Shown one piece after another: positions 1 to 64,000 of a DNA stretch of 64,000 nucleotides (position 1 is the stretch's first letter; every line of letters begins with the position of its first letter). The notes below the pieces were generated by a model that worked only from the letters and a program-made list of their open reading frames with translations, had not been told where the DNA came from and did not search any database. Source of the DNA: Methylococcus geothermalis (GTDB taxonomy: Bacteria > Pseudomonadota > Gammaproteobacteria > Methylococcales > Methylococcaceae). Made by a program: the position numbers and the translations under genes. The stretch spans positions 1,998,501-2,062,500 of the forward strand of contig NZ_CP046565.1 of NCBI RefSeq assembly GCF_012769535.1, read 5' to 3'.

Positions 1-1221
1 GTTTGCGATTCGGTGCTGCGCGACAATGCATCCCAAAGCCTGTGTCTTTCGCTCGACCGGGAGCGCTGCCTACGCGACGCGGAGCCCTTTCTCGAACTCG
101 CCGACCGGCTCGAGAGCTCCGGCAGCCTGGACCGTAGCTACGAGTCCTTCCCCGGCCGAAAAGAGGTTCAGGCCCGCGAGCGGCGCGGGCTGGTGCGGCC
201 GGAACTGGCGGTCTTGCTCGCTCACGCCAAGCTGGCCCTGAAGCGGGCGCTGCTCGACGCGCCCGGTTTTCTGGATGCCGAATGGTCTCGTCCGATGCTG
301 GCTGGATATTTTCCTGCCGAGGTGAGGAAGCGTTACGGATCGGTTCTCCACAAGCATTCCCTGGCCCGTGAAATCACGGCCACCGTCATCTGCAACCGCA
401 TTTTGGACCAGGCCGGATCGTCTTTCCTCGTTCTGGCCGACGAACTCGATCCGGCCGCTGCGGCCGATCTGGCCGGTGCCTACCTCTGCTTCGATGCCGC
501 CTTCGGGGGGGGCGAGTTGCGGAGGAAAATGGCCGGCTTTGACCACGGCGCTGAGATGGACCGGCGATACCGGATGCTGCTGGAACTGGAAGAAGTCCTG
601 TGCGCCTGCTGCGACTGGGCGATCCGCGAAGGCATCGGGCTGCGTCCCGGTGATGCCGAAATCGGGTCATGGCAGTCCGATCTGGCGGATTATCTGGACT
701 ATAGCGAGACTGCGCTCGGCGACAACGAGCGCACGGCATTGGCCGAGCATGTGGCGGAACTGAAGGATCTCGGCTTCGACCAACGGGAAGCGCGTACCTT
801 GGCGCTGCTGGGCGGTCTCCGAGATTTTCCGATGCTGGCGAGTCTTGCCCGTTCGACCGGCGCGTCGCTGGAACGGGTCGCCGGCCTGGACGATGCCATC
901 GCCGACCTTTTGGGGCTTCGCCGCTGTCTGAATCTGCTCCGGCGCGTCGGGCCGCGCGATCGCTGGGAGCGGCGGGCGCAGGCCGCCCTCCTGGAACGGC
1001 TTCGCAAGGGTGCTTTGTGCCTGACGCGGCTGGCATTGCAAGCAGGCGGGCGCGAACCGTCGACCTGGTTTTCCGAGCCGCGGCTTCGGTCTCGGCTGGC
1101 GCGGTTCCGGCGGCTGCTGAACGAGCTGGAGGAAGCCTCCTCGCCATCCTTGACGCCTTTCGCGGTGCTGGGCGCGGAGCTGGAAGCGCTCGTCGATCTC
1201 GGCCGATCGTCGGGTGCCTGA
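1..1221 (+). CDS. NAD-dependent glutamate dehydrogenase, C-terminal part (5' end outside window)
   Basis: The reading frame is open from base 1, so the gene starts before the window; about 406 C-terminal codons are present. The segment ERRGLVRPELAVLLAHAKL, followed by LREIT-like text (SLAREITATVICNRILDQAG), is characteristic of the C-terminal domain of the large (about 1600 aa) NAD-specific glutamate dehydrogenases. These enzymes deaminate glutamate to 2-oxoglutarate and ammonia in the cytoplasm, mostly in a catabolic direction. The catalytic Rossmann region lies upstream and cannot be inspected. The gene ends 160 bases before a signalling gene in the same orientation, with no clear terminator between them. 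The family assignment is confident; the regulation is not visible here. Confidence 0.88.
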   Translation, partial: VCDSVLRDNASQSLCLSLDRERCLRDAEPFLELADRLESSGSLDRSYESFPGRKEVQARERRGLVRPELAVLLAHAKLALKRALLDAPGFLDAEWSRPMLAGYFPAEVRKRYGSVLHKHSLAREITATVICNRILDQAGSSFLVLADELDPAAAADLAGAYLCFDAAFGGGELRRKMAGFDHGAEMDRRYRMLLELEEVLCACCDWAIREGIGLRPGDAEIGSWQSDLADYLDYSETALGDNERTALAEHVAELKDLGFDQREARTLALLGGLRDFPMLASLARSTGASLERVAGLDDAIADLLGLRRCLNLLRRVGPRDRWERRAQAALLERLRKGALCLTRLALQAGGREPSTWFSEPRLRSRLARFRRLLNELEEASSPSLTPFAVLGAELEALVDLGRSSGA

Positions 1222-1232
1222 CGGAGCGGCCC

Positions 1233-1385
1233 ATGCAGGAACCGGAGCTGTCACGCGCGTTGCCGAATGCCTTCGATGAGACACCCTGCCTGCTGGATTC
1301 GGCCCGAAACCGCATCGGGCTGAATGCCGCGGCGGAACGCCTGTTCGGTTCCAGTGTGCGGGCGTTCGCGGGGGGGCTTCCATGA
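1233..1385 (+). pseudogene. 50-codon PAS-like fragment overlapping the next gene
   Basis: A short frame opens with ATG and ends in an ATGA overlap with the downstream PAS/phosphatase gene. Its residues LLDSARNRIGLNAAAERLFG look like the first strands of a PAS domain (compare VVIDDKGIIQLFTPAAERMF in the next protein). It stops before a complete domain is formed. It may be the remnant of an extra N-terminal PAS domain that has been frameshifted away, or a translated leader peptide that couples translation to the next gene. No strong ribosome-binding site is seen in front of it. Confidence 0.4.
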
Positions 1386-3640
1386 GCGACGCCAGCCGCC
1401 GGGACAGTGAAGCCACTTTGCGCGCCGTGCTCAATACGCTGGTCGACGGCATCGTCGTGATCGACGACAAGGGCATCATCCAGTTGTTCACGCCGGCGGC
1501 GGAGCGCATGTTCGGCTACGACGCCGATGAGGTTCTCGGACGCCATGTCGGACTGCTGATGCCGTCGCCGTATCGCGAGGAGCACGACGGCTACATCGCC
1601 CGGTATCTGCGCACCGGCGAGCCGAGGATCATCGGAATCGGACGGGAGGTTCAGGGGCGGCGGAAGAACGGGCGGGTGTTCCCGGTTCACCTGGCGGTCG
1701 GCGAGCTGCGCATGGATCAGCGCCGCTGGTTCATCGGCGTCACGCGCGATCTCACCTCGCGGAATCAGGCCGAGGACCGTCTTCTCATGCTTTCCAGCGC
1801 GGTGGACCAAAGCCCCTCGGGCGTGCTGATCGCCGATCCGCAGGGCCGCATCCAGTATGTGAATAGAGGTTTCACGGCGCTGACGGGGTACGGCGCGGAG
1901 GAACTCGTCGGCAAGCGGCCCGGTGGGGCGAAGGCAGGGGATGCGGACCGGTTCGGACGTCTGCGCCATGTCATCCGCTCGCACGGGGAATGGCGCGGAG
2001 AGGTGCGGGATATCCGCAAGAACGGCGAAATCTATTGGGCGCTCGAAAGCATCACCCCGATTCGCAGCGCAACCGGCGAGGTGACGCACTATCTCGTCAT
2101 CCAGCAGGACATCACCGAACAAAAGCGGGACAAGGAGGCACTCGCCGAGAGCGAGGAACGATTCCGCCAGGTTGCGGAAATGGCCGGGGAGTGGCTCTGG
2201 GAACAGGACCCCGAGGGGCATTATCTCTACAGCAGCGGAGCGGTGCGGGCCATCCTCGGCTTCGAGCCGGAGGAGGTGCGGGGCAAACATTACCTCGACC
2301 TGCTGACGCCCGAGGACCGGCAGCATTGGATGAATGCCTTGCCTTCCTCCAAGGCGAGCCAAAAACCGTTCTTCCGGCTCATCAACCGCTACCGGCACAA
2401 GGATGGCCATGAGGTCTATACCGAATCCACCGGAGCGCCGATCTTCGGCGGGCAGGGCGAACTGATCAAATGGCGGGGCGTGGACCAAGACATCACCTCC
2501 CGCAAGCGCTATGAGGACGAACTGCGAGTGCGTAATCGCGCGATCGAATCGGCGAGCGTCGGCATCAACATCGCCGACGCGCAGTCGAAGGGACTGCCGA
2601 ACGTTTACGTCAATCCGGCGCTGAGCCGCATCACCGGATATTCCCGCGAGGAGTTGCTCGATCACAGCATGCGGATGTTGCAGGGAGCGGAGACCGATCC
2701 GGAACGGATCGAAGAAATACGCGACGCGATCCGGGCGGGACAGCCCTGCCAGCTAACGATCAAGAACTACCGCAAGGACGGCACCCCGTTCTGGAACGAG
2801 CTGCTGATCTCGCCGGTCAAGGACGAGGCGGGAGTCATCACCCACTACATCGGGATACAGACCGATGTGACCGAGCGCCGCCGGGCGGAGGAGGAGCGGC
2901 ACGAGCTGGAAATCGCAAAGCAGATCCAGCTCTCGCTCCTCCCCAAGGCGCCGCTCCATCTGCCGACGGTCGAGATCGCGGGTCTGTGCGTTCCGGCGAC
3001 CCATGTCGGGGGCGACTATTTCGATTATTTCCATTGGGGCGACCGGGTGGAGCTGGTCATCGCCGATGTCTCGGGCCACAGCGTCGGCGCCGCGCTCATC
3101 ATGGCGGAGGCCCGCAGTGCGCTCCGGGCCGAGACCCGCCGGACGCTTGCGGAACCGGCCCGCGGCGATGGCGTCGCCCGGCTTCTCGGCGGCCTCAACG
3201 ACATGCTGCATGAGGACCTGTCGGGGGCGGACCTGTTCATCACGATGTTCTACGTCCGCTACGAATGCCTAACGCGCCGGCTCAGCTACGCCAACGCGGG
3301 CCACAACTTCGCGCTGCTGCTCCGCAATGGGGAGGAGAGCTGCATCCCGCTGGACGCGGAAGGACTCGTCCTGGGCGTCAGAAAAGGCGTGGCGTTCGAG
3401 GATCGAACCCTGGACATGCAGCCCGGCGACTGGCTGCTGCTCTATACCGACGGGGTCATCGAGGCGCAGAACGGGGAAGGGGAGTTCTTCGGCATCACCA
3501 GGCTCTGCCAGCTTTTTTCGACACGCCGTGCGCTGACGCCGGAAGCGATGGTCGCCGAACTCCTGGCCCAGCTTCGGGCATTCCTCGGGAAAGTCCCGCT
3601 CCGCGACGATGTCAGCATGGTGGCGTTGCGGGCCCGTTAA
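1382..3640 (+). CDS. Multi-PAS sensor with PP2C/SpoIIE serine phosphatase output
   Basis: A 752-aa cytoplasmic protein with no membrane segment. Four PAS domains are visible at about residues 10-128, 135-250, 255-375 and 385-500, followed by an RsbU-type PP2C phosphatase domain (about 505-750) with GGDYFD, DVSGH and LYTDGV metal-site motifs. The first PAS is FixL-like: EEHDGYIARY and IIGIGR place His68 at the FixL haem-ligand position, with Arg74 and Arg88 at conserved haem-pocket positions. The fourth PAS is LOV-like (MLQGAETDP, NYRKDGTPFWNELLISPV), but the photoactive Cys of the usual NCRFLQ motif is Met430. The family usually dephosphorylates an anti-sigma antagonist; no partner-switch genes lie nearby, so the target is unknown. 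The start overlaps the preceding fragment by ATGA. Confidence 0.85.
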   Translation: MSDASRRDSEATLRAVLNTLVDGIVVIDDKGIIQLFTPAAERMFGYDADEVLGRHVGLLMPSPYREEHDGYIARYLRTGEPRIIGIGREVQGRRKNGRVFPVHLAVGELRMDQRRWFIGVTRDLTSRNQAEDRLLMLSSAVDQSPSGVLIADPQGRIQYVNRGFTALTGYGAEELVGKRPGGAKAGDADRFGRLRHVIRSHGEWRGEVRDIRKNGEIYWALESITPIRSATGEVTHYLVIQQDITEQKRDKEALAESEERFRQVAEMAGEWLWEQDPEGHYLYSSGAVRAILGFEPEEVRGKHYLDLLTPEDRQHWMNALPSSKASQKPFFRLINRYRHKDGHEVYTESTGAPIFGGQGELIKWRGVDQDITSRKRYEDELRVRNRAIESASVGINIADAQSKGLPNVYVNPALSRITGYSREELLDHSMRMLQGAETDPERIEEIRDAIRAGQPCQLTIKNYRKDGTPFWNELLISPVKDEAGVITHYIGIQTDVTERRRAEEERHELEIAKQIQLSLLPKAPLHLPTVEIAGLCVPATHVGGDYFDYFHWGDRVELVIADVSGHSVGAALIMAEARSALRAETRRTLAEPARGDGVARLLGGLNDMLHEDLSGADLFITMFYVRYECLTRRLSYANAGHNFALLLRNGEESCIPLDAEGLVLGVRKGVAFEDRTLDMQPGDWLLLYTDGVIEAQNGEGEFFGITRLCQLFSTRRALTPEAMVAELLAQLRAFLGKVPLRDDVSMVALRAR

Positions 3641-3671
3641 CCCCGCACCAGGATCCGGGCGGCAACCGCCC

Positions 3672-4241
3672 TCATTCCACTTCCGTGTTGGCCTTGAATA
3701 CCGGCATGGCAGCCTGAAGGTAAATGATCATCGACCAAAGCGTCAGGACGGCGGAAACCACCAGCAGCCACTGTCCGGTTGCCTTCATCGTCCGCTGTGG
3801 AGTGTCCAGGCCGAGCAACAAGAGTGTGATCGCCAGCATCTGGAAGGTGGTTTTCCATTTTCCCAGGGAGGAAACCTCGACCCGCTTGCGCTGGCCGATT
3901 TCCGCCATCCACTCGCGCAGGGAGGCGATGGTGATCTCCCTGCCGATGATGATGGCAGAGGCAACGGCGATCAGCGGTTGCGGGTCGGCTTGCACGATCA
4001 GGACCAGAGCCACGGCGACCATCAGCTTGTCGGCCACCGGATCCAGAAAGGCGCCGAAGCGGGTGGTCAGGCCCATACGCCGGGCGAGGTAGCCGTCCAG
4101 CCAGTCGGTGGCCGCGGCCAGGGCGAAGATGACGCCGCAGGCGATGTGGGCGGCACCCCAGGGCACGTAGAACAGGACCGCAAGAATCGGGATGAGCGCG
4201 ATCCGGAGCAGCGTCAGGTAGGTGGGCAGGTTGAAGTGCAT
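3672..4241 (-). CDS. pgsA: CDP-diacylglycerol--glycerol-3-phosphate 3-phosphatidyltransferase
   Basis: A 189-aa inner-membrane enzyme that makes phosphatidylglycerophosphate, the committed step to phosphatidylglycerol and cardiolipin. The CDP-alcohol phosphotransferase signature D-x2-D-G-x2-A-R-x8-G-x3-D-x3-D is complete in DWLDGYLARRMGLTTRFGAF followed by LDPVADK (residues about 56-82). Several hydrophobic segments surround it, and the length matches the family (about 180-190 aa). It lies 3 bases downstream of uvrC on the same strand, the usual gammaproteobacterial uvrC-pgsA order, so the two are probably cotranscribed. Confidence 0.95.
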   Translation of the reverse strand: MHFNLPTYLTLLRIALIPILAVLFYVPWGAAHIACGVIFALAAATDWLDGYLARRMGLTTRFGAFLDPVADKLMVAVALVLIVQADPQPLIAVASAIIIGREITIASLREWMAEIGQRKRVEVSSLGKWKTTFQMLAITLLLLGLDTPQRTMKATGQWLLVVSAVLTLWSMIIYLQAAMPVFKANTEVE

Positions 4242-4244
4242 GAG

Positions 4245-6083
4245 TTAGGCGCCATGATCGTGGAACATGTCGTAAATGCGCTGAGCCAGTTGCCGGTTGA
4301 TCCCTTCGACGCTGCTCAGGGCGTCCACATCGGCGTGGCTGATCTGTCGCAAACCGCCGAACTGCCGCAGCAACTGCTGGCGCCGTTTGGGACCGAGGCC
4401 CGCTATGGCCTGCAGCGGCGATTGGGTCGCGGCTTTGGCCCGTCGTTGCCGGTGCCCGGTGATGGCGAAGCGGTGCGCCTCGTCGCGAATGTGCTGGATC
4501 AGCAGGGAACCGGGGTTGTTGGGCTCGACGACGATGGGATCGCTGCTGCCCGCTTTGAACAAGGTCTCCCTCCCGGGTTTTCTGTCGGGCCCTTTGGCGA
4601 TGCCGATTATACGGATATTTCCCATTCCCAGTTCATCGAGCGTCTGGGCCGCCGCATGGATCTGGCCCTTGCCGCCGTCGATGAACAGGATGTCCGGCGC
4701 CTCGATCTCTCCGGCGCGAACCCGCTGGTAGCGGCGCGACAGTGCCTGCACCATGGCCGCATAATCGTCGCCGCCGGTGATGCCTTCGATGTTGAAGCGG
4801 CGATAGGCCGACTTCAGCGGCCCGTTGCGATCGAATACGACGCAGGACGCCACCGTCTGATCGCCCTGGGTATGGCTGATGTCGAAGCATTCCATGCGGC
4901 TGGGCGGCTCGTCGAGACCCAGCATCTCGGTCAGGGACTGCAGGCGCTCGGCGATAGTCTGCTGGCTGGCCAGCTTGGCGTTCAGTGCATAGTCGGCGTT
5001 GGCTTGAGCCAGTTCGAGGCGCTTGGCGCGCTCGCCGCGCAGCCGCCAGGAAATCTTGACGCCGCGCTTGGCCTGCTGTCCAAGCACGGCCTCGAACAAT
5101 GCATGGTCGCGGATGCCGTGGCTGAGCAGCAGTTCGCGCGGGATCTCCTTGTCCAGGTAAAACTGCGGGATGAAGGCTTCGAGGATGGCTGCGGCGTCGT
5201 GCTCGTCCTGCATCCGCGGGAAAAAGCTGCGGTCACCGATCTGCTGCCCGTGGCGGATGAACACCACGTGGACGCAGGCGATATTGCCTTTGATGGCGCA
5301 GGCGATCATGTCGAGATCCCCCTGTTCGCCGCTGACGAGTTGCTTCGCGAGTACGGTCCTGAGGTTGGCTATCTGGTCCCGGTAACGCGCTGCCTTTTCG
5401 AATTCCAGCCGCAGGGCGGCTTGCTCCATGCGCTGGGCCAGCCGGTCGATCAGCGCCTCCCCCCGGCCTTCCAGGAACAGCAGGGTGTTCGCCACGTCCT
5501 CGCCATACGCCTCCGGCCCGATCAGCTCCACGCAGGGGCCGGTGCAGCGCTCGATCTGGTACTGCAGGCAGGGCCGCGTGCGGTTGGCGAAATATGAATC
5601 CTCGCATTGGCGGACCGGGAATATTTTCTGCAAGGTTTTCAGACTATCGCGGACGGCCGCGGCGCTCGGGAACGGCCCGAAGAAGCGCCCCGGCCGCGCC
5701 CGGCTGCCGCGATGGAAGGCCAGCCGCGGAAATTCCTGGTGGGTGGAGACGTAGATGTAGGGATAGCTCTTGTCGTCGCGCAGGTTGATGTTGTAGCGCG
5801 GCTTGTGGCGCTTGATGAGCTGGTTTTCCAGCAGCAGCGCCTCGCCTTCGGTGCGGGTCACCGTGACTTCGATCGCCTGCACCCGCGCCACCATCGCGTT
5901 CTGCTTGGGTGAGTTGTCGCGCTGGGCGAAGTGACTGGCGACGCGCTTCTTCAGGTTCTTGGCCTTGCCGACGTAGATCACCTCGCCGTTCCCGTCCAGC
6001 ATCTTGTAGACGCCGGGCGCGCCGGTCAGGGTCGCCAGGAAGGCTCTGATGTCGAAAGCCGTTGCCGTGAGGGCGGTGCTCAT
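4245..6083 (-). CDS. uvrC: Excinuclease ABC subunit C
   Basis: A 612-aa nucleotide excision repair endonuclease that makes both incisions around a lesion handed over by UvrAB. The order of parts is typical: GIY-YIG nuclease at the N-terminus ([20 protein letters not shown]), cysteine motif (QCEDSYF...[13 protein letters not shown]), UVR motif near residue 210, RNase H-like 5' nuclease domain ([20 protein letters not shown]) and helix-hairpin-helix DNA-binding repeats at the end ([17 protein letters not shown]). The start [10 protein letters not shown] gives the standard length. It is transcribed divergently from secA and runs into pgsA. Confidence 0.97.
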
Positions 6084-6261
6084 GGTGCCGAGAGGGGGAA
6101 GCCTGGGAGAATGCCGGCGCTTATTATATAGCCCGCCGCCGCCACTCTCCTTCGTTCCCGCTGCCGCTCGTTCGCGGGCGGCGAGGTCCCCGCATTTCTC
6201 CGGGGATCGGGTTTTGCGGTATCATGTTTGGATTACGTTTTCGTCCGGAATTCACCCAATC

Positions 6262-8979
6262 ATGCTTGGCAAGCTTGTCAGAAAGGTCGTCGGCAGCCGC
6301 AACGACCGCATCGTCAAACGCAAGAGGCGTCTGGTCAAGAAGATCAACCAGCTCGAAGCCACGATCGCCGCGCTCTCCGACGAGGCGCTGGGGCAGAAGA
6401 CCGTCGAGTTCCGTGAGCGGCTGAACGGCGGCGAAACGCTCGACGATCTGCTCGTGGAAGCCTTCGCGGTGGTACGGGAGGCTTCGCGCCGGGTGCTGAA
6501 CATGCGTCATTTCGACGTGCAGCTGATCGGGGCCATGGTCCTGAACGACGGCAAGATCGCGGAGATGAAAACCGGCGAAGGCAAGACACTGGTCGCCACC
6601 CTGGCTGCCTATCTCAATGCACTGCCCGGTAAAGGCTGCCACGTGGTGACGGTGAACGACTACCTGGCACGACGCGACGCCGAGTGGATGGGCAAGCTGT
6701 ATGGCTTCCTCGGGCTGAGCACCGGCGTCATCGTCAGCAACCTCGATCAGGAACAGCGCCGCCGGGCCTATGCCTGCGACATCACCTACGGCACCAACAA
6801 CGAATTCGGTTTCGACTACCTGCGCGACAACATGGCGTTCACCCTGGATCAGCGGGTGCAGCGCGATCTGTATTTCGCGATTGTCGACGAGGTGGACTCC
6901 ATCCTCATCGACGAGGCGCGGACCCCGCTGATCATCTCCGGTCCGACCGAAGACCGCAGCGATCTCTATCACAAGATCAATGCGCTGATTCCCCATCTGA
7001 AACGCCAGGAAAAAGAAGGCGGACCGGGTGATTATTCGGTGGACGAGAAGGCGCGCCAGGTCTATCTGACCGAGAGCGGGCATGAAGCCATCGAGCGGCT
7101 GTTGGTGGAGCAAGGGCTGATCGGGGCCGACGAGAGCCTGTACGACGCCGTCAACATCCGGTTGATGCACTATATCAACGCCGCCCTCAAGGCGCAGGCC
7201 TTGTTCCAGCGCGACGTCGACTACATCGTGCGCGATGGCCAGGTCATCATCGTCGACGAGTTCACCGGCCGCGCCATGCCCGGCCGGCGCTGGTCCGAGG
7301 GGCTGCACCAAGCGGTGGAGGCCAAGGAAAACGTTCAGGTGCAGAACGAGAACCAGACGCTGGCCTCGATCACTTTCCAGAATTATTTCCGCCTCTACGA
7401 AAAATTGGCCGGAATGACCGGTACGGCGGACACCGAGGCGGCGGAGTTCCATCAGATCTACGCTCTCGAAGTGGTCGTGATCCCGCCGAACCGGCCGATG
7501 ATCCGCAACGACATGGGTGATCTGGTCTACCTCACCGCTCGCGAGAAATTTGACGCGATCGTCGAAGACATCAAGTATTGCGTCGAACACGGCAAGCCGG
7601 TACTGGTCGGCACCGCTTCCATCGAGAACTCGGAATTGCTGTCCGCCATCCTGCGTCAAGCCGGCGTGCCGCACCAAGTGCTCAACGCCAAGCACCATGA
7701 GCAGGAAGCGCACATCATCGCCCAGGCCGGACGACCGGGGGCGGTCACGATTGCGACCAACATGGCCGGCCGCGGTACCGACATTGTGCTGGGTGGCAGC
7801 CTGGAGGAGGATCTGTCCCGGGCCGATCCGGCCATGGCCGAGCAGATCAAGGCGGAGTGGAAACAGCGCCACGACGCCGCTATCGCCGCCGGCGGCCTGC
7901 ACGTGATCGGTTCGGAACGCCATGAATCGCGCCGCATCGACAACCAGTTGCGCGGTCGTTCGGGGCGCCAGGGCGATCCGGGTTCCACCCGTTTCTATCT
8001 GTCGTTGGAAGATCCCTTGATGCGCATCTTCGCTTCCGACCGGGTCGCGGTACTGATGCAGCGCCTCGGCATGAAGGAAGGAGAGGCCATCGAGCATCCC
8101 TGGGTGACCCGCGCCATCGAGAACGCCCAGCGCAAGGTGGAAGCGCGCAACTTCGATATCCGCAAGCAATTGCTGGAATACGACAACGTCGCCAACGACC
8201 AGCGCAAGGTGATTTACCACATGCGCACCGAGCTGATGCGGGCGGACGATATCTCGAAGACCATCGAGGACATCCGTCACGATGTGCTCGGCCGCATCTT
8301 CGGTGAACACATCCCGCCTCATACTCTGGAGGAGCAGTGGGACGTCCGGGGTTTGGAGGAGGTGATCGAGCGCGAGCTCGGCTTGAGCTTGCCGATCCGG
8401 CAATGGCTGGACGATGAGCCGGATCTCCATGAGGAGTCGCTGCTGGAGCGCATCATCCAGGAAGCCGACAGCGCCTACGCTGCCAAGGTCGAGGCGATCG
8501 GACCGCAGGTCATGCGGCATTTCGAAAAATCGGTGATGCTGCAGGTACTCGACAACGCATGGAAGGAGCATCTGGCTTCCATGGATCATCTGCGCATGGG
8601 CATCCATCTGCGCGGCTATGCCCAGAAGGATCCCAAGCAGGAGTACAAGCGGGAAGCTTTCGAGATGTTCACCGGCATGCTGGAGAATATCAAGCAGGAG
8701 GTCGTCGGCATCGTCTCCCGCGTTCAGGTCCATTCGGAGGAAGAAGTACAGGAGATGGAGGAGCAGAGTCGCCAGCCCCAGGAAATGCAGTTTCAGCATG
8801 CCGAGGTCAGCGCTCTGACCATCGACGAGTCGCCAGCCGGACCGGAAGAGCCGCAGGATTATGCGAGACCGGAAGGTCCGCGGCCGTTCGTGCGTCCCGG
8901 CGATAAAGTCGGCCGCAACGATCCTTGCCCCTGCGGCTCCGGCAAGAAATACAAGCAATGCCACGGCCGGCTCGCTTGA
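6262..8979 (+). CDS. secA: Protein translocase motor ATPase SecA
   Basis: A 905-aa ATPase that pushes preproteins through SecYEG. I chose the ATG beginning [16 protein letters not shown], because it aligns with the usual SecA N-terminus and length (E. coli 901 aa); the frame is open further upstream but that part has no family similarity. Walker A (GEGKTLVA), DEAD-like [19 protein letters not shown], the helicase C motifs ([14 protein letters not shown]) and the C-terminal zinc/SecB-binding motif [14 protein letters not shown] are present. The 178-bp gap to uvrC holds a hairpin (TCCCCG...CGGGGA, about 6186-6207) and a possible extended -10 (TATCAT, about 6219). argJ starts 2 bases after the stop. 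Confidence 0.98.
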
Positions 8980-8980
8980 G

Positions 8981-10189
8981 ATGAAAACGGTGGCGAACGC
9001 CCGCATAAGGCCGGTCCCTGGCATCCGCCTCGGCACGGCGGCGGCGGCGATCAAGCACGCCGGCCGCGACGATGTGCTCCTCATCGAGATGGCGGAAGGT
9101 TCGAGCTGCGCGGCCGTGTTCACGCAGAACGCCTTCTGCGCCGCACCCGTCATCGTCTCCCGCGAACATTTACCGCGGGGGCCGCGCTGGTTGCTGGTCA
9201 ATTCCGGCAACGCCAATGCCGGAACCGGCGTGCGCGGCTTGGCGGACGCCCGTTCGAGCTGCGAGGCGGTCGCTGCGCTGACCAGCGGCCGGGCCGAGCA
9301 GGTGCTGCCGTTTTCCACCGGCGTGATCGGCGAATATCTTCCACTCGAAAAGATCCGGGCAGCTTTGCCCAAGGCGTTCGAAAGCCTGTCGGAAGACGGC
9401 TGGGAGGCCGCCGCCCGGGCCATCATGACCACCGACACTCGACCGAAAACAGCAACTCGCACCATCGAGATCGAGGGGCATCCGGTCGTCGTTTCCGGTA
9501 TCGCCAAGGGCGCCGGCATGATCCATCCTAACATGGCGACCCTGTTGGCCTTCGTCGCCACCGACGCCCGTATCGAAGCCGAGTTGCTGCAGAGCGTCCT
9601 GCAGCGTGCCGCCGACCGCTCCTTCAATTGCATCACCGTCGATGGCGATACCTCGACCAACGACGCCTGTGTCCTGATGGCGAGCCAGCGCTCGCAAGCG
9701 CCGCGGATCGAGCCCGGCAGTTCTCACGCCAAGGCTTTCCAGGCCGCCGTCGACGCCGTGCTCGAAGAGCTGGCCGAAGAGATCATTCGCGATGGCGAAG
9801 GCGCCACCAAATTCATCCGCATCGTGGTCGAGGAGGCGGCTTCGGAGGACGAAGCCAGACAGGTCGGGAAAACCATCGCGCATTCGCCGTTGGTCAAGAC
9901 CGCGTGTTTCGCCAGCGATCCCAACTGGGGCCGCATTCTCGCGGCGGTCGGACGTTCCGGCTGCGTCGGCCTGGATATCTCCCGAGTTGCCCTATGGCTG
10001 AACGAGGTCCAAATCGTTGCGGGCGGCGAACGGGACCATGGCTATACCGAGGCGCGCGGGGCCCGGGCGATGCAGCGGCCGGAAATCACCATACGCGTGG
10101 TCCTCGGGCGGGGTAGGGCCACGGCCCGGGTGTTGACCTGCGACCTTTCCTACGATTACGTCCGCATCAACGCCGAATACCGGACCTGA
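8981..10189 (+). CDS. argJ: Bifunctional ornithine acetyltransferase / glutamate N-acetyltransferase
   Basis: A 402-aa cytoplasmic enzyme of the arginine cycle that transfers acetyl from N-acetylornithine to glutamate (and, when bifunctional, from acetyl-CoA). The autocleavage motif NMATLLAF is present; Thr187 is the expected N-terminal nucleophile of the beta chain, and KGAGMIHPN precedes it. The C-terminal beta-chain motifs DGEGATKFI and KTACFASDPNWGRILAAVG are intact. The ATG at 8981 follows the secA stop almost directly, giving the common secA-argJ-mutT cluster. Whether it is mono- or bifunctional cannot be decided from sequence alone. Confidence 0.95.
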   Translation: MKTVANARIRPVPGIRLGTAAAAIKHAGRDDVLLIEMAEGSSCAAVFTQNAFCAAPVIVSREHLPRGPRWLLVNSGNANAGTGVRGLADARSSCEAVAALTSGRAEQVLPFSTGVIGEYLPLEKIRAALPKAFESLSEDGWEAAARAIMTTDTRPKTATRTIEIEGHPVVVSGIAKGAGMIHPNMATLLAFVATDARIEAELLQSVLQRAADRSFNCITVDGDTSTNDACVLMASQRSQAPRIEPGSSHAKAFQAAVDAVLEELAEEIIRDGEGATKFIRIVVEEAASEDEARQVGKTIAHSPLVKTACFASDPNWGRILAAVGRSGCVGLDISRVALWLNEVQIVAGGERDHGYTEARGARAMQRPEITIRVVLGRGRATARVLTCDLSYDYVRINAEYRT

Positions 10190-10196
10190 GCGCCCC

Positions 10197-11153
10197 TTGA
10201 GCGCCGTCCCGAAGAAGGAAATCCGGGTTGCCGCCGGTGTCATCGAAGATGCCGCAGGGCGCATCCTGATCGCCCAGCGGTCGGCGGAGGCGGACCAGGG
10301 CGGCTTGTGGGAATTTCCCGGCGGCAAGATCGAACCCGGTGAAACGCCGTTCGACGCTCTGCGCCGCGAGCTGATGGAAGAGATAGGTATCGCCGTGGAT
10401 GGTGCCGAGCCCATGCTGGTCGTGCGCCACGCATATCCCAGGCAGCGGGTCATCCTGGAGATCTTTCGGGTTCGGAAATTTTCCGGCGAGGCCCGCGGTT
10501 GTCTCGGCCAGCCCATCCGCTGGGTCGGCGCAGACGACCTGGTCGATTTTCGATTTCCGGCGGCGAACCGTTTCATCGTCGCGGCCGCCCGGCTTCCGTT
10601 CCATTATCCTATCGTGGACGATGTCGCCGGCGACCTTTCGGCCATGCGTCGTCATTTTCGACGGCTGGTGGCCGGGGGCTTCTCGCTGATCCAGCTCCGG
10701 GCCAAGACACTTGAGCGGGCGGTCTACCGGAGTTTCGCGCAGGAATGCATAGATTGCTGTGCCGGCAGTAACGTTCGATTGATATTGAACGCCGAGCCGG
10801 AGCTGGCGGTCGAGCTCGGGGCCGCTGGTGTCCACCTCACCAGCGCCCGCTTGAATAGCCTGAGTTCAAGGCCGCTGGACAACAAATTCTGGGTCGCCGC
10901 TTCGTGCCACGACGCGGGCGAGCTGGAAAAGGCGGAGTCGCTGCGATTGGATTTCGCCGTCTTCGGTCCCGTGTTGCCGACCCGGTCCCACCCGGCATCG
11001 GCGCCGCTGGGCTGGGAGCGTTTCTCCGAATGCCTTCAGGCCGTCAACCTTCCGGTATACGCTTTGGGCGGGTTGGCGGCGGAACATCTCGTCCGGGCCA
11101 GATCGGCCGGCGCGTGGGGAATTGCGGGTATTCGGGGATTTTCGGGATCGTGA
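10197..11153 (+). CDS. Nudix hydrolase (MutT) fused to a ThiE-like domain
   Basis: A 318-aa two-domain protein. Residues 1-133 are a MutT-type Nudix hydrolase with a full Nudix box (GGKIEPGETPFDALRRELME, then EIG), the type that removes 8-oxo-dGTP from nucleotide pools. Residues about 138-315 are a TIM-barrel related to thiamine phosphate synthase/TenI (SLIQLRAKTL, GAAGVHLTS, FAVFGPVLPTRSHP, YALGGL). This fusion is common in gammaproteobacteria behind argJ. The role of the second domain is not established, and it need not make thiamine phosphate. The first in-frame start is TTG at 10197, 8 bases after argJ. Confidence 0.88.
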   Translation: MSAVPKKEIRVAAGVIEDAAGRILIAQRSAEADQGGLWEFPGGKIEPGETPFDALRRELMEEIGIAVDGAEPMLVVRHAYPRQRVILEIFRVRKFSGEARGCLGQPIRWVGADDLVDFRFPAANRFIVAAARLPFHYPIVDDVAGDLSAMRRHFRRLVAGGFSLIQLRAKTLERAVYRSFAQECIDCCAGSNVRLILNAEPELAVELGAAGVHLTSARLNSLSSRPLDNKFWVAASCHDAGELEKAESLRLDFAVFGPVLPTRSHPASAPLGWERFSECLQAVNLPVYALGGLAAEHLVRARSAGAWGIAGIRGFSGS

Positions 11154-11253
11154 TGCGCCATGGAGGTGCTGAAGGCACTATCATGGCGCACCGATCGTTT
11201 CGTATGGCGCTTGACTCGGGCGTAAAATCAAAAAGATATTTGCCCGGTACCCT

Positions 11254-11269
11254 TGGTACAATTCTTGTG
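11254..11269 (+). promoter_or_regulatory. Possible sigma-54 promoter of glnA
   Basis: TGGTACA-N4-TTGTG resembles the sigma-54 consensus TGGCACG-N4-TTGCW in spacing and in the -24 GG, but the -12 GC reads GT. It would start transcription about 33 bases before the ribosome-binding site GGAGGAG (11296-11303). A competing sigma-70 reading is TTGACT (11211) with GATATT (11235, 18-bp spacer). In many proteobacteria glnA is sigma-54/NtrC dependent, which is the main reason for the call. Confidence 0.4.
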
Positions 11270-11314
11270 TAACTTATGAGTTACCCAATCCTAGCTGGAG
11301 GAGACGACCTTACT

Positions 11315-12724
11315 ATGACACCGAAAGACGTATTGCAGATCATCAAGGAGAAGGAAGTCCGCTACGTGGACCTGCGTTTCGCCGACACCCGCGGCAAGGA
11401 ACAGCACGTGACCGTCCCCGCTTCGACGATCGACGAGGCCACCTTCGAGGAAGGCAAGATGTTCGACGGTTCCTCGATCGCCGGATGGAAAGGCATCAAC
11501 GAGTCCGACATGATCCTGATGCTGGACGCGTCCACCGCCGTGATGGACCCGTTCTTCGACGATCCGACGCTTATCGTCCGCTGCGATATCGTCGAGCCCG
11601 CCACCATGCAAGGTTACGAGCGCGATCCGCGTTCCATCGCCAAGCGCGCCGAGACCTACATGAAAGCCACCGGTATCGCCGATACGGCATACTTCGGACC
11701 GGAAAACGAATTCTTCATTTTCGATGACATCCGTTGGGGCGCCAACATGTCCGGCGCATTCTACAAGGTCGATTCGGAAGAGGCCGGCTGGAATTCCGAG
11801 AAGGTCTATGAAGACGGCAACATCGGCCATCGTCCCGGCACCAAGGGCGGCTACTTCCCGGTGCCGCCGGTCGATTCGTTCCAGGATCTGCGCTCGGCCA
11901 TGTGCAACACCCTGGAAGACATGGGCATGGGCGTGGAAGTCCACCACCATGAAGTAGCGACCGCTGGCCAGTGTGAAATCGGCGTCAAGTTCAACACCCT
12001 GGTGAAGAAGGCCGACGAAGTCCTGCTGCTCAAGTACGTGGTGCAGAACGTGGCGCATGCCTACGGCAAGACCGCGACCTTCATGCCGAAGCCGCTGGTC
12101 GGCGACAACGGCAACGGCATGCACGTGCACCAGTCGCTGGCGAAGGACGGAAAGAACCTGTTCAGCGGCGACCTCTACGGCGGCCTGTCGGAAACCGCGC
12201 TGTATTACATCGGCGGCATCATCAAGCATGCCAAGGCGCTGAATGCCTTCTGTAATGCCTCGACCAACAGCTATAAGCGTCTGGTGCCCGGCTTCGAAGC
12301 GCCGGTCATGCTGGCCTACTCCGCGCGCAACCGTTCGGCTTCCATCCGTATTCCCTATGTGATGAACCCGAAGGCCCGCCGCATCGAGGTGCGATTCCCG
12401 GATTCCACCGCGAACCCCTACCTCGCCTTTGCAGCGATGCTGATGGCGGGTCTGGACGGCATCCAGAACAAGATCCACCCGGGCGATGCCATGGACAAGG
12501 ACCTGTACGATCTGCCGCCGGAAGAAGAAAAGGCAATTCCGCAGGTCTGCTACTCCTTCGACCAAGCGCTGGAAGCGTTGGACAGCGATCGTGAGTTCCT
12601 GACCCGCGGCGGTGTCTTCACCGACGATATGATCGATGCTTACCTCGAACTCAAGGGCCAGGAAGTGACTCGTCTGCGCATGAGCACCCACCCGGTCGAG
12701 TTCGACATGTACTACAGTTTGTAA
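11315..12724 (+). CDS. glnA: Glutamine synthetase type I
   Basis: A 469-aa subunit of the dodecameric enzyme that joins ammonia to glutamate using ATP. The ATG at 11315 ([19 protein letters not shown]) gives exactly the E. coli length and follows a strong GGAGGAG; an ATG 39 bases upstream in the same frame is not supported. Active-site motifs are visible: [28 protein letters not shown] (ATP/ammonia region) and [18 protein letters not shown] carries Tyr398, the adenylylation target in the GSI-beta class, so control by GlnE is expected. It is a monocistronic unit ended by a strong terminator. Confidence 0.98.
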
Positions 12725-12762
12725 AATTTCGGGCCGTTCCCTACGGTCCATGCAGTGTACAG

Positions 12763-12797
12763 AAACCCGCCGAAATGACCCATTCGGCGGGTTTTTT
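12763..12797 (+). terminator. Rho-independent terminator of glnA
   Basis: AAACCCGCCGAA pairs perfectly with TTCGGCGGGTTT (12-bp stem, 8-base loop) and is followed by a run of T residues. It begins 38 bases after the glnA stop. The remaining 230 bases to the pstB stop hold no gene; a small GGCTCC...GGAGCC hairpin lies at about 12926-12943. Confidence 0.93.
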
Positions 12798-13031
12798 AAT
12801 GCCTCCGCGGTTTCATGCCGTCGAGCGTATCTCCTCGGATCAGGCGTCCGTACTTGCTCAGCCGGGTTTGATCGATTCGGGAAAGCTTCCGGTAACCGGA
12901 ATGGAGGCCTTTCGCAAAGTCGCGGCTCCGGCGGAGGAGCCGTCAAATAGGTCGATCAGCCGCTCTTGGCGCGCTCGGGCTGATAAGCCCCCTAAAGTCG
13001 CCTCGCCGTATTCGGGTGAGAAGGTTTCCGG

Positions 13032-13997
13032 TCAACCGAAACGCCCGGTGATGTAGTCCTCTGTCAGTTTATGGCGCGGATTCTGGAATATGACGTCCGT
13101 AGAGCCCACTTCGATGAGGCAGCCGAGATGGAAATACGCCACCCGCTGCGACACTCTGGCTGCCTGGGATAGCGAATGGGTCACGATGACGATGGTATAT
13201 CGCTGCCGCAGTTCGTCGATGAGTTGTTCGATGACGGCGGTTGCGATCGGGTCCAAGGCTGAGCAGGGCTCATCCATCAGAATGACTTCGGGATTCACCG
13301 AGATTGCCCGCGCGATGCACAGGCGTTGTTGCTGGCCGCCGGAAAGGCTGGTTCCCATTTGACCCAGTCCGTCCTTGACTTCATCCCATAAACCGGCACT
13401 TCGCAAGGATGATTCGACGATCTGGTCCAATTCCGCCGGAGTGCTAGCCAAACCGTGGAGCCGAGGCCCGAACGCGACGTTGTCGTAGATGCTCTTGGGG
13501 AAGGGGTTCGGTTTTTGAAATACCATCCCAACCAGCGCGCGCAACGGCACGACGTCGATCCCATCGTGACAAATGTTCCGGCCGTCGATATGGATTTCGC
13601 CTGTCACCCGGCAACCGTCGATGGTGTCGTTCATCCGGTTCAAGCAGCGCAGGAATGTGGTCTTGCCGCACCCCGAGGGACCTATCAGCGCCAAGACCTC
13701 ATGCCGGCCGATGTCCAAGGTGAGATTCCGAATGGCGTGTTTTGCGCCATAGTGGACATTGACGCGGCGGCAGGCGATGCGCGGATTTGCAATGACCGAA
13801 TCACCAGCGATGGCGGTAAGATCCTTAAAGTAAAGGGCGGGGGTAGGACGGACGGACGCCCGTTTCAAAAGTAGGTATCTTGCCGTGGCTTTCGGGTTGC
13901 GCGTAGCTTTCGAGGTCGCAGGAGACACCGACTCTTGGCGATCACGCTGGAGTCTGGCGGGGTTGGTGTCTGCTGGCAGGGTAATGACGGATGACAT
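13032..13997 (-). CDS. pstB: Phosphate ABC transporter ATPase
   Basis: A 321-aa ATP-binding subunit of the high-affinity phosphate importer. Walker [12 protein letters not shown]-loop [20 protein letters not shown] (the PstB-type Q-loop), signature [10 protein letters not shown] and Walker [14 protein letters not shown] are intact. The ATPase starts near residue 65, so the protein carries an N-terminal extension of about 65 residues compared with the usual 250-260 aa. I chose ATG 13997 ([10 protein letters not shown]); an upstream ATG at 14117 in the same frame would lengthen the extension to 105 residues. No pstS, pstC or pstA genes are adjacent, so this is an orphan. A Pho box lies upstream. 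Confidence 0.85.
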
Positions 13998-14116
13998 GAG
14001 GGGATGGCGGTGGAGTTTCGTGTCACCGGTCCAACTTATGAATGTCGCGGAGTACCTTCCGATCGGCGGATACTTTGCGTCGCTCCATGCAGACCGAGGA
14101 CTACGACGCCGAGCCA

Positions 14117-14138
14117 TGGGATCATGAAAATGATCCCA
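14117..14138. promoter_or_regulatory. Perfect 9-bp inverted repeat between Pho box and pstB
   Basis: TGGGATCAT and ATGATCCCA flank a GAAA loop. It lies 8 bases on the pstB side of the Pho box, where the pstB -10 region or first transcribed bases should be. It could be a repressor site or a 5'-leader hairpin. The rest of 14164-14522 shows no convincing gene. Confidence 0.5.
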
Positions 14139-14145
14139 CGTTTAC

Positions 14146-14163
14146 ATGACAATTGGATGACAT
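14146..14163 (-). promoter_or_regulatory. Pho box (PhoB operator)
   Basis: Read on the minus strand, ATGTCAT-CCAA-TTGTCAT reproduces the 7-4-7 layout of the Pho box (consensus CTGTCAT-N4-CTGTCAT), with only the first base of each half differing. It lies upstream of pstB in the right orientation, so pstB is probably induced by phosphate starvation through PhoB. Confidence 0.75.
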
Positions 14164-14522
14164 GATATGGCTTAGAAGGCGGCCGCTTTGGAGCTTTTGG
14201 TCTGGGTTCAGCATTCTACCCAAGAGAACGCCAGGGCCGAATTTTGGCTGTAAGAGCGTTTGGTGAAGGGCCGGATCGCAACGAAGTCGCTCAGACCGGC
14301 GAGGCCGTGTAGCCGATTCATAGCCGATCAGAGCCCAAGGCCACGTCGAATCAAGACGTTACGGGAATTCATTTGACGATGTGAGCGTTTACAAGGTTTT
14401 GATTTCAAGGTAAGATTTTCTCGTGGTCGGCACCGGGAATGCAGCGCCTGTTGATTCTAATCCAATACAGCCACCACCCCCTCTTTAAAGTCGTAGGACA
14501 TCGTGCGCGACTCATCAGATTC

Positions 14523-14597
14523 GGGCGGTTAGCTCAGCGGGAGAGCACTTCCTTCACACGGAAGGGGTCGCAGGTTCAATCCCTGCACCGCCCACCA
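14523..14597 (+). tRNA. tRNA-Val (anticodon CAC), CCA encoded
   Basis: A 75-base cloverleaf: acceptor GGGCGGT pairs with ACCGCCC, D-arm GCTC...GAGC, anticodon stem CTTCC/GGAAG with loop TTCACAC (anticodon CAC at 14555-14557), T-arm GCAGG-TTCAATC-CCTGC, and an encoded ACCA end. Its last 15 bases are the left attachment sequence of the integrated element; the tRNA remains intact. Confidence 0.96.
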
Positions 14598-14630
14598 GTT
14601 CAAAATTTCACCGAATCTCAAAAACTCTCG

Positions 14631-14664
14631 AAACCCGCATGCTGCAAGGCTTTGCGGGTTTTTT
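14631..14664 (+). terminator. Terminator downstream of tRNA-Val
   Basis: AAACCCGCA and TGCGGGTTT form a 9-bp stem followed by a T run. It ends transcription of the tRNA and lies just inside the integrated element, so the element supplies the terminator now used by the tRNA. Confidence 0.85.
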
Positions 14665-14696
14665 GTTGTCTCGCGTCATATCGCGGAATAGCATCT

Positions 14697-14760
14697 GATA
14701 CCATCATTTTTGATGGTAGGTTTGATGGTATCCGGAGGTTTGGCGGGCCGGATACCATCA
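14697..14760. repeat. Probable integrase arm-type sites, left end
   Basis: GATACCATCA occurs at 14697 and 14751, and its inverse TGATGGTATC at 14723, with a shorter TGATGGTA at 14711. Related TGATGGTG/TGATGGTA copies lie at the other end of the element (26217-26236), close to attR. Short repeats near both att sites in either orientation are what arm-binding sites of tyrosine integrases look like. They also lie just before the integrase start, so they may regulate it. Confidence 0.6.
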
Positions 14761-14781
14761 CGCACGGTGTGAGGTGGGTGA

Positions 14782-15993
14782 ATGCTGAAAGACATCGAGG
14801 TACGCAGGGCCAAGCCGGGAGAGAAGCCGTACAAGCTGAGCGATGAGCGGGGCTTGTATCTGCTGGTGACGCCGCAGGGCGGGAAGCTTTGGCGGATGAA
14901 TTACCGGTTCGGGGGGAAGCAGCGGACGCTTTGCTTCGGGGCGTATCCGGAGGTGGGGTTGGCCGATGCCAGGGCGCGGCGGGAGGATGCCCGGCGCTTG
15001 CTGGCGCACGGGGTTGACCCTGGGGAGGAGCGGAAGGCGACGCGGCTGGCGGAGCGGGAGACCTTCGAGGCGATTGCCCGCGAGTGGCATGGGCGATTCT
15101 CGCCGGGCTGGGCGGCGAGTCATGCCAAGCGGGTGTTGGAGCGGCTGGAGAATCACATCTTTCCGCACCTGGGCGCCAAGCCGGTGGCGGCGGTGTCGGC
15201 GCCGGTGATTCTGGCGGCGCTGCGGCGGCTGGAGGACGCGGGGAAGGTGGAGAGCGCCCATCGCATTCGGGGGATCATCGGCCAGGTGCTGCGGTACGCG
15301 GTGGCCAGTGGCCGGCTTGATTCGGATCCGACGCAAGCGCTTCGCGGGGCGCTGGCGCCGGTGCGGACGGTGCATTACCCGGCGTTGCTGGACCCGGTGG
15401 AGATTGGGCGGGTGCTGCGGGTGCTGCACGGGTACACGGGCACGGCGGAGGTGCGGGCGGCCTTGCGGCTGGGGCCGTTGCTGTTTGTGCGGCCTGGGGA
15501 GCTGCGGACGATGCGTTGGGATGATCTGGACATGGAGGCGCGGGAGTGGCGGTTTACGCTGAGCAAGACTCAAACGCCGCACATCGTGCCGCTGGCGCGG
15601 GCGGCGGTGGAGATCATCGAGGAGCTGTGGCCGTTGACGGGGCGCGGGGTGTTCGTGATGCCTTCGGCGCGGTCGCCTACGGGCTTGCGTCCGATGTCGG
15701 AAGGGGCGGTGCTCGGGGCGTACCGGGCGCTGGGGATCGACAAGAGCGTGCTGGTGGGCCACGGCTGGCGGGCGACGGCGAGGACGCTGCTGGTGGAGAA
15801 GCTGGGCTTTCGGGTGGACATCGTGGAGCAGCAGTTGGGGCACGTGGTGCGTGATCCGCTGGGCCGGGCATACAACCGGACGACGTTCATCGAGGAGCGG
15901 CGGGGGATGATGGAGACTTGGGCGGGCTATCTGGAGGGCCTTCGTACCGGGGCCGGGGTGGTGCCGATCGGACGGAAGGCGGGCGGACGCTGA
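14782..15993 (+). CDS. Tyrosine integrase, P4 family
   Basis: A 403-aa site-specific recombinase that inserts and excises the element at the tRNA 3' end. The N-terminal arm-binding domain (DUF4102-like: LKDIEVRRAKPGEKPYKLSD, ERGLYLLVTP) is followed by a core-binding domain and the catalytic domain. Catalytic residues are all visible: Arg in RPGELRTMRW, Lys in LSKTQTPHIVPL, His-x-x-Arg in GHGWRATARTLL, His in QQLGH and Tyr in AYNRTTF. It reads away from the tRNA, the usual arrangement. GAGGTGG precedes the ATG. It appears fully functional. Confidence 0.95.
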   Translation: MLKDIEVRRAKPGEKPYKLSDERGLYLLVTPQGGKLWRMNYRFGGKQRTLCFGAYPEVGLADARARREDARRLLAHGVDPGEERKATRLAERETFEAIAREWHGRFSPGWAASHAKRVLERLENHIFPHLGAKPVAAVSAPVILAALRRLEDAGKVESAHRIRGIIGQVLRYAVASGRLDSDPTQALRGALAPVRTVHYPALLDPVEIGRVLRVLHGYTGTAEVRAALRLGPLLFVRPGELRTMRWDDLDMEAREWRFTLSKTQTPHIVPLARAAVEIIEELWPLTGRGVFVMPSARSPTGLRPMSEGAVLGAYRALGIDKSVLVGHGWRATARTLLVEKLGFRVDIVEQQLGHVVRDPLGRAYNRTTFIEERRGMMETWAGYLEGLRTGAGVVPIGRKAGGR

Positions 15994-16015
15994 GCGCAGT
16001 CGAACCGCTGAGCGG

Positions 16016-16297
16016 TCATAGCAGCTTCACCAGGGCGGCGACGGCGCCCACGGCGACGGCCATGAGGGCGCCGAGCTTGATGACAAGACGCTGTTCGAGC
16101 TGGATGAACCGGGCGTCGATGTCGCGGCGCAACAGCTCCAGCTCGTGGCGAAGATCGTCCTTCGTCACCAGTTCCCTCATATTCACTTCCAGGACTTCGG
16201 CCAGGGCTTCCGCTTCGGCTTCCGCCTGGGCGGGCAGGATGCCGGCTTCCTTCAGCCGCTTGGAAAACTTGAGCGTGTCGAATGTGATGGTAGCCAC
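16016..16297 (-). CDS. DUF1640-like coiled-coil membrane-tail protein
   Basis: A 93-aa protein with a GTG start placed 7 bases after a perfect GGAGG on the minus strand. An N-terminal ATITFDTLKFSKRLKEAG is followed by a charged coiled coil (EAEALAEVLEV...DDLRHELELLRRDIDARF) and a C-terminal transmembrane helix (LGALMAVAVGAVAALVKLL). This matches the DUF1640/CCDC90-like family of small tail-anchored proteins, whose bacterial function is not known. It is the only gene of the element on the minus strand and sits between the integrase and the regulator, a position often used for cargo. Confidence 0.7.
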   Translation of the reverse strand: MATITFDTLKFSKRLKEAGILPAQAEAEAEALAEVLEVNMRELVTKDDLRHELELLRRDIDARFIQLEQRLVIKLGALMAVAVGAVAALVKLL

Positions 16298-16455
16298 GGG
16301 AGGACCTCCGGCGGGCAGTTTATCATTGAAGCGCCCTGGGGTTTGATACACTTTACGCAACCGCGCCTAGCCCGGCCAGGCGATAAGAGGGAGGCCCTTC
16401 ACCCCTTTGGCGCGGTCCTATCCTTGGGGGGCTGAGTCTGTCGGGAGGCTCGATC

Positions 16456-17274
16456 GTGTCATCAGTCTACATTCCTTATTTATTGGCTGTCCGGCGGCTG
16501 CGGGCGCGGCTGGACGCGACGGCGCGGGAGCTGGCGGGCTGGGTTTTTTTGGGGCCGGAGCTGGGCGGCTTGGCGGCTTTTGTGCGGGCCGACGTGCTGG
16601 ATGATCCGCCACGTTTTTATTTTCCTTTGGCCGTCGACGACCCTGGGGCGGATTACCTGGGGGATTTGCATTATGTGTGGTTTAGGGAGGAGGACATCGA
16701 GGCCTTTGAGCCGGGTTGCCGGTTTGTGGCCGGGGGGGATCTGATCCGGCGATGGGGGAAGGCGCTGGGCGAGGACGTGCAGGATTTTATTCAGGCGAGG
16801 TGTGACGAGGGGGTGTTGGAGGTGATCTATCCGAACGCGGCGGCGGTGAGCTGGGGAGTCGGCGGCGCGGTGAGGGAGACCGCGCTTTTTTTTGCCGACC
16901 AGGTTTGGGAGGTGGAGGCGCGGCATGGGCTTGGTGATGGTGAAGGCGCGGGGGAAGCCCTGGGCGCGGATGAGGATGCGTTGGCGGTAGAGGTGATTGA
17001 GGAAGGGAATGCGCCTTGGTTTGTGGTAAAGAGGCAGAGGGATGGTTGGGTGGAGGTGTTGAAAAGGCTGGCCTGGGCGGTTCATCTTGAGCGCGGGCAG
17101 GCGGTGGACTGGGTTGAGGCATGGGTACGGCTGGTGCGTGATCCTCCGAAGGGGCTGGGGATTGAGGTGAAAGAAGGTGGCCGGGCGGTGGTAATGAAGG
17201 GAGAGAAGGAGTTGAGGAAGGATGGTTTTAAGAGGAGGTGGGGTAGGTATGTTAAGGGAGTTAAGCACATTTAA
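16456..17274 (+). CDS. Hypothetical protein, element cargo
   Basis: A 272-aa protein I do not recognise. It starts at GTG after GGGAGG. The sequence is soluble, acidic in the middle (GDGEGAGEALGADEDALAVEVIEE) and strongly basic at the end (KGEKELRKDGFKRRWGRYVKGVKHI). No signal peptide, membrane helix, nucleotide-binding or nuclease motif is evident. It lies between the integrase side and the AlpA-like regulator; in P4-like satellites the region beside the integrase is known to carry anti-phage cargo, so a defence role is possible but purely inferred. The last codons overlap a direct repeat. Confidence 0.6.
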   Translation: MSSVYIPYLLAVRRLRARLDATARELAGWVFLGPELGGLAAFVRADVLDDPPRFYFPLAVDDPGADYLGDLHYVWFREEDIEAFEPGCRFVAGGDLIRRWGKALGEDVQDFIQARCDEGVLEVIYPNAAAVSWGVGGAVRETALFFADQVWEVEARHGLGDGEGAGEALGADEDALAVEVIEEGNAPWFVVKRQRDGWVEVLKRLAWAVHLERGQAVDWVEAWVRLVRDPPKGLGIEVKEGGRAVVMKGEKELRKDGFKRRWGRYVKGVKHI

Positions 17275-17289
17275 GGGAATTAAGCACAC
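17252..17289. repeat. Two 18-bp direct repeats upstream of the AlpA-like gene
   Basis: TTAAGGGAGTTAAGCACA and TTAAGGGAATTAAGCACA follow each other with a 19-bp period and end in a further TTAA. The AT-rich repeats sit between the hypothetical gene and the regulator; they could bind the AlpA-like protein or be part of its promoter. Confidence 0.55.
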
Positions 17290-17353
17290 TTAACAATCAT
17301 CTTGTAAATCATACATTTAATCTGGTCTCCGTCATCTTTCAAGGAGACCAGGC

Positions 17354-17644
17354 ATGTATTTTCAAACCTTTCCGCGCCCCACTTCAGAGACGCATTTTGG
17401 GGTGATTCCTCGTTATCTTCGGCTTCCCGGCCTGAGGGCAAGGTACGGAGTCTCGCAGGCAACAGTTTGGCGGTGGTGCCAAATTGGTTTGCTTCCTCCG
17501 CCGATAAAACTTGCAGCGAAAACAAGCTGTTGGGTGCTTGCCGAACTCGATAGAGTCGACGAGGCCCGTGAGGCAGGCGCAACGGCGCCAGAAATCAAGG
17601 CGCTGGTAAAAAAAATCGTGGCTGACCGTCGGGCGCCGGCATGA
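17354..17644 (+). CDS. AlpA/MerR-like excisionase-regulator
   Basis: A 96-aa protein with a helix-turn-helix typical of the AlpA/excisionase group: PGLRARYGVSQATVWRWCQI followed by GLLPPPIKLAAKTSCW (residues about 25-63), where the Trp near the end of the wing is characteristic. Such proteins activate the integrase gene and/or act as recombination directionality factors in P4-like elements. AAGGAG lies 9 bases before the ATG. Its stop overlaps the start of the primase gene (ATGA-type), so both are translated from one message. Confidence 0.75.
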   Translation: MYFQTFPRPTSETHFGVIPRYLRLPGLRARYGVSQATVWRWCQIGLLPPPIKLAAKTSCWVLAELDRVDEAREAGATAPEIKALVKKIVADRRAPA

Positions 17645-20280
17645 GCGAGGCCGCCGACATTGAAAGGATTAGGTCGGCGTTGGCGTTTATTGATGCCGCC
17701 GACCGTGAAAGCTGGGTAAGAGCGGGCATGGCGGTTAAGGCCGGCCTTGGCGATGCGGGGTTTGAAATATGGGATGAGTGGAGCCGAAGGGCTGACAACT
17801 ATAACGCCAAGGCGGCGGCTGAGGTATGGAAAAGCATCCGGTCCGCCGGAGGGGTGACACTCGGTAGCCTGTTTCATCAAGCTAAGGCCAACGGCTGGCG
17901 GGACGAGGGAGGATACCAGAAGCCTTCTCCGGAGGAGCTGGCCGCGTGGCGGAGGCGGGCCAAGGAGCGGGCAGCGGCGGAGGCTGCCGAAATTGAGCAC
18001 GAGCGGGCGGAGACGGCCAGGAAGGCGGCGGCGGTGCTCAAGGCAGCGGGCGCGGCTCGGGCCGATCACCCCTATCTGATAAAAAAACAGGTGGCGCCGG
18101 TTGCGACGTTACGTGAGATCGAGGCTGGCGAGGCGGCGAAGATTATCGGTTACGTGCCCAAGGCGGGCGGCGAGGCGTTGGCCGGGCGGCTGTTGGTGGT
18201 GCCTGTCCGCCGGACCGGCGGCGAGCTGGTGACCTTGGAGTTGATCGACCAGCCGGGGCGCAAGGCGGCTTTGGCCGGGAGGGGCAGCAAATCCGGCGGG
18301 TTCTGGGCCACAGCAAGACTGCCTGACGGTGACGGCGAGGGCCTAACCCTGCTGGTTGGCGAAGGCGTGGCGACGATGCTTTCTGCCTCGGCGGCGGCTG
18401 GGGCCTTGGGCGTGGCGTCGCTGGCGGGCGGCAACCTAAAACCCGTGGCTACGGCGCTGCGGGCCAAGTACCCGGCGGCGCACCTGGTGGTGCTGGCCGA
18501 TTTGGTAAAGGTTACAGGCGAGCCTGATCCGCACTCGGTCGAGGCTGCGAGGGCGGTCGGCGGGCGGCTGGCGGTGCCGCATTTCGGCGCGGATAGAGAG
18601 CAAAACCACAAGGATTTCAATGACTTGGCTGTCGTTCGCGGGCCGGCGGCGGTGGCGGAGTGCATCGCGGCGGCGGTGCCGGTGGCGGTGGCGCAGGGAG
18701 GCGGGGCCGGGCCTGGGGCGCCGGGGGACGAGCTGGGCGAGGATGAGCCGGGTATGCAGGATGCGCCTGCGGGCTCAATAGCTCTGGTGGCGCATCGGTT
18801 GCCGGAAATCATAAATGAGATGAACGAGGCGCTGCTGCGTTCGGGTGCCGAAATATTTGAGCGGGGCGGGGGCGTCGTGCATACGTTTCGCACCGAAAAG
18901 CTCAGGCAATTGCAGGGCGGCGCCCACCTGCCGGAAGGCAGCCTTGTGATTGAGGCCGTGAGCCCGGAGTTGCTGCGGTTGGTGGCAACTAGGGACGCCG
19001 TTTTTGTGAAGTATGACGCCCGCATCGGCGGCTGGAAACGCACGGACTGCCCGATCCAGGTGGCCAGAACATTTATCGAGGCGAACGGCCTGCGGCGGCT
19101 GCGTCCGCTTCGCGGCGTGGCAAGCTGCCCGCTGTTGAGGCCGGACGGATCGATCGTCTGTGAGCCCGGCTATGACCTCCAGACCGGCTTATATCTGAGC
19201 TGGGACCTTGGCGAGATCAAGCCTGATCGGGCGGGCGGGCTGTTTGCGGCGCTTAAGGCCCGCGAGCTGCTGGAGGAAATGCTGAGCGAATTTCCGTTCG
19301 TCGGCGAGGTTGACCGGGCGGTGGCGCTGGCGGGGATTTTGACTGCGGTTATGCGGCCCTTGCTGCCGTCGGCACCCATGATTGGCGTGGACGCATCAAC
19401 GCCCGGCACTGGAAAAACAACTTTGGTCGACGTATTCGGCCTTGTTGCCCTTGGCCAGCCGGTTCCGGCGATAACGTTGGCCGGGGCAAACGAGGAGGAG
19501 TGTGAAAAGCGTTTGGGGGCGCTTCTGCTTTCTGGTGTTGGAGCATTAAACCTGGACAACCTCTCGCGGCCACTTCAATCGGATTTGCTCTGCCAAATAT
19601 TGACGGCGGCTTCCATACGTCTACGCATTTTGGGCGTATCCCGCGCCCCATCGGTGAGCACCAGCGTCTTCGTGGCGGCCACCGGCAACAACCTGTGCCT
19701 GGTCGGCGATCTGTCGCGCAGGGCCTTGGTGTGCCGCCTTGACGCCGGCTGTGAAAGGCCTGACCAGCGGGTTTTTGCCCGAAACATTGGAGATTACATT
19801 TTGGAGCGGCGCAAGGCGTTGGTAGAGGCGGCTTTGACGATCGTTGGCAACTACCAGGCAGCGGGGCGGCCTGATGTGGGCACGGCGCCCTTCGGCTCTT
19901 TTGATACTTGGAGCGAAACAATCCGAAACGCCTTGATTTGGGCCGGTGCGGCTGACCCGTGCGAATCGCGGGCCCGTATCGAGGAACTCGATCCAGTGAG
20001 GGGCGAGCTGGCGGATGTGTTGCCGCTCTGGTTTGCTCGATGGCGGGGCGAGGCGGTGCAGGTACGCGATGTGATCGAGAGTGCGGGGCTGAGCCAGAAC
20101 GATGAGCTTCGCGATGTGCTGTTGGCCATCGCGGCCAATCGCCGCGACCCGCGCCAGATTGATTCGCGGCGGCTGGGGCACTGGCTCCGGAGGTATCGAG
20201 GCCGGGTGGTTGGTGGTCTGCGGTTGGACTCGGACGGCGCCTCAGGCACCAGGGCTCGATGGCGGGTAATCAAAATTTAG
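17641..20280 (+). CDS. Phage-type primase with Toprim domain and P-loop ATPase
   Basis: An 879-aa replication protein. Residues about 5-85 resemble a PriCT-2 domain (IRSALAFIDAADRESWVRAG...EVWKSIRSAGGVTLGSLFHQAK). A Toprim-like domain follows (about 185-345: LLVGEGVATMLSASAAAG, VASLAGGNLKPVATALRAKY, DFNDLA). Its acidic pair, normally ADxD, reads VVLADLVK, so one metal-binding Asp seems lost. A P-loop (DASTPGTGKTTLV, near residue 588) and a following ATPase/helicase-like region occupy the C-terminal half. It probably primes or loads replication of the excised element. It is cotranscribed with the AlpA-like gene. Confidence 0.75.
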   Translation: MSEAADIERIRSALAFIDAADRESWVRAGMAVKAGLGDAGFEIWDEWSRRADNYNAKAAAEVWKSIRSAGGVTLGSLFHQAKANGWRDEGGYQKPSPEELAAWRRRAKERAAAEAAEIEHERAETARKAAAVLKAAGAARADHPYLIKKQVAPVATLREIEAGEAAKIIGYVPKAGGEALAGRLLVVPVRRTGGELVTLELIDQPGRKAALAGRGSKSGGFWATARLPDGDGEGLTLLVGEGVATMLSASAAAGALGVASLAGGNLKPVATALRAKYPAAHLVVLADLVKVTGEPDPHSVEAARAVGGRLAVPHFGADREQNHKDFNDLAVVRGPAAVAECIAAAVPVAVAQGGGAGPGAPGDELGEDEPGMQDAPAGSIALVAHRLPEIINEMNEALLRSGAEIFERGGGVVHTFRTEKLRQLQGGAHLPEGSLVIEAVSPELLRLVATRDAVFVKYDARIGGWKRTDCPIQVARTFIEANGLRRLRPLRGVASCPLLRPDGSIVCEPGYDLQTGLYLSWDLGEIKPDRAGGLFAALKARELLEEMLSEFPFVGEVDRAVALAGILTAVMRPLLPSAPMIGVDASTPGTGKTTLVDVFGLVALGQPVPAITLAGANEEECEKRLGALLLSGVGALNLDNLSRPLQSDLLCQILTAASIRLRILGVSRAPSVSTSVFVAATGNNLCLVGDLSRRALVCRLDAGCERPDQRVFARNIGDYILERRKALVEAALTIVGNYQAAGRPDVGTAPFGSFDTWSETIRNALIWAGAADPCESRARIEELDPVRGELADVLPLWFARWRGEAVQVRDVIESAGLSQNDELRDVLLAIAANRRDPRQIDSRRLGHWLRRYRGRVVGGLRLDSDGASGTRARWRVIKI

Positions 20281-20294
20281 TATCGTGTCAAAAC

Positions 20295-20419
20295 TTTTGG
20301 CAGTTACGACAGTTAAAGCCTATAAATATCCCCAGTGCGGAAAAATGGCACAACTTTAGGTTGTTCCATTTTTACCCTCTAGGGATAAAACAGCCCCCTA
20401 ACTGCCGTAACTGCCAAAA
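20295..20419. repeat. Nested palindromes in an AT-rich gap: candidate origin or control region
   Basis: A 21-bp inverted repeat with one mismatch brackets the region (20295-20315 starting TTTTGGCAGTTACG, and 20399-20419 ending CGTAACTGCCAAAA). Inside it lie TGGCACAAC/GTTGTTCCA (20346-20368) and TTTTACCCT/AGGGATAAAA (20370-20390). Each outer arm holds two CAGTTA units. The stretch is clearly AT-richer than the GC-rich genes around it and follows the primase gene. Replication origin and regulatory region are both compatible. Confidence 0.6.
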
Positions 20420-20508
20420 TTCGGGCCGGCGGTCGCCGGTCCAAGGCGTCCGGCCAATAGGCCGGGCAATCGCGCCGGGAGGCGCCATGATCGCGAGAGG
20501 GCGAAAAA

Positions 20509-20697
20509 ATGAACGACGCAGAGCAAAGAATAGGCGGTGCCAAGCACCACAAGTGGATGCACACCCTGCCGGTGTGGGTCTTGGTCAAACATATCGAGGC
20601 CAAGGAGCAACAAATCCTCGAACTGCTTCAGAAAAACGGCCAACTCGAAGCCCGAATCAAGGAGCTGGAGGAGGGAACCTCATATAACGGATGGTAA
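20509..20697 (+). CDS. Small coiled-coil hypothetical protein
   Basis: A 62-aa protein whose second half is a predicted coiled coil (HIEAKEQQILELLQKNGQLE, then ARIKELEE). No function is recognised. The ATG follows GAGAGGGCGAAAAA. It is the first gene after the palindromic region and precedes an 18-bp palindrome; it could be a regulator or a replication accessory. Confidence 0.55.
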   Translation: MNDAEQRIGGAKHHKWMHTLPVWVLVKHIEAKEQQILELLQKNGQLEARIKELEEGTSYNGW

Positions 20698-20706
20698 TAA
20701 AAAGCC

Positions 20707-20724
20707 GTGATGTTATAACATCAC
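20707..20724. promoter_or_regulatory. Perfect 18-bp palindrome, probable operator
   Basis: GTGATGTTATAACATCAC is a perfect dyad of the type bound by dimeric helix-turn-helix repressors. TTGACG (20735) lies just downstream and could be a -35 box for the next gene. Only one copy was found. Confidence 0.6.
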
Positions 20725-20779
20725 AAATCCTAGTTTTGACGGGGTGGTGTTCCCGCTCCGGTAACCATAAGGTGAAAAA

Positions 20780-21256
20780 ATGTCTGATGATTCAATTGTT
20801 TACAACGAAGCGCTGATCGAGGCCGACCTGGCCGACCTGCAAGAGCGGATCGACCAGGCGACCGCCGAGCTGGCGGAGCGGGGCGAGCGGGTCCGGCAGT
20901 GGTCGGCGGCTCTGAGCCCTTGCCTTCACACATCCGACGGCATACAGCATCGGCTGGCGGTGGCCCGGCGGCGGCGGGGTGAGCTGCTTTTCAAATACAT
21001 CGAGAGCGGCGACGAGGCGATGAAAGCGGAAATCGAGGCCCTGAGCTCGGAAATTCGCTTTATCGAAGATTGGGGACCGGAGTTCATTGGGCGCGTTCTG
21101 GTGGAGCATGAAAAGTGGGCCGCCCGCACGGAGCTGTTTCGAGCGAGGTACGAGGATCGAGCGGCGGACCTCAAAGCCCGTCGTAACCTGGCGCCGGCGC
21201 ATATCCTGAGCCAGCGCGAAACAACGATGTACGGGCGTCCTGTCCGGGCGGCTTGA
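20780..21256 (+). CDS. Coiled-coil hypothetical protein
   Basis: A 158-aa soluble, charged protein, largely alpha-helical (LADLQERIDQATAELAERGE, AMKAEIEALSSEIRF). No catalytic motif is recognised. AAGGTG precedes the ATG. A strong 10-bp hairpin (21270-21293) follows its stop. The clean start, codon use and position make it a real gene of the element, but its role is unknown. Confidence 0.6.
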   Translation: MSDDSIVYNEALIEADLADLQERIDQATAELAERGERVRQWSAALSPCLHTSDGIQHRLAVARRRRGELLFKYIESGDEAMKAEIEALSSEIRFIEDWGPEFIGRVLVEHEKWAARTELFRARYEDRAADLKARRNLAPAHILSQRETTMYGRPVRAA

Positions 21257-21269
21257 TTCTACCTACACA

Positions 21270-21293
21270 CCCTGCCCGATCCGTCGGGCAGGG
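21270..21293 (+). terminator. GC-rich hairpin without T tract
   Basis: CCCTGCCCGA and TCGGGCAGGG form a perfect 10-bp stem around TCCG. No T run follows, so it is a pause, RNA-processing or Rho-assisted site rather than a classical terminator. It lies between two small genes of the element. Confidence 0.45.
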
Positions 21294-21314
21294 ATTCCCT
21301 GCGGCGAGGCGTGC

Positions 21315-21524
21315 ATGAAGACAGAGCTTCTTGAAGCTATCCGGCTGCTCAAACACTCAAAGCAACTCGACCAGGCGGCCCAGGCGGCGCGGCGGGAAGC
21401 GGCGTGGCTGTTGGCGGCCTGCAACGAAAGGGACATCCGCCACGCTGCGAAGCGGACGGGGTGGACGCCTTCGGGGTTGATATGCTTGGCAAGGGCCGTA
21501 ACGGGCACTCATATAACTGATTGA
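21315..21524 (+). CDS. Small hypothetical protein
   Basis: A 69-aa basic, helical protein (LLEAIRLLKHSKQLDQAAQA...AAKRTGWTPSGLICLARAV). The KRTGWTPSGL stretch could form a helix-turn-helix, but the match is weak. It follows the hairpin at 21270 and precedes the possible virion-like gene by 28 bases, suggesting a shared transcript. Confidence 0.5.
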   Translation: MKTELLEAIRLLKHSKQLDQAAQAARREAAWLLAACNERDIRHAAKRTGWTPSGLICLARAVTGTHITD

Positions 21525-21552
21525 TCTAACAAACCATGATGGAGACAAAGAG

Positions 21553-22197
21553 ATGGGCGGTGGTGGCGGGGCTTTGACCCCTCAGATTACGGCGCAGGAG
21601 CTGGAGTACGCGAACGTGCTGCAGAATGTGCTCCAGTCGTCGAACGCGCTGACGGCGCCGGTGGAGAAGTTCGCGGTCCGCAACATGAAGGCGATGAACA
21701 CGCCTCTGGCCTACGATGCGGCGGGCGGCCTGGGGCTGAGTTCGGCCTTGCAGCAGTGGGACCCGCTGCGGCAGCAGGCGATGTACCAGACGATGGCCAG
21801 CGGTGCGGCGCCGGGCAGCGGGCGGTTCCTGGCCACCGAGACGCAGTTGGACCAGGCCAACGCGCAGGCGCGGGCGCAGGGATCGATGCAGGGGCGCATG
21901 GGCAATCTGGATGCGCGTCTCGGGCTGATGAACGCGGCCATAGGCGCCGGGCGGCAGCGGCTGGGATCGGCGGTGGATACGTTCTCCAACCTTTCCAGGA
22001 AGTCCAGCGATTGGGAGAGAAACCGGGCATCGCTGGCGAGCGAGATGGAGGCGGACAACGCCAAGGGCATCGGCAAGATGGCCGGCATGGTGGGCGGCGC
22101 GGCGCTGGGGCTCATGACCGGAGGGGCTGGCTTCGCTCTGACGGGCGCGGCCTTGGGCGGTAGCCTGGGTTCGGGGCTGGCCAGCGGGATGAGGTGA
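21553..22197 (+). CDS. Glycine/alanine-rich protein resembling podovirus ejection proteins
   Basis: A 214-aa protein with a poly-Gly start (MGGGGGAL), an Ala/Gln-rich helical middle (TETQLDQANAQARAQGSMQG, DARLGLMNAAIGAGRQRLGS) and a Gly/Ala-rich hydrophobic end (GKMAGMVGGAALGLMTGGAG). This layout resembles small internal virion (DNA ejection) proteins of podoviruses, though I see no decisive motif. If correct, it would be the only structural-type protein in the element. GGAGACAAAGAG precedes the ATG. Its stop is 1 base from the first hairpin repeat of the array that follows. Confidence 0.45.
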   Translation: MGGGGGALTPQITAQELEYANVLQNVLQSSNALTAPVEKFAVRNMKAMNTPLAYDAAGGLGLSSALQQWDPLRQQAMYQTMASGAAPGSGRFLATETQLDQANAQARAQGSMQGRMGNLDARLGLMNAAIGAGRQRLGSAVDTFSNLSRKSSDWERNRASLASEMEADNAKGIGKMAGMVGGAALGLMTGGAGFALTGAALGGSLGSGLASGMR

Positions 22198-22198
22198 T

Positions 22199-22519
22199 CT
22201 CGCGGTACTCGCCCCGCGAGTGGCGTCTGGAGATGGCGGGCGCCGGCATGCAGCCGGCGTCCTGCCCAGGTGCTCGCAGTACGTGCCCCGCGAGTGGCGG
22301 TTGTTCGACTTGCGGATGTCCCAACCAGGAGATACAACGATGTGTCTCGCAGTACTCGCCCCGCGAGTGGCGTCTGGAGATGGCGGGCGCCGGCATGCAG
22401 CCGGCGTCCTGCCCAGGTGCTCGCAGTACGTGCCCCGCGAGTGGCGGTTGTTCGACTTGCGGATGTCCCAACCAGGAGATACAACGATGTGTCTCGCAGT
22501 ACTCGCCCCGCGAGTGGCG
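22199..22519. repeat. Array of five 27-bp hairpin repeats with 46/47-bp spacers
   Basis: Repeats lie at 22199, 22273, 22346, 22420 and 22493. Each begins CTCGC, contains ACTCGC-CCC-GCGAGT (imperfect in copies 2 and 4) and ends GTGGCG. Copies 1-2 with their spacers are duplicated as copies 3-4 with a 147-bp period and a single base change. The first spacer holds another hairpin (CGCCGGC-ATGCA-GCCGGCG). The regular spacing looks CRISPR-like, but spacers are duplicated and no cas gene is present, so I read it as a REP-like or regulatory hairpin array. Confidence 0.85.
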
Positions 22520-22554
22520 TGACCTTATTGTAACCATTCTCCGCCGGGTTGTGC

Positions 22555-22647
22555 TACACTTTCAAACGTCCCCGGACGCTTCCGGGGCCGGGCGTCGAAA
22601 CCCGGTGTACTACGGGCGCACCATGCGCCAGTCGACGGCGCTTTTTT
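22555..22647 (+). ncRNA. Structured leader RNA resembling the P4 CI RNA/attenuator region
   Basis: An extended -10 (TGCTACACT, 22552-22560) is followed by three hairpins: CCCCGGA-CGCT-TCCGGGG (22570-22587), CCGGG...CCCGG (22588-22605) and GGCGCA-CCA-TGCGCC (22615-22629). The last one competes with GCGCC-AGTCGAC-GGCGC-TTTTTT (22625-22647), a Rho-independent terminator, because both use 22625-22629. The predicted transcript is about 80 bases. In P4, the CI RNA in the replication-operon leader gives immunity by premature termination; peptides readable around here (VETRCTTGAPCA, AFFCVRRYSTAGGAG) recall Ash/Icd-like annotations of P4-type islands. Confidence 0.6.
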
Positions 22648-22801
22648 GTGTCCGTCGATACTCTACGGCGGGCGGTGCGGGGCACGGTCCGTCCGTGGCC
22701 GGTTTCCCGTAGGCCGGTTTTCGACTCCCGCATCGTCCGTCACCCTTGCAGCGTCGAAACTGCTGGTGACGGTTCCCAATGTCAACTACGGAGCCAACAC
22801 C

Positions 22802-23101
22802 ATGACACCCCTTACCACGGGCGCACCACGCCCGATCATTATTTCCCTGTCCGATGCGCATCGTCTCGACGGCGATGTATGCCGGCTGGCCGACGAGCTG
22901 GAACACCTCGCGCTGATTTGCGATGACTGGGTAAACCAGTTCCCCAAGGCCAAGGCGTTGCGGGAAGTCGCCCGCTGCATCCGGGCCGCCAGCCGGGCGA
23001 TGGTTATGGCCAAGAACCCGGCCCGGCAAGCCTGGATCGAGGCGCACGCGGCGGAAGGTTCGGCCACGCTCACCGGACAGGAGGGCGGCCATGACGCATA
23101 A
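22802..23101 (+). CDS. Hypothetical protein of the RepA operon
   Basis: A 99-aa soluble helical protein (IIISLSDAHRLDGDVCRLAD, FPKAKALREVARCIRAASRA). I chose the ATG at 22802; the frame is open upstream through the structured leader but that portion looks untranslated. No known domain. It starts an operon of five tightly overlapping genes that ends with the RepA-like helicase; it overlaps the next gene by 11 bases. Confidence 0.6.
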   Translation: MTPLTTGAPRPIIISLSDAHRLDGDVCRLADELEHLALICDDWVNQFPKAKALREVARCIRAASRAMVMAKNPARQAWIEAHAAEGSATLTGQEGGHDA

Positions 23102-23387
23102 AACACACCCATCACTGCTCGGCTGCGGTTACCACCCCGTGTCCGGCCTGCCGCTGATACCGCGCCATCTGGCGAAACAGCTCAACCCCATCATCGGCTC
23201 TTACCCGCATGACACCCTAGCGAACGCCAGTGCGCTGGCGGCGTGGCTGGTCGAGGCGCTGTCCAGCACGCACGGCGAGGGGCTGGAAGGCGCGGACTAT
23301 GCCTATCTGCTGGGCCGGGCCGTCAAGGCGGCGCTTGACTTCGAGATGGAGGCGCCATTGCGCCAGGAGGAGCCCAGCCATGATTGA
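23091..23387 (+). CDS. Hypothetical protein of the RepA operon
   Basis: A 98-aa protein without a recognised domain (GCGYHPVSGLPLIPRHLAKQ, SALAAWLVEALSSTHGEGLE). It overlaps its upstream neighbour by 11 bases and the next gene by 8 bases, showing translational coupling. Likely a regulatory or replication accessory protein, but nothing in the sequence proves this. Confidence 0.6.
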   Translation: MTHKTHPSLLGCGYHPVSGLPLIPRHLAKQLNPIIGSYPHDTLANASALAAWLVEALSSTHGEGLEGADYAYLLGRAVKAALDFEMEAPLRQEEPSHD

Positions 23388-23484
23388 GCAAATCAAAACA
23401 ACGCTGGCGGCGCTGGGCATGGCCGACGTGATTTTTTCCCTTGCAGACATGCTGGCCGGGTGGCTGGCGGGAGGTGGGTTATGA
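23380..23484 (+). CDS. 34-aa hydrophobic small protein
   Basis: MIEQIKTTLAALGMADVIFS followed by LADMLAGWLAGGGL. A perfect AGGAGG (23365-23370) lies 9 bases before the ATG, and it overlaps both neighbours (8 bases upstream, ATGA downstream). The amphipathic/hydrophobic sequence suggests a membrane-associated microprotein, as with Kil-like or holin-like small proteins, but no homology is claimed. Confidence 0.5.
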   Translation: MIEQIKTTLAALGMADVIFSLADMLAGWLAGGGL

Positions 23485-23738
23485 GAGACGCGAACGCGGT
23501 TGAGCGGATGAACGGGGCGCTGCAAACGGCAGGCATGGCGGCCCGATCGGTGGCGGCGGGTCTGGTGCTGCTCCGCATGAACCGGAGCGAAGACCCCGGT
23601 CTTACCGATGATGAATACGAGGCATTCTGCTGGGGGCTGGAGCAATCGGTGATGGAAGTAGCCGAGGTGCTGGACATGGCCATGCACATGCTACGCACCC
23701 AGACCGAGGAGACGGCGCATGACCCGGCGCAACGATAG
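23481..23738 (+). CDS. Hypothetical protein of the RepA operon
   Basis: An 85-aa acidic helical protein (AVERMNGALQTAGMAARSVA, DDEYEAFCWGLEQSVMEVAE). It starts in an ATGA overlap with the microprotein and overlaps repA by 20 bases. No domain recognised; small acidic proteins in front of RepA helicases are common in plasmid and island replication operons. Confidence 0.6.
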   Translation: MRDANAVERMNGALQTAGMAARSVAAGLVLLRMNRSEDPGLTDDEYEAFCWGLEQSVMEVAEVLDMAMHMLRTQTEETAHDPAQR

Positions 23739-24924
23739 GCCGGTGGCGGTGGGAAACCTCGCGCTGCGGGTGGCCGAGATGGCGGCGCGGGCGCGGGAGG
23801 CGCCGAGGCCTTCGGCTTCGCCGGTGGCGGCTTCGGCTTCACCCGTGCCGCCGAGGCCTTCGGCTTCTTCGGTGGCGCAGTGTGGCCGGGTGACGCTGGG
23901 GGTGAACCTGTTGCAGGGCGCCAGCGTGCAGCCTGAGCCGGTCCGCTGGCTGTGGCCGGGCTGGCTGGCGAAAGGCAAGCTGCACGTCATCGCCGGGCAG
24001 CCCGGCACGGGCAAGACCAGTCTGGCGCTTTCCCTGGCGGCGACGCTGACGGCGGGCGGACGCTGGCCGGACGGCACGCCGGCGGCGCCGGGCAACGTGC
24101 TGATCTGGTCCGGCGAGGACGACGTGAGGGATACCCTGATGCCGCGCCTTCTATCCTGCGGGGCGGATCCGAAACGCTGCTTCTTCATCACCGACGTGCA
24201 GGCCGAAGACGGGCGGCGTCCGTTCGATCCCTCCCGCGACATGCCCGCCCTGCTGCGTGCGGCGCGGGAGGTTGGCGAGGTGCGGTTGCTGCTGGTCGAC
24301 CCCATCGTGTCGGCGGTGGCGGCGGACAGCCACAAAAACGCCGAGGTGCGGCGCGGGCTGGCCCCGCTGGTGACGCTGGCCGAGCGGCTGGATTGCGCCT
24401 TGCTGGGCATCTCGCACTTCTCCAAGGGCTCGGCGGGCCGTGATCCGCTGGAGCGGGTGACCGGCTCGCTGGCGTTCGGGGCGCTGGCCCGGATCGTGTT
24501 CGCGGCCTTCAAGCGCTCGGAGGAGGACGGCGGCGGCCGCTGCCTGGCGCGGGTGAAGTCGAACCTTGGGCCGGACGAGGGCGGCTTTATCTACGAGCTG
24601 GTCCTCGATGCGCTGGCCGATCACCCAGGCGTGACGGCGACCCGAGTCGACTGGGGCACGGCGGTAGCCGGTTCGGCAAGGGCGCTGCTGGCGCGGGCGG
24701 AGGCTTCGTGTGATCCGGAAGCCATGTCGGCCTTGGACGAAGCCTGCGCGTTTCTTCAGGAGTTGTTGGCGGCGGGGCCTGTTTCGGCCACGGAAGTTCA
24801 GCGGCAGGCGCTGGAAGCTGGAATGGCCTGGCGGACAGTGCGACGGGCACAAAATCGGCTAGGGATCACGCCCCGCCGGGTCGGCTTCGGAAAGGACTCC
24901 ACCTCCTTTTGGGGTCTTCCGTAG
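23719..24924 (+). CDS. RepA-like hexameric helicase (AAA_25 family)
   Basis: A 401-aa protein. After a Ser/Ala/Pro-rich leader (residues about 28-55) comes a RecA-fold ATPase: Walker A AGQPGTGKTSLALSLA (near residue 95), Walker B RLLLVDPI and a sensor GISHFSKGSAGRDPLERVTG. This is the family of RSF1010 RepA, a 5'-3' replicative helicase. The C-terminal 100 residues look like a winged helix (VSATEVQRQALEAGMAWRTV, RRAQNRLGIT). With the primase upstream and repeats downstream, it forms the replication module of the element. One partial copy of the downstream iteron core lies inside this gene (24614-24626). Confidence 0.82.
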   Translation: MTRRNDRPVAVGNLALRVAEMAARAREAPRPSASPVAASASPVPPRPSASSVAQCGRVTLGVNLLQGASVQPEPVRWLWPGWLAKGKLHVIAGQPGTGKTSLALSLAATLTAGGRWPDGTPAAPGNVLIWSGEDDVRDTLMPRLLSCGADPKRCFFITDVQAEDGRRPFDPSRDMPALLRAAREVGEVRLLLVDPIVSAVAADSHKNAEVRRGLAPLVTLAERLDCALLGISHFSKGSAGRDPLERVTGSLAFGALARIVFAAFKRSEEDGGGRCLARVKSNLGPDEGGFIYELVLDALADHPGVTATRVDWGTAVAGSARALLARAEASCDPEAMSALDEACAFLQELLAAGPVSATEVQRQALEAGMAWRTVRRAQNRLGITPRRVGFGKDSTSFWGLP

Positions 24925-24945
24925 CCCCATAGTTGGCCAAGAACT

Positions 24946-25000
24946 CCATACTTGTCCATCAAAATGGATGGACAAGTATGGTATGGATGGACAAGTATGA
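24946..25000. repeat. 15-bp inverted repeat plus overlapping direct repeat after repA
   Basis: CCATACTTGTCCATC (24946-24960) and GATGGACAAGTATGG (24967-24981) are perfect inverted repeats with a 6-base loop. ATGGATGGACAAGTATG is also directly repeated at 24964 and 24983 (19-bp period). It follows the repA stop by 21 bases; it could end the transcript or bind a replication protein. Confidence 0.7.
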
Positions 25001-25013
25001 ATCCTCCTACCTC

Positions 25014-25105
25014 CTCGCAGTACTCGCCCCGCGAGTGGCGTACTCTCGCCGAAGTCCTTCGCCGACATCCAGGCCTTCCTCGCAGTACCCGCCCTGCGAG
25101 TGGCG
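25014..25105. repeat. Second array: two copies of the 27-bp hairpin repeat
   Basis: Copies at 25014-25040 (identical to copies 3 and 5 of the first array) and 25079-25105 (ACCCGC-CCT-GCGAGT core) are separated by 38 bases. The last copy of each array is followed by a similar AT-rich sequence (TGACCTTATTGTAACC and TGATTTCATTTTACC). Both arrays sit at the 3' end of a gene block. Confidence 0.8.
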
Positions 25106-25145
25106 TGATTTCATTTTACCGATAAGGCGCCACACCTCAAACCTT

Positions 25146-25460
25146 CCAATCATCCGGCGGTGGCCGTGACGTGATGCGGGCCGGCGCTGGGCTGGACCTC
25201 CAGCCTTGGCCGATCACCCGGCGGTGGGCTGGTTCTCGAGGCCTCGCCTTGGCCGATCACCCGGCGGTGGGCTGGTTCTCGAGGCCTTGCCGAACCTCGA
25301 GGCCTTGCCGGTCCTCGAGGCCTCGCCTTGGCCGATCACCCGGCGGTGGGCCGAACCTCGAGGCCTTGCCTGATCCGAAGGCCTCGCCGGTTCCTGATCC
25401 GGAGGCCGTGCCTTGGCCGGTCACCAGGCGGTGGGCTGGTTCTCGAGGCCTTCTCCGATC
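25146..25460. repeat. Iteron-like repeat cluster, candidate replication origin
   Basis: A unit starting CCTTGGCCGATCACCCGGCG (24-bp core ending GGTGG) occurs at 25204, 25247 and 25326, with a diverged copy at 25411 and a partial one near 25146. Between them, CCTCGAGGCCTTGCC-type units recur in variants, rich in CTCGAG and AGGCCT palindromes. Spacing is irregular (43, 79, 85 bases). Clustered direct repeats beside a RepA helicase gene suggest an oriV. The ORF readable through it is low-complexity and I do not call it a gene. Confidence 0.65.
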
Positions 25461-25469
25461 CTTTCCCGA

Positions 25470-25598
25470 GTCTATCATTTTGTATACACATGATAGACGT
25501 GATAGACCGGCCTGGAAGCCGCATTTCACCGTCGATCAAAAGTTTATTTTTCGACTTTTGATAGACAGATGGAAACGCTTTTAAGACTTATGATAGAC
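25470..25598. promoter_or_regulatory. TGATAGAC repeats before the resolvase: res site/operator
   Basis: GTCTATCAT (25470) and ATGATAGAC (25490) form an inverted pair; further TGATAGAC copies lie at 25500, 25559 and 25591. TCAAAAGT/ACTTTTGA forms another dyad around 25536-25560. Serine resolvases usually bind several dimer sites directly upstream of their own gene and autoregulate, which fits this layout. Confidence 0.65.
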
Positions 25599-25640
25599 TT
25601 CTGATCGTGTTCCATTCGTCATTTTTGGGAGGTCGTCATC

Positions 25641-26219
25641 ATGAAACACCAGGTCGTGGGTTACATCCGGGTAAGTTCGGTCGGACAGAACACGGACCGG
25701 CAATTGGCGGGCGTGGCGCTGGATCGGGTCTTTGAGGAAAAGGCGAGCGCGAAGACGGTCACGGCCCGGCCCGTGCTGGCGGAATGCCTGGCCTACGTGC
25801 GGGCCGGGGATACGCTGGTCTGTCATTCACTGGACCGGCTGGCGCGGAACACGGCGGAGCTGTTGGGCTTGGTCCGGGAGATCACGGGCAAGGGCGTGAC
25901 GGTCCGGTTTCTGAAGGAGAACCTCACCTTTTCAGGGTCCGACGATGACCCGTTCAAGAACCTGATGCTGAGCATGCTAGCCGCGTTCGGGCAGTTCGAG
26001 CGGGAGCTGATCAACGAGCGGCGGCGCGAAGGCGTGGCGGCGGCACGGGCGCGGGGTCGGAAGTTCGGGGCGCCGGCCAAGCTGACCCCGGAGCTGTGCG
26101 CGAAGATCGACGCGCTTTTGGCGTCCGGGGCCAGCAAGCGGACGACGGCAAGGGCGGTTGGGATTGGGGAGGCTACGCTGTACCGCTACTTGGGAGATAG
26201 GAGCGCTTCTGGTGTTTGA
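25641..26219 (+). CDS. Serine resolvase/invertase
   Basis: A 192-aa site-specific recombinase. The catalytic domain has GYIRVSSVGQNTDRQL (nucleophilic Ser12), SLDRLARNTAELL and the long E-helix ending RELINERRREGVAAARARGR; the C-terminal helix-turn-helix is ASKRTTARAVGIGEATLYRY. GGGAGG precedes the ATG. It probably resolves multimers of the excised, replicating element, or inverts a segment. It is the last gene before attR; TGATGGT arm-like sites follow it at 26217-26236. Confidence 0.92.
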   Translation: MKHQVVGYIRVSSVGQNTDRQLAGVALDRVFEEKASAKTVTARPVLAECLAYVRAGDTLVCHSLDRLARNTAELLGLVREITGKGVTVRFLKENLTFSGSDDDPFKNLMLSMLAAFGQFERELINERRREGVAAARARGRKFGAPAKLTPELCAKIDALLASGASKRTTARAVGIGEATLYRYLGDRSASGV

Positions 26220-26236
26220 TGGTGTTTATGATGGTA
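26217..26236. repeat. Arm-type-like sites, right end of element
   Basis: TGATGGTG (26217) and TGATGGTA (26229) match the motif repeated next to attL (14697-14760) and lie 65-85 bases before attR. The first overlaps the resolvase stop. Confidence 0.5.
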
Positions 26237-26315
26237 TTCGATGAATGCGCCGAGCGTAAAAGTTCAAGTAAATCATTGGTGTAGATGAGCTGTTAAGTGT
26301 CTGCACCGCCCACCA

Positions 26316-26615
26316 ATCAGATCAAATAGTTATCCTCTATTTCAACCCATCCGGCACAGTTTGATGTGCCTGGATTGAGTGGGGTTGCGTTCCAGTGGGG
26401 GATCCTCCTGACAGTTTTCCGCGCTAGAATTAGCAAAGGCTTTCACCGATGGCGAAAAGATCGCGCTGCGGCATGGGCGCGCGAAGGAGAGGCCAAAGCA
26501 GCAGTAGCGCGTCTTGCCGGCAGGCCCGTGTGGCTCAGGGTGATATCGTGGAGACTGTAGAACCGTTACGATTGGCCCTCTGTGATTAGTCGCTCGACCG
26601 CCGTCTCCCAAAGAG
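26316..26615. other. Intergenic gap after attR
   Basis: Chromosomal flank of the element. No convincing gene on either strand. Around 26430-26515 short runs look codon-like but are interrupted by stops, so a decayed gene is possible. Confidence 0.4.
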
Positions 26616-26621
26616 TTGCGA

Positions 26622-27155
26622 ATGCCGTCCGAGAAACCCCGATTTCCCGAGCCAGGCCCCAACCGGCCGAGGCTGCAATCCGGTACCGATTCTCCGGTTG
26701 AAGAGATGCAGGCGCCGCGTAAGCGGCGCTCCAAGAAAACAGCGCATCCGCCGCGTTGTTTCACCGAGCCGAAGTTCAAACTAACCCTGCGTCTGCTTTA
26801 TGGTACCGAAATCGCCTTCGGCCCCGGCAAGGCGGAGTTGCTGGAGGCGATCGAACAGACGGGGTCGATTTCGGCTGCGGGGCGCAGCATGGACATGAGC
26901 TACCGGCGCGCTTGGCTGCTGGTCGACACCATGAACCGTTCCTTCCGGGAACCGGTGGTGGATGCCTCCCGCGGCGGGCGGCACGGTGGAGGCGCCCACC
27001 TGACGCCTTTCGGCAAGGAGGTGCTGGAGCGCTATCGCGAGGTCCAGGGCGCGCTCCAGCAGGTCGCCGATACCTATCTGCGGCTGTTTCGTCCTTGCAT
27101 GGCCACGACGCCGCCGATCGGCGAATCCACGGAGGTTCCCACTCCGGATTCCTGA
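26622..27155 (+). CDS. modE: ModE-type molybdate-responsive regulator (DNA-binding domain only)
   Basis: A 177-aa protein. After a basic, disordered leader of about 50 residues comes the ModE/LysR-type winged helix: LLEAIEQTGSISAAGRSMDM, SYRRAWLLVDTMN, then a wing HGGGAHLTPFGKEVLERYRE. The C-terminal molybdate-binding Mop repeats of E. coli ModE are absent, as in many ModE-N proteins. In this group the regulator represses mod transport genes when molybdate is plentiful; the mod operon lies 5.6 kb downstream. The ATG at 26622 is preferred; TTG 26616 is in frame. It converges with the PKD protein gene, 18 bases apart. Confidence 0.82.
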   Translation: MPSEKPRFPEPGPNRPRLQSGTDSPVEEMQAPRKRRSKKTAHPPRCFTEPKFKLTLRLLYGTEIAFGPGKAELLEAIEQTGSISAAGRSMDMSYRRAWLLVDTMNRSFREPVVDASRGGRHGGGAHLTPFGKEVLERYREVQGALQQVADTYLRLFRPCMATTPPIGESTEVPTPDS

Positions 27156-27173
27156 CGGCGGCGGGATGTCGGC

Positions 27174-28667
27174 TCAGGGTTCCACCACCACCGATAGGAC
27201 GTCGCACACGAGGGGCGACTGTGCGGTCGGTTTGACGCATATCCGGAGAGCGCCCTGGCTGGTGATCTGCTTCCGGGTCGGCTTCCAGTTGAAACTCCGT
27301 TTCTTGACTGCCGCGGTTCCGATCGTCTTGAAATTCGCCCCGTCCTTGGCGAATTGGATCTTCACTTGGCGGCTGCCTTTGATGGTGCCGGGATCCCAGC
27401 CGATCTGCTGCTTGACCTTGACCTTCCATTGACTGGGGGCTGCCAGCGTAATGAGCTTCGCTGCGCTGACTTCCACCTGGGTAGCCGCGGTCGAGAAGGC
27501 GGCACCGTCACTCACGGTGAGTTCGAATCCGTAGATACCTTCCTGGGATGGCGTGAAGCTGGCCTTGGCCGTCGTATCCCCGGCCAGGGCAACCGCGACC
27601 GGGCCGGATACCTGGGTCCATTGGTATGCCAAGGGCGAGGGACCTTGATCGGGATCGCTACTGGCAGTCCCGTCGAGAGTCACGAGGTTTCCCACGACCG
27701 CTGTTTGGGGCGCTCCCGCATGGGCAACCGGAGGCTGATTGACTGCGCCTACCGCCACGGTCACGGCAGCCGTGGCCGACGCTTCACCATCGCCCACGGT
27801 GAGCCGGAAGCCGTAGGTGCCGGCCTTTGCGGCGGTGAAACTCGGTTTGGCCGTGGTGTCTCCGCTCAAGGCCGCGAACGGCCCGGCGGTCTGGCTCCAG
27901 GCGTAGGACAGGGGATCGGGGCCGTTGTCGGGATCATGGCTGGCGCTGCCGTCCAGCGTCACTACGGTTCCCTGGTCGACTGTCCGGGTGCTGCCGGCAT
28001 CCGCGACCGGCGGCTGGTTGGCGCTGGCCTGGGCGGAAAAGTTCAGCTTGCCATCGCCACCCAAGGTCCAGGCGCCGAGCGCCCGGACGATGCCGCCGGC
28101 CGAATCTCCCGTCGAGTTGCTGACGAAATAGAACGGCAAGGGCTGGCCGATCTGGCCGACGCTGCTGCCGCCCAACTCCCCATTGAGACTCGGCCCCCAG
28201 TGGTCGCCGTCGAAGTAGCCGCCATCCCCGACGCCGAATACGCCGCTGGAACCGGTGAGATAGCTGGCGTAAATCAGCATGCGCTGTCTCACCGCATCTA
28301 CCGCCACCAAGCTGTGGCCGAAGATTCCCCGTCCCTCGGCAGAGGTCAGGAGGTATCCCCAACTGGCGATGTTGCTTTGGTCCGGCTTGAGCGCGTGGAA
28401 CGCCGCGACGTTGTATACGAGGTTGGGTTTGCCTAGAAAAGCAGCAAAACTCCCATCCGATGCCAGGTCGGCGCTGGCGGACGGATGTTGAAGAAATGAG
28501 TCCATCGTCGTGCCCAGGTCCCGGTAATAGGACTTGCGACTATCCGGATCGAACACCGCGATGAACAGGGAGGAAGGCGCGCCATTGCCGCCGTTGCTGG
28601 TGAGTGCAAAGGCATGGCCGGCCCCGAAGGCAAGCAGCCAGAGGCCTAGGGTGATGAATCTGGTCAT
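27174..28667 (-). CDS. Secreted PKD-repeat protein
   Basis: A 497-aa exported protein. MTRFITLGLWLLAFGAGHAF is a signal peptide, so I use ATG 28667 although the frame opens 63 bases earlier. Residues about 25-205 are an unrecognised extracellular domain; two PKD domains follow (each beginning NQPPVA.AG and containing LDGSASHDPDNGPDPLSYAW or LDGTASSDPDQGPSPLAYQW), then an Ig-like C-terminal module (WKVKVKQQIGWDPGTIKGSR). PKD domains mediate protein-protein or polysaccharide contacts at the cell surface. It lies 34 bases after the PstS-like gene on the same strand, so the two probably form an operon. Confidence 0.75.
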   Translation of the reverse strand: MTRFITLGLWLLAFGAGHAFALTSNGGNGAPSSLFIAVFDPDSRKSYYRDLGTTMDSFLQHPSASADLASDGSFAAFLGKPNLVYNVAAFHALKPDQSNIASWGYLLTSAEGRGIFGHSLVAVDAVRQRMLIYASYLTGSSGVFGVGDGGYFDGDHWGPSLNGELGGSSVGQIGQPLPFYFVSNSTGDSAGGIVRALGAWTLGGDGKLNFSAQASANQPPVADAGSTRTVDQGTVVTLDGSASHDPDNGPDPLSYAWSQTAGPFAALSGDTTAKPSFTAAKAGTYGFRLTVGDGEASATAAVTVAVGAVNQPPVAHAGAPQTAVVGNLVTLDGTASSDPDQGPSPLAYQWTQVSGPVAVALAGDTTAKASFTPSQEGIYGFELTVSDGAAFSTAATQVEVSAAKLITLAAPSQWKVKVKQQIGWDPGTIKGSRQVKIQFAKDGANFKTIGTAAVKKRSFNWKPTRKQITSQGALRICVKPTAQSPLVCDVLSVVVEP

Positions 28668-28701
28668 GATGGCTATCCCGCGTGAGTTGCCCATTGGCCG
28701 T

Positions 28702-30240
28702 TCAGAGGTTTGGGGTCTGCCCTTCGGCAACCTGGGGATAGGTGCAGTTGTCCAGGCTGCCCGTGGGGGCGTGGGTGTAGGCGGTGACCGGATTGTTCGG
28801 ATCGAAGGGATGCGTCACCGAATAGCCTTGCGCTGCCACGGCGATGAACGATCCCCTGCCCCAGGGTTGGGCGATGGCGGTATTCAACTGGCCGAACATG
28901 CTCGGCGTCGTGGCGTCTGTGGCGATCTTTTGGATCAGGGTCAGGGTATCGCCGGTGGGAGCGGGGGCGCTTCGCCGCCAGACATACGCCGCTTCCGAGA
29001 AATACTGGTAGTGGCCCGCGGCGACTTCCTCCACCGTCGGGGCTGCCCCGTCGATCTTGATGTAGCGGTAGCCGAGGGCCAGATTGCCGTTGCGTTCGGT
29101 GGTCAGCATGCCGATGGCCCAGGCCTTGGCGGCATTGGGATTATAGGTGCCGTTGTTGGTGCCGTCATTGAAGTCCGCCAGGCAATATTCCTCCATGGTG
29201 ACCTGGGTGGGGGCCACGACCACGGGGCCGGCGACCGGATTGCTGACTTCCACCGGCACTGAACCGGTTGCGGCGCAGGGGGTGTTGAGGAAATAAGCGT
29301 TGATGGCCGCCTGGGTGCTGGCGCCTTTGTTGCGGCGGCAGATATGGACCAAAGGCGTGCTGAAGGACCCGCTGTTGAAGTCCGTCAGCGCCTTGGAGGT
29401 CGCGCTGGATGAGCCGGAAGCGGTAAATTCAACCTTCACGTCGCTCCATTTCCCGATATGGCCTGCAAACAGGCTGGTCAGGAAGCCCTTGCTCAGTGAC
29501 GGCATGCAGCTTTCCGTTTCCCGCAGGCTGGCGTCGGTCAGGCACTGCGGGTCGAGTTTGCCTTGCGCCACCTGAGCTTCCTGCAGAGCGTCACGGAGAT
29601 TCTTGCTGACCGGGGTGTTTTGCAGTACCGCTCCGGCATTCTTGACGGTCAGGGTCGCGGCGACTTCTGCCGGCGTGGGCTGGTTGAACGAAGTGTCGTC
29701 GATCTTTGCGTTGAAATTGATGTCGCGGAAAATCTGCGGGTCGATGTCCGAAACCCCCATGTCGGGCAGGGCCTTGAACACGTCTCCCGGACGGTCGGTA
29801 CGGCAGGTCCAGCTTTGCGAGCCGGCCGATGTGCACTGGGCTTCACCCCCCGGCGAGTTGTTGATACCCATGAAATTGATGGTCTTGTCGGGCTCCAGTA
29901 ACGGATAGATGCCGGTGATGGCGCCGCTGCGGTTGCGTTTTAGCAGCAGCAGCTTGGGATCCTTGAGATTGAGCCCGGGGACTTTGCTGGAATCGATCTG
30001 ACAGAAGAATGCCTTGTAGTAAGTGCCCTTGCCGGTGGCGTCGGCGTCTTTGTAGGTGTCGAGGGTTCCCGATTTGCAAAGGTCGTCCAGCACCTTTTTG
30101 AAGTTGTTGTCCTGAATGGTCGATCCCGCGATGCGAAGGGTGATGTCCGGCGTGTCGCTGGGCTGAAGGGCCGGCGCAGCGCCGCTGAAAATGCATAGGC
30201 CGCCGGACATCAGGGCGGCATCGATCACGCGAAGCTTCAT
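28702..30240 (-). CDS. Periplasmic PstS-like (type 2 fold) binding protein
   Basis: A 512-aa exported protein; MKLRVIDAALMSGGLCIFSG followed by AAPALQ is a signal peptide. Segments such as DITLRIAGSTIQDNNFKKVL and FNSGSFSTPLVHICRRNKGA fit the PstS-like substrate-binding superfamily, but the protein is far longer than PstS (about 340 aa) and I cannot see a clear phosphate-binding TGSG motif. The partner porin upstream on the same strand supports anion uptake or surface binding. A GGAGA lies before the ATG and a good sigma-70 promoter at 30357-30386. The substrate is unknown. Confidence 0.6.
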   Translation of the reverse strand: MKLRVIDAALMSGGLCIFSGAAPALQPSDTPDITLRIAGSTIQDNNFKKVLDDLCKSGTLDTYKDADATGKGTYYKAFFCQIDSSKVPGLNLKDPKLLLLKRNRSGAITGIYPLLEPDKTINFMGINNSPGGEAQCTSAGSQSWTCRTDRPGDVFKALPDMGVSDIDPQIFRDINFNAKIDDTSFNQPTPAEVAATLTVKNAGAVLQNTPVSKNLRDALQEAQVAQGKLDPQCLTDASLRETESCMPSLSKGFLTSLFAGHIGKWSDVKVEFTASGSSSATSKALTDFNSGSFSTPLVHICRRNKGASTQAAINAYFLNTPCAATGSVPVEVSNPVAGPVVVAPTQVTMEEYCLADFNDGTNNGTYNPNAAKAWAIGMLTTERNGNLALGYRYIKIDGAAPTVEEVAAGHYQYFSEAAYVWRRSAPAPTGDTLTLIQKIATDATTPSMFGQLNTAIAQPWGRGSFIAVAAQGYSVTHPFDPNNPVTAYTHAPTGSLDNCTYPQVAEGQTPNL

Positions 30241-30704
30241 CTCTCGTCTCCGTTGGAGTTGTTCAGGTTAACGGTCCGCCGAGCCAAGGCTCTTCCCCGC
30301 CCGGGTCATCCTCGAGGGAGGAACGGGTTCGAGTCAGCATGCGAGGGCGTGGTTTCGTTATAGCTAACTGGACATAACGATGTCAAATGCGGAGAACGCG
30401 CTCCGCAACGGCGAAACGCCTCACTTTCGGGGCAGCGGAGCCTGTCGATTGATGTGGGCGTCCTGTCCTGCCGCGGGGCTTGAAGCCGGCTGAAGGGCGG
30501 AACGCCGCCTGGACTGGCCGGTTTAACGCGGAGCTGAGGGGCCCCGCCGGTTCTGCGGTGACTGAGCCAGTTTCGTCCCGATGTCCGGAGAGTGTTAACG
30601 TTTGTGAAATATAATGATTGCATTATCGCTCTGCCGCGACCGCCAACAGGTGGGTGGCGGTTCGAAAGGACGAGGCATTGCGAAAATCCCTGAGGACTGA
30701 GTAC
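30241..30704. other. Intergenic region between PstS-like and porin genes
   Basis: No gene is supported. It contains the promoter of the PstS-like gene (30357-30386) and, near the porin 3' end, an ACCGCCA...TGGCGGT hairpin (about 30648-30670) with no T run. Confidence 0.6.
30357..30386 (-). promoter_or_regulatory. Sigma-70 promoter of the PstS-like/PKD operon
   Basis: On the minus strand TTGACA (30386-30381) and TATAAC (30362-30357) are separated by 18 bases. It lies 117 bases before the PstS-like start. Confidence 0.65.
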
Positions 30705-32435
30705 CTAATAGGCGATCTGAAAGCGGGTGAACCAGGCTTGTTCTTGTCGCCGGTTCTCGTCCTTGGTTCCGCCACCGCCCGTGAACCAGGTGTTGCTGTA
30801 GTCGGTCTGTACCTTCATGAACGGGTTGAGATACCAGTTGAGGGCCGCGGTAAAAGTGTTGGCGCCGGAGACTGAGGTGAGAGGGTTGGCAAGCGTTGCG
30901 TTTTTGCCATTCGCGCCTTTGAACGGTTCGAAAGCGTGAGCGTCCAGCGTGAGGCCGGTCCAGCGGCCGGCGAGCACGAAGGCGCCCCAGTTGCCGGCGA
31001 GCGGATCGAAGTTGTTTTGAGGCTTGATCCCGAAGAAGCCGTCCCGCTCGCCGGTGAGCACATAGCTGGCCTCCAGGTTCCAGGCTCGGTTGTTCATGCT
31101 GGTCTCGTAACTCGTGGACTTGTTGCCGGAAGTGCTGGTGGCCAGCACCGCGTGGTTGGTCCACAGGTATTCTCCCAGCAGGCCGAACGGTCCGTAGTAC
31201 CAGTAGGCCTGAGGGTAGTAGCGGTAGGCGTTGCCGTTGGCGAGGACCGAAGAGGTATTGGTGCCGCTGCCGCCGTAGTTGAAGATGGTTTGCTGGCCGA
31301 CGCTGATCAGCTTGTTGAGCGTCTGGTTGATCGGGTTGCCCCAAGTGCCGGCAACGCCGATCCCTAAGCCCTCCAGGGGTTCGATGCCGCTCTTGAGGAA
31401 GGGATGGGAGAAGACGCGGGCGGCGAGGTCCTTTTCCTGGTCGACTTCCACGTCGCTTTGGCCGACCGGCGTGTTGTCGCCGGTACCGTTGAACCAGCCG
31501 AACTCGTAGGAAATCCAGTCCCGGAACACCGGCTGGATCGAGTATTGCGGCTTGTAGCCAGGATAACCGATCTGACCGTGCAGCATGGCGCCGACGTCGC
31601 GGTTGGGCGCGATCTGGGCCGGGTAGCCGCGCTCCACGAAATCCAGGTTGGTCGCGGTCTTGTAGCGCTCCAGGCTCATGGGCACGCGCATCTTTCCCAC
31701 CTGCAGGGCGGCTTCGGGGATGTAATGGGCGTCGATGAAGGCGTCGAACAACTGCACTTGGCTATTGGCGAAGTCCGGAGATACCCGCCAGTCGGCCCAT
31801 TTGAATAACTGGCCCTCCAGAGTCAGGCGGGCGCGCCGAATCAGCGCCGAGTCGGTGAGATTCGAGCCCGGATTCTTGGTCTTGGTGGAGCCGTCGAAGA
31901 AGGTGCGGAAGTCGGCCTGCAGGTAGCCGCGCAGGGCGAGTTTGTAGTTGCCGTCGGCGGAAGACCAGGCGATGCCGCGGTCGCCTATCTCCGTGAGGGT
32001 GCTCTTCTTGGCTTTCTCCTCCGCGGCCACTTTCTGGGCTTCGGTGGTTTTTTCCAAGGTGGTGAGCCGCTCATGCAGCTCGGTGACCTTGTTGGGATCG
32101 AAGCCTTCGGTGGGCCATTGCTGGAAACTGCCGACCCAGCTTTCCAATTCCTTGACGGCTCCGGCCTGGGCGGCCTTTTCGGCCTGGCCATTTTGTGCTT
32201 TGGCCGGTTTGGATGCCGCCGCTGCGGTTGCGGCGACCACTTTCTGGGTCGCGGCCAGCTGCTGTTTCAGATCGGCGTTTTCCTGCTCGGATTTTTCCAG
32301 CTTGCTTTCCAACTGAAGCATGCGCTGTTCCATGGCCTGCATACGCTCCTCCATGGTCATCGAGAATGTCTCTGGCGCATTCAACAGCACCGGACCGGCT
32401 GCGATCATCAGAGGGGGCAATTTTCGCAATCTCAT
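30705..32435 (-). CDS. OprO/OprP-like anion-selective porin
   Basis: A 576-aa outer-membrane protein. It has a signal-like start (MRLRKLPPLMIAAGPVLLNA), a periplasmic coiled coil (MEERMQAMEQRMLQLESKLE and following, residues about 28-65), an Ala/Lys linker, then a beta-barrel of the phosphate-selective porin family (YKLALRGYLQADFRTFFDGS, RRARLTLEGQLFKWADWRVS, ending in the aromatic TRFQIAY). The terminal Tyr and long coiled coil fit trimeric OprO/OprP-type porins. I chose ATG 32435, preceded by GGAGA, rather than the ATG 84 bases upstream. It may import phosphate, polyphosphate or another oxyanion; no Pho box was found in front of it. Confidence 0.82.
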   Translation of the reverse strand: MRLRKLPPLMIAAGPVLLNAPETFSMTMEERMQAMEQRMLQLESKLEKSEQENADLKQQLAATQKVVAATAAAASKPAKAQNGQAEKAAQAGAVKELESWVGSFQQWPTEGFDPNKVTELHERLTTLEKTTEAQKVAAEEKAKKSTLTEIGDRGIAWSSADGNYKLALRGYLQADFRTFFDGSTKTKNPGSNLTDSALIRRARLTLEGQLFKWADWRVSPDFANSQVQLFDAFIDAHYIPEAALQVGKMRVPMSLERYKTATNLDFVERGYPAQIAPNRDVGAMLHGQIGYPGYKPQYSIQPVFRDWISYEFGWFNGTGDNTPVGQSDVEVDQEKDLAARVFSHPFLKSGIEPLEGLGIGVAGTWGNPINQTLNKLISVGQQTIFNYGGSGTNTSSVLANGNAYRYYPQAYWYYGPFGLLGEYLWTNHAVLATSTSGNKSTSYETSMNNRAWNLEASYVLTGERDGFFGIKPQNNFDPLAGNWGAFVLAGRWTGLTLDAHAFEPFKGANGKNATLANPLTSVSGANTFTAALNWYLNPFMKVQTDYSNTWFTGGGGTKDENRRQEQAWFTRFQIAY

Positions 32436-33513
<1,078 letters not shown>

Positions 33514-33542
33514 TCCTGAATCCAAAATAAGGAAAAAATACA

Positions 33543-34313
33543 ATGAATTTCATCAAATCACTGCTGGCCGCATGCTTCCTGCTTTCGGCAAGCGCCGCCC
33601 ATGCCGGGAAGATCACCGTCGCCGCCGCGGCCGATCTCAAATTCGCAATGGATGAGATCGTCGCCACGTTCAAGAAATCCCATGCCGGCGAGGAGGTGGA
33701 GGTGATCTATGGCTCCTCCGGCAAATTCCACACCCAGATTCAGGAACGGGCGCCCTACGACCTCTATTTTTCCGCCGACATCGGTTTCCCCCATGAACTG
33801 GTGAAAAAAGGCCTGGCCGCCTCGGAAGTCAAACCTTACGCTTTCGGCCGCATCGTGCTGTGGAGTGCGACCGTCGATGCCGCCAAGATGAATCTGGACA
33901 ATCTTGCCGATCCCAAGATCACCCGCATCGCCATCGCCAACCCCAAGCATGCGCCTTACGGCAAGCGCGCCGAGGAGGCATTGCGCGCCGCGGGCGTGTG
34001 GGACAAGGTGGAACCGAAGCTGGTGTACGGCGAGAATATCGCGGCCACGGCGCAGTTCGTACAGACCGGTAACGCCCAGATCGGCGTCATCGCACTGTCT
34101 CTGGCGCTGAATCCGGAGCTGGCGAGCAAGGGAGGCTACTGGCTGATCCCGGATTCCCTGCACGAGCCTCTCGAACAGGGTTTCATCATCACCAAGCGGG
34201 CGGAGAGCAATCCGTTGGCCAAACGTTTCGCCGACTACATGGGCAGCAAGCCCGCTCGCGCCGTGATGACGCGGTACGGTTTCGTACTGCCGGGCGAGAA
34301 GTTGAAAAAATAG
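33543..34313 (+). CDS. modA: Molybdate-binding protein, second copy
   Basis: A 256-aa periplasmic binding protein with signal peptide [21 protein letters not shown]. Motifs [51 protein letters not shown] and [20 protein letters not shown] are closer to typical ModA than those of the first copy (SSGK against TVGK in the binding loop). It is followed 13 bases later by modB, making it the likely principal binding partner of ModBC. Confidence 0.92.
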
Positions 34314-34326
34314 CAGGGTCGCCAGG

Positions 34327-35004
34327 ATGCTGCTGTCCGACAGCGATCTTCAGGCGATCTGGCTCACCGTCAGGCTGGCGAGCATCGTCACCGTGATCCT
34401 GCTCCTCGTCGGGACGCCCATCGCCTGGTGGCTGGCACGTACACGATCGAAATGGAAAGGGCCGATCGGCGCCGTGGTGGCTTTGCCCCTGGTGCTGCCG
34501 CCATCGGTGCTGGGATTCTACCTCCTGCTTGCCATGGGGCCTTACGGGCCGGTAGGTTACCTGACGAGCGAGCTGGGCATCGGCCCGCTGCCGTTCACGT
34601 TCCGGGGACTGGTGCTGGCCTCGGTGTTCTATTCATTGCCTTTCATGGTGCAGCCGGTGCAGAACGCCTTCGAGGCGATCGGCGACCGGCCGCTGGAAGT
34701 GGCTGCGACGCTGCGCGCCACGCCGCTGGATGCGTTCTTCAGCGTGGCTCTGCCGTTGGCGCTGCCGGGTTTCCTCACCGCCGGCATTTTGACGTTCGCG
34801 CATACCGTGGGGGAATTCGGCGTCGTGCTTATGATAGGCGGCAACATACCGGGCGTGACGCGGGTGGCCTCGGTCCAGATTTACGACCATGTGGAAGCGT
34901 TGGAGTACGCCCAGGCCCATCGGCTGGCGGCGGTGATGCTGGTGTTTTCGTTTCTGGTTCTGCTGGGGCTCTATGCCTGGCGGCCCAGCCCCAAGAAGGC
35001 GTGA
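34327..35004 (+). CDS. modB: Molybdate ABC transporter permease
   Basis: A 225-aa inner-membrane permease with about five hydrophobic segments and the ABC permease EAA-type loop ([39 protein letters not shown]). Length and order match ModB. Its stop is 1 base before the modC start, indicating coupled translation. Confidence 0.94.
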
Positions 35005-35005
35005 G

Positions 35006-36076
35006 ATGGGGGAGATTCGCGCCCGTTTCCAGGTCGACTGGCCGGGTTTCCGGCTCGACGTCGACCTGGCCCTGCCCGGACGGGGAGTGATGGCCTTGTT
35101 CGGCCCTTCCGGTTCCGGAAAGACCACGCTCCTGCGCTGCATCGCGGGACTCGAACGCGCCTCCCCAGGCCACCTTGCGTTCAACGGCGAAGTCTGGCAG
35201 GACGAAAATACCTGGGTTCCCACCCACAGGCGGCCGCTGGGCTACGTTTTTCAGGAGGCCAGCCTGTTTCCCCATCTGACGGTCCTCGGCAATCTGCGCT
35301 TCGGTATGAAACGGGTGTCCGGGCAGCAGAGGGTGCGCCTGGATCAGGCCGTGGAGCTCTTGGGGATCGGGCATCTCCTCGACCGCAAGCCGGACCGGCT
35401 GTCCGGCGGAGAGCGTCAGCGTGTCGCCATCGCCCGTGCGCTCGCCGTAGGTCCGCGCATCCTGCTCATGGACGAGCCGCTTGCCGCACTCGATCTCAAG
35501 CGCAAGCAGGAAATCCTGCCCTATCTGGAACGCCTGCATGACGAGCTGGACATTCCGGTAATGTACGTGAGTCATTCTCCCGATGAGGTGGCCCGGCTGG
35601 CGGATCACCTCGTTGCGATGGAGGAGGGGCGGGTGATCGCCGCCGGTCCGCTGAAAGAAACCCTCGCGCGGCTCGATCTGCCCATTCGGCTCGGCGAGGA
35701 TGCCGGGGCCGTGCTGGATGCCGTGGTGGGGGAGAGGGACGAGTCCTGGCATCTGGCGCGCGTTGATTTTCCAGGGGGGAGTTTATGGACCAGGGATCGG
35801 GGTATTCCGGTGGGGCGCAAGATCAGGGTGCGGGTGCTGGCCCGCGATGTCAGCCTGGCCCGGCAGCGGCAGGAGGAAACCAGTGTGCTCAACCTGCTGC
35901 GGGGACGGGTGGATGCGATCGAGGACGAGGACCATCCGGGCTTGGCGCTGGTGCGGGTTCGGGTGGGAGCATCGCCTTTGCTTGCCCGGTTGACGAAGCG
36001 TTCCGCCTCGGCGCTCGGCATCGTCCGAGGATTGGAGGTATGGGTTCAGGTGAAGTCCGTCGCCTTGATGGAATGA
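35006..36076 (+). CDS. modC: Molybdate ABC transporter ATPase
   Basis: A 356-aa ATPase energising ModB. Walker A GPSGSGKTTLL, Q-loop YVFQEASLFPHL, signature LSGGERQRVAIARAL and Walker B ILLMDEPLAALDL are intact. The C-terminal 70-90 residues (RVRVLARDVSLARQRQEETS, LRGRVDAIEDEDHPGLALVR) are a TOBE/Mop domain that senses molybdate and can inhibit transport. I use the ATG at 35006, directly after modB; an upstream start lies inside modB. Confidence 0.95.
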   Translation: MGEIRARFQVDWPGFRLDVDLALPGRGVMALFGPSGSGKTTLLRCIAGLERASPGHLAFNGEVWQDENTWVPTHRRPLGYVFQEASLFPHLTVLGNLRFGMKRVSGQQRVRLDQAVELLGIGHLLDRKPDRLSGGERQRVAIARALAVGPRILLMDEPLAALDLKRKQEILPYLERLHDELDIPVMYVSHSPDEVARLADHLVAMEEGRVIAAGPLKETLARLDLPIRLGEDAGAVLDAVVGERDESWHLARVDFPGGSLWTRDRGIPVGRKIRVRVLARDVSLARQRQEETSVLNLLRGRVDAIEDEDHPGLALVRVRVGASPLLARLTKRSASALGIVRGLEVWVQVKSVALME

Positions 36077-36204
36077 GCCGGGGCGGTACGGGGCGAGCCG
36101 CATCCGAGAGACTGCGGCATCGTTCCTGCCCGCTGTGACGGAGGTTGCCGCCACTTCCGTGATACTACATGTTCTGGCGGCTAACGAAGCAAAGGAGTCG
36201 AGTC

Positions 36205-36633
36205 ATGAAAACGAGTGCACGTAATCAGTATTTCGGCAGGATCACCTCCGTCAATGTCGGCGCGGTCAACGCGGAAGTGGCCGTGGGACTTAAGGGAGGG
36301 CAGAGCATCGTTGCGGCGATCACCAAGGAATCGGTGGAGAAGCTCGGCGTCAAAGTCGGCGGCGACGCCGTGGCGCTGGTCAAGGCGCCTCAGGTCATCG
36401 TCGTCACGGACACTGCCGGCTACCGCCTGTCCGCGCGCAACCAGCTGAGCGGCAAGGTGAGCCGTATCCACAAGGGGGCGGTGAATTCGGATGTCATCAT
36501 CGATCTGGGCGGCGGCGAGACCGTGGCCGCGACGATCACCAACGACAGCCTCGAAGCGCTTGGGCTGGCGGAAGGCCAGGCCGCCACGGCGGTATTCAAG
36601 GCCGGGTCGGTCATTCTCGGCGTGGCTGGCTGA
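36205..36633 (+). CDS. Double-Mop molybdate storage protein (molbindin)
   Basis: A 142-aa soluble protein made of two Mop repeats: residues about 2-68 (TSARNQYFGRITSVNVGAVN, VAAITKESVEKLGVKVG) and 71-139 (LSARNQLSGKVSRIHKGAVN, VAATITNDSLEALGLAEG). Such di-Mop molbindins bind molybdate or tungstate as oligomers and buffer it in the cytoplasm. AAAGGAG lies 8 bases before the ATG. It sits 128 bases after modC, so it belongs functionally to the mod locus and may have its own promoter. Confidence 0.93.
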   Translation: MKTSARNQYFGRITSVNVGAVNAEVAVGLKGGQSIVAAITKESVEKLGVKVGGDAVALVKAPQVIVVTDTAGYRLSARNQLSGKVSRIHKGAVNSDVIIDLGGGETVAATITNDSLEALGLAEGQAATAVFKAGSVILGVAG

Positions 36634-36728
36634 GTCCCATCGTCCGCCCGGCCGCATGCCCGAGCCGGAGCGAACTTCCCAATCCAATGTAGCCTGGGCT
36701 GAGGCACGAAGCCCAGGAGCATCAGAAT

Positions 36729-37532
36729 ATGCTTTCCCAATCCTGTGAAGTCCGTTCGCCGTTCGCCGTCTTCGGCAGCGGTGCCGCCATCGGAATCCTG
36801 GGCGGGCTGATCGGCCTCGGCGGAGCGGAGTTCCGGCTTCCTTTGCTGATCGGTCTTTTCGGCTTCGGCGCGTTGGAGGCGGTCATCCTGAACAAGGCGA
36901 TGAGCCTCATCGTGGTGGCTGCCGCCTTGCCGTTCCGCACCGGCAGCGTGCCGTTTTCGCACATCATGTCCCATTGGGACGTCGTTCTCACCCTGCTGTC
37001 GGGAAGCTTGGCCGGCGCCTGGTTTGGCGCCGGCAGGGCGACCCGGCTCCCATCCCGGACCTTGTATCGGGTGATCGCGGTGCTATTGGCAGGTATCGCC
37101 GCTGTCTTACTGGTGGGGCATGGCGTCGAGGGCGGGTTTTCCCCGTCGTTCGAAGGCTTGGCCTTGGCCTTTACCGGTGCGCTCGCCGGCGTCGGTATCG
37201 GGGTGGTCGCGGCAGTCTTGGGCGTCGCCGGGGGCGAACTGCTCATCCCCACCATCGTTCTGCTGTTCGGCCTGGATCTCAAGTTGGCGGGCAGCCTATC
37301 CCTCGCCGTGAGCCTGCCGACCATGGTGACGAGCTTCGCCCGCTACAGCCGGGACCGGAGCTTCGCGGTGATCGGCGCGCAGCGCCGCTTCATCGCCGTC
37401 ATGGCGTTTGGCTCGCTCGCCGGGGTCTGGCTGGGCGGTCTGCTGCTCGGCGTGGTTCCTACGGCTTGGCTGCGGCCCGTGTTGGCGGCGATTTTGGCGA
37501 TATCGGCCATCAAGGTCTGGCGCCACGGCTGA
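36729..37532 (+). CDS. TauE/SafE family anion exporter
   Basis: A 267-aa inner-membrane protein with about eight hydrophobic helices in two related halves (GSGAAIGILGGLIGLGGAEF and GVGIGVVAAVLGVAGGELLI), the hallmark of TauE/SafE transporters that move sulfite, sulfoacetate or related organosulfur anions. The substrate cannot be told from sequence. It follows the mod locus in the same direction but 95 bases away. Confidence 0.85.
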   Translation: MLSQSCEVRSPFAVFGSGAAIGILGGLIGLGGAEFRLPLLIGLFGFGALEAVILNKAMSLIVVAAALPFRTGSVPFSHIMSHWDVVLTLLSGSLAGAWFGAGRATRLPSRTLYRVIAVLLAGIAAVLLVGHGVEGGFSPSFEGLALAFTGALAGVGIGVVAAVLGVAGGELLIPTIVLLFGLDLKLAGSLSLAVSLPTMVTSFARYSRDRSFAVIGAQRRFIAVMAFGSLAGVWLGGLLLGVVPTAWLRPVLAAILAISAIKVWRHG

Positions 37533-37669
37533 AGGCAACGGCAGATCGCCGCGACCGAGCCGTCTGCCGGTCTCGCGTCGACAGCCGCTCGGCTGGACGG
37601 GGGCGAGAATGGTTTCCCCTCACCCCCTCCCGGAAGGAGAGGGGCTCGAGGTCCGAGGGGACGCCCCGA

Positions 37670-38554
37670 TCAGCGCAGGTTCTGCAGCGCGGCGATGCGT
37701 TCTTCCAGCGGCGGATGGCTCATGAACAGCCGGCTCAGGCCGCCGCCACCGCTGATGCCGAAGGCGGCGAGCTGGCCGGGCAGGTCATGCGGTTCCTGAG
37801 CCCGCTGGAGCGCCCGCAGGGCGTCGATCATCTTGTCGCGGCCGGCCAGGCTGGCACCGCCGGCATCGGCACGGAATTCGCGCCAGCGCGAGAACCACAT
37901 CACGACCATGGTGGCCAGGATCGACAGTACGATCTGCGCGATCATCTGGGTGATGTAATAGGCCGGGCCGTAACCGCCGCGGTCGTCGTCGGAGCGGAAC
38001 AGCACCCGATCGACCAGATGGCCGGCAATGGTGGCGAAGAAGTACACGAAGGTGTTGACCACGCCTTGCAAGAGACCCATGGTGACCATGTCGCCGTTGG
38101 CGACGTGGCTCATTTCATGGCCGAGCACGGCTTCGACTTCGTCCGGGTTCATGTTCTGCAACAGGCCGGTGCTGACCGCGACCAGCGAGCTGTTCTTGCT
38201 GGCGCCGGTGGCGAAGGCGTTCGGTTCCGGCGATTCGAAAATGCCGACTTCCGGCATGCCGAGCCCGAGCTGCCGGGCTTGGCGGGCGACGGTGTCGACC
38301 AACCAGCTCTCGGTGTTGTTGGACGGTCGTGCGATGACGAAGACGCCCATGGACTGCTTGGCCATCCACTTGGACATCAGCAGCGAGATGAAGGAACCGC
38401 TCATGCCTATGACGGCGGAGAACACCAGCAGGCTGTTGAGGTCGAGGTCGACGCCCTGCTGGGCCAGCAACTGGCCGAGACCGAGCACGTTGAAAACGAT
38501 GCTGATCAGCACCAGCACGGCGGCGTTGGTCAGCAGGAACAAGAGGATGCGCAT
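37670..38554 (-). CDS. htpX: Membrane zinc protease HtpX
   Basis: A 294-aa inner-membrane M48 protease that degrades misfolded membrane proteins. The zinc motif is HEMSH (in VEAVLGHEMSHVANGDM), with hydrophobic helices at the start (MRILLFLLTNAAVLVLISIV), near residue 35 and around residues 160-215. ATG 38554 gives the E. coli length (293). The C-terminus LFMSHPPLEERIAALQ is typical. Usually induced by envelope stress. Confidence 0.95.
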   Translation of the reverse strand: MRILLFLLTNAAVLVLISIVFNVLGLGQLLAQQGVDLDLNSLLVFSAVIGMSGSFISLLMSKWMAKQSMGVFVIARPSNNTESWLVDTVARQARQLGLGMPEVGIFESPEPNAFATGASKNSSLVAVSTGLLQNMNPDEVEAVLGHEMSHVANGDMVTMGLLQGVVNTFVYFFATIAGHLVDRVLFRSDDDRGGYGPAYYITQMIAQIVLSILATMVVMWFSRWREFRADAGGASLAGRDKMIDALRALQRAQEPHDLPGQLAAFGISGGGGLSRLFMSHPPLEERIAALQNLR

Positions 38555-38661
38555 GGCGGCAATACCCGTGGTTGGTTTGAGTGCTACCATAATCTGCGGC
38601 GTCCGGGTGAAAAATCAAGCGCCGCCCGATTTTCCTTCGACGACACGGTAACTCCCCTTCC

Positions 38662-39405
38662 ATGAACGCGATTCCGAATTCACACACCGCCGAGAGGCTG
38701 TTCTCCGGCCTGATGGCCGAAGAATACGAAAAGCTCAAATTGATCTGCCCCGCCGCTGCGGACATGAGCCGGCGCGTCGGCGAGTTCCTTGCCGACTGGG
38801 TGCAGGGGCGGGCTGGCCCGAATAGGGTGCTGGAGCTGGGTTGCGGTACCGGGGTGACCACTGCCGCCTTGCTCGCAGCGCTGGGCGAGGCGCCGCTGAC
38901 CGCCATTGATTCAGAGCCCGCCATGCTGGTCCAGGCTAGAGCGAATCTTGCGCCCTGGATCGAGGCGGGGCGCTTGCGGCTCATCCAGAACGATGCCCTG
39001 TCGTTTCTCCGTGCCCAGGACGATGACAGCGTCGACGCCGTCGCTTCCGCCTTCACCCTGCACAACTTCATGTATGGCTACCGCAGCGAGGTGATGCGGG
39101 AAATCTTCCGGGTGCTCAAGCCCGGCGGGCTGTTCGTAAACGGTGACCGCTACGGACTGGACGACACCCTGGAGCATACCCGGCTGATCCAGGAGGAGGT
39201 GAAACAGTATTTCAAGACGTTCCGCGAGCTGGATCGGCTCGACCTGCTGGAACACTGGATCGTCCATCTGTTCAGCGACGAATCGCCAGACCGAGTGATG
39301 CGGCTGGCCCCGGCTCTGGAGCACATGGCGCAAATCGGATACCAAGCCGTCACCGTGCATTATCGGAACGAGGTGAACGCGCTCGTGAGCGGAGTCAAGC
39401 CCTGA
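38662..39405 (+). CDS. Class I SAM-dependent methyltransferase
   Basis: A 247-aa cytoplasmic protein. Motif I (VLELGCGTGVTTAALLAALG), motif II (LTAIDSEPAMLVQARANL), acidic motif (RLIQNDALSFLRAQDDDSVD) and the post-motif EIFRVLKPGGLFVNGDRYG define the Rossmann methyltransferase fold. The substrate is unknown; the length and arrangement resemble UbiE/small-molecule methyltransferases. Its stop codon overlaps the apparent start of radA. Confidence 0.85.
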   Translation: MNAIPNSHTAERLFSGLMAEEYEKLKLICPAAADMSRRVGEFLADWVQGRAGPNRVLELGCGTGVTTAALLAALGEAPLTAIDSEPAMLVQARANLAPWIEAGRLRLIQNDALSFLRAQDDDSVDAVASAFTLHNFMYGYRSEVMREIFRVLKPGGLFVNGDRYGLDDTLEHTRLIQEEVKQYFKTFRELDRLDLLEHWIVHLFSDESPDRVMRLAPALEHMAQIGYQAVTVHYRNEVNALVSGVKP

Positions 39406-40775
39406 GCGCGATTCGCTCCAAATCCGGCCGGGTCGTCTACCGCTGCACCGAGTGCGGCCAGGCGCAGCCCAAATGGGGAGGCCAGTGCGGTGGCTGTGGT
39501 TTGTGGAATACCCTGGTCGAGGAGGTCGAAGCGCCCGCGCCCAGCCGGCGCCAGGTCGGCTATGCCGGCGTCGCCGAGGCGAGCGTCCCGGTCGCCCTGG
39601 CCGAGGTATCCCTGGAGGCACTGGCGCGCCTCGGCAGCGGCCTGGCCGAACTCGACCGGGTGCTCGGCGGCGGGGTGGTGCCGGGCTCGGCGATCCTGCT
39701 CGGCGGCGATCCCGGTATCGGCAAATCCACCCTGTTGCTGCAGACTCTGGCTTTTCTGGGCAAGAGCGCCCGCACGCTGTACGTGACCGGCGAGGAGTCG
39801 CTCAGCCAGGTCAGCCTCAGGGCACATCGTCTAGGCCTTGATGGCCACGATATTCAGGCATTGGCCGAGACCTCGCTGGAACGCATCCTCGGCACCGCGA
39901 ATCAACACAAGCCGGAAGTGCTGGTGGTCGATTCGATCCAGACCGTGTACAGCGAGGCCCTGCAATCGGCGCCCGGTTCGGTGGGGCAGGTGCGGGAATG
40001 CGCGGCGCAACTGGTGCGCCATGCCAAGCAGAGTTCGACCACCGTGTTCCTGGTGGGCCACGTCACCAAGGAGGGCGCGCTGGCCGGCCCCCGGGTGCTG
40101 GAACACATGGTCGACACCGTGCTGTATTTCGAGGGGGATGCCTCCAGCCGCTACCGGGTGGTGCGCTCGTTCAAGAACCGCTTCGGTGCGGTCAACGAAC
40201 TCGGCGTGTTCGCGATGACCGAGACCGGCCTCAAGGAAGTCCGCAACCCTTCGGCCATCTTCCTGTCGCGGGGCGACGAGGACATGCCGGGCAGCATCGT
40301 CACCGTGACCCGCGAGGGCAGCCGGCCCTTGCTGGTCGAAGTCCAGGCCCTGGTCGACGAATCCCATCTCCAGGCCCCGCGGCGGCTGGTGGTGGGCATG
40401 GAGATGAACCGGCTGGCGATGCTGCTGGCGGTGCTGCACCGCCACGGCGGCGTGCCGGTCGCGGCCCAGGACGTGTTCGTCAACCTGGTCGGCGGGGTCC
40501 GCCTCACCGAGACTGCCGGCGACCTCGCCGTGGCCTGCGCCGTGGTCTCCAGTTTCCGTGACCGCCCCGTGCCCGGCGACTGGGTCATCTTCGGCGAGCT
40601 CGGCCTCAATGGCGAAATCCGCCCCGTGCCCCACGGCGAAGAGAGACTGCGCGAAGCCGCCAAGCACGGCTTCAAGCACGCCCTGGTGCCGGCCAAGAAC
40701 GCGCCGAAGCAGGGCGTCGCCGGCCTGTCTGTGATGCCAGCGAAAAATCTGCGCGAAGCGATCAACGCGCTCTGA
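39402..40775 (+). CDS. radA: DNA repair protein RadA
   Basis: A 457-aa branch-migration helicase acting with RecA. The essential N-terminal zinc finger (YRCTECGQAQPKWGGQCGGC) lies upstream of the first ATG/GTG/TTG-type start, TTG 39501, so the real start must be earlier. The only plausible codon is CTG 39402, overlapping the methyltransferase stop and 7 bases after GGAG; ATT 39411 is the alternative. Walker A GDPGIGKSTLLLQ, KNRFG (residues near 265) and the Lon-like C-terminal domain (FGELGLNGEIRPVPHGEERL) are intact, and the length equals E. coli RadA (460). Confidence 0.93.
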   Translation: MSAIRSKSGRVVYRCTECGQAQPKWGGQCGGCGLWNTLVEEVEAPAPSRRQVGYAGVAEASVPVALAEVSLEALARLGSGLAELDRVLGGGVVPGSAILLGGDPGIGKSTLLLQTLAFLGKSARTLYVTGEESLSQVSLRAHRLGLDGHDIQALAETSLERILGTANQHKPEVLVVDSIQTVYSEALQSAPGSVGQVRECAAQLVRHAKQSSTTVFLVGHVTKEGALAGPRVLEHMVDTVLYFEGDASSRYRVVRSFKNRFGAVNELGVFAMTETGLKEVRNPSAIFLSRGDEDMPGSIVTVTREGSRPLLVEVQALVDESHLQAPRRLVVGMEMNRLAMLLAVLHRHGGVPVAAQDVFVNLVGGVRLTETAGDLAVACAVVSSFRDRPVPGDWVIFGELGLNGEIRPVPHGEERLREAAKHGFKHALVPAKNAPKQGVAGLSVMPAKNLREAINAL

Positions 40776-40794
40776 CGGCTCGGTTCTCGCCGGC

Positions 40795-42045
40795 GTGACG
40801 CATGCACCGAAGGGTGGTACCGGCAGCGGCGAGGTCACAAGCGACTCGGGCTGGGCAGCACAGTCCGCCTCTCATCCCCCAAAGTGCGCAATTATCCTGT
40901 TCCGAGTGCGCTTTTGTCCAAGAACGCGCCGGCGCATTCGTTCAGAATCCCTGAATCCTTATTGGTTGTCCAATCCCGGAACAGTGAAAAGAGCCATAGC
41001 CAAAGCCACATCGCAGCCGTTCAACGCCGTGACCAGAAGATACGGCCAGGCGTTGCGGCCGAGCACCGACCACGTGTTATCGCAGGTCATTCGGGATTAC
41101 GTTCGCGCCCGGCATACCAAGGTGCGTTACGAACGGTTGCGGCAGGCGGAAAGCCATTTGTACCGCTGCGCCGAAATCCTCGGCGATCGTCCGATCGGCG
41201 GGTACCGGCCCGACGACATCCGCGCTCTGTTGAGCGCTCTGCGCAACCGGTATGCCTTGTCCGCCTCCACGGTCAACGGCCATCTTGGTTCGCTGTCGGC
41301 GCTGTTCAACTGGGCCATCGCGGACCCCCACTACGGTCTCGAGCGCAATCCCTGCAATGGCTGCCGGCTTCCGGACGAAAGCGTCGTGGCGGAACTGCGC
41401 CAGCAAAGCGCCGACAAACCGTTCAGCCCAGAGCAGCTGAAAACCTTCTTCGAATCCGAAGCGGCCCGGACCGGCGTCGACACTGCCTACAAGTACTGGA
41501 TTCCCCTGATCCAGCTCTACACCGGCGCCCGTATCGGCGAAATCTGCCAGCTCACTCCCGGAGACATCGTGCGGCTTCCGGGCGGTATCCCCGCCTTCCG
41601 GCTGGTCGCCGCCAACGCCCGGCTGTCCGGCATGCGCAAACTGCGCCTGGTACCGGTCCACCCCCGGCTGATCGCCTTGGGGTTACTGGAACATGCGGAA
41701 CACCTCCGGGGCCGCGACACGCTCTGGCCGGGGCTGAACATCCCGCGCTTGGGCAGCAAAGGCCAGAACTTCGGGATGTGGCTCAACCGGCACTTGAACA
41801 TGCTCGGCTTGAAGCGGGAAGGGCGCCGCTCGGATGTCTTCCGCGCCACGTTCCAGGCGTATCTGAGGAGGGCTGGCGTTGCCGAGTTTTATATCCAGGC
41901 CTTGCTGGGACTGACCGGGCGCGGCGCAGGATGCGGTTCTGTGAAGCCCCTCTGGGAAACCCACCCGGACGTGCTCCTGGCCGAGCTCGCCAGGCTCGAC
42001 TATGGCATCGAGCATGGCGCCCCCCCGGTTTCCCCGGTAAAGTAG
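40795..42045 (+). CDS. Tyrosine recombinase-like protein lacking the catalytic Tyr
   Basis: Up to 416 aa. The core-binding SAM-like domain (TKVRYERLRQAESHLYRCAE...TVNGHLGSLSALFNWAI) and catalytic domain (YTGARIGEICQLTPGDI, Arg246) are clear. The second box reads DVFRATFQAYL (Arg350 kept, preceding His replaced), and the C-terminal box GLTGRGAGCGSVKPLWETHP has no Tyr where family members have a GRYGK-type motif, although LARLDYG following it aligns well. It is probably inactive for strand transfer. GTG 40795 starts the longest form; GTG 40984 is a possible shorter start. No tRNA or att site is nearby. Confidence 0.7.
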   Translation: MTHAPKGGTGSGEVTSDSGWAAQSASHPPKCAIILFRVRFCPRTRRRIRSESLNPYWLSNPGTVKRAIAKATSQPFNAVTRRYGQALRPSTDHVLSQVIRDYVRARHTKVRYERLRQAESHLYRCAEILGDRPIGGYRPDDIRALLSALRNRYALSASTVNGHLGSLSALFNWAIADPHYGLERNPCNGCRLPDESVVAELRQQSADKPFSPEQLKTFFESEAARTGVDTAYKYWIPLIQLYTGARIGEICQLTPGDIVRLPGGIPAFRLVAANARLSGMRKLRLVPVHPRLIALGLLEHAEHLRGRDTLWPGLNIPRLGSKGQNFGMWLNRHLNMLGLKREGRRSDVFRATFQAYLRRAGVAEFYIQALLGLTGRGAGCGSVKPLWETHPDVLLAELARLDYGIEHGAPPVSPVK

Positions 42046-42146
42046 CCGGGACCGGAACGATCGTTCTCGATCTTCGATAGCGACCATGTCTGGGGCAGCC
42101 GCCACTTGGTGCTGGGCGGCGCGGTGCAAGGGGAAGCTACGGAGCA

Positions 42147-42335
42147 ATGCCTGCCTTCTCCTTGGCCGGTCCGGACGAGGCGAACGACCGCGGGGTTTGG
42201 ATTCCGAAGATGGTCATCTTCCCGTTCGGAGCGACGTTGGACCGCCGGTTCGGCGCCTCGGATGCCGAACGGGCCGCGATGTTTCCGAATCTGGCTAGGT
42301 TTCCGGCCGCCGACATCGGATTCATGGTCTCGTGA
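42147..42335 (+). CDS. Small hypothetical protein
   Basis: A 62-aa frame preceded by CGGAG 6 bases before ATG. The sequence (VWIPKMVIFPFGATLDRRFG, SDAERAAMFPNLARFPAADI) is compositionally plausible but not recognised. It overlaps the 3' end of the convergent cytochrome gene by 14 bases. It may be a remnant of a longer gene linked to the neighbouring recombinase. Confidence 0.3.
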   Translation: MPAFSLAGPDEANDRGVWIPKMVIFPFGATLDRRFGASDAERAAMFPNLARFPAADIGFMVS

Positions 42336-43119
42336 TGTCCGTTGCCGGCGCTGCCCGCAGGTAGCGGATGATGGCGTCGGCGATGCGGTTGCGTTCGACG
42401 TCCGGCAACCGCGTGTCCAGCGGTGGCATGGTGGTGGCGGGGCGCATTTTCTGGGGTTCGATGATCCAGGTTTTCAGCTCGCCGTCGCTGAGGGGGCGGG
42501 ACAGTTGGCGTAGGTCGCCGCGCCATTTCTCGCCGCCCATGCCCGCGACCTGATGGCAGGTGAGGCAATATTTCTTTACCTGGCCGAAACCTTCGGCGTC
42601 CCGCGGCTGCGCCGCGGCATAGTCTGCCGGCATGGCCAGATCGATCCTGACTACCTGGTAGGGCCAGCCATATGCGCCTTCGGCCCGAGCAACGGGATCG
42701 TGCAGGTTGTCCCAGATCAGGTAGTACGGTCCGAGGGGTATGTCGCGCTGGTGCTGGCTCGGATTGTCGACCGTGAAGGGCTTGTCGTCGGCACGGCCGA
42801 AAGCGAGCCACGCGGTGCCGGCAAGGAACCGGGCAGAATCGGTGCTCGAGCGGTAGCCGTCCCGGGCGAAAAATACGATCTCCGTGCCCGGCGCTTTCCA
42901 GCGTTCCCCATATAGCCGATTCAATAGTCCGACCATCGCGAATCCCCGGTAGCCGATCCGGCGTTCGTGTCCAGGGCTGGAGGCGTGCGGCTCGACCACC
43001 TCCACGATCTGTGCGGGTATACCGGTTTCGGACCCCAGCCTGTCCGGCGGAGGTAATTCGACAGCTTGTGCGGGGATGGCCAAGACCGGAAGCGCCGCCA
43101 GAACAGCGGCGCGGAGCAT
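42322..43119 (-). CDS. Exported cytochrome c with an N-terminal unknown/SUOX-like domain
   Basis: A 265-aa exported protein: signal MLRAAVLAALPVLAIPAQA, then a domain of about 160 residues (RRIGYRGFAMVGLLNRLYGE, EIVFFARDGYRSSTDSARFL, YGWPYQVVRIDL) that recalls small molybdopterin-oxidoreductase-type folds, then one c-type haem domain (YCLTCHQVAGMGGEKW with a Met ligand probably in MRPATTMPPL). It may carry electrons for a periplasmic oxidoreductase. I chose ATG 43119 for the clean signal peptide; ATG 43179, overlapping the usp stop, would add 20 residues. Likely cotranscribed with the usp gene upstream. Confidence 0.75.
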   Translation of the reverse strand: MLRAAVLAALPVLAIPAQAVELPPPDRLGSETGIPAQIVEVVEPHASSPGHERRIGYRGFAMVGLLNRLYGERWKAPGTEIVFFARDGYRSSTDSARFLAGTAWLAFGRADDKPFTVDNPSQHQRDIPLGPYYLIWDNLHDPVARAEGAYGWPYQVVRIDLAMPADYAAAQPRDAEGFGQVKKYCLTCHQVAGMGGEKWRGDLRQLSRPLSDGELKTWIIEPQKMRPATTMPPLDTRLPDVERNRIADAIIRYLRAAPATDITRP

Positions 43120-43175
43120 GCCCGCCAACGAGGGCGGCGGCCCGATGAGGTCGAGACCCAAGAGGGCCGATGCTC

Positions 43176-43604
43176 TCATACGGGTACCATGAGGACGGGC
43201 ACCGAAGTCCCGCGCAGGACGCCTTCGCAAGTGCTTCCGACGACGAGCCGGGCGAGCAGGCCCTTGCTATGGGAACCGAGCACGATCATGTCGGCCTGCA
43301 GCCGCTCGGCTTCCTTGAGAATCGTGTCCACCGTCGGTCCCTGGACCATCAGGCCAGTGCAGTTCAGTCCTTCCGCGCGCAATGCCTCGGCGGCTTCCTG
43401 AATCCGCCGGTGCCAGATCTTGTAGGTTTCGGCGGTCAAGTCACGCATGACCAGAGGATCGGCGTCGTAGCCGACGAAATCCGGCTCGGGTTCGGCGACG
43501 TGCAGCAGCCAGATCTCGGCGGATAGCGCTCTGGCCAGGAGTTTGGCCTGTGCGAGTACCTTGTCGGTGAGATCGGAGAAATCGATTGCAACCAGCAGCT
43601 TCAT
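43176..43604 (-). CDS. Universal stress protein, UspA family
   Basis: A 142-aa single-domain protein (MKLLVAIDFSDLTDKVLAQA) with the ATP-binding loop G-x2-G-x9-G-S/T in GSHSKGLLARLVVGST. Universal stress proteins form cytoplasmic dimers and respond to starvation or redox stress. Its stop is 56 bases before the cytochrome start, so the pair is probably an operon. Confidence 0.92.
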   Translation of the reverse strand: MKLLVAIDFSDLTDKVLAQAKLLARALSAEIWLLHVAEPEPDFVGYDADPLVMRDLTAETYKIWHRRIQEAAEALRAEGLNCTGLMVQGPTVDTILKEAERLQADMIVLGSHSKGLLARLVVGSTCEGVLRGTSVPVLMVPV

Positions 43605-43952
43605 GGGGTCCGCCTGTTCGATGGATGGTCGTGGTCGGCCCGTTGCGGGCCGTGAACATTATTGGGCGGGAGGGGTGGCGGTGTAAATCGGAGCGTCCGC
43701 CGCCAGCCGATTTGCCCAGGGATGCCTCTGCGGGAACTGGTTTCAGCCCGCGACTCATCGCGGATACGCCCAAAAATGCGCCATCCATGGCCGAACATTC
43801 CATGAGATCCGGAATGCCAGGAAACCGTGTCCTGAAGATGGGAGATGATGGACGCATGGTGCGGGCGGGGGTACCACCGCCGGTCGTGCGTCAGCAGATG
43901 ATAAGCATGATCGATGCCAATGCTCGGAGATGGCGAGCGGCCGCGGGGTGGG
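43605..43952. other. Intergenic gap between usp and flippase genes
   Basis: No gene is supported on either strand. It holds a CGGCCC-GTTGC-GGGCCG hairpin (43636-43652) within the expected usp promoter/leader. Nothing else stands out. Confidence 0.5.
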
Positions 43953-45437
43953 TCAACGGACGGGGGCCGGGTCACCGTGACGGTGTCGTTCCAGCACGAC
44001 CGCCAGGGCGAGGACGAGGAGCAAAAGGCTGTTGTTGAAGGTGACTTCGGCCCAGAACGGCAGGGGAGGCAGGCGTTCGGTGAGCCGCCAGATGCCCACG
44101 GCGAGCGTGGGGTAACCGAGGATTCGCTTCAAATCGTAGCGCACCGGGTAGAAGCGCTGGCCCAGGACGTAGGACAGCAGGGCCATGCTGCCGTAGCAGG
44201 CGAGCGTCGCCCAGGCGGCGCCCCGGTAGCCGAGCCGCGGTATCCAGTAGATGTTGAGCGCCAGCGTGACCACTGCGCCCCAGACGGTCAGGTAGGTGCC
44301 AAAGCGCGTCTGCTCGGTCAGCTTGTACCAGAGGGAGAAGTTGAAGAAGATCCCCAACCAGAGGTTGGCCATCAGCAGGATCGGGACCACGTCGATGCCG
44401 GCGCGGTATCTGGCGCCCACGAAATATTGGATCCAGCCGAGGTTCAGCATCACGCCCAGAAAGATCAGGGAGCAGGCCATGACGAACCAGTTCATGACCA
44501 GGGCATAGAGTTCCTTCGCTTCCTTCTGCCGGTAGTGCGAGAAGAAGAACGGCTCGGCGGCATAGCGGAAGGCCTGGATGAACAGGCTCATGAGGATCGC
44601 GATCTTGTAGCAGGCACCATAGATGCCGAGCTGTTCCATCGCGACGTCCGCCGGCAGCAGATACTTCAGGAGGATGCGGTCCATGGTTTCGTTGACCATG
44701 CCGGCGAGCCCGGCGACCAGCAGCGGCAGGGCATAGGCCAGCATCCGTCGCCACAGCGCGACATCGAAGCGAAGCTTTACGGCGGCCAACTCGGGCAGCA
44801 GCAGCGCGAGGGTCAGGCCGCTGGCGATGAGGTTGGCAATGAACACGTAGCCGATGCCGATCTCGGGATCGTAGAGTCGGCCCGCCCAGGCCAGCGAACC
44901 GGCGGTTCCGCTGTCGTACGCCCCTTTGCACAAGCCGATGAAAAAGACATTGGCGGCGATGTTGACGAGGATATTCGTGGTCTTGAGCACCGCGAAACGC
45001 TTCGCTTTCTGCTGTTCCCTCAGCTTGGCGAACGGGATGGCGGCGAGCGCGTCGAGGGCGATGATCCAGGCGACCCAGCGCACGTAATCGGCGCGGTCCG
45101 GATGTTGAAGCAGGTCGGCGAGACTGTCGGCCTGCCACAACACCGCCGTGAGGTACAACGCCGTCGACAGCACCAGAGACAGCAGTGCAGTGCTGTACAC
45201 TGTCACCCCATCGTTGGATTTCGCGGAAAAATTGAACAGTGCGGTTTCCATGCCGTAGGTCAGAACGACATTGAGAAACGACGTATAGGCATAGAACTCC
45301 GTCATCACGCCGAACTCACCGGGATTGGCGAACTGGTAGGTGTACAGCGGAACCAGGAAATAATTGAGCAGCCTGCCGATGATGGTGCTGAGGCCGTATA
45401 TCGCGGTCTGGCCGGCCAGCTTCTTGAGCGGATTCAT
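43953..45437 (-). CDS. Polysaccharide flippase, MATE/MVF superfamily (Wzx-like)
   Basis: A 494-aa inner-membrane protein with 12-14 hydrophobic segments. The start MNPLKKLAGQTAIYGLSTII is typical of lipid-linked oligosaccharide flippases; ATG 45437 was chosen over a frame that opens 183 bases earlier without membrane sequence. It would export lipid-linked sugar units for capsule, exopolysaccharide or O-antigen. No glycosyltransferase genes are adjacent, so the pathway is unknown. Confidence 0.85.
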   Translation of the reverse strand: MNPLKKLAGQTAIYGLSTIIGRLLNYFLVPLYTYQFANPGEFGVMTEFYAYTSFLNVVLTYGMETALFNFSAKSNDGVTVYSTALLSLVLSTALYLTAVLWQADSLADLLQHPDRADYVRWVAWIIALDALAAIPFAKLREQQKAKRFAVLKTTNILVNIAANVFFIGLCKGAYDSGTAGSLAWAGRLYDPEIGIGYVFIANLIASGLTLALLLPELAAVKLRFDVALWRRMLAYALPLLVAGLAGMVNETMDRILLKYLLPADVAMEQLGIYGACYKIAILMSLFIQAFRYAAEPFFFSHYRQKEAKELYALVMNWFVMACSLIFLGVMLNLGWIQYFVGARYRAGIDVVPILLMANLWLGIFFNFSLWYKLTEQTRFGTYLTVWGAVVTLALNIYWIPRLGYRGAAWATLACYGSMALLSYVLGQRFYPVRYDLKRILGYPTLAVGIWRLTERLPPLPFWAEVTFNNSLLLLVLALAVVLERHRHGDPAPVR

Positions 45438-45514
45438 GATCGGGGGAATGCGATGCAAAGCGTCAATGCTATCACTCCGGGATGCGGCGGATGATGGAGA
45501 AGAAGGGGGGGCGG

Positions 45515-47953
45515 ATGTTTCTTGAATTCCTGACCGGGCTATGCCGTTATCTGCTGGTCGTGTTGTCCCTGCTGTCGATCGCCGGCTGCACCGAGGCTTA
45601 CCGCAAGGATGACGATGCACTCGACGGCCGGCCTGCGCCGCGGGAATGGCGTCTGAGCGGGGAGGCCCATCTGGCGCAGCTCGCCACGGAAAAGGTGTCC
45701 TATGCCCGCGATGTCCAGCCGATCCTCGACTCCCGCTGTGTCGTCTGTCACGGCTGTTACGATGCGCCCTGCCAGTTGAAAATGGAAGCTTTTGAAGGTC
45801 TCGAGCGCGGCGGCAGCAAGACCACCGTGTACGACAGCACCCGCATCCACGCCATCGCCCCCACGCGTTTGTTCGTCGACGCCGAGAATGCGCAGGACTG
45901 GCGCTCCAAGGGTTTTTTCCCGGTACTGAACGAACGGCGCGATTCGTCCGAGGCTAACCTGATGGGTTCCTTGCTGTATCGCATGCTGCAGCAGAAGAAG
46001 GAGCATCCGCTGCCGACGTCAGGCGTGTTGCCCGATACCTTCGACTTCACGCTAGACCGTCCGCTGAGCTGCCCGACCATCGAAGAGTTCGATGATTTCG
46101 CCGCCAAGCATCCTGAATGGGGCATGCCTTACGGCTTTCCCGGTCTGAGCGAACGCGAGCGAAACGTCCTGGTAGCCTGGTTGCACCAGGGGGCGGTCGC
46201 GCCACCGCCGGCGCCGGTCTCTCCCGAGGCCGCTGCCGCCGTGGCGCGCTGGGAGGCGTTCCTTAACGGTTCCAGTTCGAAGGAGCGGCTGTTCGCCCGC
46301 TATGTCTACGAGCATGTCTTCATCGGCAACCTTCATTTCCGCGGACTGGCGCCGCGCGAATTCTTCCGCCTGGTGCGGTCCCGCACGCCGCCCGGAGAGC
46401 CGATTCGGGAAATCGCGACGACCCGGCCGTACGACAGCCCGGGGCCGGGAACTTTCTACTATCGGCTACGGCCGGTGCGGCAGAGCATCGTCGACAAGAT
46501 CCACATGGTCTACGAACTCGATGATGCGAGGATGCGCCGCTACCGCGAGCTGTTCCTGGAACCCGAGTATGCCGTCGGCGAGTTGCCCGGCTATGCCGCC
46601 GCCGACGCTGCCAACCCGTTCAAGACCTTCGTTGCCATCCCGCCCAGGTCGCGCTATCGCTTCCTGCTCGACGATGCCTATTTCTTCTTCTCCGGCTTCA
46701 TGAAGGGGCCGGTCTGCCGTGGTCAGGTCGCGCTCAACGTCATTCAGGACCGCTTCTGGGTCGCTTTCACCGATCCGGACACCGACCCCGTCAGCAACGA
46801 TGCCCGCTTCCTGGCGAACCAGGCGGATCGGTTGCGGCTGCCGGCCGAGAAGGAAAACGCTCCGGGCATCGCGGACATCTGGTACACCTACTGGGCGCTG
46901 GAGGAGGATTATCAGGCAGCCAAGGCGGGCTGGCTGCGGATACACGGCGATCGCGGCGGGCCCGGCCTGGAGCAGCTCTGGGACGGCGACGGCGGCAATC
47001 GCGACGCGTTACTGACGGTCTTCCGGCATTTCGACAGCGCTTCGGTCGAGCGGGGTCTGGTCGGGGATACACCGCTGACCGCCTGGGTCGTCGATTATCC
47101 CCTGCTGGAACGGATTCATTACCTGCTGGTTGCCGGTTTCGACGTCTTCGGCAATGTAGGCCATCAACTGGCGACCCGCTTGTACATGGATTTCATGCGC
47201 ATGGAGGCGGAAAACAATTTTCTCCGCTTCCTGCCGGCGAACATGAGGCAGGCCGAACGCATGAGCTGGTACAAAGGCGTCGGTGGAGAAATCAACAACC
47301 TCGTTCAGAATCCTCTTTGGGACCCGGATCGGGAAACGGGCATTGGATACCGGACTAGTGATCCAAAAAAAGAATTTTTCGATCGGGTCAGAGTCCATTT
47401 CGGCAAGGCGGCGGGCGATCCTGATCCGTTTGTCGGCTGCCGGGCCGCTGAGTGCGGGGGCAGAGCGGCGATACCTTCAGCGCAGGCGGCTCTGGAGCGT
47501 AAGCTGCGTCCGTTGGCTTTTCTCAGGGGTGGCGGTATCGCATTTCTCCCGGAACTGTCTTATGTCCGCATCCGGGCCGGGAGCCATGCGCCGGACGACG
47601 GCTGGATCTACAGCCTCGTCAAGAACGCTGCGCTCGAAAACGTATCGATGCTGTTTCTCGAGGAGTTGAGGCGCGAGCCGCGGGAAGACACTCTGACCGT
47701 GGTGCGCGGCGTCGTCGGCAGCTATCCGAACTTCTTTTTCGACCTGGATGAAGCCGAGGTCGACGAATTCGTGGACGCTGTCCTGAGCCTGGAGAGCCCG
47801 GAAGGATTCGCCGCGAAGCTTGCCGAACGCTTCGGTGTCCATCGCGGGAATCCCGGATTCTGGAAGATATCGGACTGGTTCAACCGGCGTCACCTGGAGA
47901 CAAATCCGGTGACCGCGGGCTGGCTGGACCTCAGCCGTTACGACAATCTGTGA
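45515..47953 (+). CDS. cti: Fatty acid cis/trans isomerase with c-type haem
   Basis: An 812-aa periplasmic/membrane-anchored enzyme that converts cis to trans double bonds in membrane phospholipid acyl chains, stiffening the membrane under solvent or heat stress. An N-terminal membrane segment (FLTGLCRYLLVVLSLLSIAG, then Cys) resembles a lipoprotein signal. The haem site CVVCHGCYDAPCQLKMEAFE is the Cti signature, and the long FNHLF-type body (YAVGELPGYAAADAANPFKT, WVVDYPLLERIHYLLVAGFD, ADNFLR-like EAENNFLRFLP) runs full length. The start is ATG 45515 after a purine-rich GAAGAAGGGGGG. It converges with tilS, overlapping by 16 bases. Confidence 0.92.
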   Translation: MFLEFLTGLCRYLLVVLSLLSIAGCTEAYRKDDDALDGRPAPREWRLSGEAHLAQLATEKVSYARDVQPILDSRCVVCHGCYDAPCQLKMEAFEGLERGGSKTTVYDSTRIHAIAPTRLFVDAENAQDWRSKGFFPVLNERRDSSEANLMGSLLYRMLQQKKEHPLPTSGVLPDTFDFTLDRPLSCPTIEEFDDFAAKHPEWGMPYGFPGLSERERNVLVAWLHQGAVAPPPAPVSPEAAAAVARWEAFLNGSSSKERLFARYVYEHVFIGNLHFRGLAPREFFRLVRSRTPPGEPIREIATTRPYDSPGPGTFYYRLRPVRQSIVDKIHMVYELDDARMRRYRELFLEPEYAVGELPGYAAADAANPFKTFVAIPPRSRYRFLLDDAYFFFSGFMKGPVCRGQVALNVIQDRFWVAFTDPDTDPVSNDARFLANQADRLRLPAEKENAPGIADIWYTYWALEEDYQAAKAGWLRIHGDRGGPGLEQLWDGDGGNRDALLTVFRHFDSASVERGLVGDTPLTAWVVDYPLLERIHYLLVAGFDVFGNVGHQLATRLYMDFMRMEAENNFLRFLPANMRQAERMSWYKGVGGEINNLVQNPLWDPDRETGIGYRTSDPKKEFFDRVRVHFGKAAGDPDPFVGCRAAECGGRAAIPSAQAALERKLRPLAFLRGGGIAFLPELSYVRIRAGSHAPDDGWIYSLVKNAALENVSMLFLEELRREPREDTLTVVRGVVGSYPNFFFDLDEAEVDEFVDAVLSLESPEGFAAKLAERFGVHRGNPGFWKISDWFNRRHLETNPVTAGWLDLSRYDNL

Positions 47954-49290
47954 CCGTTTCCGGCAACGGCGGTCTGGTCCCAGTGGACGACCACGTTGAG
48001 CTGTTCGCGCGGGCCGGCGAATTCGGAAGCCAGCCAGCGGCTGCCGCCGATGGCGGCGATCCTGCCGTCGATGCACACGATCGGCTGGCGGTTTCTCTCC
48101 CACGGCGGCAGCCCGGCCTCCTGAAACAGTTTCTTGAGTTCGCGGTGGCCTAGGCGTCCTGCCGGTTCGATCCGGTCACCTTGCCGCCGGTAACGCACGG
48201 TGATGGTCCCGTCCCGCCACCGGGCCGGATCGATGCCGGGGCCGGATTCCAGCGACGCGACAAGGCTGTCGCCGCCGGGTAGCCTGAGGAGCGTCTCGCC
48301 GGTCCAGTCACTCGTCCATGAGGGGGCGAAATCCGTCGCCGGAGGAACCAGATAGAGGCGCTGACGGTAACGCCGCACGTCGCCGTCGGCCCAGGCGATT
48401 GCCGGCGCATGTTCTCCGGAGGACTCCAGGATTTCCCACCGTATCCGTTCCAGCAGCTTGGCCGAGGGTGCGCGCAGGCCGCGTTTCTTGATCCAGCGGC
48501 GCAGCAGAAGCCGTTGCTCGTCCGGCGGGAGCGCGCGCACGGCAATGACGTCGAGACTCGCCGGATCGTCGGCGGGAGTCGCTGCCGCTGCCAACGTGTC
48601 AGCCTGCTTATCCAAGAGTCCGGCGGCTTCGGCGCAGTGTCCGGCGCTGCGCGCAAGATTGGCCGCGATTGCCGGCCAGCGTGTAGCGAGCTGCGGCATG
48701 ATCCGGCGGCGGATGAAGTTGCGGTCGTAGCGCTCGTCGCGGTTGCTGGGGTCTTCGATCCAGGTCAGCCCCTTGTTTCGGGCGTACTCCAGAATTTCCC
48801 GCCGACTGAAGCGGAGGAGGGGGCGGTGCAGCATCCCCCGACCGAACGGCGCGACGGCCGGCATCGCCGCGAGGCCGGGCAGCCCTGCGCCGCGCATGAG
48901 CTGGAGCAGCAGCGTTTCGGCCTGATCGTCGAGATGCTGGGCGGTCAGGAGGATGTCCCCAGGATTCAGCAGGGCTTCGAAGGCCCGGTAGCGGGCGGTT
49001 CGGGCTGCCCCTTCCGGGCTCTCTCCCGGCCGTGGGCAGGCGTCGACCCGGAGGGTATCCAGCACGATGCCGTATTTCCCGGCGACCTCTGCGCAGTGCC
49101 TGGACCAGCCATCGGCTTCGGCCAGGAGACCGTGGTGAACGTGAACGGCTTGCAGCTCGAAGGGGATGAGGAAGCGAAGCTCCTGCATCAGATCCAGCAG
49201 GACGGTGGAATCCAGGCCGCCGCTGAAAGCCACCCGGTATACGGTACCGGGCTGGAGGCCGGCGCGAAAACTGTCGAGGCTCAATCTCAC
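47938..49290 (-). CDS. tilS: tRNA(Ile)-lysidine synthase
   Basis: A 450-aa ATP-dependent enzyme that converts C34 of the CAU-anticodon tRNA-Ile to lysidine, changing it from Met to Ile decoding. The PP-loop motif FSGGLDSTVLLDLM is near the N-terminus, with RIRRRIMPQL-like text NFIRRRIMPQLATRWPAIAA and the C-terminal TilS domain (LKKLFQEAGLPPWERNRQPI). It follows accA by 28 bases on the same strand, a common gammaproteobacterial order. Confidence 0.95.
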   Translation of the reverse strand: MRLSLDSFRAGLQPGTVYRVAFSGGLDSTVLLDLMQELRFLIPFELQAVHVHHGLLAEADGWSRHCAEVAGKYGIVLDTLRVDACPRPGESPEGAARTARYRAFEALLNPGDILLTAQHLDDQAETLLLQLMRGAGLPGLAAMPAVAPFGRGMLHRPLLRFSRREILEYARNKGLTWIEDPSNRDERYDRNFIRRRIMPQLATRWPAIAANLARSAGHCAEAAGLLDKQADTLAAAATPADDPASLDVIAVRALPPDEQRLLLRRWIKKRGLRAPSAKLLERIRWEILESSGEHAPAIAWADGDVRRYRQRLYLVPPATDFAPSWTSDWTGETLLRLPGGDSLVASLESGPGIDPARWRDGTITVRYRRQGDRIEPAGRLGHRELKKLFQEAGLPPWERNRQPIVCIDGRIAAIGGSRWLASEFAGPREQLNVVVHWDQTAVAGNGHRLS

Positions 49291-49318
49291 CGGATTCGCC
49301 CCGTGCAGGCCGGTTGGC

Positions 49319-50284
49319 TCAGGCGACCGGTTCGTCGTACACGCCGTAACCCATCAGGCGCTCGTAGCGCATCGCCAGGAGTTCGTCCATCGGCACCGCG
49401 GCGAGTTCTTCGAGGTTGCGCTTGAGTTCGATCTTCAGGTTGTCGGACATCCGTTCCCGGTCCCGATGGGCGCCGCCGAGAGGTTCCGGCACGATCGAAT
49501 CGATCAGCCCCAGCTCCATCAGGCGTTCGGAAGTGATACCCATGGCTTCGGCGGCCAGTTCGGCCTTCTCCGCGCTCTTCCACAGGATGGAGGCGCAGCC
49601 CTCGGGCGAAATGACGGAATAGGTGCCGTACTGGAGCATCAGCAAACGGTCGCCCACGCCGATGGCCAGGGCCCCGCCGGAGCCGCCTTCGCCGATCACC
49701 ACACAGACGATGGGGGTCTGCAGCTGCGCCATTTCGAACAGGTTGCGGGCGATCGCTTCGCTCTGGCCGCGTTCCTCGGCATTGATGCCCGGGTAGGCGC
49801 CGGGGGTGTCGATGAAGCAGATGATGGGCAGTTGGAAACGTTCGGCGAGCCGCATCAGCCGCAGCGCCTTGCGATATCCTTCCGGCCTCGGCATGCCGAA
49901 ATTCCGGTAGATTTTTTCCTTGGTGTCGCGTCCCTTCTGATGCCCGATCACCAGCACCGCGATGCCGTCCAGCCGCGCCAGGCCGCCGATGATGGCGGGG
50001 TCGTCGGCGAAGGCGCGGTCGCCGTGAAGTTCGTGGAACTCCTGGAAGATCAGGTCGATGTAATCGCGGCTATGCGGCCTTTGCGGGTGCCGGGATATCT
50101 GGGATATCTGCCATGCACTGAGGGAAGAGAAGACCGATTCGGTGAGCTTGCGGCTTTTCTCCTCGAGTTTGGCGATTTCCTCGGAGATATTGATTTCGTT
50201 GTCGAATCCGACGTGTCTGAGCTCTTCGATCTTGGCTTCGAGCTCGGCGATCGGCTGTTCGAAATCCAGGAATTTCAGATCCAT
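49319..50284 (-). CDS. accA: Acetyl-CoA carboxylase carboxyltransferase alpha subunit
   Basis: A 321-aa subunit (E. coli 319) that, with AccD, transfers carboxyl from biotin to acetyl-CoA, the first step of fatty acid synthesis. The start [20 protein letters not shown] is typical. Conserved stretches: [17 protein letters not shown]-like [40 protein letters not shown] and [20 protein letters not shown]. It is the first of accA-tilS, 41 bases after the dienelactone hydrolase gene. Confidence 0.97.
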
Positions 50285-50325
50285 TTAGGTCTTGTTTTTT
50301 CAAGTGCCGGGAATGATGTGATCGG

Positions 50326-51045
50326 TTAGTTTAACACTTCGGTCAGGAAATTCTGCATGGCCTGCCAGGAGCGCCGGTCGGCCACCGGGTCGTAAACGGT
50401 GCCGAAGGCCGGGTCGTTGGCCAAGGGGTTGGTGAAGGCATGGCGAGTATGGCCGTACATATGGATCTGCCAGTCGGCCCCGGCTTCCGTCAATTCGCGG
50501 CCGAGGGCGATCACTTGGTCCGGCGGCGCCATGGGATCGTCGTAGCCATGCAGCACCAGTACCTTGGCGCGGATTTTCCGGCCCGCGGTATTGCCGGGCG
50601 GGGTGAACAGGCCATGGAAGCTGATCACGCCGCGCAGATCGGCGCCGGTGCGGGCGAGATCGAGGACGCACAGGCCGCCGAAACAGAATCCCATCGCGGC
50701 GATGCGTGCCGGATCGACCTCGGGAAGTGCCCGCAGGGTATCCAGGGCGGCGATGATCCGCGCCTGCAGCAGTCCGCGGTCGGACACGAACGGCTGCATG
50801 AGCCTTGCGTTCTGCTCCGGCCCTTCGCCCAGCACGCCCTTGCCGTACATGTCCAGGGCGAAGGCGACATAGCCCAATTCCGCCAGTCGGCGCGCCTTGT
50901 TGCACACGAATTCGTCGCGGCCGCCCCAGGCATGTGAAATCAGGACGGCGGGGCGGGGTAGGGAGAGGTCGTCGTCGTAGACGAGGAAACCGGACAGAAG
51001 CGTATCGGCGTGACGGTAATCGATGTCCCTTGTCTGCACGGCCAT
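50326..51045 (-). CDS. Dienelactone hydrolase family protein
   Basis: A 239-aa alpha/beta hydrolase. The nucleophile motif is GFCFGGLCVL (Cys in place of Ser, as in dienelactone hydrolases), the Asp lies in HGYDDPMAP and the His in GHTRHAFTNP, completing a Cys-Asp-His triad. The substrate is not known; many family members act on small esters or lactones outside aromatic catabolism. ATG 51045 follows GAGGGGAA; the frame opens 66 bases earlier without a good site. Confidence 0.88.
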   Translation of the reverse strand: MAVQTRDIDYRHADTLLSGFLVYDDDLSLPRPAVLISHAWGGRDEFVCNKARRLAELGYVAFALDMYGKGVLGEGPEQNARLMQPFVSDRGLLQARIIAALDTLRALPEVDPARIAAMGFCFGGLCVLDLARTGADLRGVISFHGLFTPPGNTAGRKIRAKVLVLHGYDDPMAPPDQVIALGRELTEAGADWQIHMYGHTRHAFTNPLANDPAFGTVYDPVADRRSWQAMQNFLTEVLN

Positions 51046-51170
51046 GGGGCGTTCCCCTCGAAACGTTAAGCGGCGGCCGGTGATTTTCCCCGCCTTCCCG
51101 GCCTCTCGCAAGCCGGTCCGATGGCAGATGATACAATCCGCCGCCTGTGCATTCCACGGAGTTGCATCCG

Positions 51171-51767
51171 ATGAATTCCGACCGTTTCAACCGGGCGCTG
51201 CAGGCGATCGACGCGGCCAACGCCCAGGATCCCAATCTTGAGGAATGGGAGGGCGCTTTGCATCCCAAGGAGCTGCTCTATGGCCGGCGTATGACCGAAT
51301 GGCTGGCGCGACTTTGTCCCGACGCTTCGGAAGCATTGCGGTTGGCAGCGCGGGGGCAGCACATCAGGCGCTGGGAGATTCCCCGCAGCGACTACCCCAA
51401 GACCCGCGAGGGTTATCTGCGCTGGCGGACACGTCTCTATGGTTTTCACGGCGATCAGCTCGGGCTGATCATGGCCGAGGCCGGTTACGACGAGGCTTCG
51501 ATCCAGCGCGTGAAACGCATGCTGACCAAGCGGGATATCCGGACCGACGCCGAATCGCAGACTCTCGAGGACACGGCTTGCCTGGTTTTCCTCGAACACT
51601 ATTTCGCCCCGTTTGCCGGGGATCAGGACGAGTCCAAGCTCATCGACATCGTCCGCAAGACCTGGAAAAAGATGACGGATGCCGCCCGAACCCGCGCATT
51701 GGAGCTTGATCTGCCGGGTCATCTCGGTGCCGTCGTAGCGAAGGCTCTGGATGCCGGGGCATCCTGA
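51171..51767 (+). CDS. DUF4202 family protein
   Basis: A 198-aa soluble protein. Family-type segments are DRFNRALQAIDAANAQDPNL, GRRMTEWLARLCPDASEALR, ARGQHIRRWEIPRSDYPKTR and QTLEDTACLVFLEHYFAPFA. The conserved His/Glu/Asp pattern looks HD-like, but no function is established. ATG 51171 has GGAG 12 bases upstream. It overlaps or abuts the CDF transporter gene, so they are likely cotranscribed. Confidence 0.82.
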   Translation: MNSDRFNRALQAIDAANAQDPNLEEWEGALHPKELLYGRRMTEWLARLCPDASEALRLAARGQHIRRWEIPRSDYPKTREGYLRWRTRLYGFHGDQLGLIMAEAGYDEASIQRVKRMLTKRDIRTDAESQTLEDTACLVFLEHYFAPFAGDQDESKLIDIVRKTWKKMTDAARTRALELDLPGHLGAVVAKALDAGAS

Positions 51768-51792
51768 ACCGGGGCTTTCGGTGGCTTCTGCG

Positions 51793-52959
51793 ATGATCCG
51801 ACCGGAATCGCTGACCCGCTACGCCTGGCTGTCGATTTTCGTAGCGCTGCTCACCATGGGGATCAAGGCCGCGGCTTACCAGGTCACGGGATCGGTGGGT
51901 CTGCTGTCGGATGCCATGGAGTCGATAGTCAATCTGTCGGCCGCGGTCGTGGCGGTGGCAACGCTAAGGTTTTCGGCGCAGCCGGCGGACGAACATCACC
52001 ATTTCGGGCACGGCAAGGCCGATTATTTTGCCAGTGGATTCGAAGGTGTGCTGATCATCGCGGCCGCGGCGGCGATTCTGTTCGCGGCTTGGGATCGCTA
52101 TCTGCATCCGCGCGCGCTGGCTTCGCTCGATCTCGGCCTGGGGCTGGCGGTCGCCGCGGCAGCTATCAACGGTCTGGCCGGCTGGTTACTGGTATCGGTG
52201 GGTCGAAAGGCCGGCTCGATCGTGCTGGAGGCGGACGGGAAGCACCTGTTGACCGACGTCTGGACCTCGGTCGGTACGGTATGTGGCGTGGCCGCCGCCG
52301 GTTTTACCGGCTGGCACGATTTCGACCCGGGCGTCGCTGCGCTGGTGGGGTTGAACATCATCTGGACCGGAGGCGGCCTGGTCCGGCGCTCCATCGCCGG
52401 TTTGCTCGATGCCTCGCTGCCGTCGGACGAAAACACGAGGATACGCGAGGTTCTCGACGCCTTTCGCGAGCGCGGCATCGGCTTCCACGACCTTAGAACC
52501 CGCCAATCCGGAGCGCATCGCTTCATGAGTGTGCATGTGCTGGTGCCGGGTGCGTGGACGGTACAGTCGGCGCACGATATGGCGGAGGAAATCGAAGCGG
52601 CTCTGTGCGCCGCGTTGGCGAATTTGACCGTCGTCACTCACATCGAGCCGATCGAGGATCCCGCATCGTTCGCCCATCATGAGCCGTTTCCGGCAATCGC
52701 TACCGAAATCGCGACTCCCCGTTCGAGGCCGCCATCCGGCTCTCCTCGCCGACACGCGAAGCGGCTTCGGATCGCTGCGGCGACCGGGACGGCCTTGCTC
52801 GTGGGTGGCAGTGCTTCGAGCATGATGACGTCCGGGGGGTGGATCGACGCTTCACTGGGCGCGGCGCTGCTCGGTTTTCTCCTGATTCTGGCGGCGCGCC
52901 GGCATGGTGAAGCTCGGCGGCGGAAGGAGGGCGTCAATATCCGAAGACATCGGCCCTGA
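51793..52959 (+). CDS. Cation diffusion facilitator with extended C-terminus
   Basis: A 388-aa inner-membrane divalent-metal exporter. Six membrane helices occupy about residues 10-210, with metal-site motifs GLLSDAMESIVNLSAAVVAV, HHHFGHGKADYFASGFEGV and KHLLTDVWTSVGTVCGVAA; a cytoplasmic ferredoxin-like domain follows (residues 215-295). The last 90 residues are unusual: a basic linker and an extra hydrophobic hairpin (ATGTALLVGGSASSMM, DASLGAALLGFLLILAARR). ATG 51751 is an alternative start, overlapping the DUF4202 gene. The 3' end overlaps the convergent fccB-like gene by 26 bases. Confidence 0.87.
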   Translation: MIRPESLTRYAWLSIFVALLTMGIKAAAYQVTGSVGLLSDAMESIVNLSAAVVAVATLRFSAQPADEHHHFGHGKADYFASGFEGVLIIAAAAAILFAAWDRYLHPRALASLDLGLGLAVAAAAINGLAGWLLVSVGRKAGSIVLEADGKHLLTDVWTSVGTVCGVAAAGFTGWHDFDPGVAALVGLNIIWTGGGLVRRSIAGLLDASLPSDENTRIREVLDAFRERGIGFHDLRTRQSGAHRFMSVHVLVPGAWTVQSAHDMAEEIEAALCAALANLTVVTHIEPIEDPASFAHHEPFPAIATEIATPRSRPPSGSPRRHAKRLRIAAATGTALLVGGSASSMMTSGGWIDASLGAALLGFLLILAARRHGEARRRKEGVNIRRHRP

Positions 52960-54211
52960 AGTTGCGCTGCCAGATCCTTGCATAAGCGGCCTCTCTTTTG
53001 CGATCGCCGTCCGGGGGTGTTTCGCCGGCCGACCGTGTTGCGAGCTGGCCGTCGTTCCACGAATAGCCGTAGACACCGCTGATCGAAATGGCTTCATCGG
53101 GCGCGACCAAGCTATAGCAATGATTGATCAGCAGCGGCTCCGGCGGCGGCTCGCCGGCGAGCGAGGCGATGACGGCAGCGGCGCAAACCTTGGCCTGGGA
53201 GTTGGCCGAAAACGCCGACTTGGGCATGGGGGCAGCCTGGCAGGCGTCGCCGATGACGTGGATCGCGGAGTCGAAAGGCGACGCGAAACTCATGGGATCG
53301 ACCGGACACCAGCCGGAGCCGTCCGTCAAGCCAGAAACCTCCGCCAGCGCTCCCGCCTTCTGCGGCGGAATGACATTGAGTACGTCCGCTCGGAAGGTAT
53401 CGAATTCGGTTTCCACGCTGCGCGCCGCGGCATCGACCCGCTCCAGCCGGCCTTGCTTTTCCGAGGAAATCCATTCCAGCATGTCACCATAGAGTTCGCG
53501 CCAAGCCTGTTCGAAGGCGGGCTGCTTGGAAAAGCGGGTCTTGGCGTCCAGGATCAGGACCTTTGACCGGGGTTTGTGCTTCTTCAGATAACAGGCGATG
53601 AGCGAGGCGCGTTCGTAAGGTCCGGGAGGGCAGCGGTAGGGATTGGCGGGCACGGTGATCAGCACCCGGCCCCCGTCGGGCATCGCCCGGAGCTGCCGGG
53701 CCAGCATCGCGGTCTGGGGGCCGGCTTTCCAGGCATGGGGAACGGTTCGGCTCGCAGCCTCGTCGTAGCCTTCTATCGCATCCCAGCGAAAATCGATGCC
53801 GGGGGAGAGGATCAACCGGTCGTACGGGACCTCGGAGCCGTCCGACAGCACGATGCGTCTTCGTGGTCTATCCAGGTGTGTGGCCTGGGCGTTTACCTTC
53901 TTTATATCGAATGCCCGGCTCACCGTAGCATAGGAACGCTCCAGCGTACCTAAACCGCTGAGCCCGGCGATGGCTTCGTTCGATCCAGGGCAGGAGAAAT
54001 ACGTGTCGCGCGGCTCGACGAGCGTCACGGAAAGGGCGGGGTTCATCAGTTTCAGATAGCGCGCCGCCGTCACGCCGCCAAAGCCGCCGCCGACGACGAC
54101 GACCCGTCCGGGTCCGGTGCCGCGCAGATACCTGCTGGAAACACAACCGCCCAGGCTCCAACCCAAGCCGGAGGCCGCCAGTAGACGCAGGAATCGCCTC
54201 CGCGGGTTCAT
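52934..54211 (-). CDS. fccB: Flavocytochrome c sulfide dehydrogenase, flavoprotein subunit
   Basis: A 425-aa periplasmic flavoprotein expected to oxidise sulfide and pass electrons to its cytochrome partner. A twin-arginine signal (MNPRRRFLRLLAASGLGW) fits export with bound FAD. The FAD motif is RVVVVGGGFGGVTAARYL. Cys74 (TYFSCPGSNEAIAG) corresponds to the FAD-linking cysteine, and further conserved text includes YRCPPGPYERASLIACYLKK and HVIGDACQAAPMPKSAFSAN. The C-terminal FCSD domain is present. Its start overlaps the cytochrome stop by ATGA, so the two are translationally coupled. Confidence 0.88.
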   Translation of the reverse strand: MNPRRRFLRLLAASGLGWSLGGCVSSRYLRGTGPGRVVVVGGGFGGVTAARYLKLMNPALSVTLVEPRDTYFSCPGSNEAIAGLSGLGTLERSYATVSRAFDIKKVNAQATHLDRPRRRIVLSDGSEVPYDRLILSPGIDFRWDAIEGYDEAASRTVPHAWKAGPQTAMLARQLRAMPDGGRVLITVPANPYRCPPGPYERASLIACYLKKHKPRSKVLILDAKTRFSKQPAFEQAWRELYGDMLEWISSEKQGRLERVDAAARSVETEFDTFRADVLNVIPPQKAGALAEVSGLTDGSGWCPVDPMSFASPFDSAIHVIGDACQAAPMPKSAFSANSQAKVCAAAVIASLAGEPPPEPLLINHCYSLVAPDEAISISGVYGYSWNDGQLATRSAGETPPDGDRKREAAYARIWQRNFRADVFGY

Positions 54212-54558
54212 TGCCGTTTCCCCAGAAAGCGAGCGATGCCTTCGATGTCGGCGTCTTTGAGACCCGCTGCGATTCGATTCATCACCGTACCCGATCGCTT
54301 TCCCTCCCGATAGTCGCGCAAGACGGAGACCATGGCGTTTACATCGAGACCGCGGAGTGAGGCCGGTTCGGCCAACCGTCCGGTCGCCGGCTGTTCAATG
54401 TCAGCATGGCAGCCCAGGCAACTGAGAGCCGCCAAGGAGGTATCCAGGTTCTCGGCATTGGCGGTAACGGAGAGCCCGAAAACGATCGCCCTCGAGGTGA
54501 AACGCACAGACTTCGCAACCGATCGAGCGACATGATGGGTTTTCGATTGACGACTCAC
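54208..54558 (-). CDS. fccA: Flavocytochrome c sulfide dehydrogenase, cytochrome subunit
   Basis: A 116-aa exported monohaem cytochrome c. The haem motif is CLGCH (ALSCLGCHADIEQP), with a likely Met ligand in SGTVMNRIAAGLKDADIEGI. The signal region (RFTSRAIVFGLSVTANA) is preceded by a long basic n-region, so the true start may be internal. The pairing and ATGA overlap with the flavoprotein subunit identify the function. It is transcribed divergently from pmoCAB. Confidence 0.82.
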   Translation of the reverse strand: MSRQSKTHHVARSVAKSVRFTSRAIVFGLSVTANAENLDTSLAALSCLGCHADIEQPATGRLAEPASLRGLDVNAMVSVLRDYREGKRSGTVMNRIAAGLKDADIEGIARFLGKRQ

Positions 54559-54878
54559 GGCGGGATATCCTTGGGTTCGGCAAGACCGATTTTATTCAAG
54601 CATACCGATCAGACCAAGCTACCAATTCGGCGGGGATACTGCAGTAGAGCTTGCGCAACGTATTGAATTCATTGGCGTCACCCTGCGTCAAAATGTCGCA
54701 TATTTTTCTTGACAGTTTGATGAAGGGTGATAGACTCCCCGGCATCGAAGGATCGGGACTGCTCTCTATTGCGGGACCAATAGAATGCCCGCAAGAGGCA
54801 GGAAATATAGGGAATTCAAAGAAGTGGGTGTCGGCCGTAGGCCGGCTCCTGTTCAATCATAACGAGGAGGATAAAACA
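54559..54878. other. Divergent control region, fcc / pmoCAB
   Basis: A 320-base gap with no supported gene. It holds the pmoC promoter and leader. GCGTCA is directly repeated at 54675 and 54685, a 10-base period (one helical turn) just upstream of the -35 box, a possible activator site. Confidence 0.6.
54709..54736 (+). promoter_or_regulatory. Sigma-70 promoter of pmoCAB
   Basis: TTGACA (54709-54714) and TAGACT (54731-54736) are separated by 16 bases. This gives a leader of about 135 bases before pmoC. A sigma-70 promoter is known for Methylococcus pmoC, which supports the assignment. Confidence 0.75.
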
Positions 54879-55661
54879 ATGGCAGCAACAACTTTGGGTG
54901 GTGCAGCCGCGGCCGAAGCGCCGATGCTGGACAAGAAGTGGCTCACGTTCGCACTGGCGATCTACACCGTGTTCTACATGTGGGTGCGCTGGTACGAAGG
55001 CGTCTACGGCTGGTCCGCCGGCCTGGACTCGTTCGCGCCGGAGTTCGAAACCTACTGGATGAACTTCCTGTACACCGAGATCGTCCTGGAAATCGTCACG
55101 GCTTCGATCCTGTGGGGCTACCTGTGGAAGACCCGCGACCGCAACCTGGCCGCGCTGAGCCCGCGGGAAGAACTGCGCCGCAACTTCACCCACCTGGTGT
55201 GGCTGGTGGCCTACGCCTGGGCCATCTACTGGGGCGCCTCCTACTTCACCGAGCAGGACGGCACCTGGCATCAGACGATCGTGCGCGACACCGACTTCAC
55301 CCCGTCGCACATCATCGAGTTCTATCTGAGCTACCCGATCTACATCATCACCGGCTTCGCGGCGTTCATCTACGCCAAGACGCGTCTGCCGTACTTCGCG
55401 AAGGGCATTTCGCTGCCGTACCTGGTGCTGGTGGTGGGTCCGTTCATGATTCTGCCGAACGTGGGTCTGAACGAATGGGGTCACACCTTCTGGTTCATGG
55501 AAGAGCTGTTCGTGGCACCGCTGCACTATGGCTTCGTGATCTTCGGCTGGCTGGCGCTGGCCGTCATGGGCACGCTGAGCCAGACCTTCTACAGCTTCGC
55601 TCAGGGCGGACTGGGACAGTCCCTCTGTGAAGCCGTGGACGAAGGCTTGATCGCGAAATAA
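54879..55661 (+). CDS. pmoC: Particulate methane monooxygenase subunit C
   Basis: A 260-aa membrane subunit of pMMO, which oxidises methane to methanol in intracytoplasmic membranes. ATG 54879 follows GAGGAGG and begins MAATTLGGAAAAEAP. In this numbering Asp127, His131 and His144 (TEQDGTWHQTIVRDTDFTPS, then H) are the residues that form the conserved metal site (Asp156/His160/His173 in the longer published numbering). Six or so membrane helices are visible. Compared with my memory of the Bath sequence, several conservative changes are present (for example TLGG for TIGG, LPYF for LPFF). Confidence 0.98.
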   Translation: MAATTLGGAAAAEAPMLDKKWLTFALAIYTVFYMWVRWYEGVYGWSAGLDSFAPEFETYWMNFLYTEIVLEIVTASILWGYLWKTRDRNLAALSPREELRRNFTHLVWLVAYAWAIYWGASYFTEQDGTWHQTIVRDTDFTPSHIIEFYLSYPIYIITGFAAFIYAKTRLPYFAKGISLPYLVLVVGPFMILPNVGLNEWGHTFWFMEELFVAPLHYGFVIFGWLALAVMGTLSQTFYSFAQGGLGQSLCEAVDEGLIAK

Positions 55662-55810
55662 GGAACGGCAAGGCCGTCGGGGCCGGCTCGAGGTCCTGGT
55701 GACAGGGCCCGCGTCGGTGCCGGCGGCCGGAAGGGACTCGCGGCGAGGGTGTCCGGACTTTCCCGGGCACCGTCGAAAATAAGAAAACGACAAATTTGGA
55801 GGTAACTTTA

Positions 55811-56554
55811 ATGAGTGCTGCGCAATCTGCGGTTCGTTCGCACGCCGAAGCGGTCCAGTTGTCCCGTACGATCGACTGGATGGCTTTATTCGTAGTGTTC
55901 TTCGTGATCGTGGGCTCGTACCACATTCACGCCATGCTCACCATGGGCGACTGGGACTTCTGGTCCGACTGGAAAGACCGTCGACTGTGGGTCACCGTGA
56001 CCCCGATCGTGCTGGTCACCTTCCCGGCGGCCGTCCAATCCTACCTGTGGGAACGGTATCGTCTGCCCTGGGGTGCCACGGTCTGCGTCCTCGGCCTGCT
56101 GCTGGGTGAGTGGATCAACCGCTACTTCAACTTCTGGGGCTGGACCTACTTCCCGATCAACTTCGTCTTCCCCGCCTCGCTGGTGCCGGGCGCCATCATC
56201 CTGGACACCGTCCTGATGCTGTCGGGCAGCTACCTGTTCACCGCCATTGTTGGCGCGATGGGTTGGGGTCTGATCTTCTATCCGGGCAACTGGCCGATCA
56301 TCGCGCCGCTGCACGTTCCCGTGGAGTACAACGGCATGCTGATGTCGATTGCCGACATCCAGGGCTACAACTACGTCCGCACGGGCACCCCGGAATACAT
56401 CCGCATGGTCGAAAAGGGCACCCTGCGTACCTTCGGTAAGGACGTCGCCCCGGTATCGGCATTCTTCTCCGCGTTCATGTCGATCCTGATCTACTTCATG
56501 TGGCACTTCATCGGTCGCTGGTTCTCCAACGAACGGTTCCTGCAGAGCACCTGA
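55811..56554 (+). CDS. pmoA: Particulate methane monooxygenase subunit A
   Basis: A 247-aa membrane subunit of pMMO and the standard methanotroph marker. ATG 55811 follows GGAGG at 55798-55802. The sequence (MSAAQSAVRSHAEAVQLSRT, GDWDFWSDWKDRRLWVTVTP, LGEWINRYFNFWGWTYFPIN) identifies pMMO rather than ammonia monooxygenase, and the type X/Ib (Methylococcus) lineage. Seven membrane helices are expected. It is 149 bases after pmoC; that spacer is GC-rich with several short inverted repeats. Confidence 0.98.
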   Translation: MSAAQSAVRSHAEAVQLSRTIDWMALFVVFFVIVGSYHIHAMLTMGDWDFWSDWKDRRLWVTVTPIVLVTFPAAVQSYLWERYRLPWGATVCVLGLLLGEWINRYFNFWGWTYFPINFVFPASLVPGAIILDTVLMLSGSYLFTAIVGAMGWGLIFYPGNWPIIAPLHVPVEYNGMLMSIADIQGYNYVRTGTPEYIRMVEKGTLRTFGKDVAPVSAFFSAFMSILIYFMWHFIGRWFSNERFLQST

Positions 56555-56658
56555 TCCTTACAGATCGGGGTCGTCACGACCATCGCGAGAGACCGCCCCA
56601 AGGCCTGGTGACAAGCCTGAGGGTGACCCAACAGAAAGAACTCGAAAGAGGAGAGATC

Positions 56659-57903
56659 ATGAAAACAATAAAGGACCGGATTGCAAAATGGTCTGCAATC
56701 GGACTGCTGTCCGCCGTGGCAGCGACCAGCTTCTACGCCCCGAACGCCTCCGCCCACGGTGAAAAATCGCAGGCCGCGTTCATGCGTATGCGTACCATCC
56801 ACTGGTACGACCTGACCTGGTCGAAAGAGAAAGTCAAAGTCAACGAAACCGTGGAAATCAAAGGCAAATTCCACGTGTTCGAAGGCTGGCCGGAAACGGT
56901 CGACGAACCGGATGTCGCGTTCCTCAACGTCGGCATGCCGGGTCCGGTGTTCATCCGCAAGGAATCGTACATCGGTGGCCAGCTGGTGCCGCGTTCGGTA
57001 CGTCTGGAAATCGGCAAGACCTACGACTTCCGGGTCGTCCTCAAAGCCCGTCGTCCGGGTGACTGGCACGTTCACACCATGATGAACGTCCAGGGCGGTG
57101 GCCCGATCATCGGCCCCGGCAAGTGGATCACCGTGGAAGGTTCCATGAGCGAATTCAGGAACCCCGTCACGACCCTGACCGGTCAGACGGTGGATCTTGA
57201 GAACTACAACGAAGGCAACACCTACTTCTGGCATGCCTTCTGGTTCGCCATCGGTGTCGCCTGGATCGGCTACTGGTCGCGTCGACCGATCTTCATCCCC
57301 CGTCTGCTGATGGTGGATGCAGGCCGCGCCGACGAACTGGTGTCCACCACCGACCGCAAGGTAGCGATGGGCTTCCTGGCCGCCACCATCCTGATCGTGG
57401 TCATGGCCATGTCCAGCGCCAACAGCAAGTACCCGATCACCATCCCGCTGCAGGCCGGCACCATGCGTGGCATGAAGCCGATCGACATGCCGGCGCCGAC
57501 GGTCTCGGTGAAAGTGGAAGACGCCACCTACCGCGTGCCGGGTCGTGCCATGCGGATGAAGCTCACCATCACCAACCACGGCAACAGGCCGATCCGGTTG
57601 GGTGAGTTCTACACCGCCTCGGTGCGTTTCCTGGATTCCAACGTGTACAAGGACACCACGGGCTATCCGGAAGACCTGCTGGCAGAAGACGGCCTGAGCG
57701 TCAGCGACAACAGCCCGCTGGCTCCGGGTGAGACCCGCACGGTCGACGTCACCGCGTCGGACGCAGCCTGGGAAGTGTATCGTCTGTCCGACATCATCTA
57801 CGATCCGGACAGCCGTTTCGCCGGTCTGCTGTTCTTCTTCGACGATCAGGGCAACCGTCAGGTGACCCAGATCGACGCACCGCTGATCCCGTCGTTCATG
57901 TAA
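56659..57903 (+). CDS. pmoB: Particulate methane monooxygenase subunit B
   Basis: A 414-aa periplasmic subunit anchored by two membrane helices, carrying the copper sites. The signal peptide (MKTIKDRIAKWSAIGLLSAV...NASA) is cleaved before His33, which supplies the N-terminal copper ligand. His137 and His139 (DWHVHTMMN) and His48 (TIHWYDLTW) are conserved. Two cupredoxin-like domains flank the membrane helices (FWFAIGVAWIGYW and ATILIVVMAMSS). GAGGAGAG precedes ATG 56659. A strong terminator follows, closing the pmoCAB operon. Confidence 0.98.
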   Translation: MKTIKDRIAKWSAIGLLSAVAATSFYAPNASAHGEKSQAAFMRMRTIHWYDLTWSKEKVKVNETVEIKGKFHVFEGWPETVDEPDVAFLNVGMPGPVFIRKESYIGGQLVPRSVRLEIGKTYDFRVVLKARRPGDWHVHTMMNVQGGGPIIGPGKWITVEGSMSEFRNPVTTLTGQTVDLENYNEGNTYFWHAFWFAIGVAWIGYWSRRPIFIPRLLMVDAGRADELVSTTDRKVAMGFLAATILIVVMAMSSANSKYPITIPLQAGTMRGMKPIDMPAPTVSVKVEDATYRVPGRAMRMKLTITNHGNRPIRLGEFYTASVRFLDSNVYKDTTGYPEDLLAEDGLSVSDNSPLAPGETRTVDVTASDAAWEVYRLSDIIYDPDSRFAGLLFFFDDQGNRQVTQIDAPLIPSFM

Positions 57904-57951
57904 TCGCTTAGGGGAAGTCCTTCGGGGCTTCCCTCCTCGGCGGTGAAAGCC

Positions 57952-57987
57952 AAAACCCCCGACCGGCAACGGTCGGGGGTTTTTGTT
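57952..57987 (+). terminator. Rho-independent terminator of pmoCAB
   Basis: AAAACCCCCGACC pairs with GGTCGGGGGTTTT (13 bp, loop GGCAAC), followed by T-rich sequence. A second hairpin, GGGAAG...CTTCCC, lies just before it at about 57912-57933, directly after the stop. Confidence 0.92.
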
Positions 57988-58031
57988 TGTGTGAGGGTTG
58001 TGTTGTGAAATCTCAGACCGGGCTTGCCGTT

Positions 58032-58910
58032 TCAGGACTCCAAAAGTACGCGGCCGCACCAATCGCGCGCGAATTGCCAGGCGACACGCCCGCTGCGTGA
58101 GCCGCGAGCGAGTGCCCAGCGCAGCGCTTCTGTCCGGATGTCGGCCCACGAGGCTTCGAGGTCAGGTGTTCCGAGCTTTGCCAGCCAATATCCGACGGTG
58201 TCCAGGTAATCGTCCTGGGAAAAGGGATGAAACGATATCCATAGCCCGAATCGTTCGGATAGCGAAATTTTTTCTTCGACCGATTCGCCTTGATGGATCT
58301 CGCTTCCTACCGGACGTGCTTCCAGGTTTTCCGCCATGTATTCAGGCAACAGGTGCCGCCGGTTGGAGGTGGCATAGATCAGCGCATTGGCACTCAACGC
58401 ACTGGTTGAACCATCCAGCGCGGCTTTCAGAGCCTTGTACCCGGGTTCTCCGCTTTCGAAGGACAGGTCGTCGGAAAACAGAATGAAGCGTTCGGGGCGG
58501 TCACGGATACACTCCAGAATGTCAGGCAATTCCACGAGATGCTCCTTGTCCACTTCGATGAGCCGGAGTCCGGAGTCCGCGTAGTCGTGGAGCAGGGCTT
58601 TGACGAGGGAAGACTTTCCAGTTCCCTTTGAGCCCCAAAGCAGCGCGTTGTTGGCCGGCAAGCCTCGGAGAAACTGCCGCGTATTGCGCTCCAACGCCGC
58701 TTTCTGGCGATCGATGCACAACAGATCGGCGAGCCCGATCCCATGGGGGTGCCGGATGGGTTTCAGGAGCGGATCGCAAGTCATTCCACCCCAGCGGTAG
58801 GCGGTATACATCCAGTCAATCGTCTTGGGATCGGATGGCGCAAGACGTTCGACGGCGTCGGCCAGCCGTTGGAGCGTTGTCAGTAGGACGTCGGTGCGGT
58901 TTGCTGCCAT
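58032..58910 (-). CDS. DUF815 family AAA ATPase
   Basis: A 292-aa P-loop protein. Walker A is GSKGTGKSSLVKALLHDYAD, Walker B FILFSDDLSFE, and the sensor region ALIYATSNRRHLLPEYMAEN. DUF815 proteins are cytoplasmic AAA-type ATPases of uncertain role. The C-terminus (WALARGSRSGRVAWQFARDW) is the usual end. It lies 14 bases after ettA on the same strand. Confidence 0.9.
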   Translation of the reverse strand: MAANRTDVLLTTLQRLADAVERLAPSDPKTIDWMYTAYRWGGMTCDPLLKPIRHPHGIGLADLLCIDRQKAALERNTRQFLRGLPANNALLWGSKGTGKSSLVKALLHDYADSGLRLIEVDKEHLVELPDILECIRDRPERFILFSDDLSFESGEPGYKALKAALDGSTSALSANALIYATSNRRHLLPEYMAENLEARPVGSEIHQGESVEEKISLSERFGLWISFHPFSQDDYLDTVGYWLAKLGTPDLEASWADIRTEALRWALARGSRSGRVAWQFARDWCGRVLLES

Positions 58911-58924
58911 GCTGGGTCCGGAGG

Positions 58925-60592
58925 TCAGGCCTCGATCCGCTTGTACCTGATGCGATGGGGCGTGTTCATTTCCTCGCCGAGACGCCGGCGCCGATCCGCT
59001 TCGTAATCGGCATAGTTGCCTTCGAACCAGACCACTTTGCTATCGCCTTCGAACGCCAGAATGTGCGTGGCGATGCGATCCAGGAACCAGCGGTCATGGG
59101 AGATAACAACCGCGCAACCGGGAAAATCCAGAAGAGCGTCCTCCAAAGCCCGCAGGGTTTCGACATCGAGATCGTTGGTGGGTTCGTCGAGCAAGAGGAC
59201 GTTTCCGCCGCTGCGGAGCAGCTTGGCCAAGTGGACCCGGTTGCGTTCGCCGCCAGAAAGTTCCCCGATGCGCTTTTGCTGGTCCGAGCCTTTGAAGTTG
59301 AAGCGCCCGACGTAGGCACGCGAAGGCGTTTGATAGGTACCTACCGTGATCATGTCGAGACCGTCGGAAATCTCTTCCCAAACGGTTTTGCTGTCGTCCA
59401 TGTGTTCCCGGAACTGTTCCACGTAAGCGAGCGCCACCGTGGGGCCGATGCGGATGGAGCCTCGATCCGGTGTCTCGATGCCGGCGACCATGCGGAACAG
59501 TGTGGTCTTGCCGGCACCGTTGGGCCCGATGACACCGACGATGCCTCCCGGCGGTAGCCTGAAGCTTAGGTCCTCGATCAGTATGCGATCATTGAAGCCC
59601 TTGCAAACGCCTTCGAATTCGACGACGAGATCACCGAGCCTTGGGCCGGGCGGGATGTAGATTTCTTTGGTTTCGTTGCGCTTTTGCACATCGCTTTGGG
59701 TCAGTTCCTCGAACCGGGCCAGGCGTGCCTTGCTCTTGGCATGGCGGCCTTTGGGGTTGGACCTCACCCATTCGAGTTCTGCCTTCATGGCTTTCATGCG
59801 GGCAGTTTCCTGCTTTTCTTCCATTTCCAGCCGGGCTTCCTTCTGCTCCAGCCACGAAGAGTAATTGCCTTCCCAAGGAATTCCCCGACCCCGGTCGAGT
59901 TCGAGAATCCAGCCCGCCACATTGTCCAGGAAGTAACGGTCGTGAGTGACGGCGACGACCGTTCCGGGATAGTCATGGAGGAACCGCTCCAGCCAAGCCA
60001 CCGATTCGGCATCAAGATGGTTGGTTGGCTCGTCGACCAGCAACATGTCCGGATTGGACAGGAGCAGGCGACATAAGGCGACGCGGCGGCGCTCGCCGCC
60101 GGAAAGTTTGGTGACATCGGCGTCCCAGTCCGGAAGTCTCAAGGCATCGGCGGCGATTTCCAGTTTCCGGTCAAGGTCCCAGGCGCCGGCCGCATCGATC
60201 TTGTCCTGGAGCTCGGACTGTTCGGCAAGCAGCTTGTCGAAGTCGGCATCGGGGTCGGCGAAGGCGTTGCTGATTTCGTTGAATCGGTCCAACAACGCCT
60301 TGGTCTCGGCTACGCCGTCCTCGACGTTTCCCCGTACCGTTTTCGCGGGGTCCAGTTGCGGTTCCTGCGCCAGATAGCCGATCTTGATGCCGGGCTGTGG
60401 CCGCGCTTCGCCGTCGTATTCCTTGTCGACGCCCGCCATGATGCGAAGCAGCGTGGATTTTCCGGCGCCGTTGAGGCCCAGAACGCCGATCTTGGCGCCC
60501 GGGAAAAACGACAGGGAGATGTTTTCCAGGATCGTCCGTTTGGGCGGAACGACCTTGGAAACGCGGTTCATGGTGTAAATATATTGTGCCAT
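58925..60592 (-). CDS. ettA: Energy-dependent translational throttle protein EttA
   Basis: A 555-aa ABC-F protein that binds the ribosomal E site and gates translation with the ATP/ADP ratio. Two ATPase domains: [16 protein letters not shown] with [20 protein letters not shown], and [16 protein letters not shown] with [15 protein letters not shown]. The linker contains the arm-type sequence ([20 protein letters not shown]). Start [20 protein letters not shown] and length equal E. coli EttA (555). Confidence 0.97.
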
Positions 60593-60681
60593 TCCGAGTG
60601 CGTTATAAAGTCTAAGATCATAGTATTATTTCACGTTAGCGCCCATGAGGCACAGGTTTGATTGAGGGGTGAGGACAGCGG

Positions 60682-61830
60682 ATGAGCGCTGAACTCAGCG
60701 TACGTCTACATTCGACATTGGCCGAGGTGCCAGCGGCGCTCTGGAATGCGTTCGGCAGTCCGGACACGCCGCTGAGCCATGAGTTTCTCTCGGCCCTGGA
60801 GGAGACCGGTTGCCTCGGCAATTCCATCGGCTGGATTCCGATGCACCTCTCGTTCGCGGCGGAGGGAGGGGGTGCCCCATTTGCCGCCATGCCCGCCTAC
60901 CTCAAGACCAACTCGTTCGGTGAGTTCGTGTTTGATGGGGCATGGGCCGAAGCGCATGCGCGGGCCGGCCTGGCTTACTATCCGAAATGGGTCATCGCTT
61001 CGCCCTTCACTCCTGTCACCGGCCGGCGCCTCCTGGCGACTGCCGGCGCTTCGGATGTCTCGAAGGAGGCGATGGTGGCATGCGCCATCAAGGTGGGCGA
61101 GTCCGCGGGTGTGTCATCCATGCATTGGCTATTCTGCACCGACCCGGTATTGCTCGAAACGCCGATGCTCATTCGCCGCATGGGATGCCAATTCCACTGG
61201 CGCAATGCCGGTTATCGAGACTTCGCGGATTATCTCGATAGATTCAATGCGAAAAGGCGGAAAGAAGTCAAAAGGGAACGGCGCCAGGTTCGCGAGGCCG
61301 GGATGGAAATCCGGCGGGTGCCGGGGAGCGAGGTGAGCGAGGCGATTTGGAGCCGGTTTTACGAGCTGTACCGGAACACATTCGACAAGCACGGAAACTA
61401 CCCCGCCTTGAACGCAGGGTTTTTTCGGCGCATCGGCGAGACCATGGGCGACAAGATCATGCTCGTGCTTGCGGAGCGGAATGCGGATCTGGTGGCTGCC
61501 GGTTTCTTCCTTGTCGGTGAAGATACTTTGTACGGCCGGTACTGGGGAGCATCGGAAGACATTCCTTCCCTCCACTTCGAGGTTTGCTATTACCAAGGTC
61601 TGGAGTTTTGTCTGGAGCGAGGTCTCAGCTACTTTCAGCCCGGTGCCCAGGGCGAACACAAAGTAAGCCGGGGTTTCGAGCCCACGCCGACCTGGTCGGC
61701 ACATTGGATCGCCGATATGCGTTTACGGGCGGCCATCGCCCATCACACTGAAGTCGAACGTCGGCACATCGAGAATTACATGCGTTCGCTGGAATCCCAT
61801 TTGCCTTTCAAGGGGGACCCCGGATGCTGA
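60682..61830 (+). CDS. GNAT-fold acyltransferase (DUF482)
   Basis: A 382-aa protein of the COG3146/DUF482 group, related to FemAB-type GNAT transferases. Diagnostic stretches: LSHEFLSALEETGCLGNSIG, WHLLFC-like MHWLFCTDPVLLETPMLIRR, FNAKRRKEVKRERRQV and LGAQGEHK-type QPGAQGEHKVSRGFEP. Members are annotated as peptidogalycan-type biosynthesis proteins, but the substrate is unproven. It overlaps aat by 7 bases, starting a three-gene run aat-bpt. Confidence 0.85.
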   Translation: MSAELSVRLHSTLAEVPAALWNAFGSPDTPLSHEFLSALEETGCLGNSIGWIPMHLSFAAEGGGAPFAAMPAYLKTNSFGEFVFDGAWAEAHARAGLAYYPKWVIASPFTPVTGRRLLATAGASDVSKEAMVACAIKVGESAGVSSMHWLFCTDPVLLETPMLIRRMGCQFHWRNAGYRDFADYLDRFNAKRRKEVKRERRQVREAGMEIRRVPGSEVSEAIWSRFYELYRNTFDKHGNYPALNAGFFRRIGETMGDKIMLVLAERNADLVAAGFFLVGEDTLYGRYWGASEDIPSLHFEVCYYQGLEFCLERGLSYFQPGAQGEHKVSRGFEPTPTWSAHWIADMRLRAAIAHHTEVERRHIENYMRSLESHLPFKGDPGC

Positions 61831-62531
61831 CGCTGATCGATCCCAACAATGAGCGGCAAGAGTTTCCGCCGGCCGAAAGGGCACTGAAGGAACCCAATGG
61901 CCTCCTCGCGGTTGGCGGCTCGTTGAGCGTGGCCCGCCTGGAACGTGCCTATCGACGCGGGATTTTCCCTTGGTACGGCGACGGCGACCCGATTCTGTGG
62001 TGGTCGCCCGATCCCCGGCTGGTTCTGCTTCCGGAGAACCTGCGAATCTCGCGGAGCCTGCGCAAGGCGCTTCGCCGCCAACTGTTCCAATTCAGCTTCG
62101 ATCGAGCTTTTGACGCCGTTATAACGGCCTGCGCCGAGCCGCGCCGAGAATCAGAGGGTACTTGGCTGACGGCGGAAATGCAGTCGGCCTACGTCGCTTT
62201 CCACCGCGCCGGTTTCGCACATTCCTTCGAGGCATGGCAGGATGGCCGTTTGGTAGGAGGGCTGTATGGTGTGGCAATGGGGCGGATTTATTATGGGGAA
62301 TCGATGTTCCACCGGGTGACCGACGCTTCGAAGGCAGCACTGGTGTTTGCGGTGGCCTGCCTGTCGAACTGGGGATATCGCATGATCGACTGCCAGGTCT
62401 ACAGTTCCCATCTGGCCAGTCTCGGGGCCTCTTCCGTCCCGCGCAGCCAGTTTGAGGCCTGGGTGGGGCGGTATTCGGAAATGCCGGTGCATCCGGACGC
62501 GTGGCAGCGTGCCCCGGAGAATTTTCCGTGA
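61824..62531 (+). CDS. aat: Leucyl/phenylalanyl-tRNA--protein transferase
   Basis: A 235-aa N-end-rule enzyme that adds Leu or Phe to proteins with N-terminal Arg or Lys, marking them for ClpAPS. Family motifs: EPNGLLAVGGSLSVARLERA, YRRGIFPWYGDGDPILWWSP, HSFEAWQDGRLVGGLYGVAM and FGESMFHR-like YYGESMFHRVTDASKAALVF. It overlaps bpt by GTGA. The presence of bpt and clpA nearby completes the pathway locally. Confidence 0.96.
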   Translation: MLTLIDPNNERQEFPPAERALKEPNGLLAVGGSLSVARLERAYRRGIFPWYGDGDPILWWSPDPRLVLLPENLRISRSLRKALRRQLFQFSFDRAFDAVITACAEPRRESEGTWLTAEMQSAYVAFHRAGFAHSFEAWQDGRLVGGLYGVAMGRIYYGESMFHRVTDASKAALVFAVACLSNWGYRMIDCQVYSSHLASLGASSVPRSQFEAWVGRYSEMPVHPDAWQRAPENFP

Positions 62532-63247
62532 ACCGGGAGCGGATGGCGATAGGGATGGGGCCGATTCATGCATGCAGCTATCTGCCTGGTCGGGAGGCGC
62601 GATTCGGTTACGTTTCGCCCGATCAGCCGCTCTCCCCTGACATCTATGGTGCGCTGATGGAACAGGGGTTCCGGCGTAGCGGAAATTTGGTGTACCGTCC
62701 TTATTGCAGGGGATGCAGCGCCTGCCTGCCCGTGCGCCTGTTGGTGAAAGATTTTCATTTGACCCGCGGTCAGCGACGTGTGTTGAAGCGCAACGCAGAC
62801 GTCGAGATTCAGGCCTCCACGGCACGGTTTGACGAGCGGCAGTTTCAGCTTTACACGCGGTACCTGGCGGTACGCCATCCGACGGATACGCCGGTCTCAC
62901 GGGACGAATACTGGTCGTTTTTAGGCAGTTCCTGGGCGGAAACCCGCTTCGTGGAATTCCGCACGGACGCGGAATTGCTGGGCGTGGCGGTCGTCGACTA
63001 CGTGCCCGGCGCCATGTCCGCCGTCTATACCTTTTTCGATCCGGGTGCGTCGGCGCGAAGTCCAGGTTCCCTGGCCATTTTGTGGCAGATATCGGAAGCC
63101 CGGCGGTTGGGGCTCAACTGGCTTTATCTGGGCTATTGGATCGGTGGTTGCCGCAAAATGAACTACAAGGCGAAGTTCAGGCCGTTGGAGGCGTTGCTTG
63201 GGAACCGCTGGCGTCGATTCGAGATGGATGAGCCTGCGCTACCGTGA
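62528..63247 (+). CDS. bpt: Leucyltransferase Bpt / arginyltransferase-like (ATE family)
   Basis: A 239-aa protein that transfers Leu to N-terminal Asp/Glu in the bacterial N-end rule. N-terminal CxxC-type zinc region is visible in YRPYCRGCSACLPVRLLV; the ATE core has GVAVVDYVPGAMSAVYTFFD and YLGYWIGGCRKMNYKAKFRP. GTG 62528 overlaps the aat stop; ATG 62543 is a possible shorter start. Length is as expected (about 240). Confidence 0.94.
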   Translation: MNRERMAIGMGPIHACSYLPGREARFGYVSPDQPLSPDIYGALMEQGFRRSGNLVYRPYCRGCSACLPVRLLVKDFHLTRGQRRVLKRNADVEIQASTARFDERQFQLYTRYLAVRHPTDTPVSRDEYWSFLGSSWAETRFVEFRTDAELLGVAVVDYVPGAMSAVYTFFDPGASARSPGSLAILWQISEARRLGLNWLYLGYWIGGCRKMNYKAKFRPLEALLGNRWRRFEMDEPALP

Positions 63248-63250
63248 GCG

Positions 63251-63259
63251 TGCTATAAT
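63251..63259 (+). promoter_or_regulatory. Extended -10 promoter of infA
   Basis: TGCTATAAT is a perfect extended -10 (TGN-TATAAT), 4 bases after the bpt stop and 28 before the infA ATG. No good -35 is visible, as is usual for extended -10 promoters. Confidence 0.65.
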
Positions 63260-63286
63260 TGCAAAAATTTTTCACCCTGTGAACAA

Positions 63287-63505
63287 ATGTCGAAAGAAGA
63301 TCATATCGAAATGGAAGGCAAGGTGATAGAAACCTTGCCCAATACCACGTTCCGCGTCCAGTTGGATAACGGGCATGTGGTCATCGCCCATATCTCCGGC
63401 AAGATGCGGAAAAATTATATCCGCATTCTTACCGGCGACCGTGTCAAGGTCGAGCTCACTCCATACGATCTCAGCAAGGCTCGTATCACCTTCCGCCATC
63501 GCTAG
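63287..63505 (+). CDS. infA: Translation initiation factor IF-1
   Basis: A 72-aa S1/OB-fold protein that occupies the ribosomal A site during initiation. [40 protein letters not shown] and [11 protein letters not shown] are canonical, and the length is exactly that of E. coli IF-1. It is a single-gene unit convergent with clpA. Confidence 0.98.
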
Positions 63506-63513
63506 CTGCGCGT

Positions 63514-64000
63514 TCAGGCGGGTTCTGCGGCTTTCTGGCGGGTTTCGTAGGTAAACGTCAGGGCATCTGCGGCGGCATTGACTCGCACCGTGCCGCCATG
63601 CGCCAAGCGGCCGAACAGGATTTCTTCGGCCAGCGGTTTCTTGATGTTTTCCTGAATGACGCGGGCCATCGGACGTGCGCCCATTTTCGGGTCGAAGCCG
63701 TGTTCGGCCAGCCATGCCCTTGCGTCCGGCTCGATCACGAGGGCCACTTGCTTTTCGGCCAATTGGGCTTCGAGTTCGAAAATGAACTTGTCGACCACGT
63801 GTCCGATCGTTTCCGTGCTCAGCGGGTTGAACTGGATGATTGCATCGAGCCGGTTCCTGAACTCGGGCGAAAATAGCCGTTCGATCGCCTTCAGGCTGTC
63901 CGTGGAATGGTCCTGCGGGGTAAAGCCTATCGACGGCCGGGCGCCCTCGAATGCGCCGGCATTGGTCGTCATGACCAGGATGATGTTGCGGAAGTCGGCC
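63514..64000 (-). CDS. clpA: ATP-dependent Clp protease ATPase subunit ClpA, C-terminal part
   Basis: The gene enters from the right edge; about 161 C-terminal residues are present. The sequence LVMTTNAGAFEGARPSIGF, ERLFSPEFRNRLDAIIQFNP (AAA+ second domain, arginine finger region) and FDPKMGARPMARVIQENIKK (Clp D2-small domain) are typical of ClpA. ClpA unfolds N-end-rule substrates for ClpP, which matches the neighbouring aat and bpt genes. Confidence 0.95.
   Translation of the reverse strand, partial: ADFRNIILVMTTNAGAFEGARPSIGFTPQDHSTDSLKAIERLFSPEFRNRLDAIIQFNPLSTETIGHVVDKFIFELEAQLAEKQVALVIEPDARAWLAEHGFDPKMGARPMARVIQENIKKPLAEEILFGRLAHGGTVRVNAAADALTFTYETRQKAAEPA

Follow-up and report, generated by a model that had tools for sequence, protein, structure and literature searches.

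An 11.7-kb element, measured between its att copies, lies in a tRNA-Val gene of Methylococcus geothermalis, within the 64-kb stretch of DNA that was analyzed (the window). Its genes and features are as follows (window positions; strand in parentheses).

14523-14597 (+): tRNA-Val (cac), the integration target, whose 3' end forms attL (ARAGORN, Rfam)
14583-14597 (+): attL core CTGCACCGCCCACCA, exact repeat with 26301-26315
14698-14760 (no strand): left arm-type repeats (TGATGGTAT and its reverse, TTTGATGGT)
14782-15993 (+): intact tyrosine integrase, 403 aa (Pfam PF13356, Arm-DNA-bind_3; PF22022, Phage_int_M; PF00589, Phage_integrase)
16016-16294 (-): small coiled-coil protein, CCDC90-like (PF07798 2e-6, 28.2 bits, below the Pfam cutoff of 33.5)
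16360-16430 (+): int-alpA RNA (RF02996; Rfam 46.9 bits, cutoff 35.8)
16456-17274 (+): ORF of 272 aa, no Pfam, PHROG or PADLOC match
17354-17644 (+): AlpA-like regulator/excisionase, 96 aa (PF05930 21.1 bits, cutoff 21; phrog_66 1.2e-6)
17641-20280 (+): primase, 879 aa (PriCT_2 PF08707 1.8e-18; Toprim_3 PF13362; phrog_2249, DNA primase, 2.7e-42)
20780-21256 (+): ORF of 158 aa, conserved in sister element L009 (dN/dS 0.18 versus L009)
21315-21524 (+): ORF of 69 aa, conserved in sister elements
21553-22197 (+): p214, homologue of a Lessievirus/933W-type phage virion protein family (phrog_611 1.5e-8)
22199-22537 (+): repeat cluster A, five copies of a CTCGCAGTAC..GCGAGTGGCG unit, candidate origin iterons
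22594-22616 (+): a1/b1 target of C4 in the leader, from sequence (b1 22594-22601, a1 22610-22615)
22661-22747 (+): C4 antisense RNA (RF01695; Rfam 60.8 bits, cutoff 45), with a' 22707-22712 and b' 22718-22725
22753-22793 (+): a2/b2 target of C4 (b2 22753-22759, a2 22786-22791)
22802-23101 (+): ORF of 99 aa, first gene behind C4, proposed to be C4 repressed (79% identical in L009, dN/dS 0.29)
23091-23738 (+): three small ORFs (98, 34, and 85 aa) between C4 and repA, the 34- and 85-aa ORFs matched in L009 and L034
23719-24924 (+): RepA-like ATPase, 401 aa (PF13481, AAA_25, 1.2e-39)
25014-25123 (+): repeat cluster B, two copies of the CTCGCAGTAC..GCGAGTGGCG unit, behind repA
25185-25470 (+): repeats of ~80 bp between repA and the resolvase gene, the cargo slot in sister elements
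25470-25598 (no strand): candidate res site, five TGATAGAC motifs (one reversed)
25641-26219 (+): serine resolvase, 192 aa (PF00239 9.3e-37; PF02796)
26215-26237 (+): right arm-type repeats
26301-26315 (+): attR core, exact repeat with the attL core

The ends of the element are well defined. The 15-bp sequence CTGCACCGCCCACCA has only two copies in the window, at 14583 and 26301 (0.0003 such repeats expected under a dinucleotide model), and all four copies of the arm-type motif TGATGGTAT in the 64 kb (14723 and 26229; reversed at 14698 and 14752) lie within 200 bp of the element ends (0.14 expected). Empty sites were found in two genomes of the same genus (G004 and G005), where the tRNA-Val gene continues directly into the right flank. 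A larger insertion may occupy the same tRNA-Val in a third genome, G002. An integrase relative that is 81% identical adjoins tRNA-Met of G005. The integrase matched PF00589 with an E value of 7.2e-13, in agreement with the integrase component of the published definition of P4-like satellites (PMC8628076); the AlpA-like protein matched PF05930 marginally (2.9e-4), at a value above the <=1e-5 asked by that definition.

Replication and resolution functions are encoded alongside. A P-loop motif was read by eye in the C-terminal half of the primase, which has a 60% identical relative in L035, and the resolvase is 84 to 100% identical in relatives. Five of the six window copies of TGATAGAC fall inside the candidate res site, with similar sets in L009 and L034. 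The cluster A repeats sit in a 147-bp stretch that is present twice. The iteron-like sequence CTCGCAGTACNCGCCCNGCGAGTGGCG has eight exact copies in the 3.37-Mb genome, four in this element and four in its sister element, all in the same direction; its reversed control has none. The coiled-coil protein has relatives in L083 and L084. The exact att repeats, the arm-type repeats at both ends, the intact integrase, the primase, RepA-like protein, and resolvase, and, as iteron-like repeats, the iterons named in the original prediction were all recovered, as were the AlpA-like protein, at 0.1 bit above its cutoff, and the CI-RNA-like leader, which corresponds to an Rfam C4 antisense RNA (P4/P1-type immunity).

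The a2/b2 target overlaps a Shine-Dalgarno-like GGAG of ORF 22802. The 6-nt antisense segment of C4 takes nine different sequences in 10 elements, and each element's own a2 matches its own C4 without mismatch (0 of 60 positions, 10 of 10 elements; none of 200,000 permutations was as good). The same was observed for a1 (0 of 54 positions, 9 of 9 elements; 1 of 200,000 permutations as good). These tests comprised 10 elements for a2 and 9 for a1, with L082 left out; smaller earlier runs used six and five elements. At the sequence level, the targets on both sides of C4 covary with the antisense segment. Judged by duplex energy with its targets alone, C4 did no better than its shuffled versions in this G+C-rich region, and the Rfam target family RF03163 stayed below its cutoff in the window, reaching it only in L023. 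The system resembles the C4 of phages P1/P7 and P4 (RF01695, targets RF03163) in its Rfam score and in its two flanking a/b targets, the second of which lies on a ribosome-binding site, but here C4 precedes small ORFs and repA. Given the att repeats, empty sites, replication genes, repeats, and C4 covariation, the view of the locus as a tRNA-integrated, self-replicating element is well supported, and we consider it almost certain that it is a mobile replicon under C4 control.

The element is not a singleton: 11 C4 loci, including the one in the window, were recorded. Another full-length element and two remnants lie in the same genome, in which L010 and L011 are decayed pieces of the family. 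Rfam searches covered stretches of this genome and of G001, G002, G003, and G005; C4 was present in all except the G003 stretch, which had an int-alpA RNA without C4. Sister elements in the genus exchange integrases, primases, and cargo while sharing the remaining parts, and the compact gene set recurs across different tRNAs and genomes. The att repeats are exact for the window element and L034; those of L009 are a 14-bp candidate with one mismatch. Cargo comprises Gabija in L081, in the slot between repA and the resolvase gene, and BrnTA in L034. A RepA relative (49% identical) is encoded in L025, an element at tRNA-Ser that also has genes for an integrase, a capsid, a protease, a portal, and a large terminase; judged by this gene content, a capsid-forming-PICI-like satellite is present among the relatives. 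Both the cargo, which is of the kind found in satellites, and the L025 element suggest a satellite. The available text of a survey of Methylococcus prophages (PMC12924245) reports no phage satellite.

P4-like satellites are defined by seven components (PMC8628076). Among the 16 distinct ORFs scanned, no Pfam match was obtained for Psu (PF07455), Delta (PF04606), or epsilon (PF10554), nor for the alpha primase-helicase (PF03288, up to E 0.1) although a primase is present, and membership of the P4 family was rejected on these profiles. The label "P4-like" in the original prediction thus holds for regulation by C4 antisense RNA and fails for the family. The defense cargo slot seen in relatives recalls the defense hotspot of P4 satellites (PMC9122126). 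The element shares with P4, the satellite of P2, an AlpA-type gene, a primase, and C4/CI-type antisense RNA control, and differs in its separate RepA and resolvase and its short-tailed-phage virion-type gene. P4 itself has a tRNA integration site, the CI RNA, and a size of ~11.6 kb.

Gram-negative PICIs and capsid-forming PICIs resemble the element in the integrase, alpA-type regulator, primase module, and small size. The PICI criteria given in PMC6092414 include an integrase, a replication module, a regulator, a size of ~12 to 15 kb, an att site that prophages never occupy, and no structural genes; the three gene components are present here and 11.7 kb is slightly below the range, but p214 is, by homology, a structural gene, and the PICI assignment was rejected. 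Capsid-forming PICIs bring genes for a capsid and for packaging (PMC10690885). That assignment was likewise rejected, since the ORFs scanned gave no Pfam match to a capsid, portal, protease, or terminase; PHROG matches to terminase small subunits were weak and fell on the resolvase helix-turn-helix. The element is thus neither free of structural genes nor equipped with a capsid and packaging set. PICMIs of Vibrionaceae also have int, alpA, and primase genes without a recognized capsid-remodeling gene, but the element has another primase type, more genes, and a site not adjoining fis; with no DUF3987 or DUF5906 in 17641-20280 and a tRNA-Val site, the PICMI model (PMC10803314) was rejected. Sister element L009 does carry DUF3987.

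For such a satellite-like element, it is unusual to carry a member of a virion-type family. The original prediction that no full phage structural module is present holds in its exact wording, yet a single gene of virion type (p214, ORF 21553-22197) had been overlooked. The phrog_611 match covers residues 3 to 195; a phage-only profile matched p214 at 2.9e-13 (45.6 bits), versus 0.026 (9.9 bits) for the best of 2,000 shuffles, and profile-profile comparison (hhalign) gave a probability of 95.6. Because tblastn with p214 and with its prophage relative from G012 retrieved nothing from 50,697 phage records, and no relative turned up when viral contigs were scanned twice (17 and 30 candidate stretches), the phage link is by profiles only. 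Weak, below-cutoff matches to a holin family and a tape-measure family were also seen, and a single-sequence AlphaFold model was poor (mean pLDDT of 59). In L034 and L036, p214 is directly followed by a phrog_596-type gene (the L036 copy had no PHROG match at 0.1), whereas the window element and L009 are without this partner. Phages phiARM81mr and K249 likewise have a phrog_611 gene directly followed by a phrog_596 gene; G012 and G021 have prophage-like regions where the two genes are separated by an ORF that, read by eye, is acetyltransferase-like. The likeness to the Lessievirus-related virion module (BcepIL02, JC1, phiARM81mr, and K249) ends with these consecutive genes; none of the module's other genes was recognized in the satellites. 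JC1 gp64, which is 90% identical to BcepIL02 gp66 and matches phrog_611 (2.4e-9) as well as phrog_8003, a family of virion structural proteins, was detected by mass spectrometry in CsCl-purified virions with nine unique peptides (PMC9144972). The dN/dS ratios, estimated by the Nei-Gojobori method without a significance test, were 0.14 to 0.30 in four comparisons of p214 and 0.135 in a single comparison of the partner gene. p214 is present in 4 of the 11 C4 loci (window, L009, L034, and L036), some of the others being partial stretches or remnants.

We regard the element as probably a phage satellite, and our favored, somewhat less secure reading is an integrative, self-replicating satellite that works in a P4-like manner with components of different origin. 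At rest, C4 would be cut from the leader transcript and pair with both targets, a1/b1 and a2/b2, the latter lying over the ORF 22802 ribosome-binding site, so that the ORF22802-repA operon stays silent. Upon helper phage entry, AlpA would promote excision, the repeat clusters would serve as origins for replication of the circle by primase and RepA, and the resolvase would split multimers. The helper's packaging machinery and capsid would then carry the element DNA. p214, accompanied by its partner where two of the sister elements have one, would be made late and be incorporated into the particle, acting there as an internal or ejection protein encoded by the satellite; we give this incorporation an even chance. 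Its homology hints at the type of helper, and the odds that this is a Lessievirus/933W-type short-tailed phage appear balanced. No helper was found: phrog_511, a marker of this phage module, had no match in the six genomes of the genus and was present in 2 of 61 relatives, and 10 of 11 published Methylococcus prophages were classed as siphoviral or myoviral (PMC12924245).

A plasmid-like integrative element with no specific helper, moving by transformation, conjugative mobilization, or generalized transduction and holding p214 as a stray phage gene with another use, is unlikely. The replication and multimer-resolution genes, the lack of p214 from most C4 loci, and the missing phrog_511 match in the genus would suit it, as would the ORFs scanned, among which neither a capsid gene nor a terminase gene, nor one for capsid size, was recognized. 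Against it, the Pfam scan of the 16 distinct ORFs turned up neither a relaxase nor a conjugation gene, in line with the original prediction, in which no conjugation module had been recognized; p214 and its partner stand together in phage order in two elements with low dN/dS; and size, AlpA, C4, and the cargo slot are satellite traits. Less likely still is that p214, as a satellite-coded internal virion protein, poisons helper particles and so provides host immunity with no aid to satellite delivery. Satellites often interfere with helpers (PMC6092414), and a virion-protein homologue without the remaining module is what this would leave; the retention of two module genes in phage order by two sister elements, which counts against it, is as compatible with assembly as with interference. 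A decayed Lessievirus/933W-type prophage left with integration, replication, and one virion gene is very improbable: p214 homology and the decayed pieces L010 and L011 accord with it, but the same compact set occurs in different tRNAs and genomes with exact (window, L034) or candidate near-exact (L009) att repeats, p214 dN/dS is well below 1, and int and primase genes are exchanged between otherwise similar elements.

Both the borrowing and the remodeling of helper heads are known from satellites, and capsid-forming PICIs build heads of their own. The phage satellite favored here might, more speculatively and with the balance somewhat against it, represent a class that supplies one or two internal (ejection) virion proteins of its own, customizing DNA delivery by a borrowed short-tailed particle, and combines this with P4/P1-type antisense-RNA immunity whose variable a-segment would set incompatibility groups among coresident satellites. 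If so, a satellite bringing only an internal virion protein would make DNA delivery another customizable step, and would name the type of helper to seek in this group of hosts, which is employed in bioreactors. The 11 C4 loci, with antisense segments that are matched within elements yet differ between them, provide a testing ground for the specificity of antisense RNAs and for incompatibility of the plasmid-like kind. The host carries two genes of PF02461, a family that includes PmoA and AmoA, and is therefore likely a methanotroph.

The 11.7-kb element at positions 14583 to 26315 of the window is real and, to judge from its anatomy, mobile. ARAGORN detected a single tRNA gene in the window, tRNA-Val(cac) at 14523 to 14597, and its last 15 bases are repeated exactly at 26301 to 26315 (0.0003 copies expected under a dinucleotide model). 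The window contains four copies of the nonamer TGATGGTAT, two per orientation, all of them close to the two ends of the element. Both the exact 15-bp att repeats and the terminal arm-type repeats of the original prediction were thus recovered. Two further members of the genus (G004 and G005) have tRNA-Val continuing straight into the right flank, and an empty site therefore exists. In a third (G002), the tRNA copies and the right flank are widely separated, and tRNA-Val apparently holds a different and much larger insertion there, as read from the match table only; this region runs from approximately 4336850 over the ends of the record to 48733.

Pfam profiles were scanned against 16 distinct ORFs of the element, and PHROGs against 10 ORFs in one scan. 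Both supported the predicted intact integrase, primase (879 aa; PriCT_2 and Toprim_3, with a P-loop motif seen by eye), RepA-like ATPase (AAA_25), and serine resolvase. The AlpA-like protein was also matched, if marginally, and several small ORFs had no match. The label "P4-like" does not hold as family membership: none of the 16 ORFs matched the Psu, Delta, epsilon, or PF03288 profiles of Pfam, and canonical P4 membership was rejected. A capsid-forming phage-inducible chromosomal island (PICI) was likewise rejected for this element, in which no capsid gene was recognized. The predicted iterons correspond to clusters of the unit CTCGCAGTACNCGCCCNGCGAGTGGCG, which has 8 exact copies in 3.37 Mb, 4 in the window element and 4 in a sister element at 3.29 Mb. 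The copies all run in one direction and are grouped in each element into two clusters, of which the first precedes the C4 antisense RNA leader and the second follows repA. The element in G002 has a different repeat, with three copies before its C4 RNA (palindrome-like by eye). We infer that these element-specific clusters are lineage-specific candidate origin repeats. Five TGATAGAC motifs lie upstream of the resolvase, and comparable sets occur in two of the sister elements. The interval between repA and the resolvase contains G+C-rich repeats of approximately 80 bp (25185 to 25470).

A search for related elements revealed a family in the source genome, G001, G002, and G005, in addition to distant RepA relatives. 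The source genome has a second full-length element (L009, 3282000 to 3301900) and two remnants (L010 and L011). L009 adjoins tRNA-Met, with a 14-bp att candidate containing one mismatch, and shares four main pieces with window positions 20682 to 26182 at 80 to 95% DNA identity. Its integrase, in the opposite orientation, is only 54% identical to that of the window element, and its primase is of another type (Prim-Pol, PriCT_2, and DUF3987). One of the two elements in G002, L034, adjoins tRNA-Ser and has an exact att repeat of 44 bp; the other is L081. G001 has several element pieces on broken contigs, and G005 has one element adjoining tRNA-Met, with an integrase 81% identical to that of the window. 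The cargo differs among these elements. L034 carries BrnT/BrnA and a J-domain protein, and L081 carries Gabija at 13472 to 16619 between repA and the resolvase (GajA, 3.9e-231; GajB, 2.3e-189), preceded in the same slot by a 912-aa ORF. The J-domain (DnaJ) gene of L034, at 10680 to 11457, lies behind a virion-type gene pair and has a relative in L081. In the G001 locus L036, three cargo genes (7268 to 9706) separate repA from the resolvase; they had no PADLOC match and are possibly an undescribed system.

Antisense-RNA control of the element is well supported. The C4 antisense RNA at 22661 to 22747 and an int-alpA RNA at 16360 to 16430 both scored above the curated Rfam cutoffs. Including the window, C4 was found in 11 loci (L009, L010, L023, L034, L036, L081, L082, L084, L085, and L088 being the others). 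The central segment a' (CCGTAG in the window) is complementary to an upstream target, a1, and to a2, which shares bases with the Shine-Dalgarno-like GGAG of the following ORF (22802). This flanking layout is that of the C4 RNAs of P1/P7 and P4. The duplex energies between C4 and its targets were by themselves no better than those of shuffled C4, and a covariation test was used in their place. Across 10 elements with 9 different a' sequences (one is common to L034 and L085), a' and its own a2 showed 0 mismatches in 60 positions (permutation mean, 19.6), and none of 200,000 permutations was equally good; for L088, a2 was identified by eye. For a1, 0 of 54 positions were mismatched in nine elements (permutation mean, 18.5; 1 of 200,000 permutations equally good), L010, which has lost its upstream target, being outside this count. 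L082, whose segments did not fit the extraction pattern and which was thus outside the test, fits by eye, with GCTTCC flanked on both sides by GGAAGC. In L023, but not in the window, the a1/b1 target attained the cutoff of its own Rfam family. The CI-RNA-like leader of the original prediction corresponds to this C4 RNA, whose targets covary with it across elements.

The most informative new point is a virion-type gene. The original prediction was literally correct in recognizing no full phage structural module, but it overlooked the ORF at 21553 to 22197, whose product (p214) matches the virion protein family phrog_611 (1.5e-8 over residues 3 to 195). A profile built from four phage or prophage members only gave p214 45.6 bits, whereas 2000 shuffles reached 9.9 at most; a composition artifact was therefore rejected. 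When the window and 23 loci were translated in six frames and searched with this profile, the copies in the window, L009, L034, L035, and L037 were outranked only by ORFs of the two prophage-like regions; the short C-terminal piece in L036 was absent among the matches listed. Alignment of four satellite copies with four phage copies (hhalign) gave a probability of 95.6. A sequence search of solved structures with p214 returned nothing meaningful, and its single-sequence structure model was too poor for a fold search.

The phage module provides a context for this gene. phiARM81mr encodes phrog_611 (p65, 4.3e-86), phrog_596 (p66, 6.9e-51), and phrog_594 (p67, 5.5e-31) in succession, and K249 has phrog_611 and phrog_596 in the same order. 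In prophage-like regions of two genomes of the family (G012 and G021), an acetyltransferase-like ORF (by eye) stands between the two; a 1,073-aa protein with a glucosaminidase domain comes next after phrog_596 in G012, and the internal virion protein phrog_511 precedes the module in G021. The G002 and G001 satellites have a phrog_596-type gene directly after p214; this second gene is missing from the window element and L009. The L034 copy matches phrog_596 at 8e-5; that of L036 had no PHROG match at 0.1, yet it is 85% identical to the L034 copy, and the pair aligned with the phage proteins at 87.8 (hhalign). A relative from phage JC1, gp64, matches both phrog_8003, a virion structural protein family, and phrog_611 (2.4e-9), and is 90% identical to BcepIL02 gp66. 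It was detected in CsCl-purified virions, with nine unique peptides and 45% coverage (PMC9144972, Table 6). The p214 copies of L009 and the window are 92% identical (tblastn; 97% over aligned positions). Given without a significance test, dN/dS values for p214 were 0.143 (window/L009), 0.235 (window/L034), 0.299 (window/L035), and 0.163 (L034/L035), and that for the second gene was 0.135 (L034/L036). From gp64 in virions and these low ratios, it follows that the satellites keep a gene whose relative is virion associated. The position of the family in the module, ahead of the giant DarB-like protein, suggests that p214 may be a true ejection protein.

Matches to p214 were found in 6 of 101 relatives: three in the source genus (the source genome, G001, and G002), the prophage-like regions of G012 and G021, and G008, whose weak match (2.8e-4) was discarded because it had no phrog_611 match and lay antisense to an elongation factor G-like ORF (by eye). 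Class-wide, 2 of 369 genomes had matches, the source genome and, weakly, G322 (2.7e-5, within a 1,609-aa frame); two scans of viral contigs yielded none. Four of the 11 C4 loci (window, L009, L034, and L036) have p214, several of the others being remnants or at contig ends. Of 61 relatives, only G012 and G021 had the neighboring phrog_511; the source genus gave no match. A survey of nine genomes of Methylococcus, probably the genus of the source genome, reported eleven prophages; the ten that were compared in detail were classed as sipho- or myoviral. The one mention of "satellite" in its main text refers to bacteria (PMC12924245). For the element, a helper, induction, packaging, and a role of p214 are putative. 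Satellites carrying a tail fiber gene (MiniFlayer) or capsid genes have been described (PMC10690885), and the "ejection" passage of PMC7567579 concerns polyamines. Our searches of the open-licence literature found no paper that pairs phage satellites with an internal virion protein and none combining satellite, virion structural protein, and podovirus, which does not establish absence from print.

RepA relatives were found on viral contigs (L053 to L059). More distant ones (40 to 56% identity) were found at 13 loci on genome contigs, all proteobacterial except one acidobacterial MAG. The surroundings of these 13 are similar to those of the genus elements: at 6 of them (L021, L024, L025, L028, L029, and L030), an integrase match lies no more than 0.4 kb after a tRNA or tmRNA gene, and exact direct repeats were present at 5 of 8 examined (L021, L022, L025, L027, and L029). 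L025, in a Malikia sp. MAG (NZ_JAQTZS010000019.1, 5735 to 16800), lies at tRNA-Ser with an exact 17-bp att repeat and encodes an integrase, RepA (49% identical), an HK97-type capsid protein, a protease, a portal protein, a large terminase, and a CHC2 zinc-finger ORF just under the Pfam cutoff. In its capsid, protease, portal, and large terminase genes, it resembles a capsid-forming PICI. Elsewhere in the window, a PF02461 (PmoA/AmoA) gene is located at 55832 to 56545, and the source genome has a second copy.
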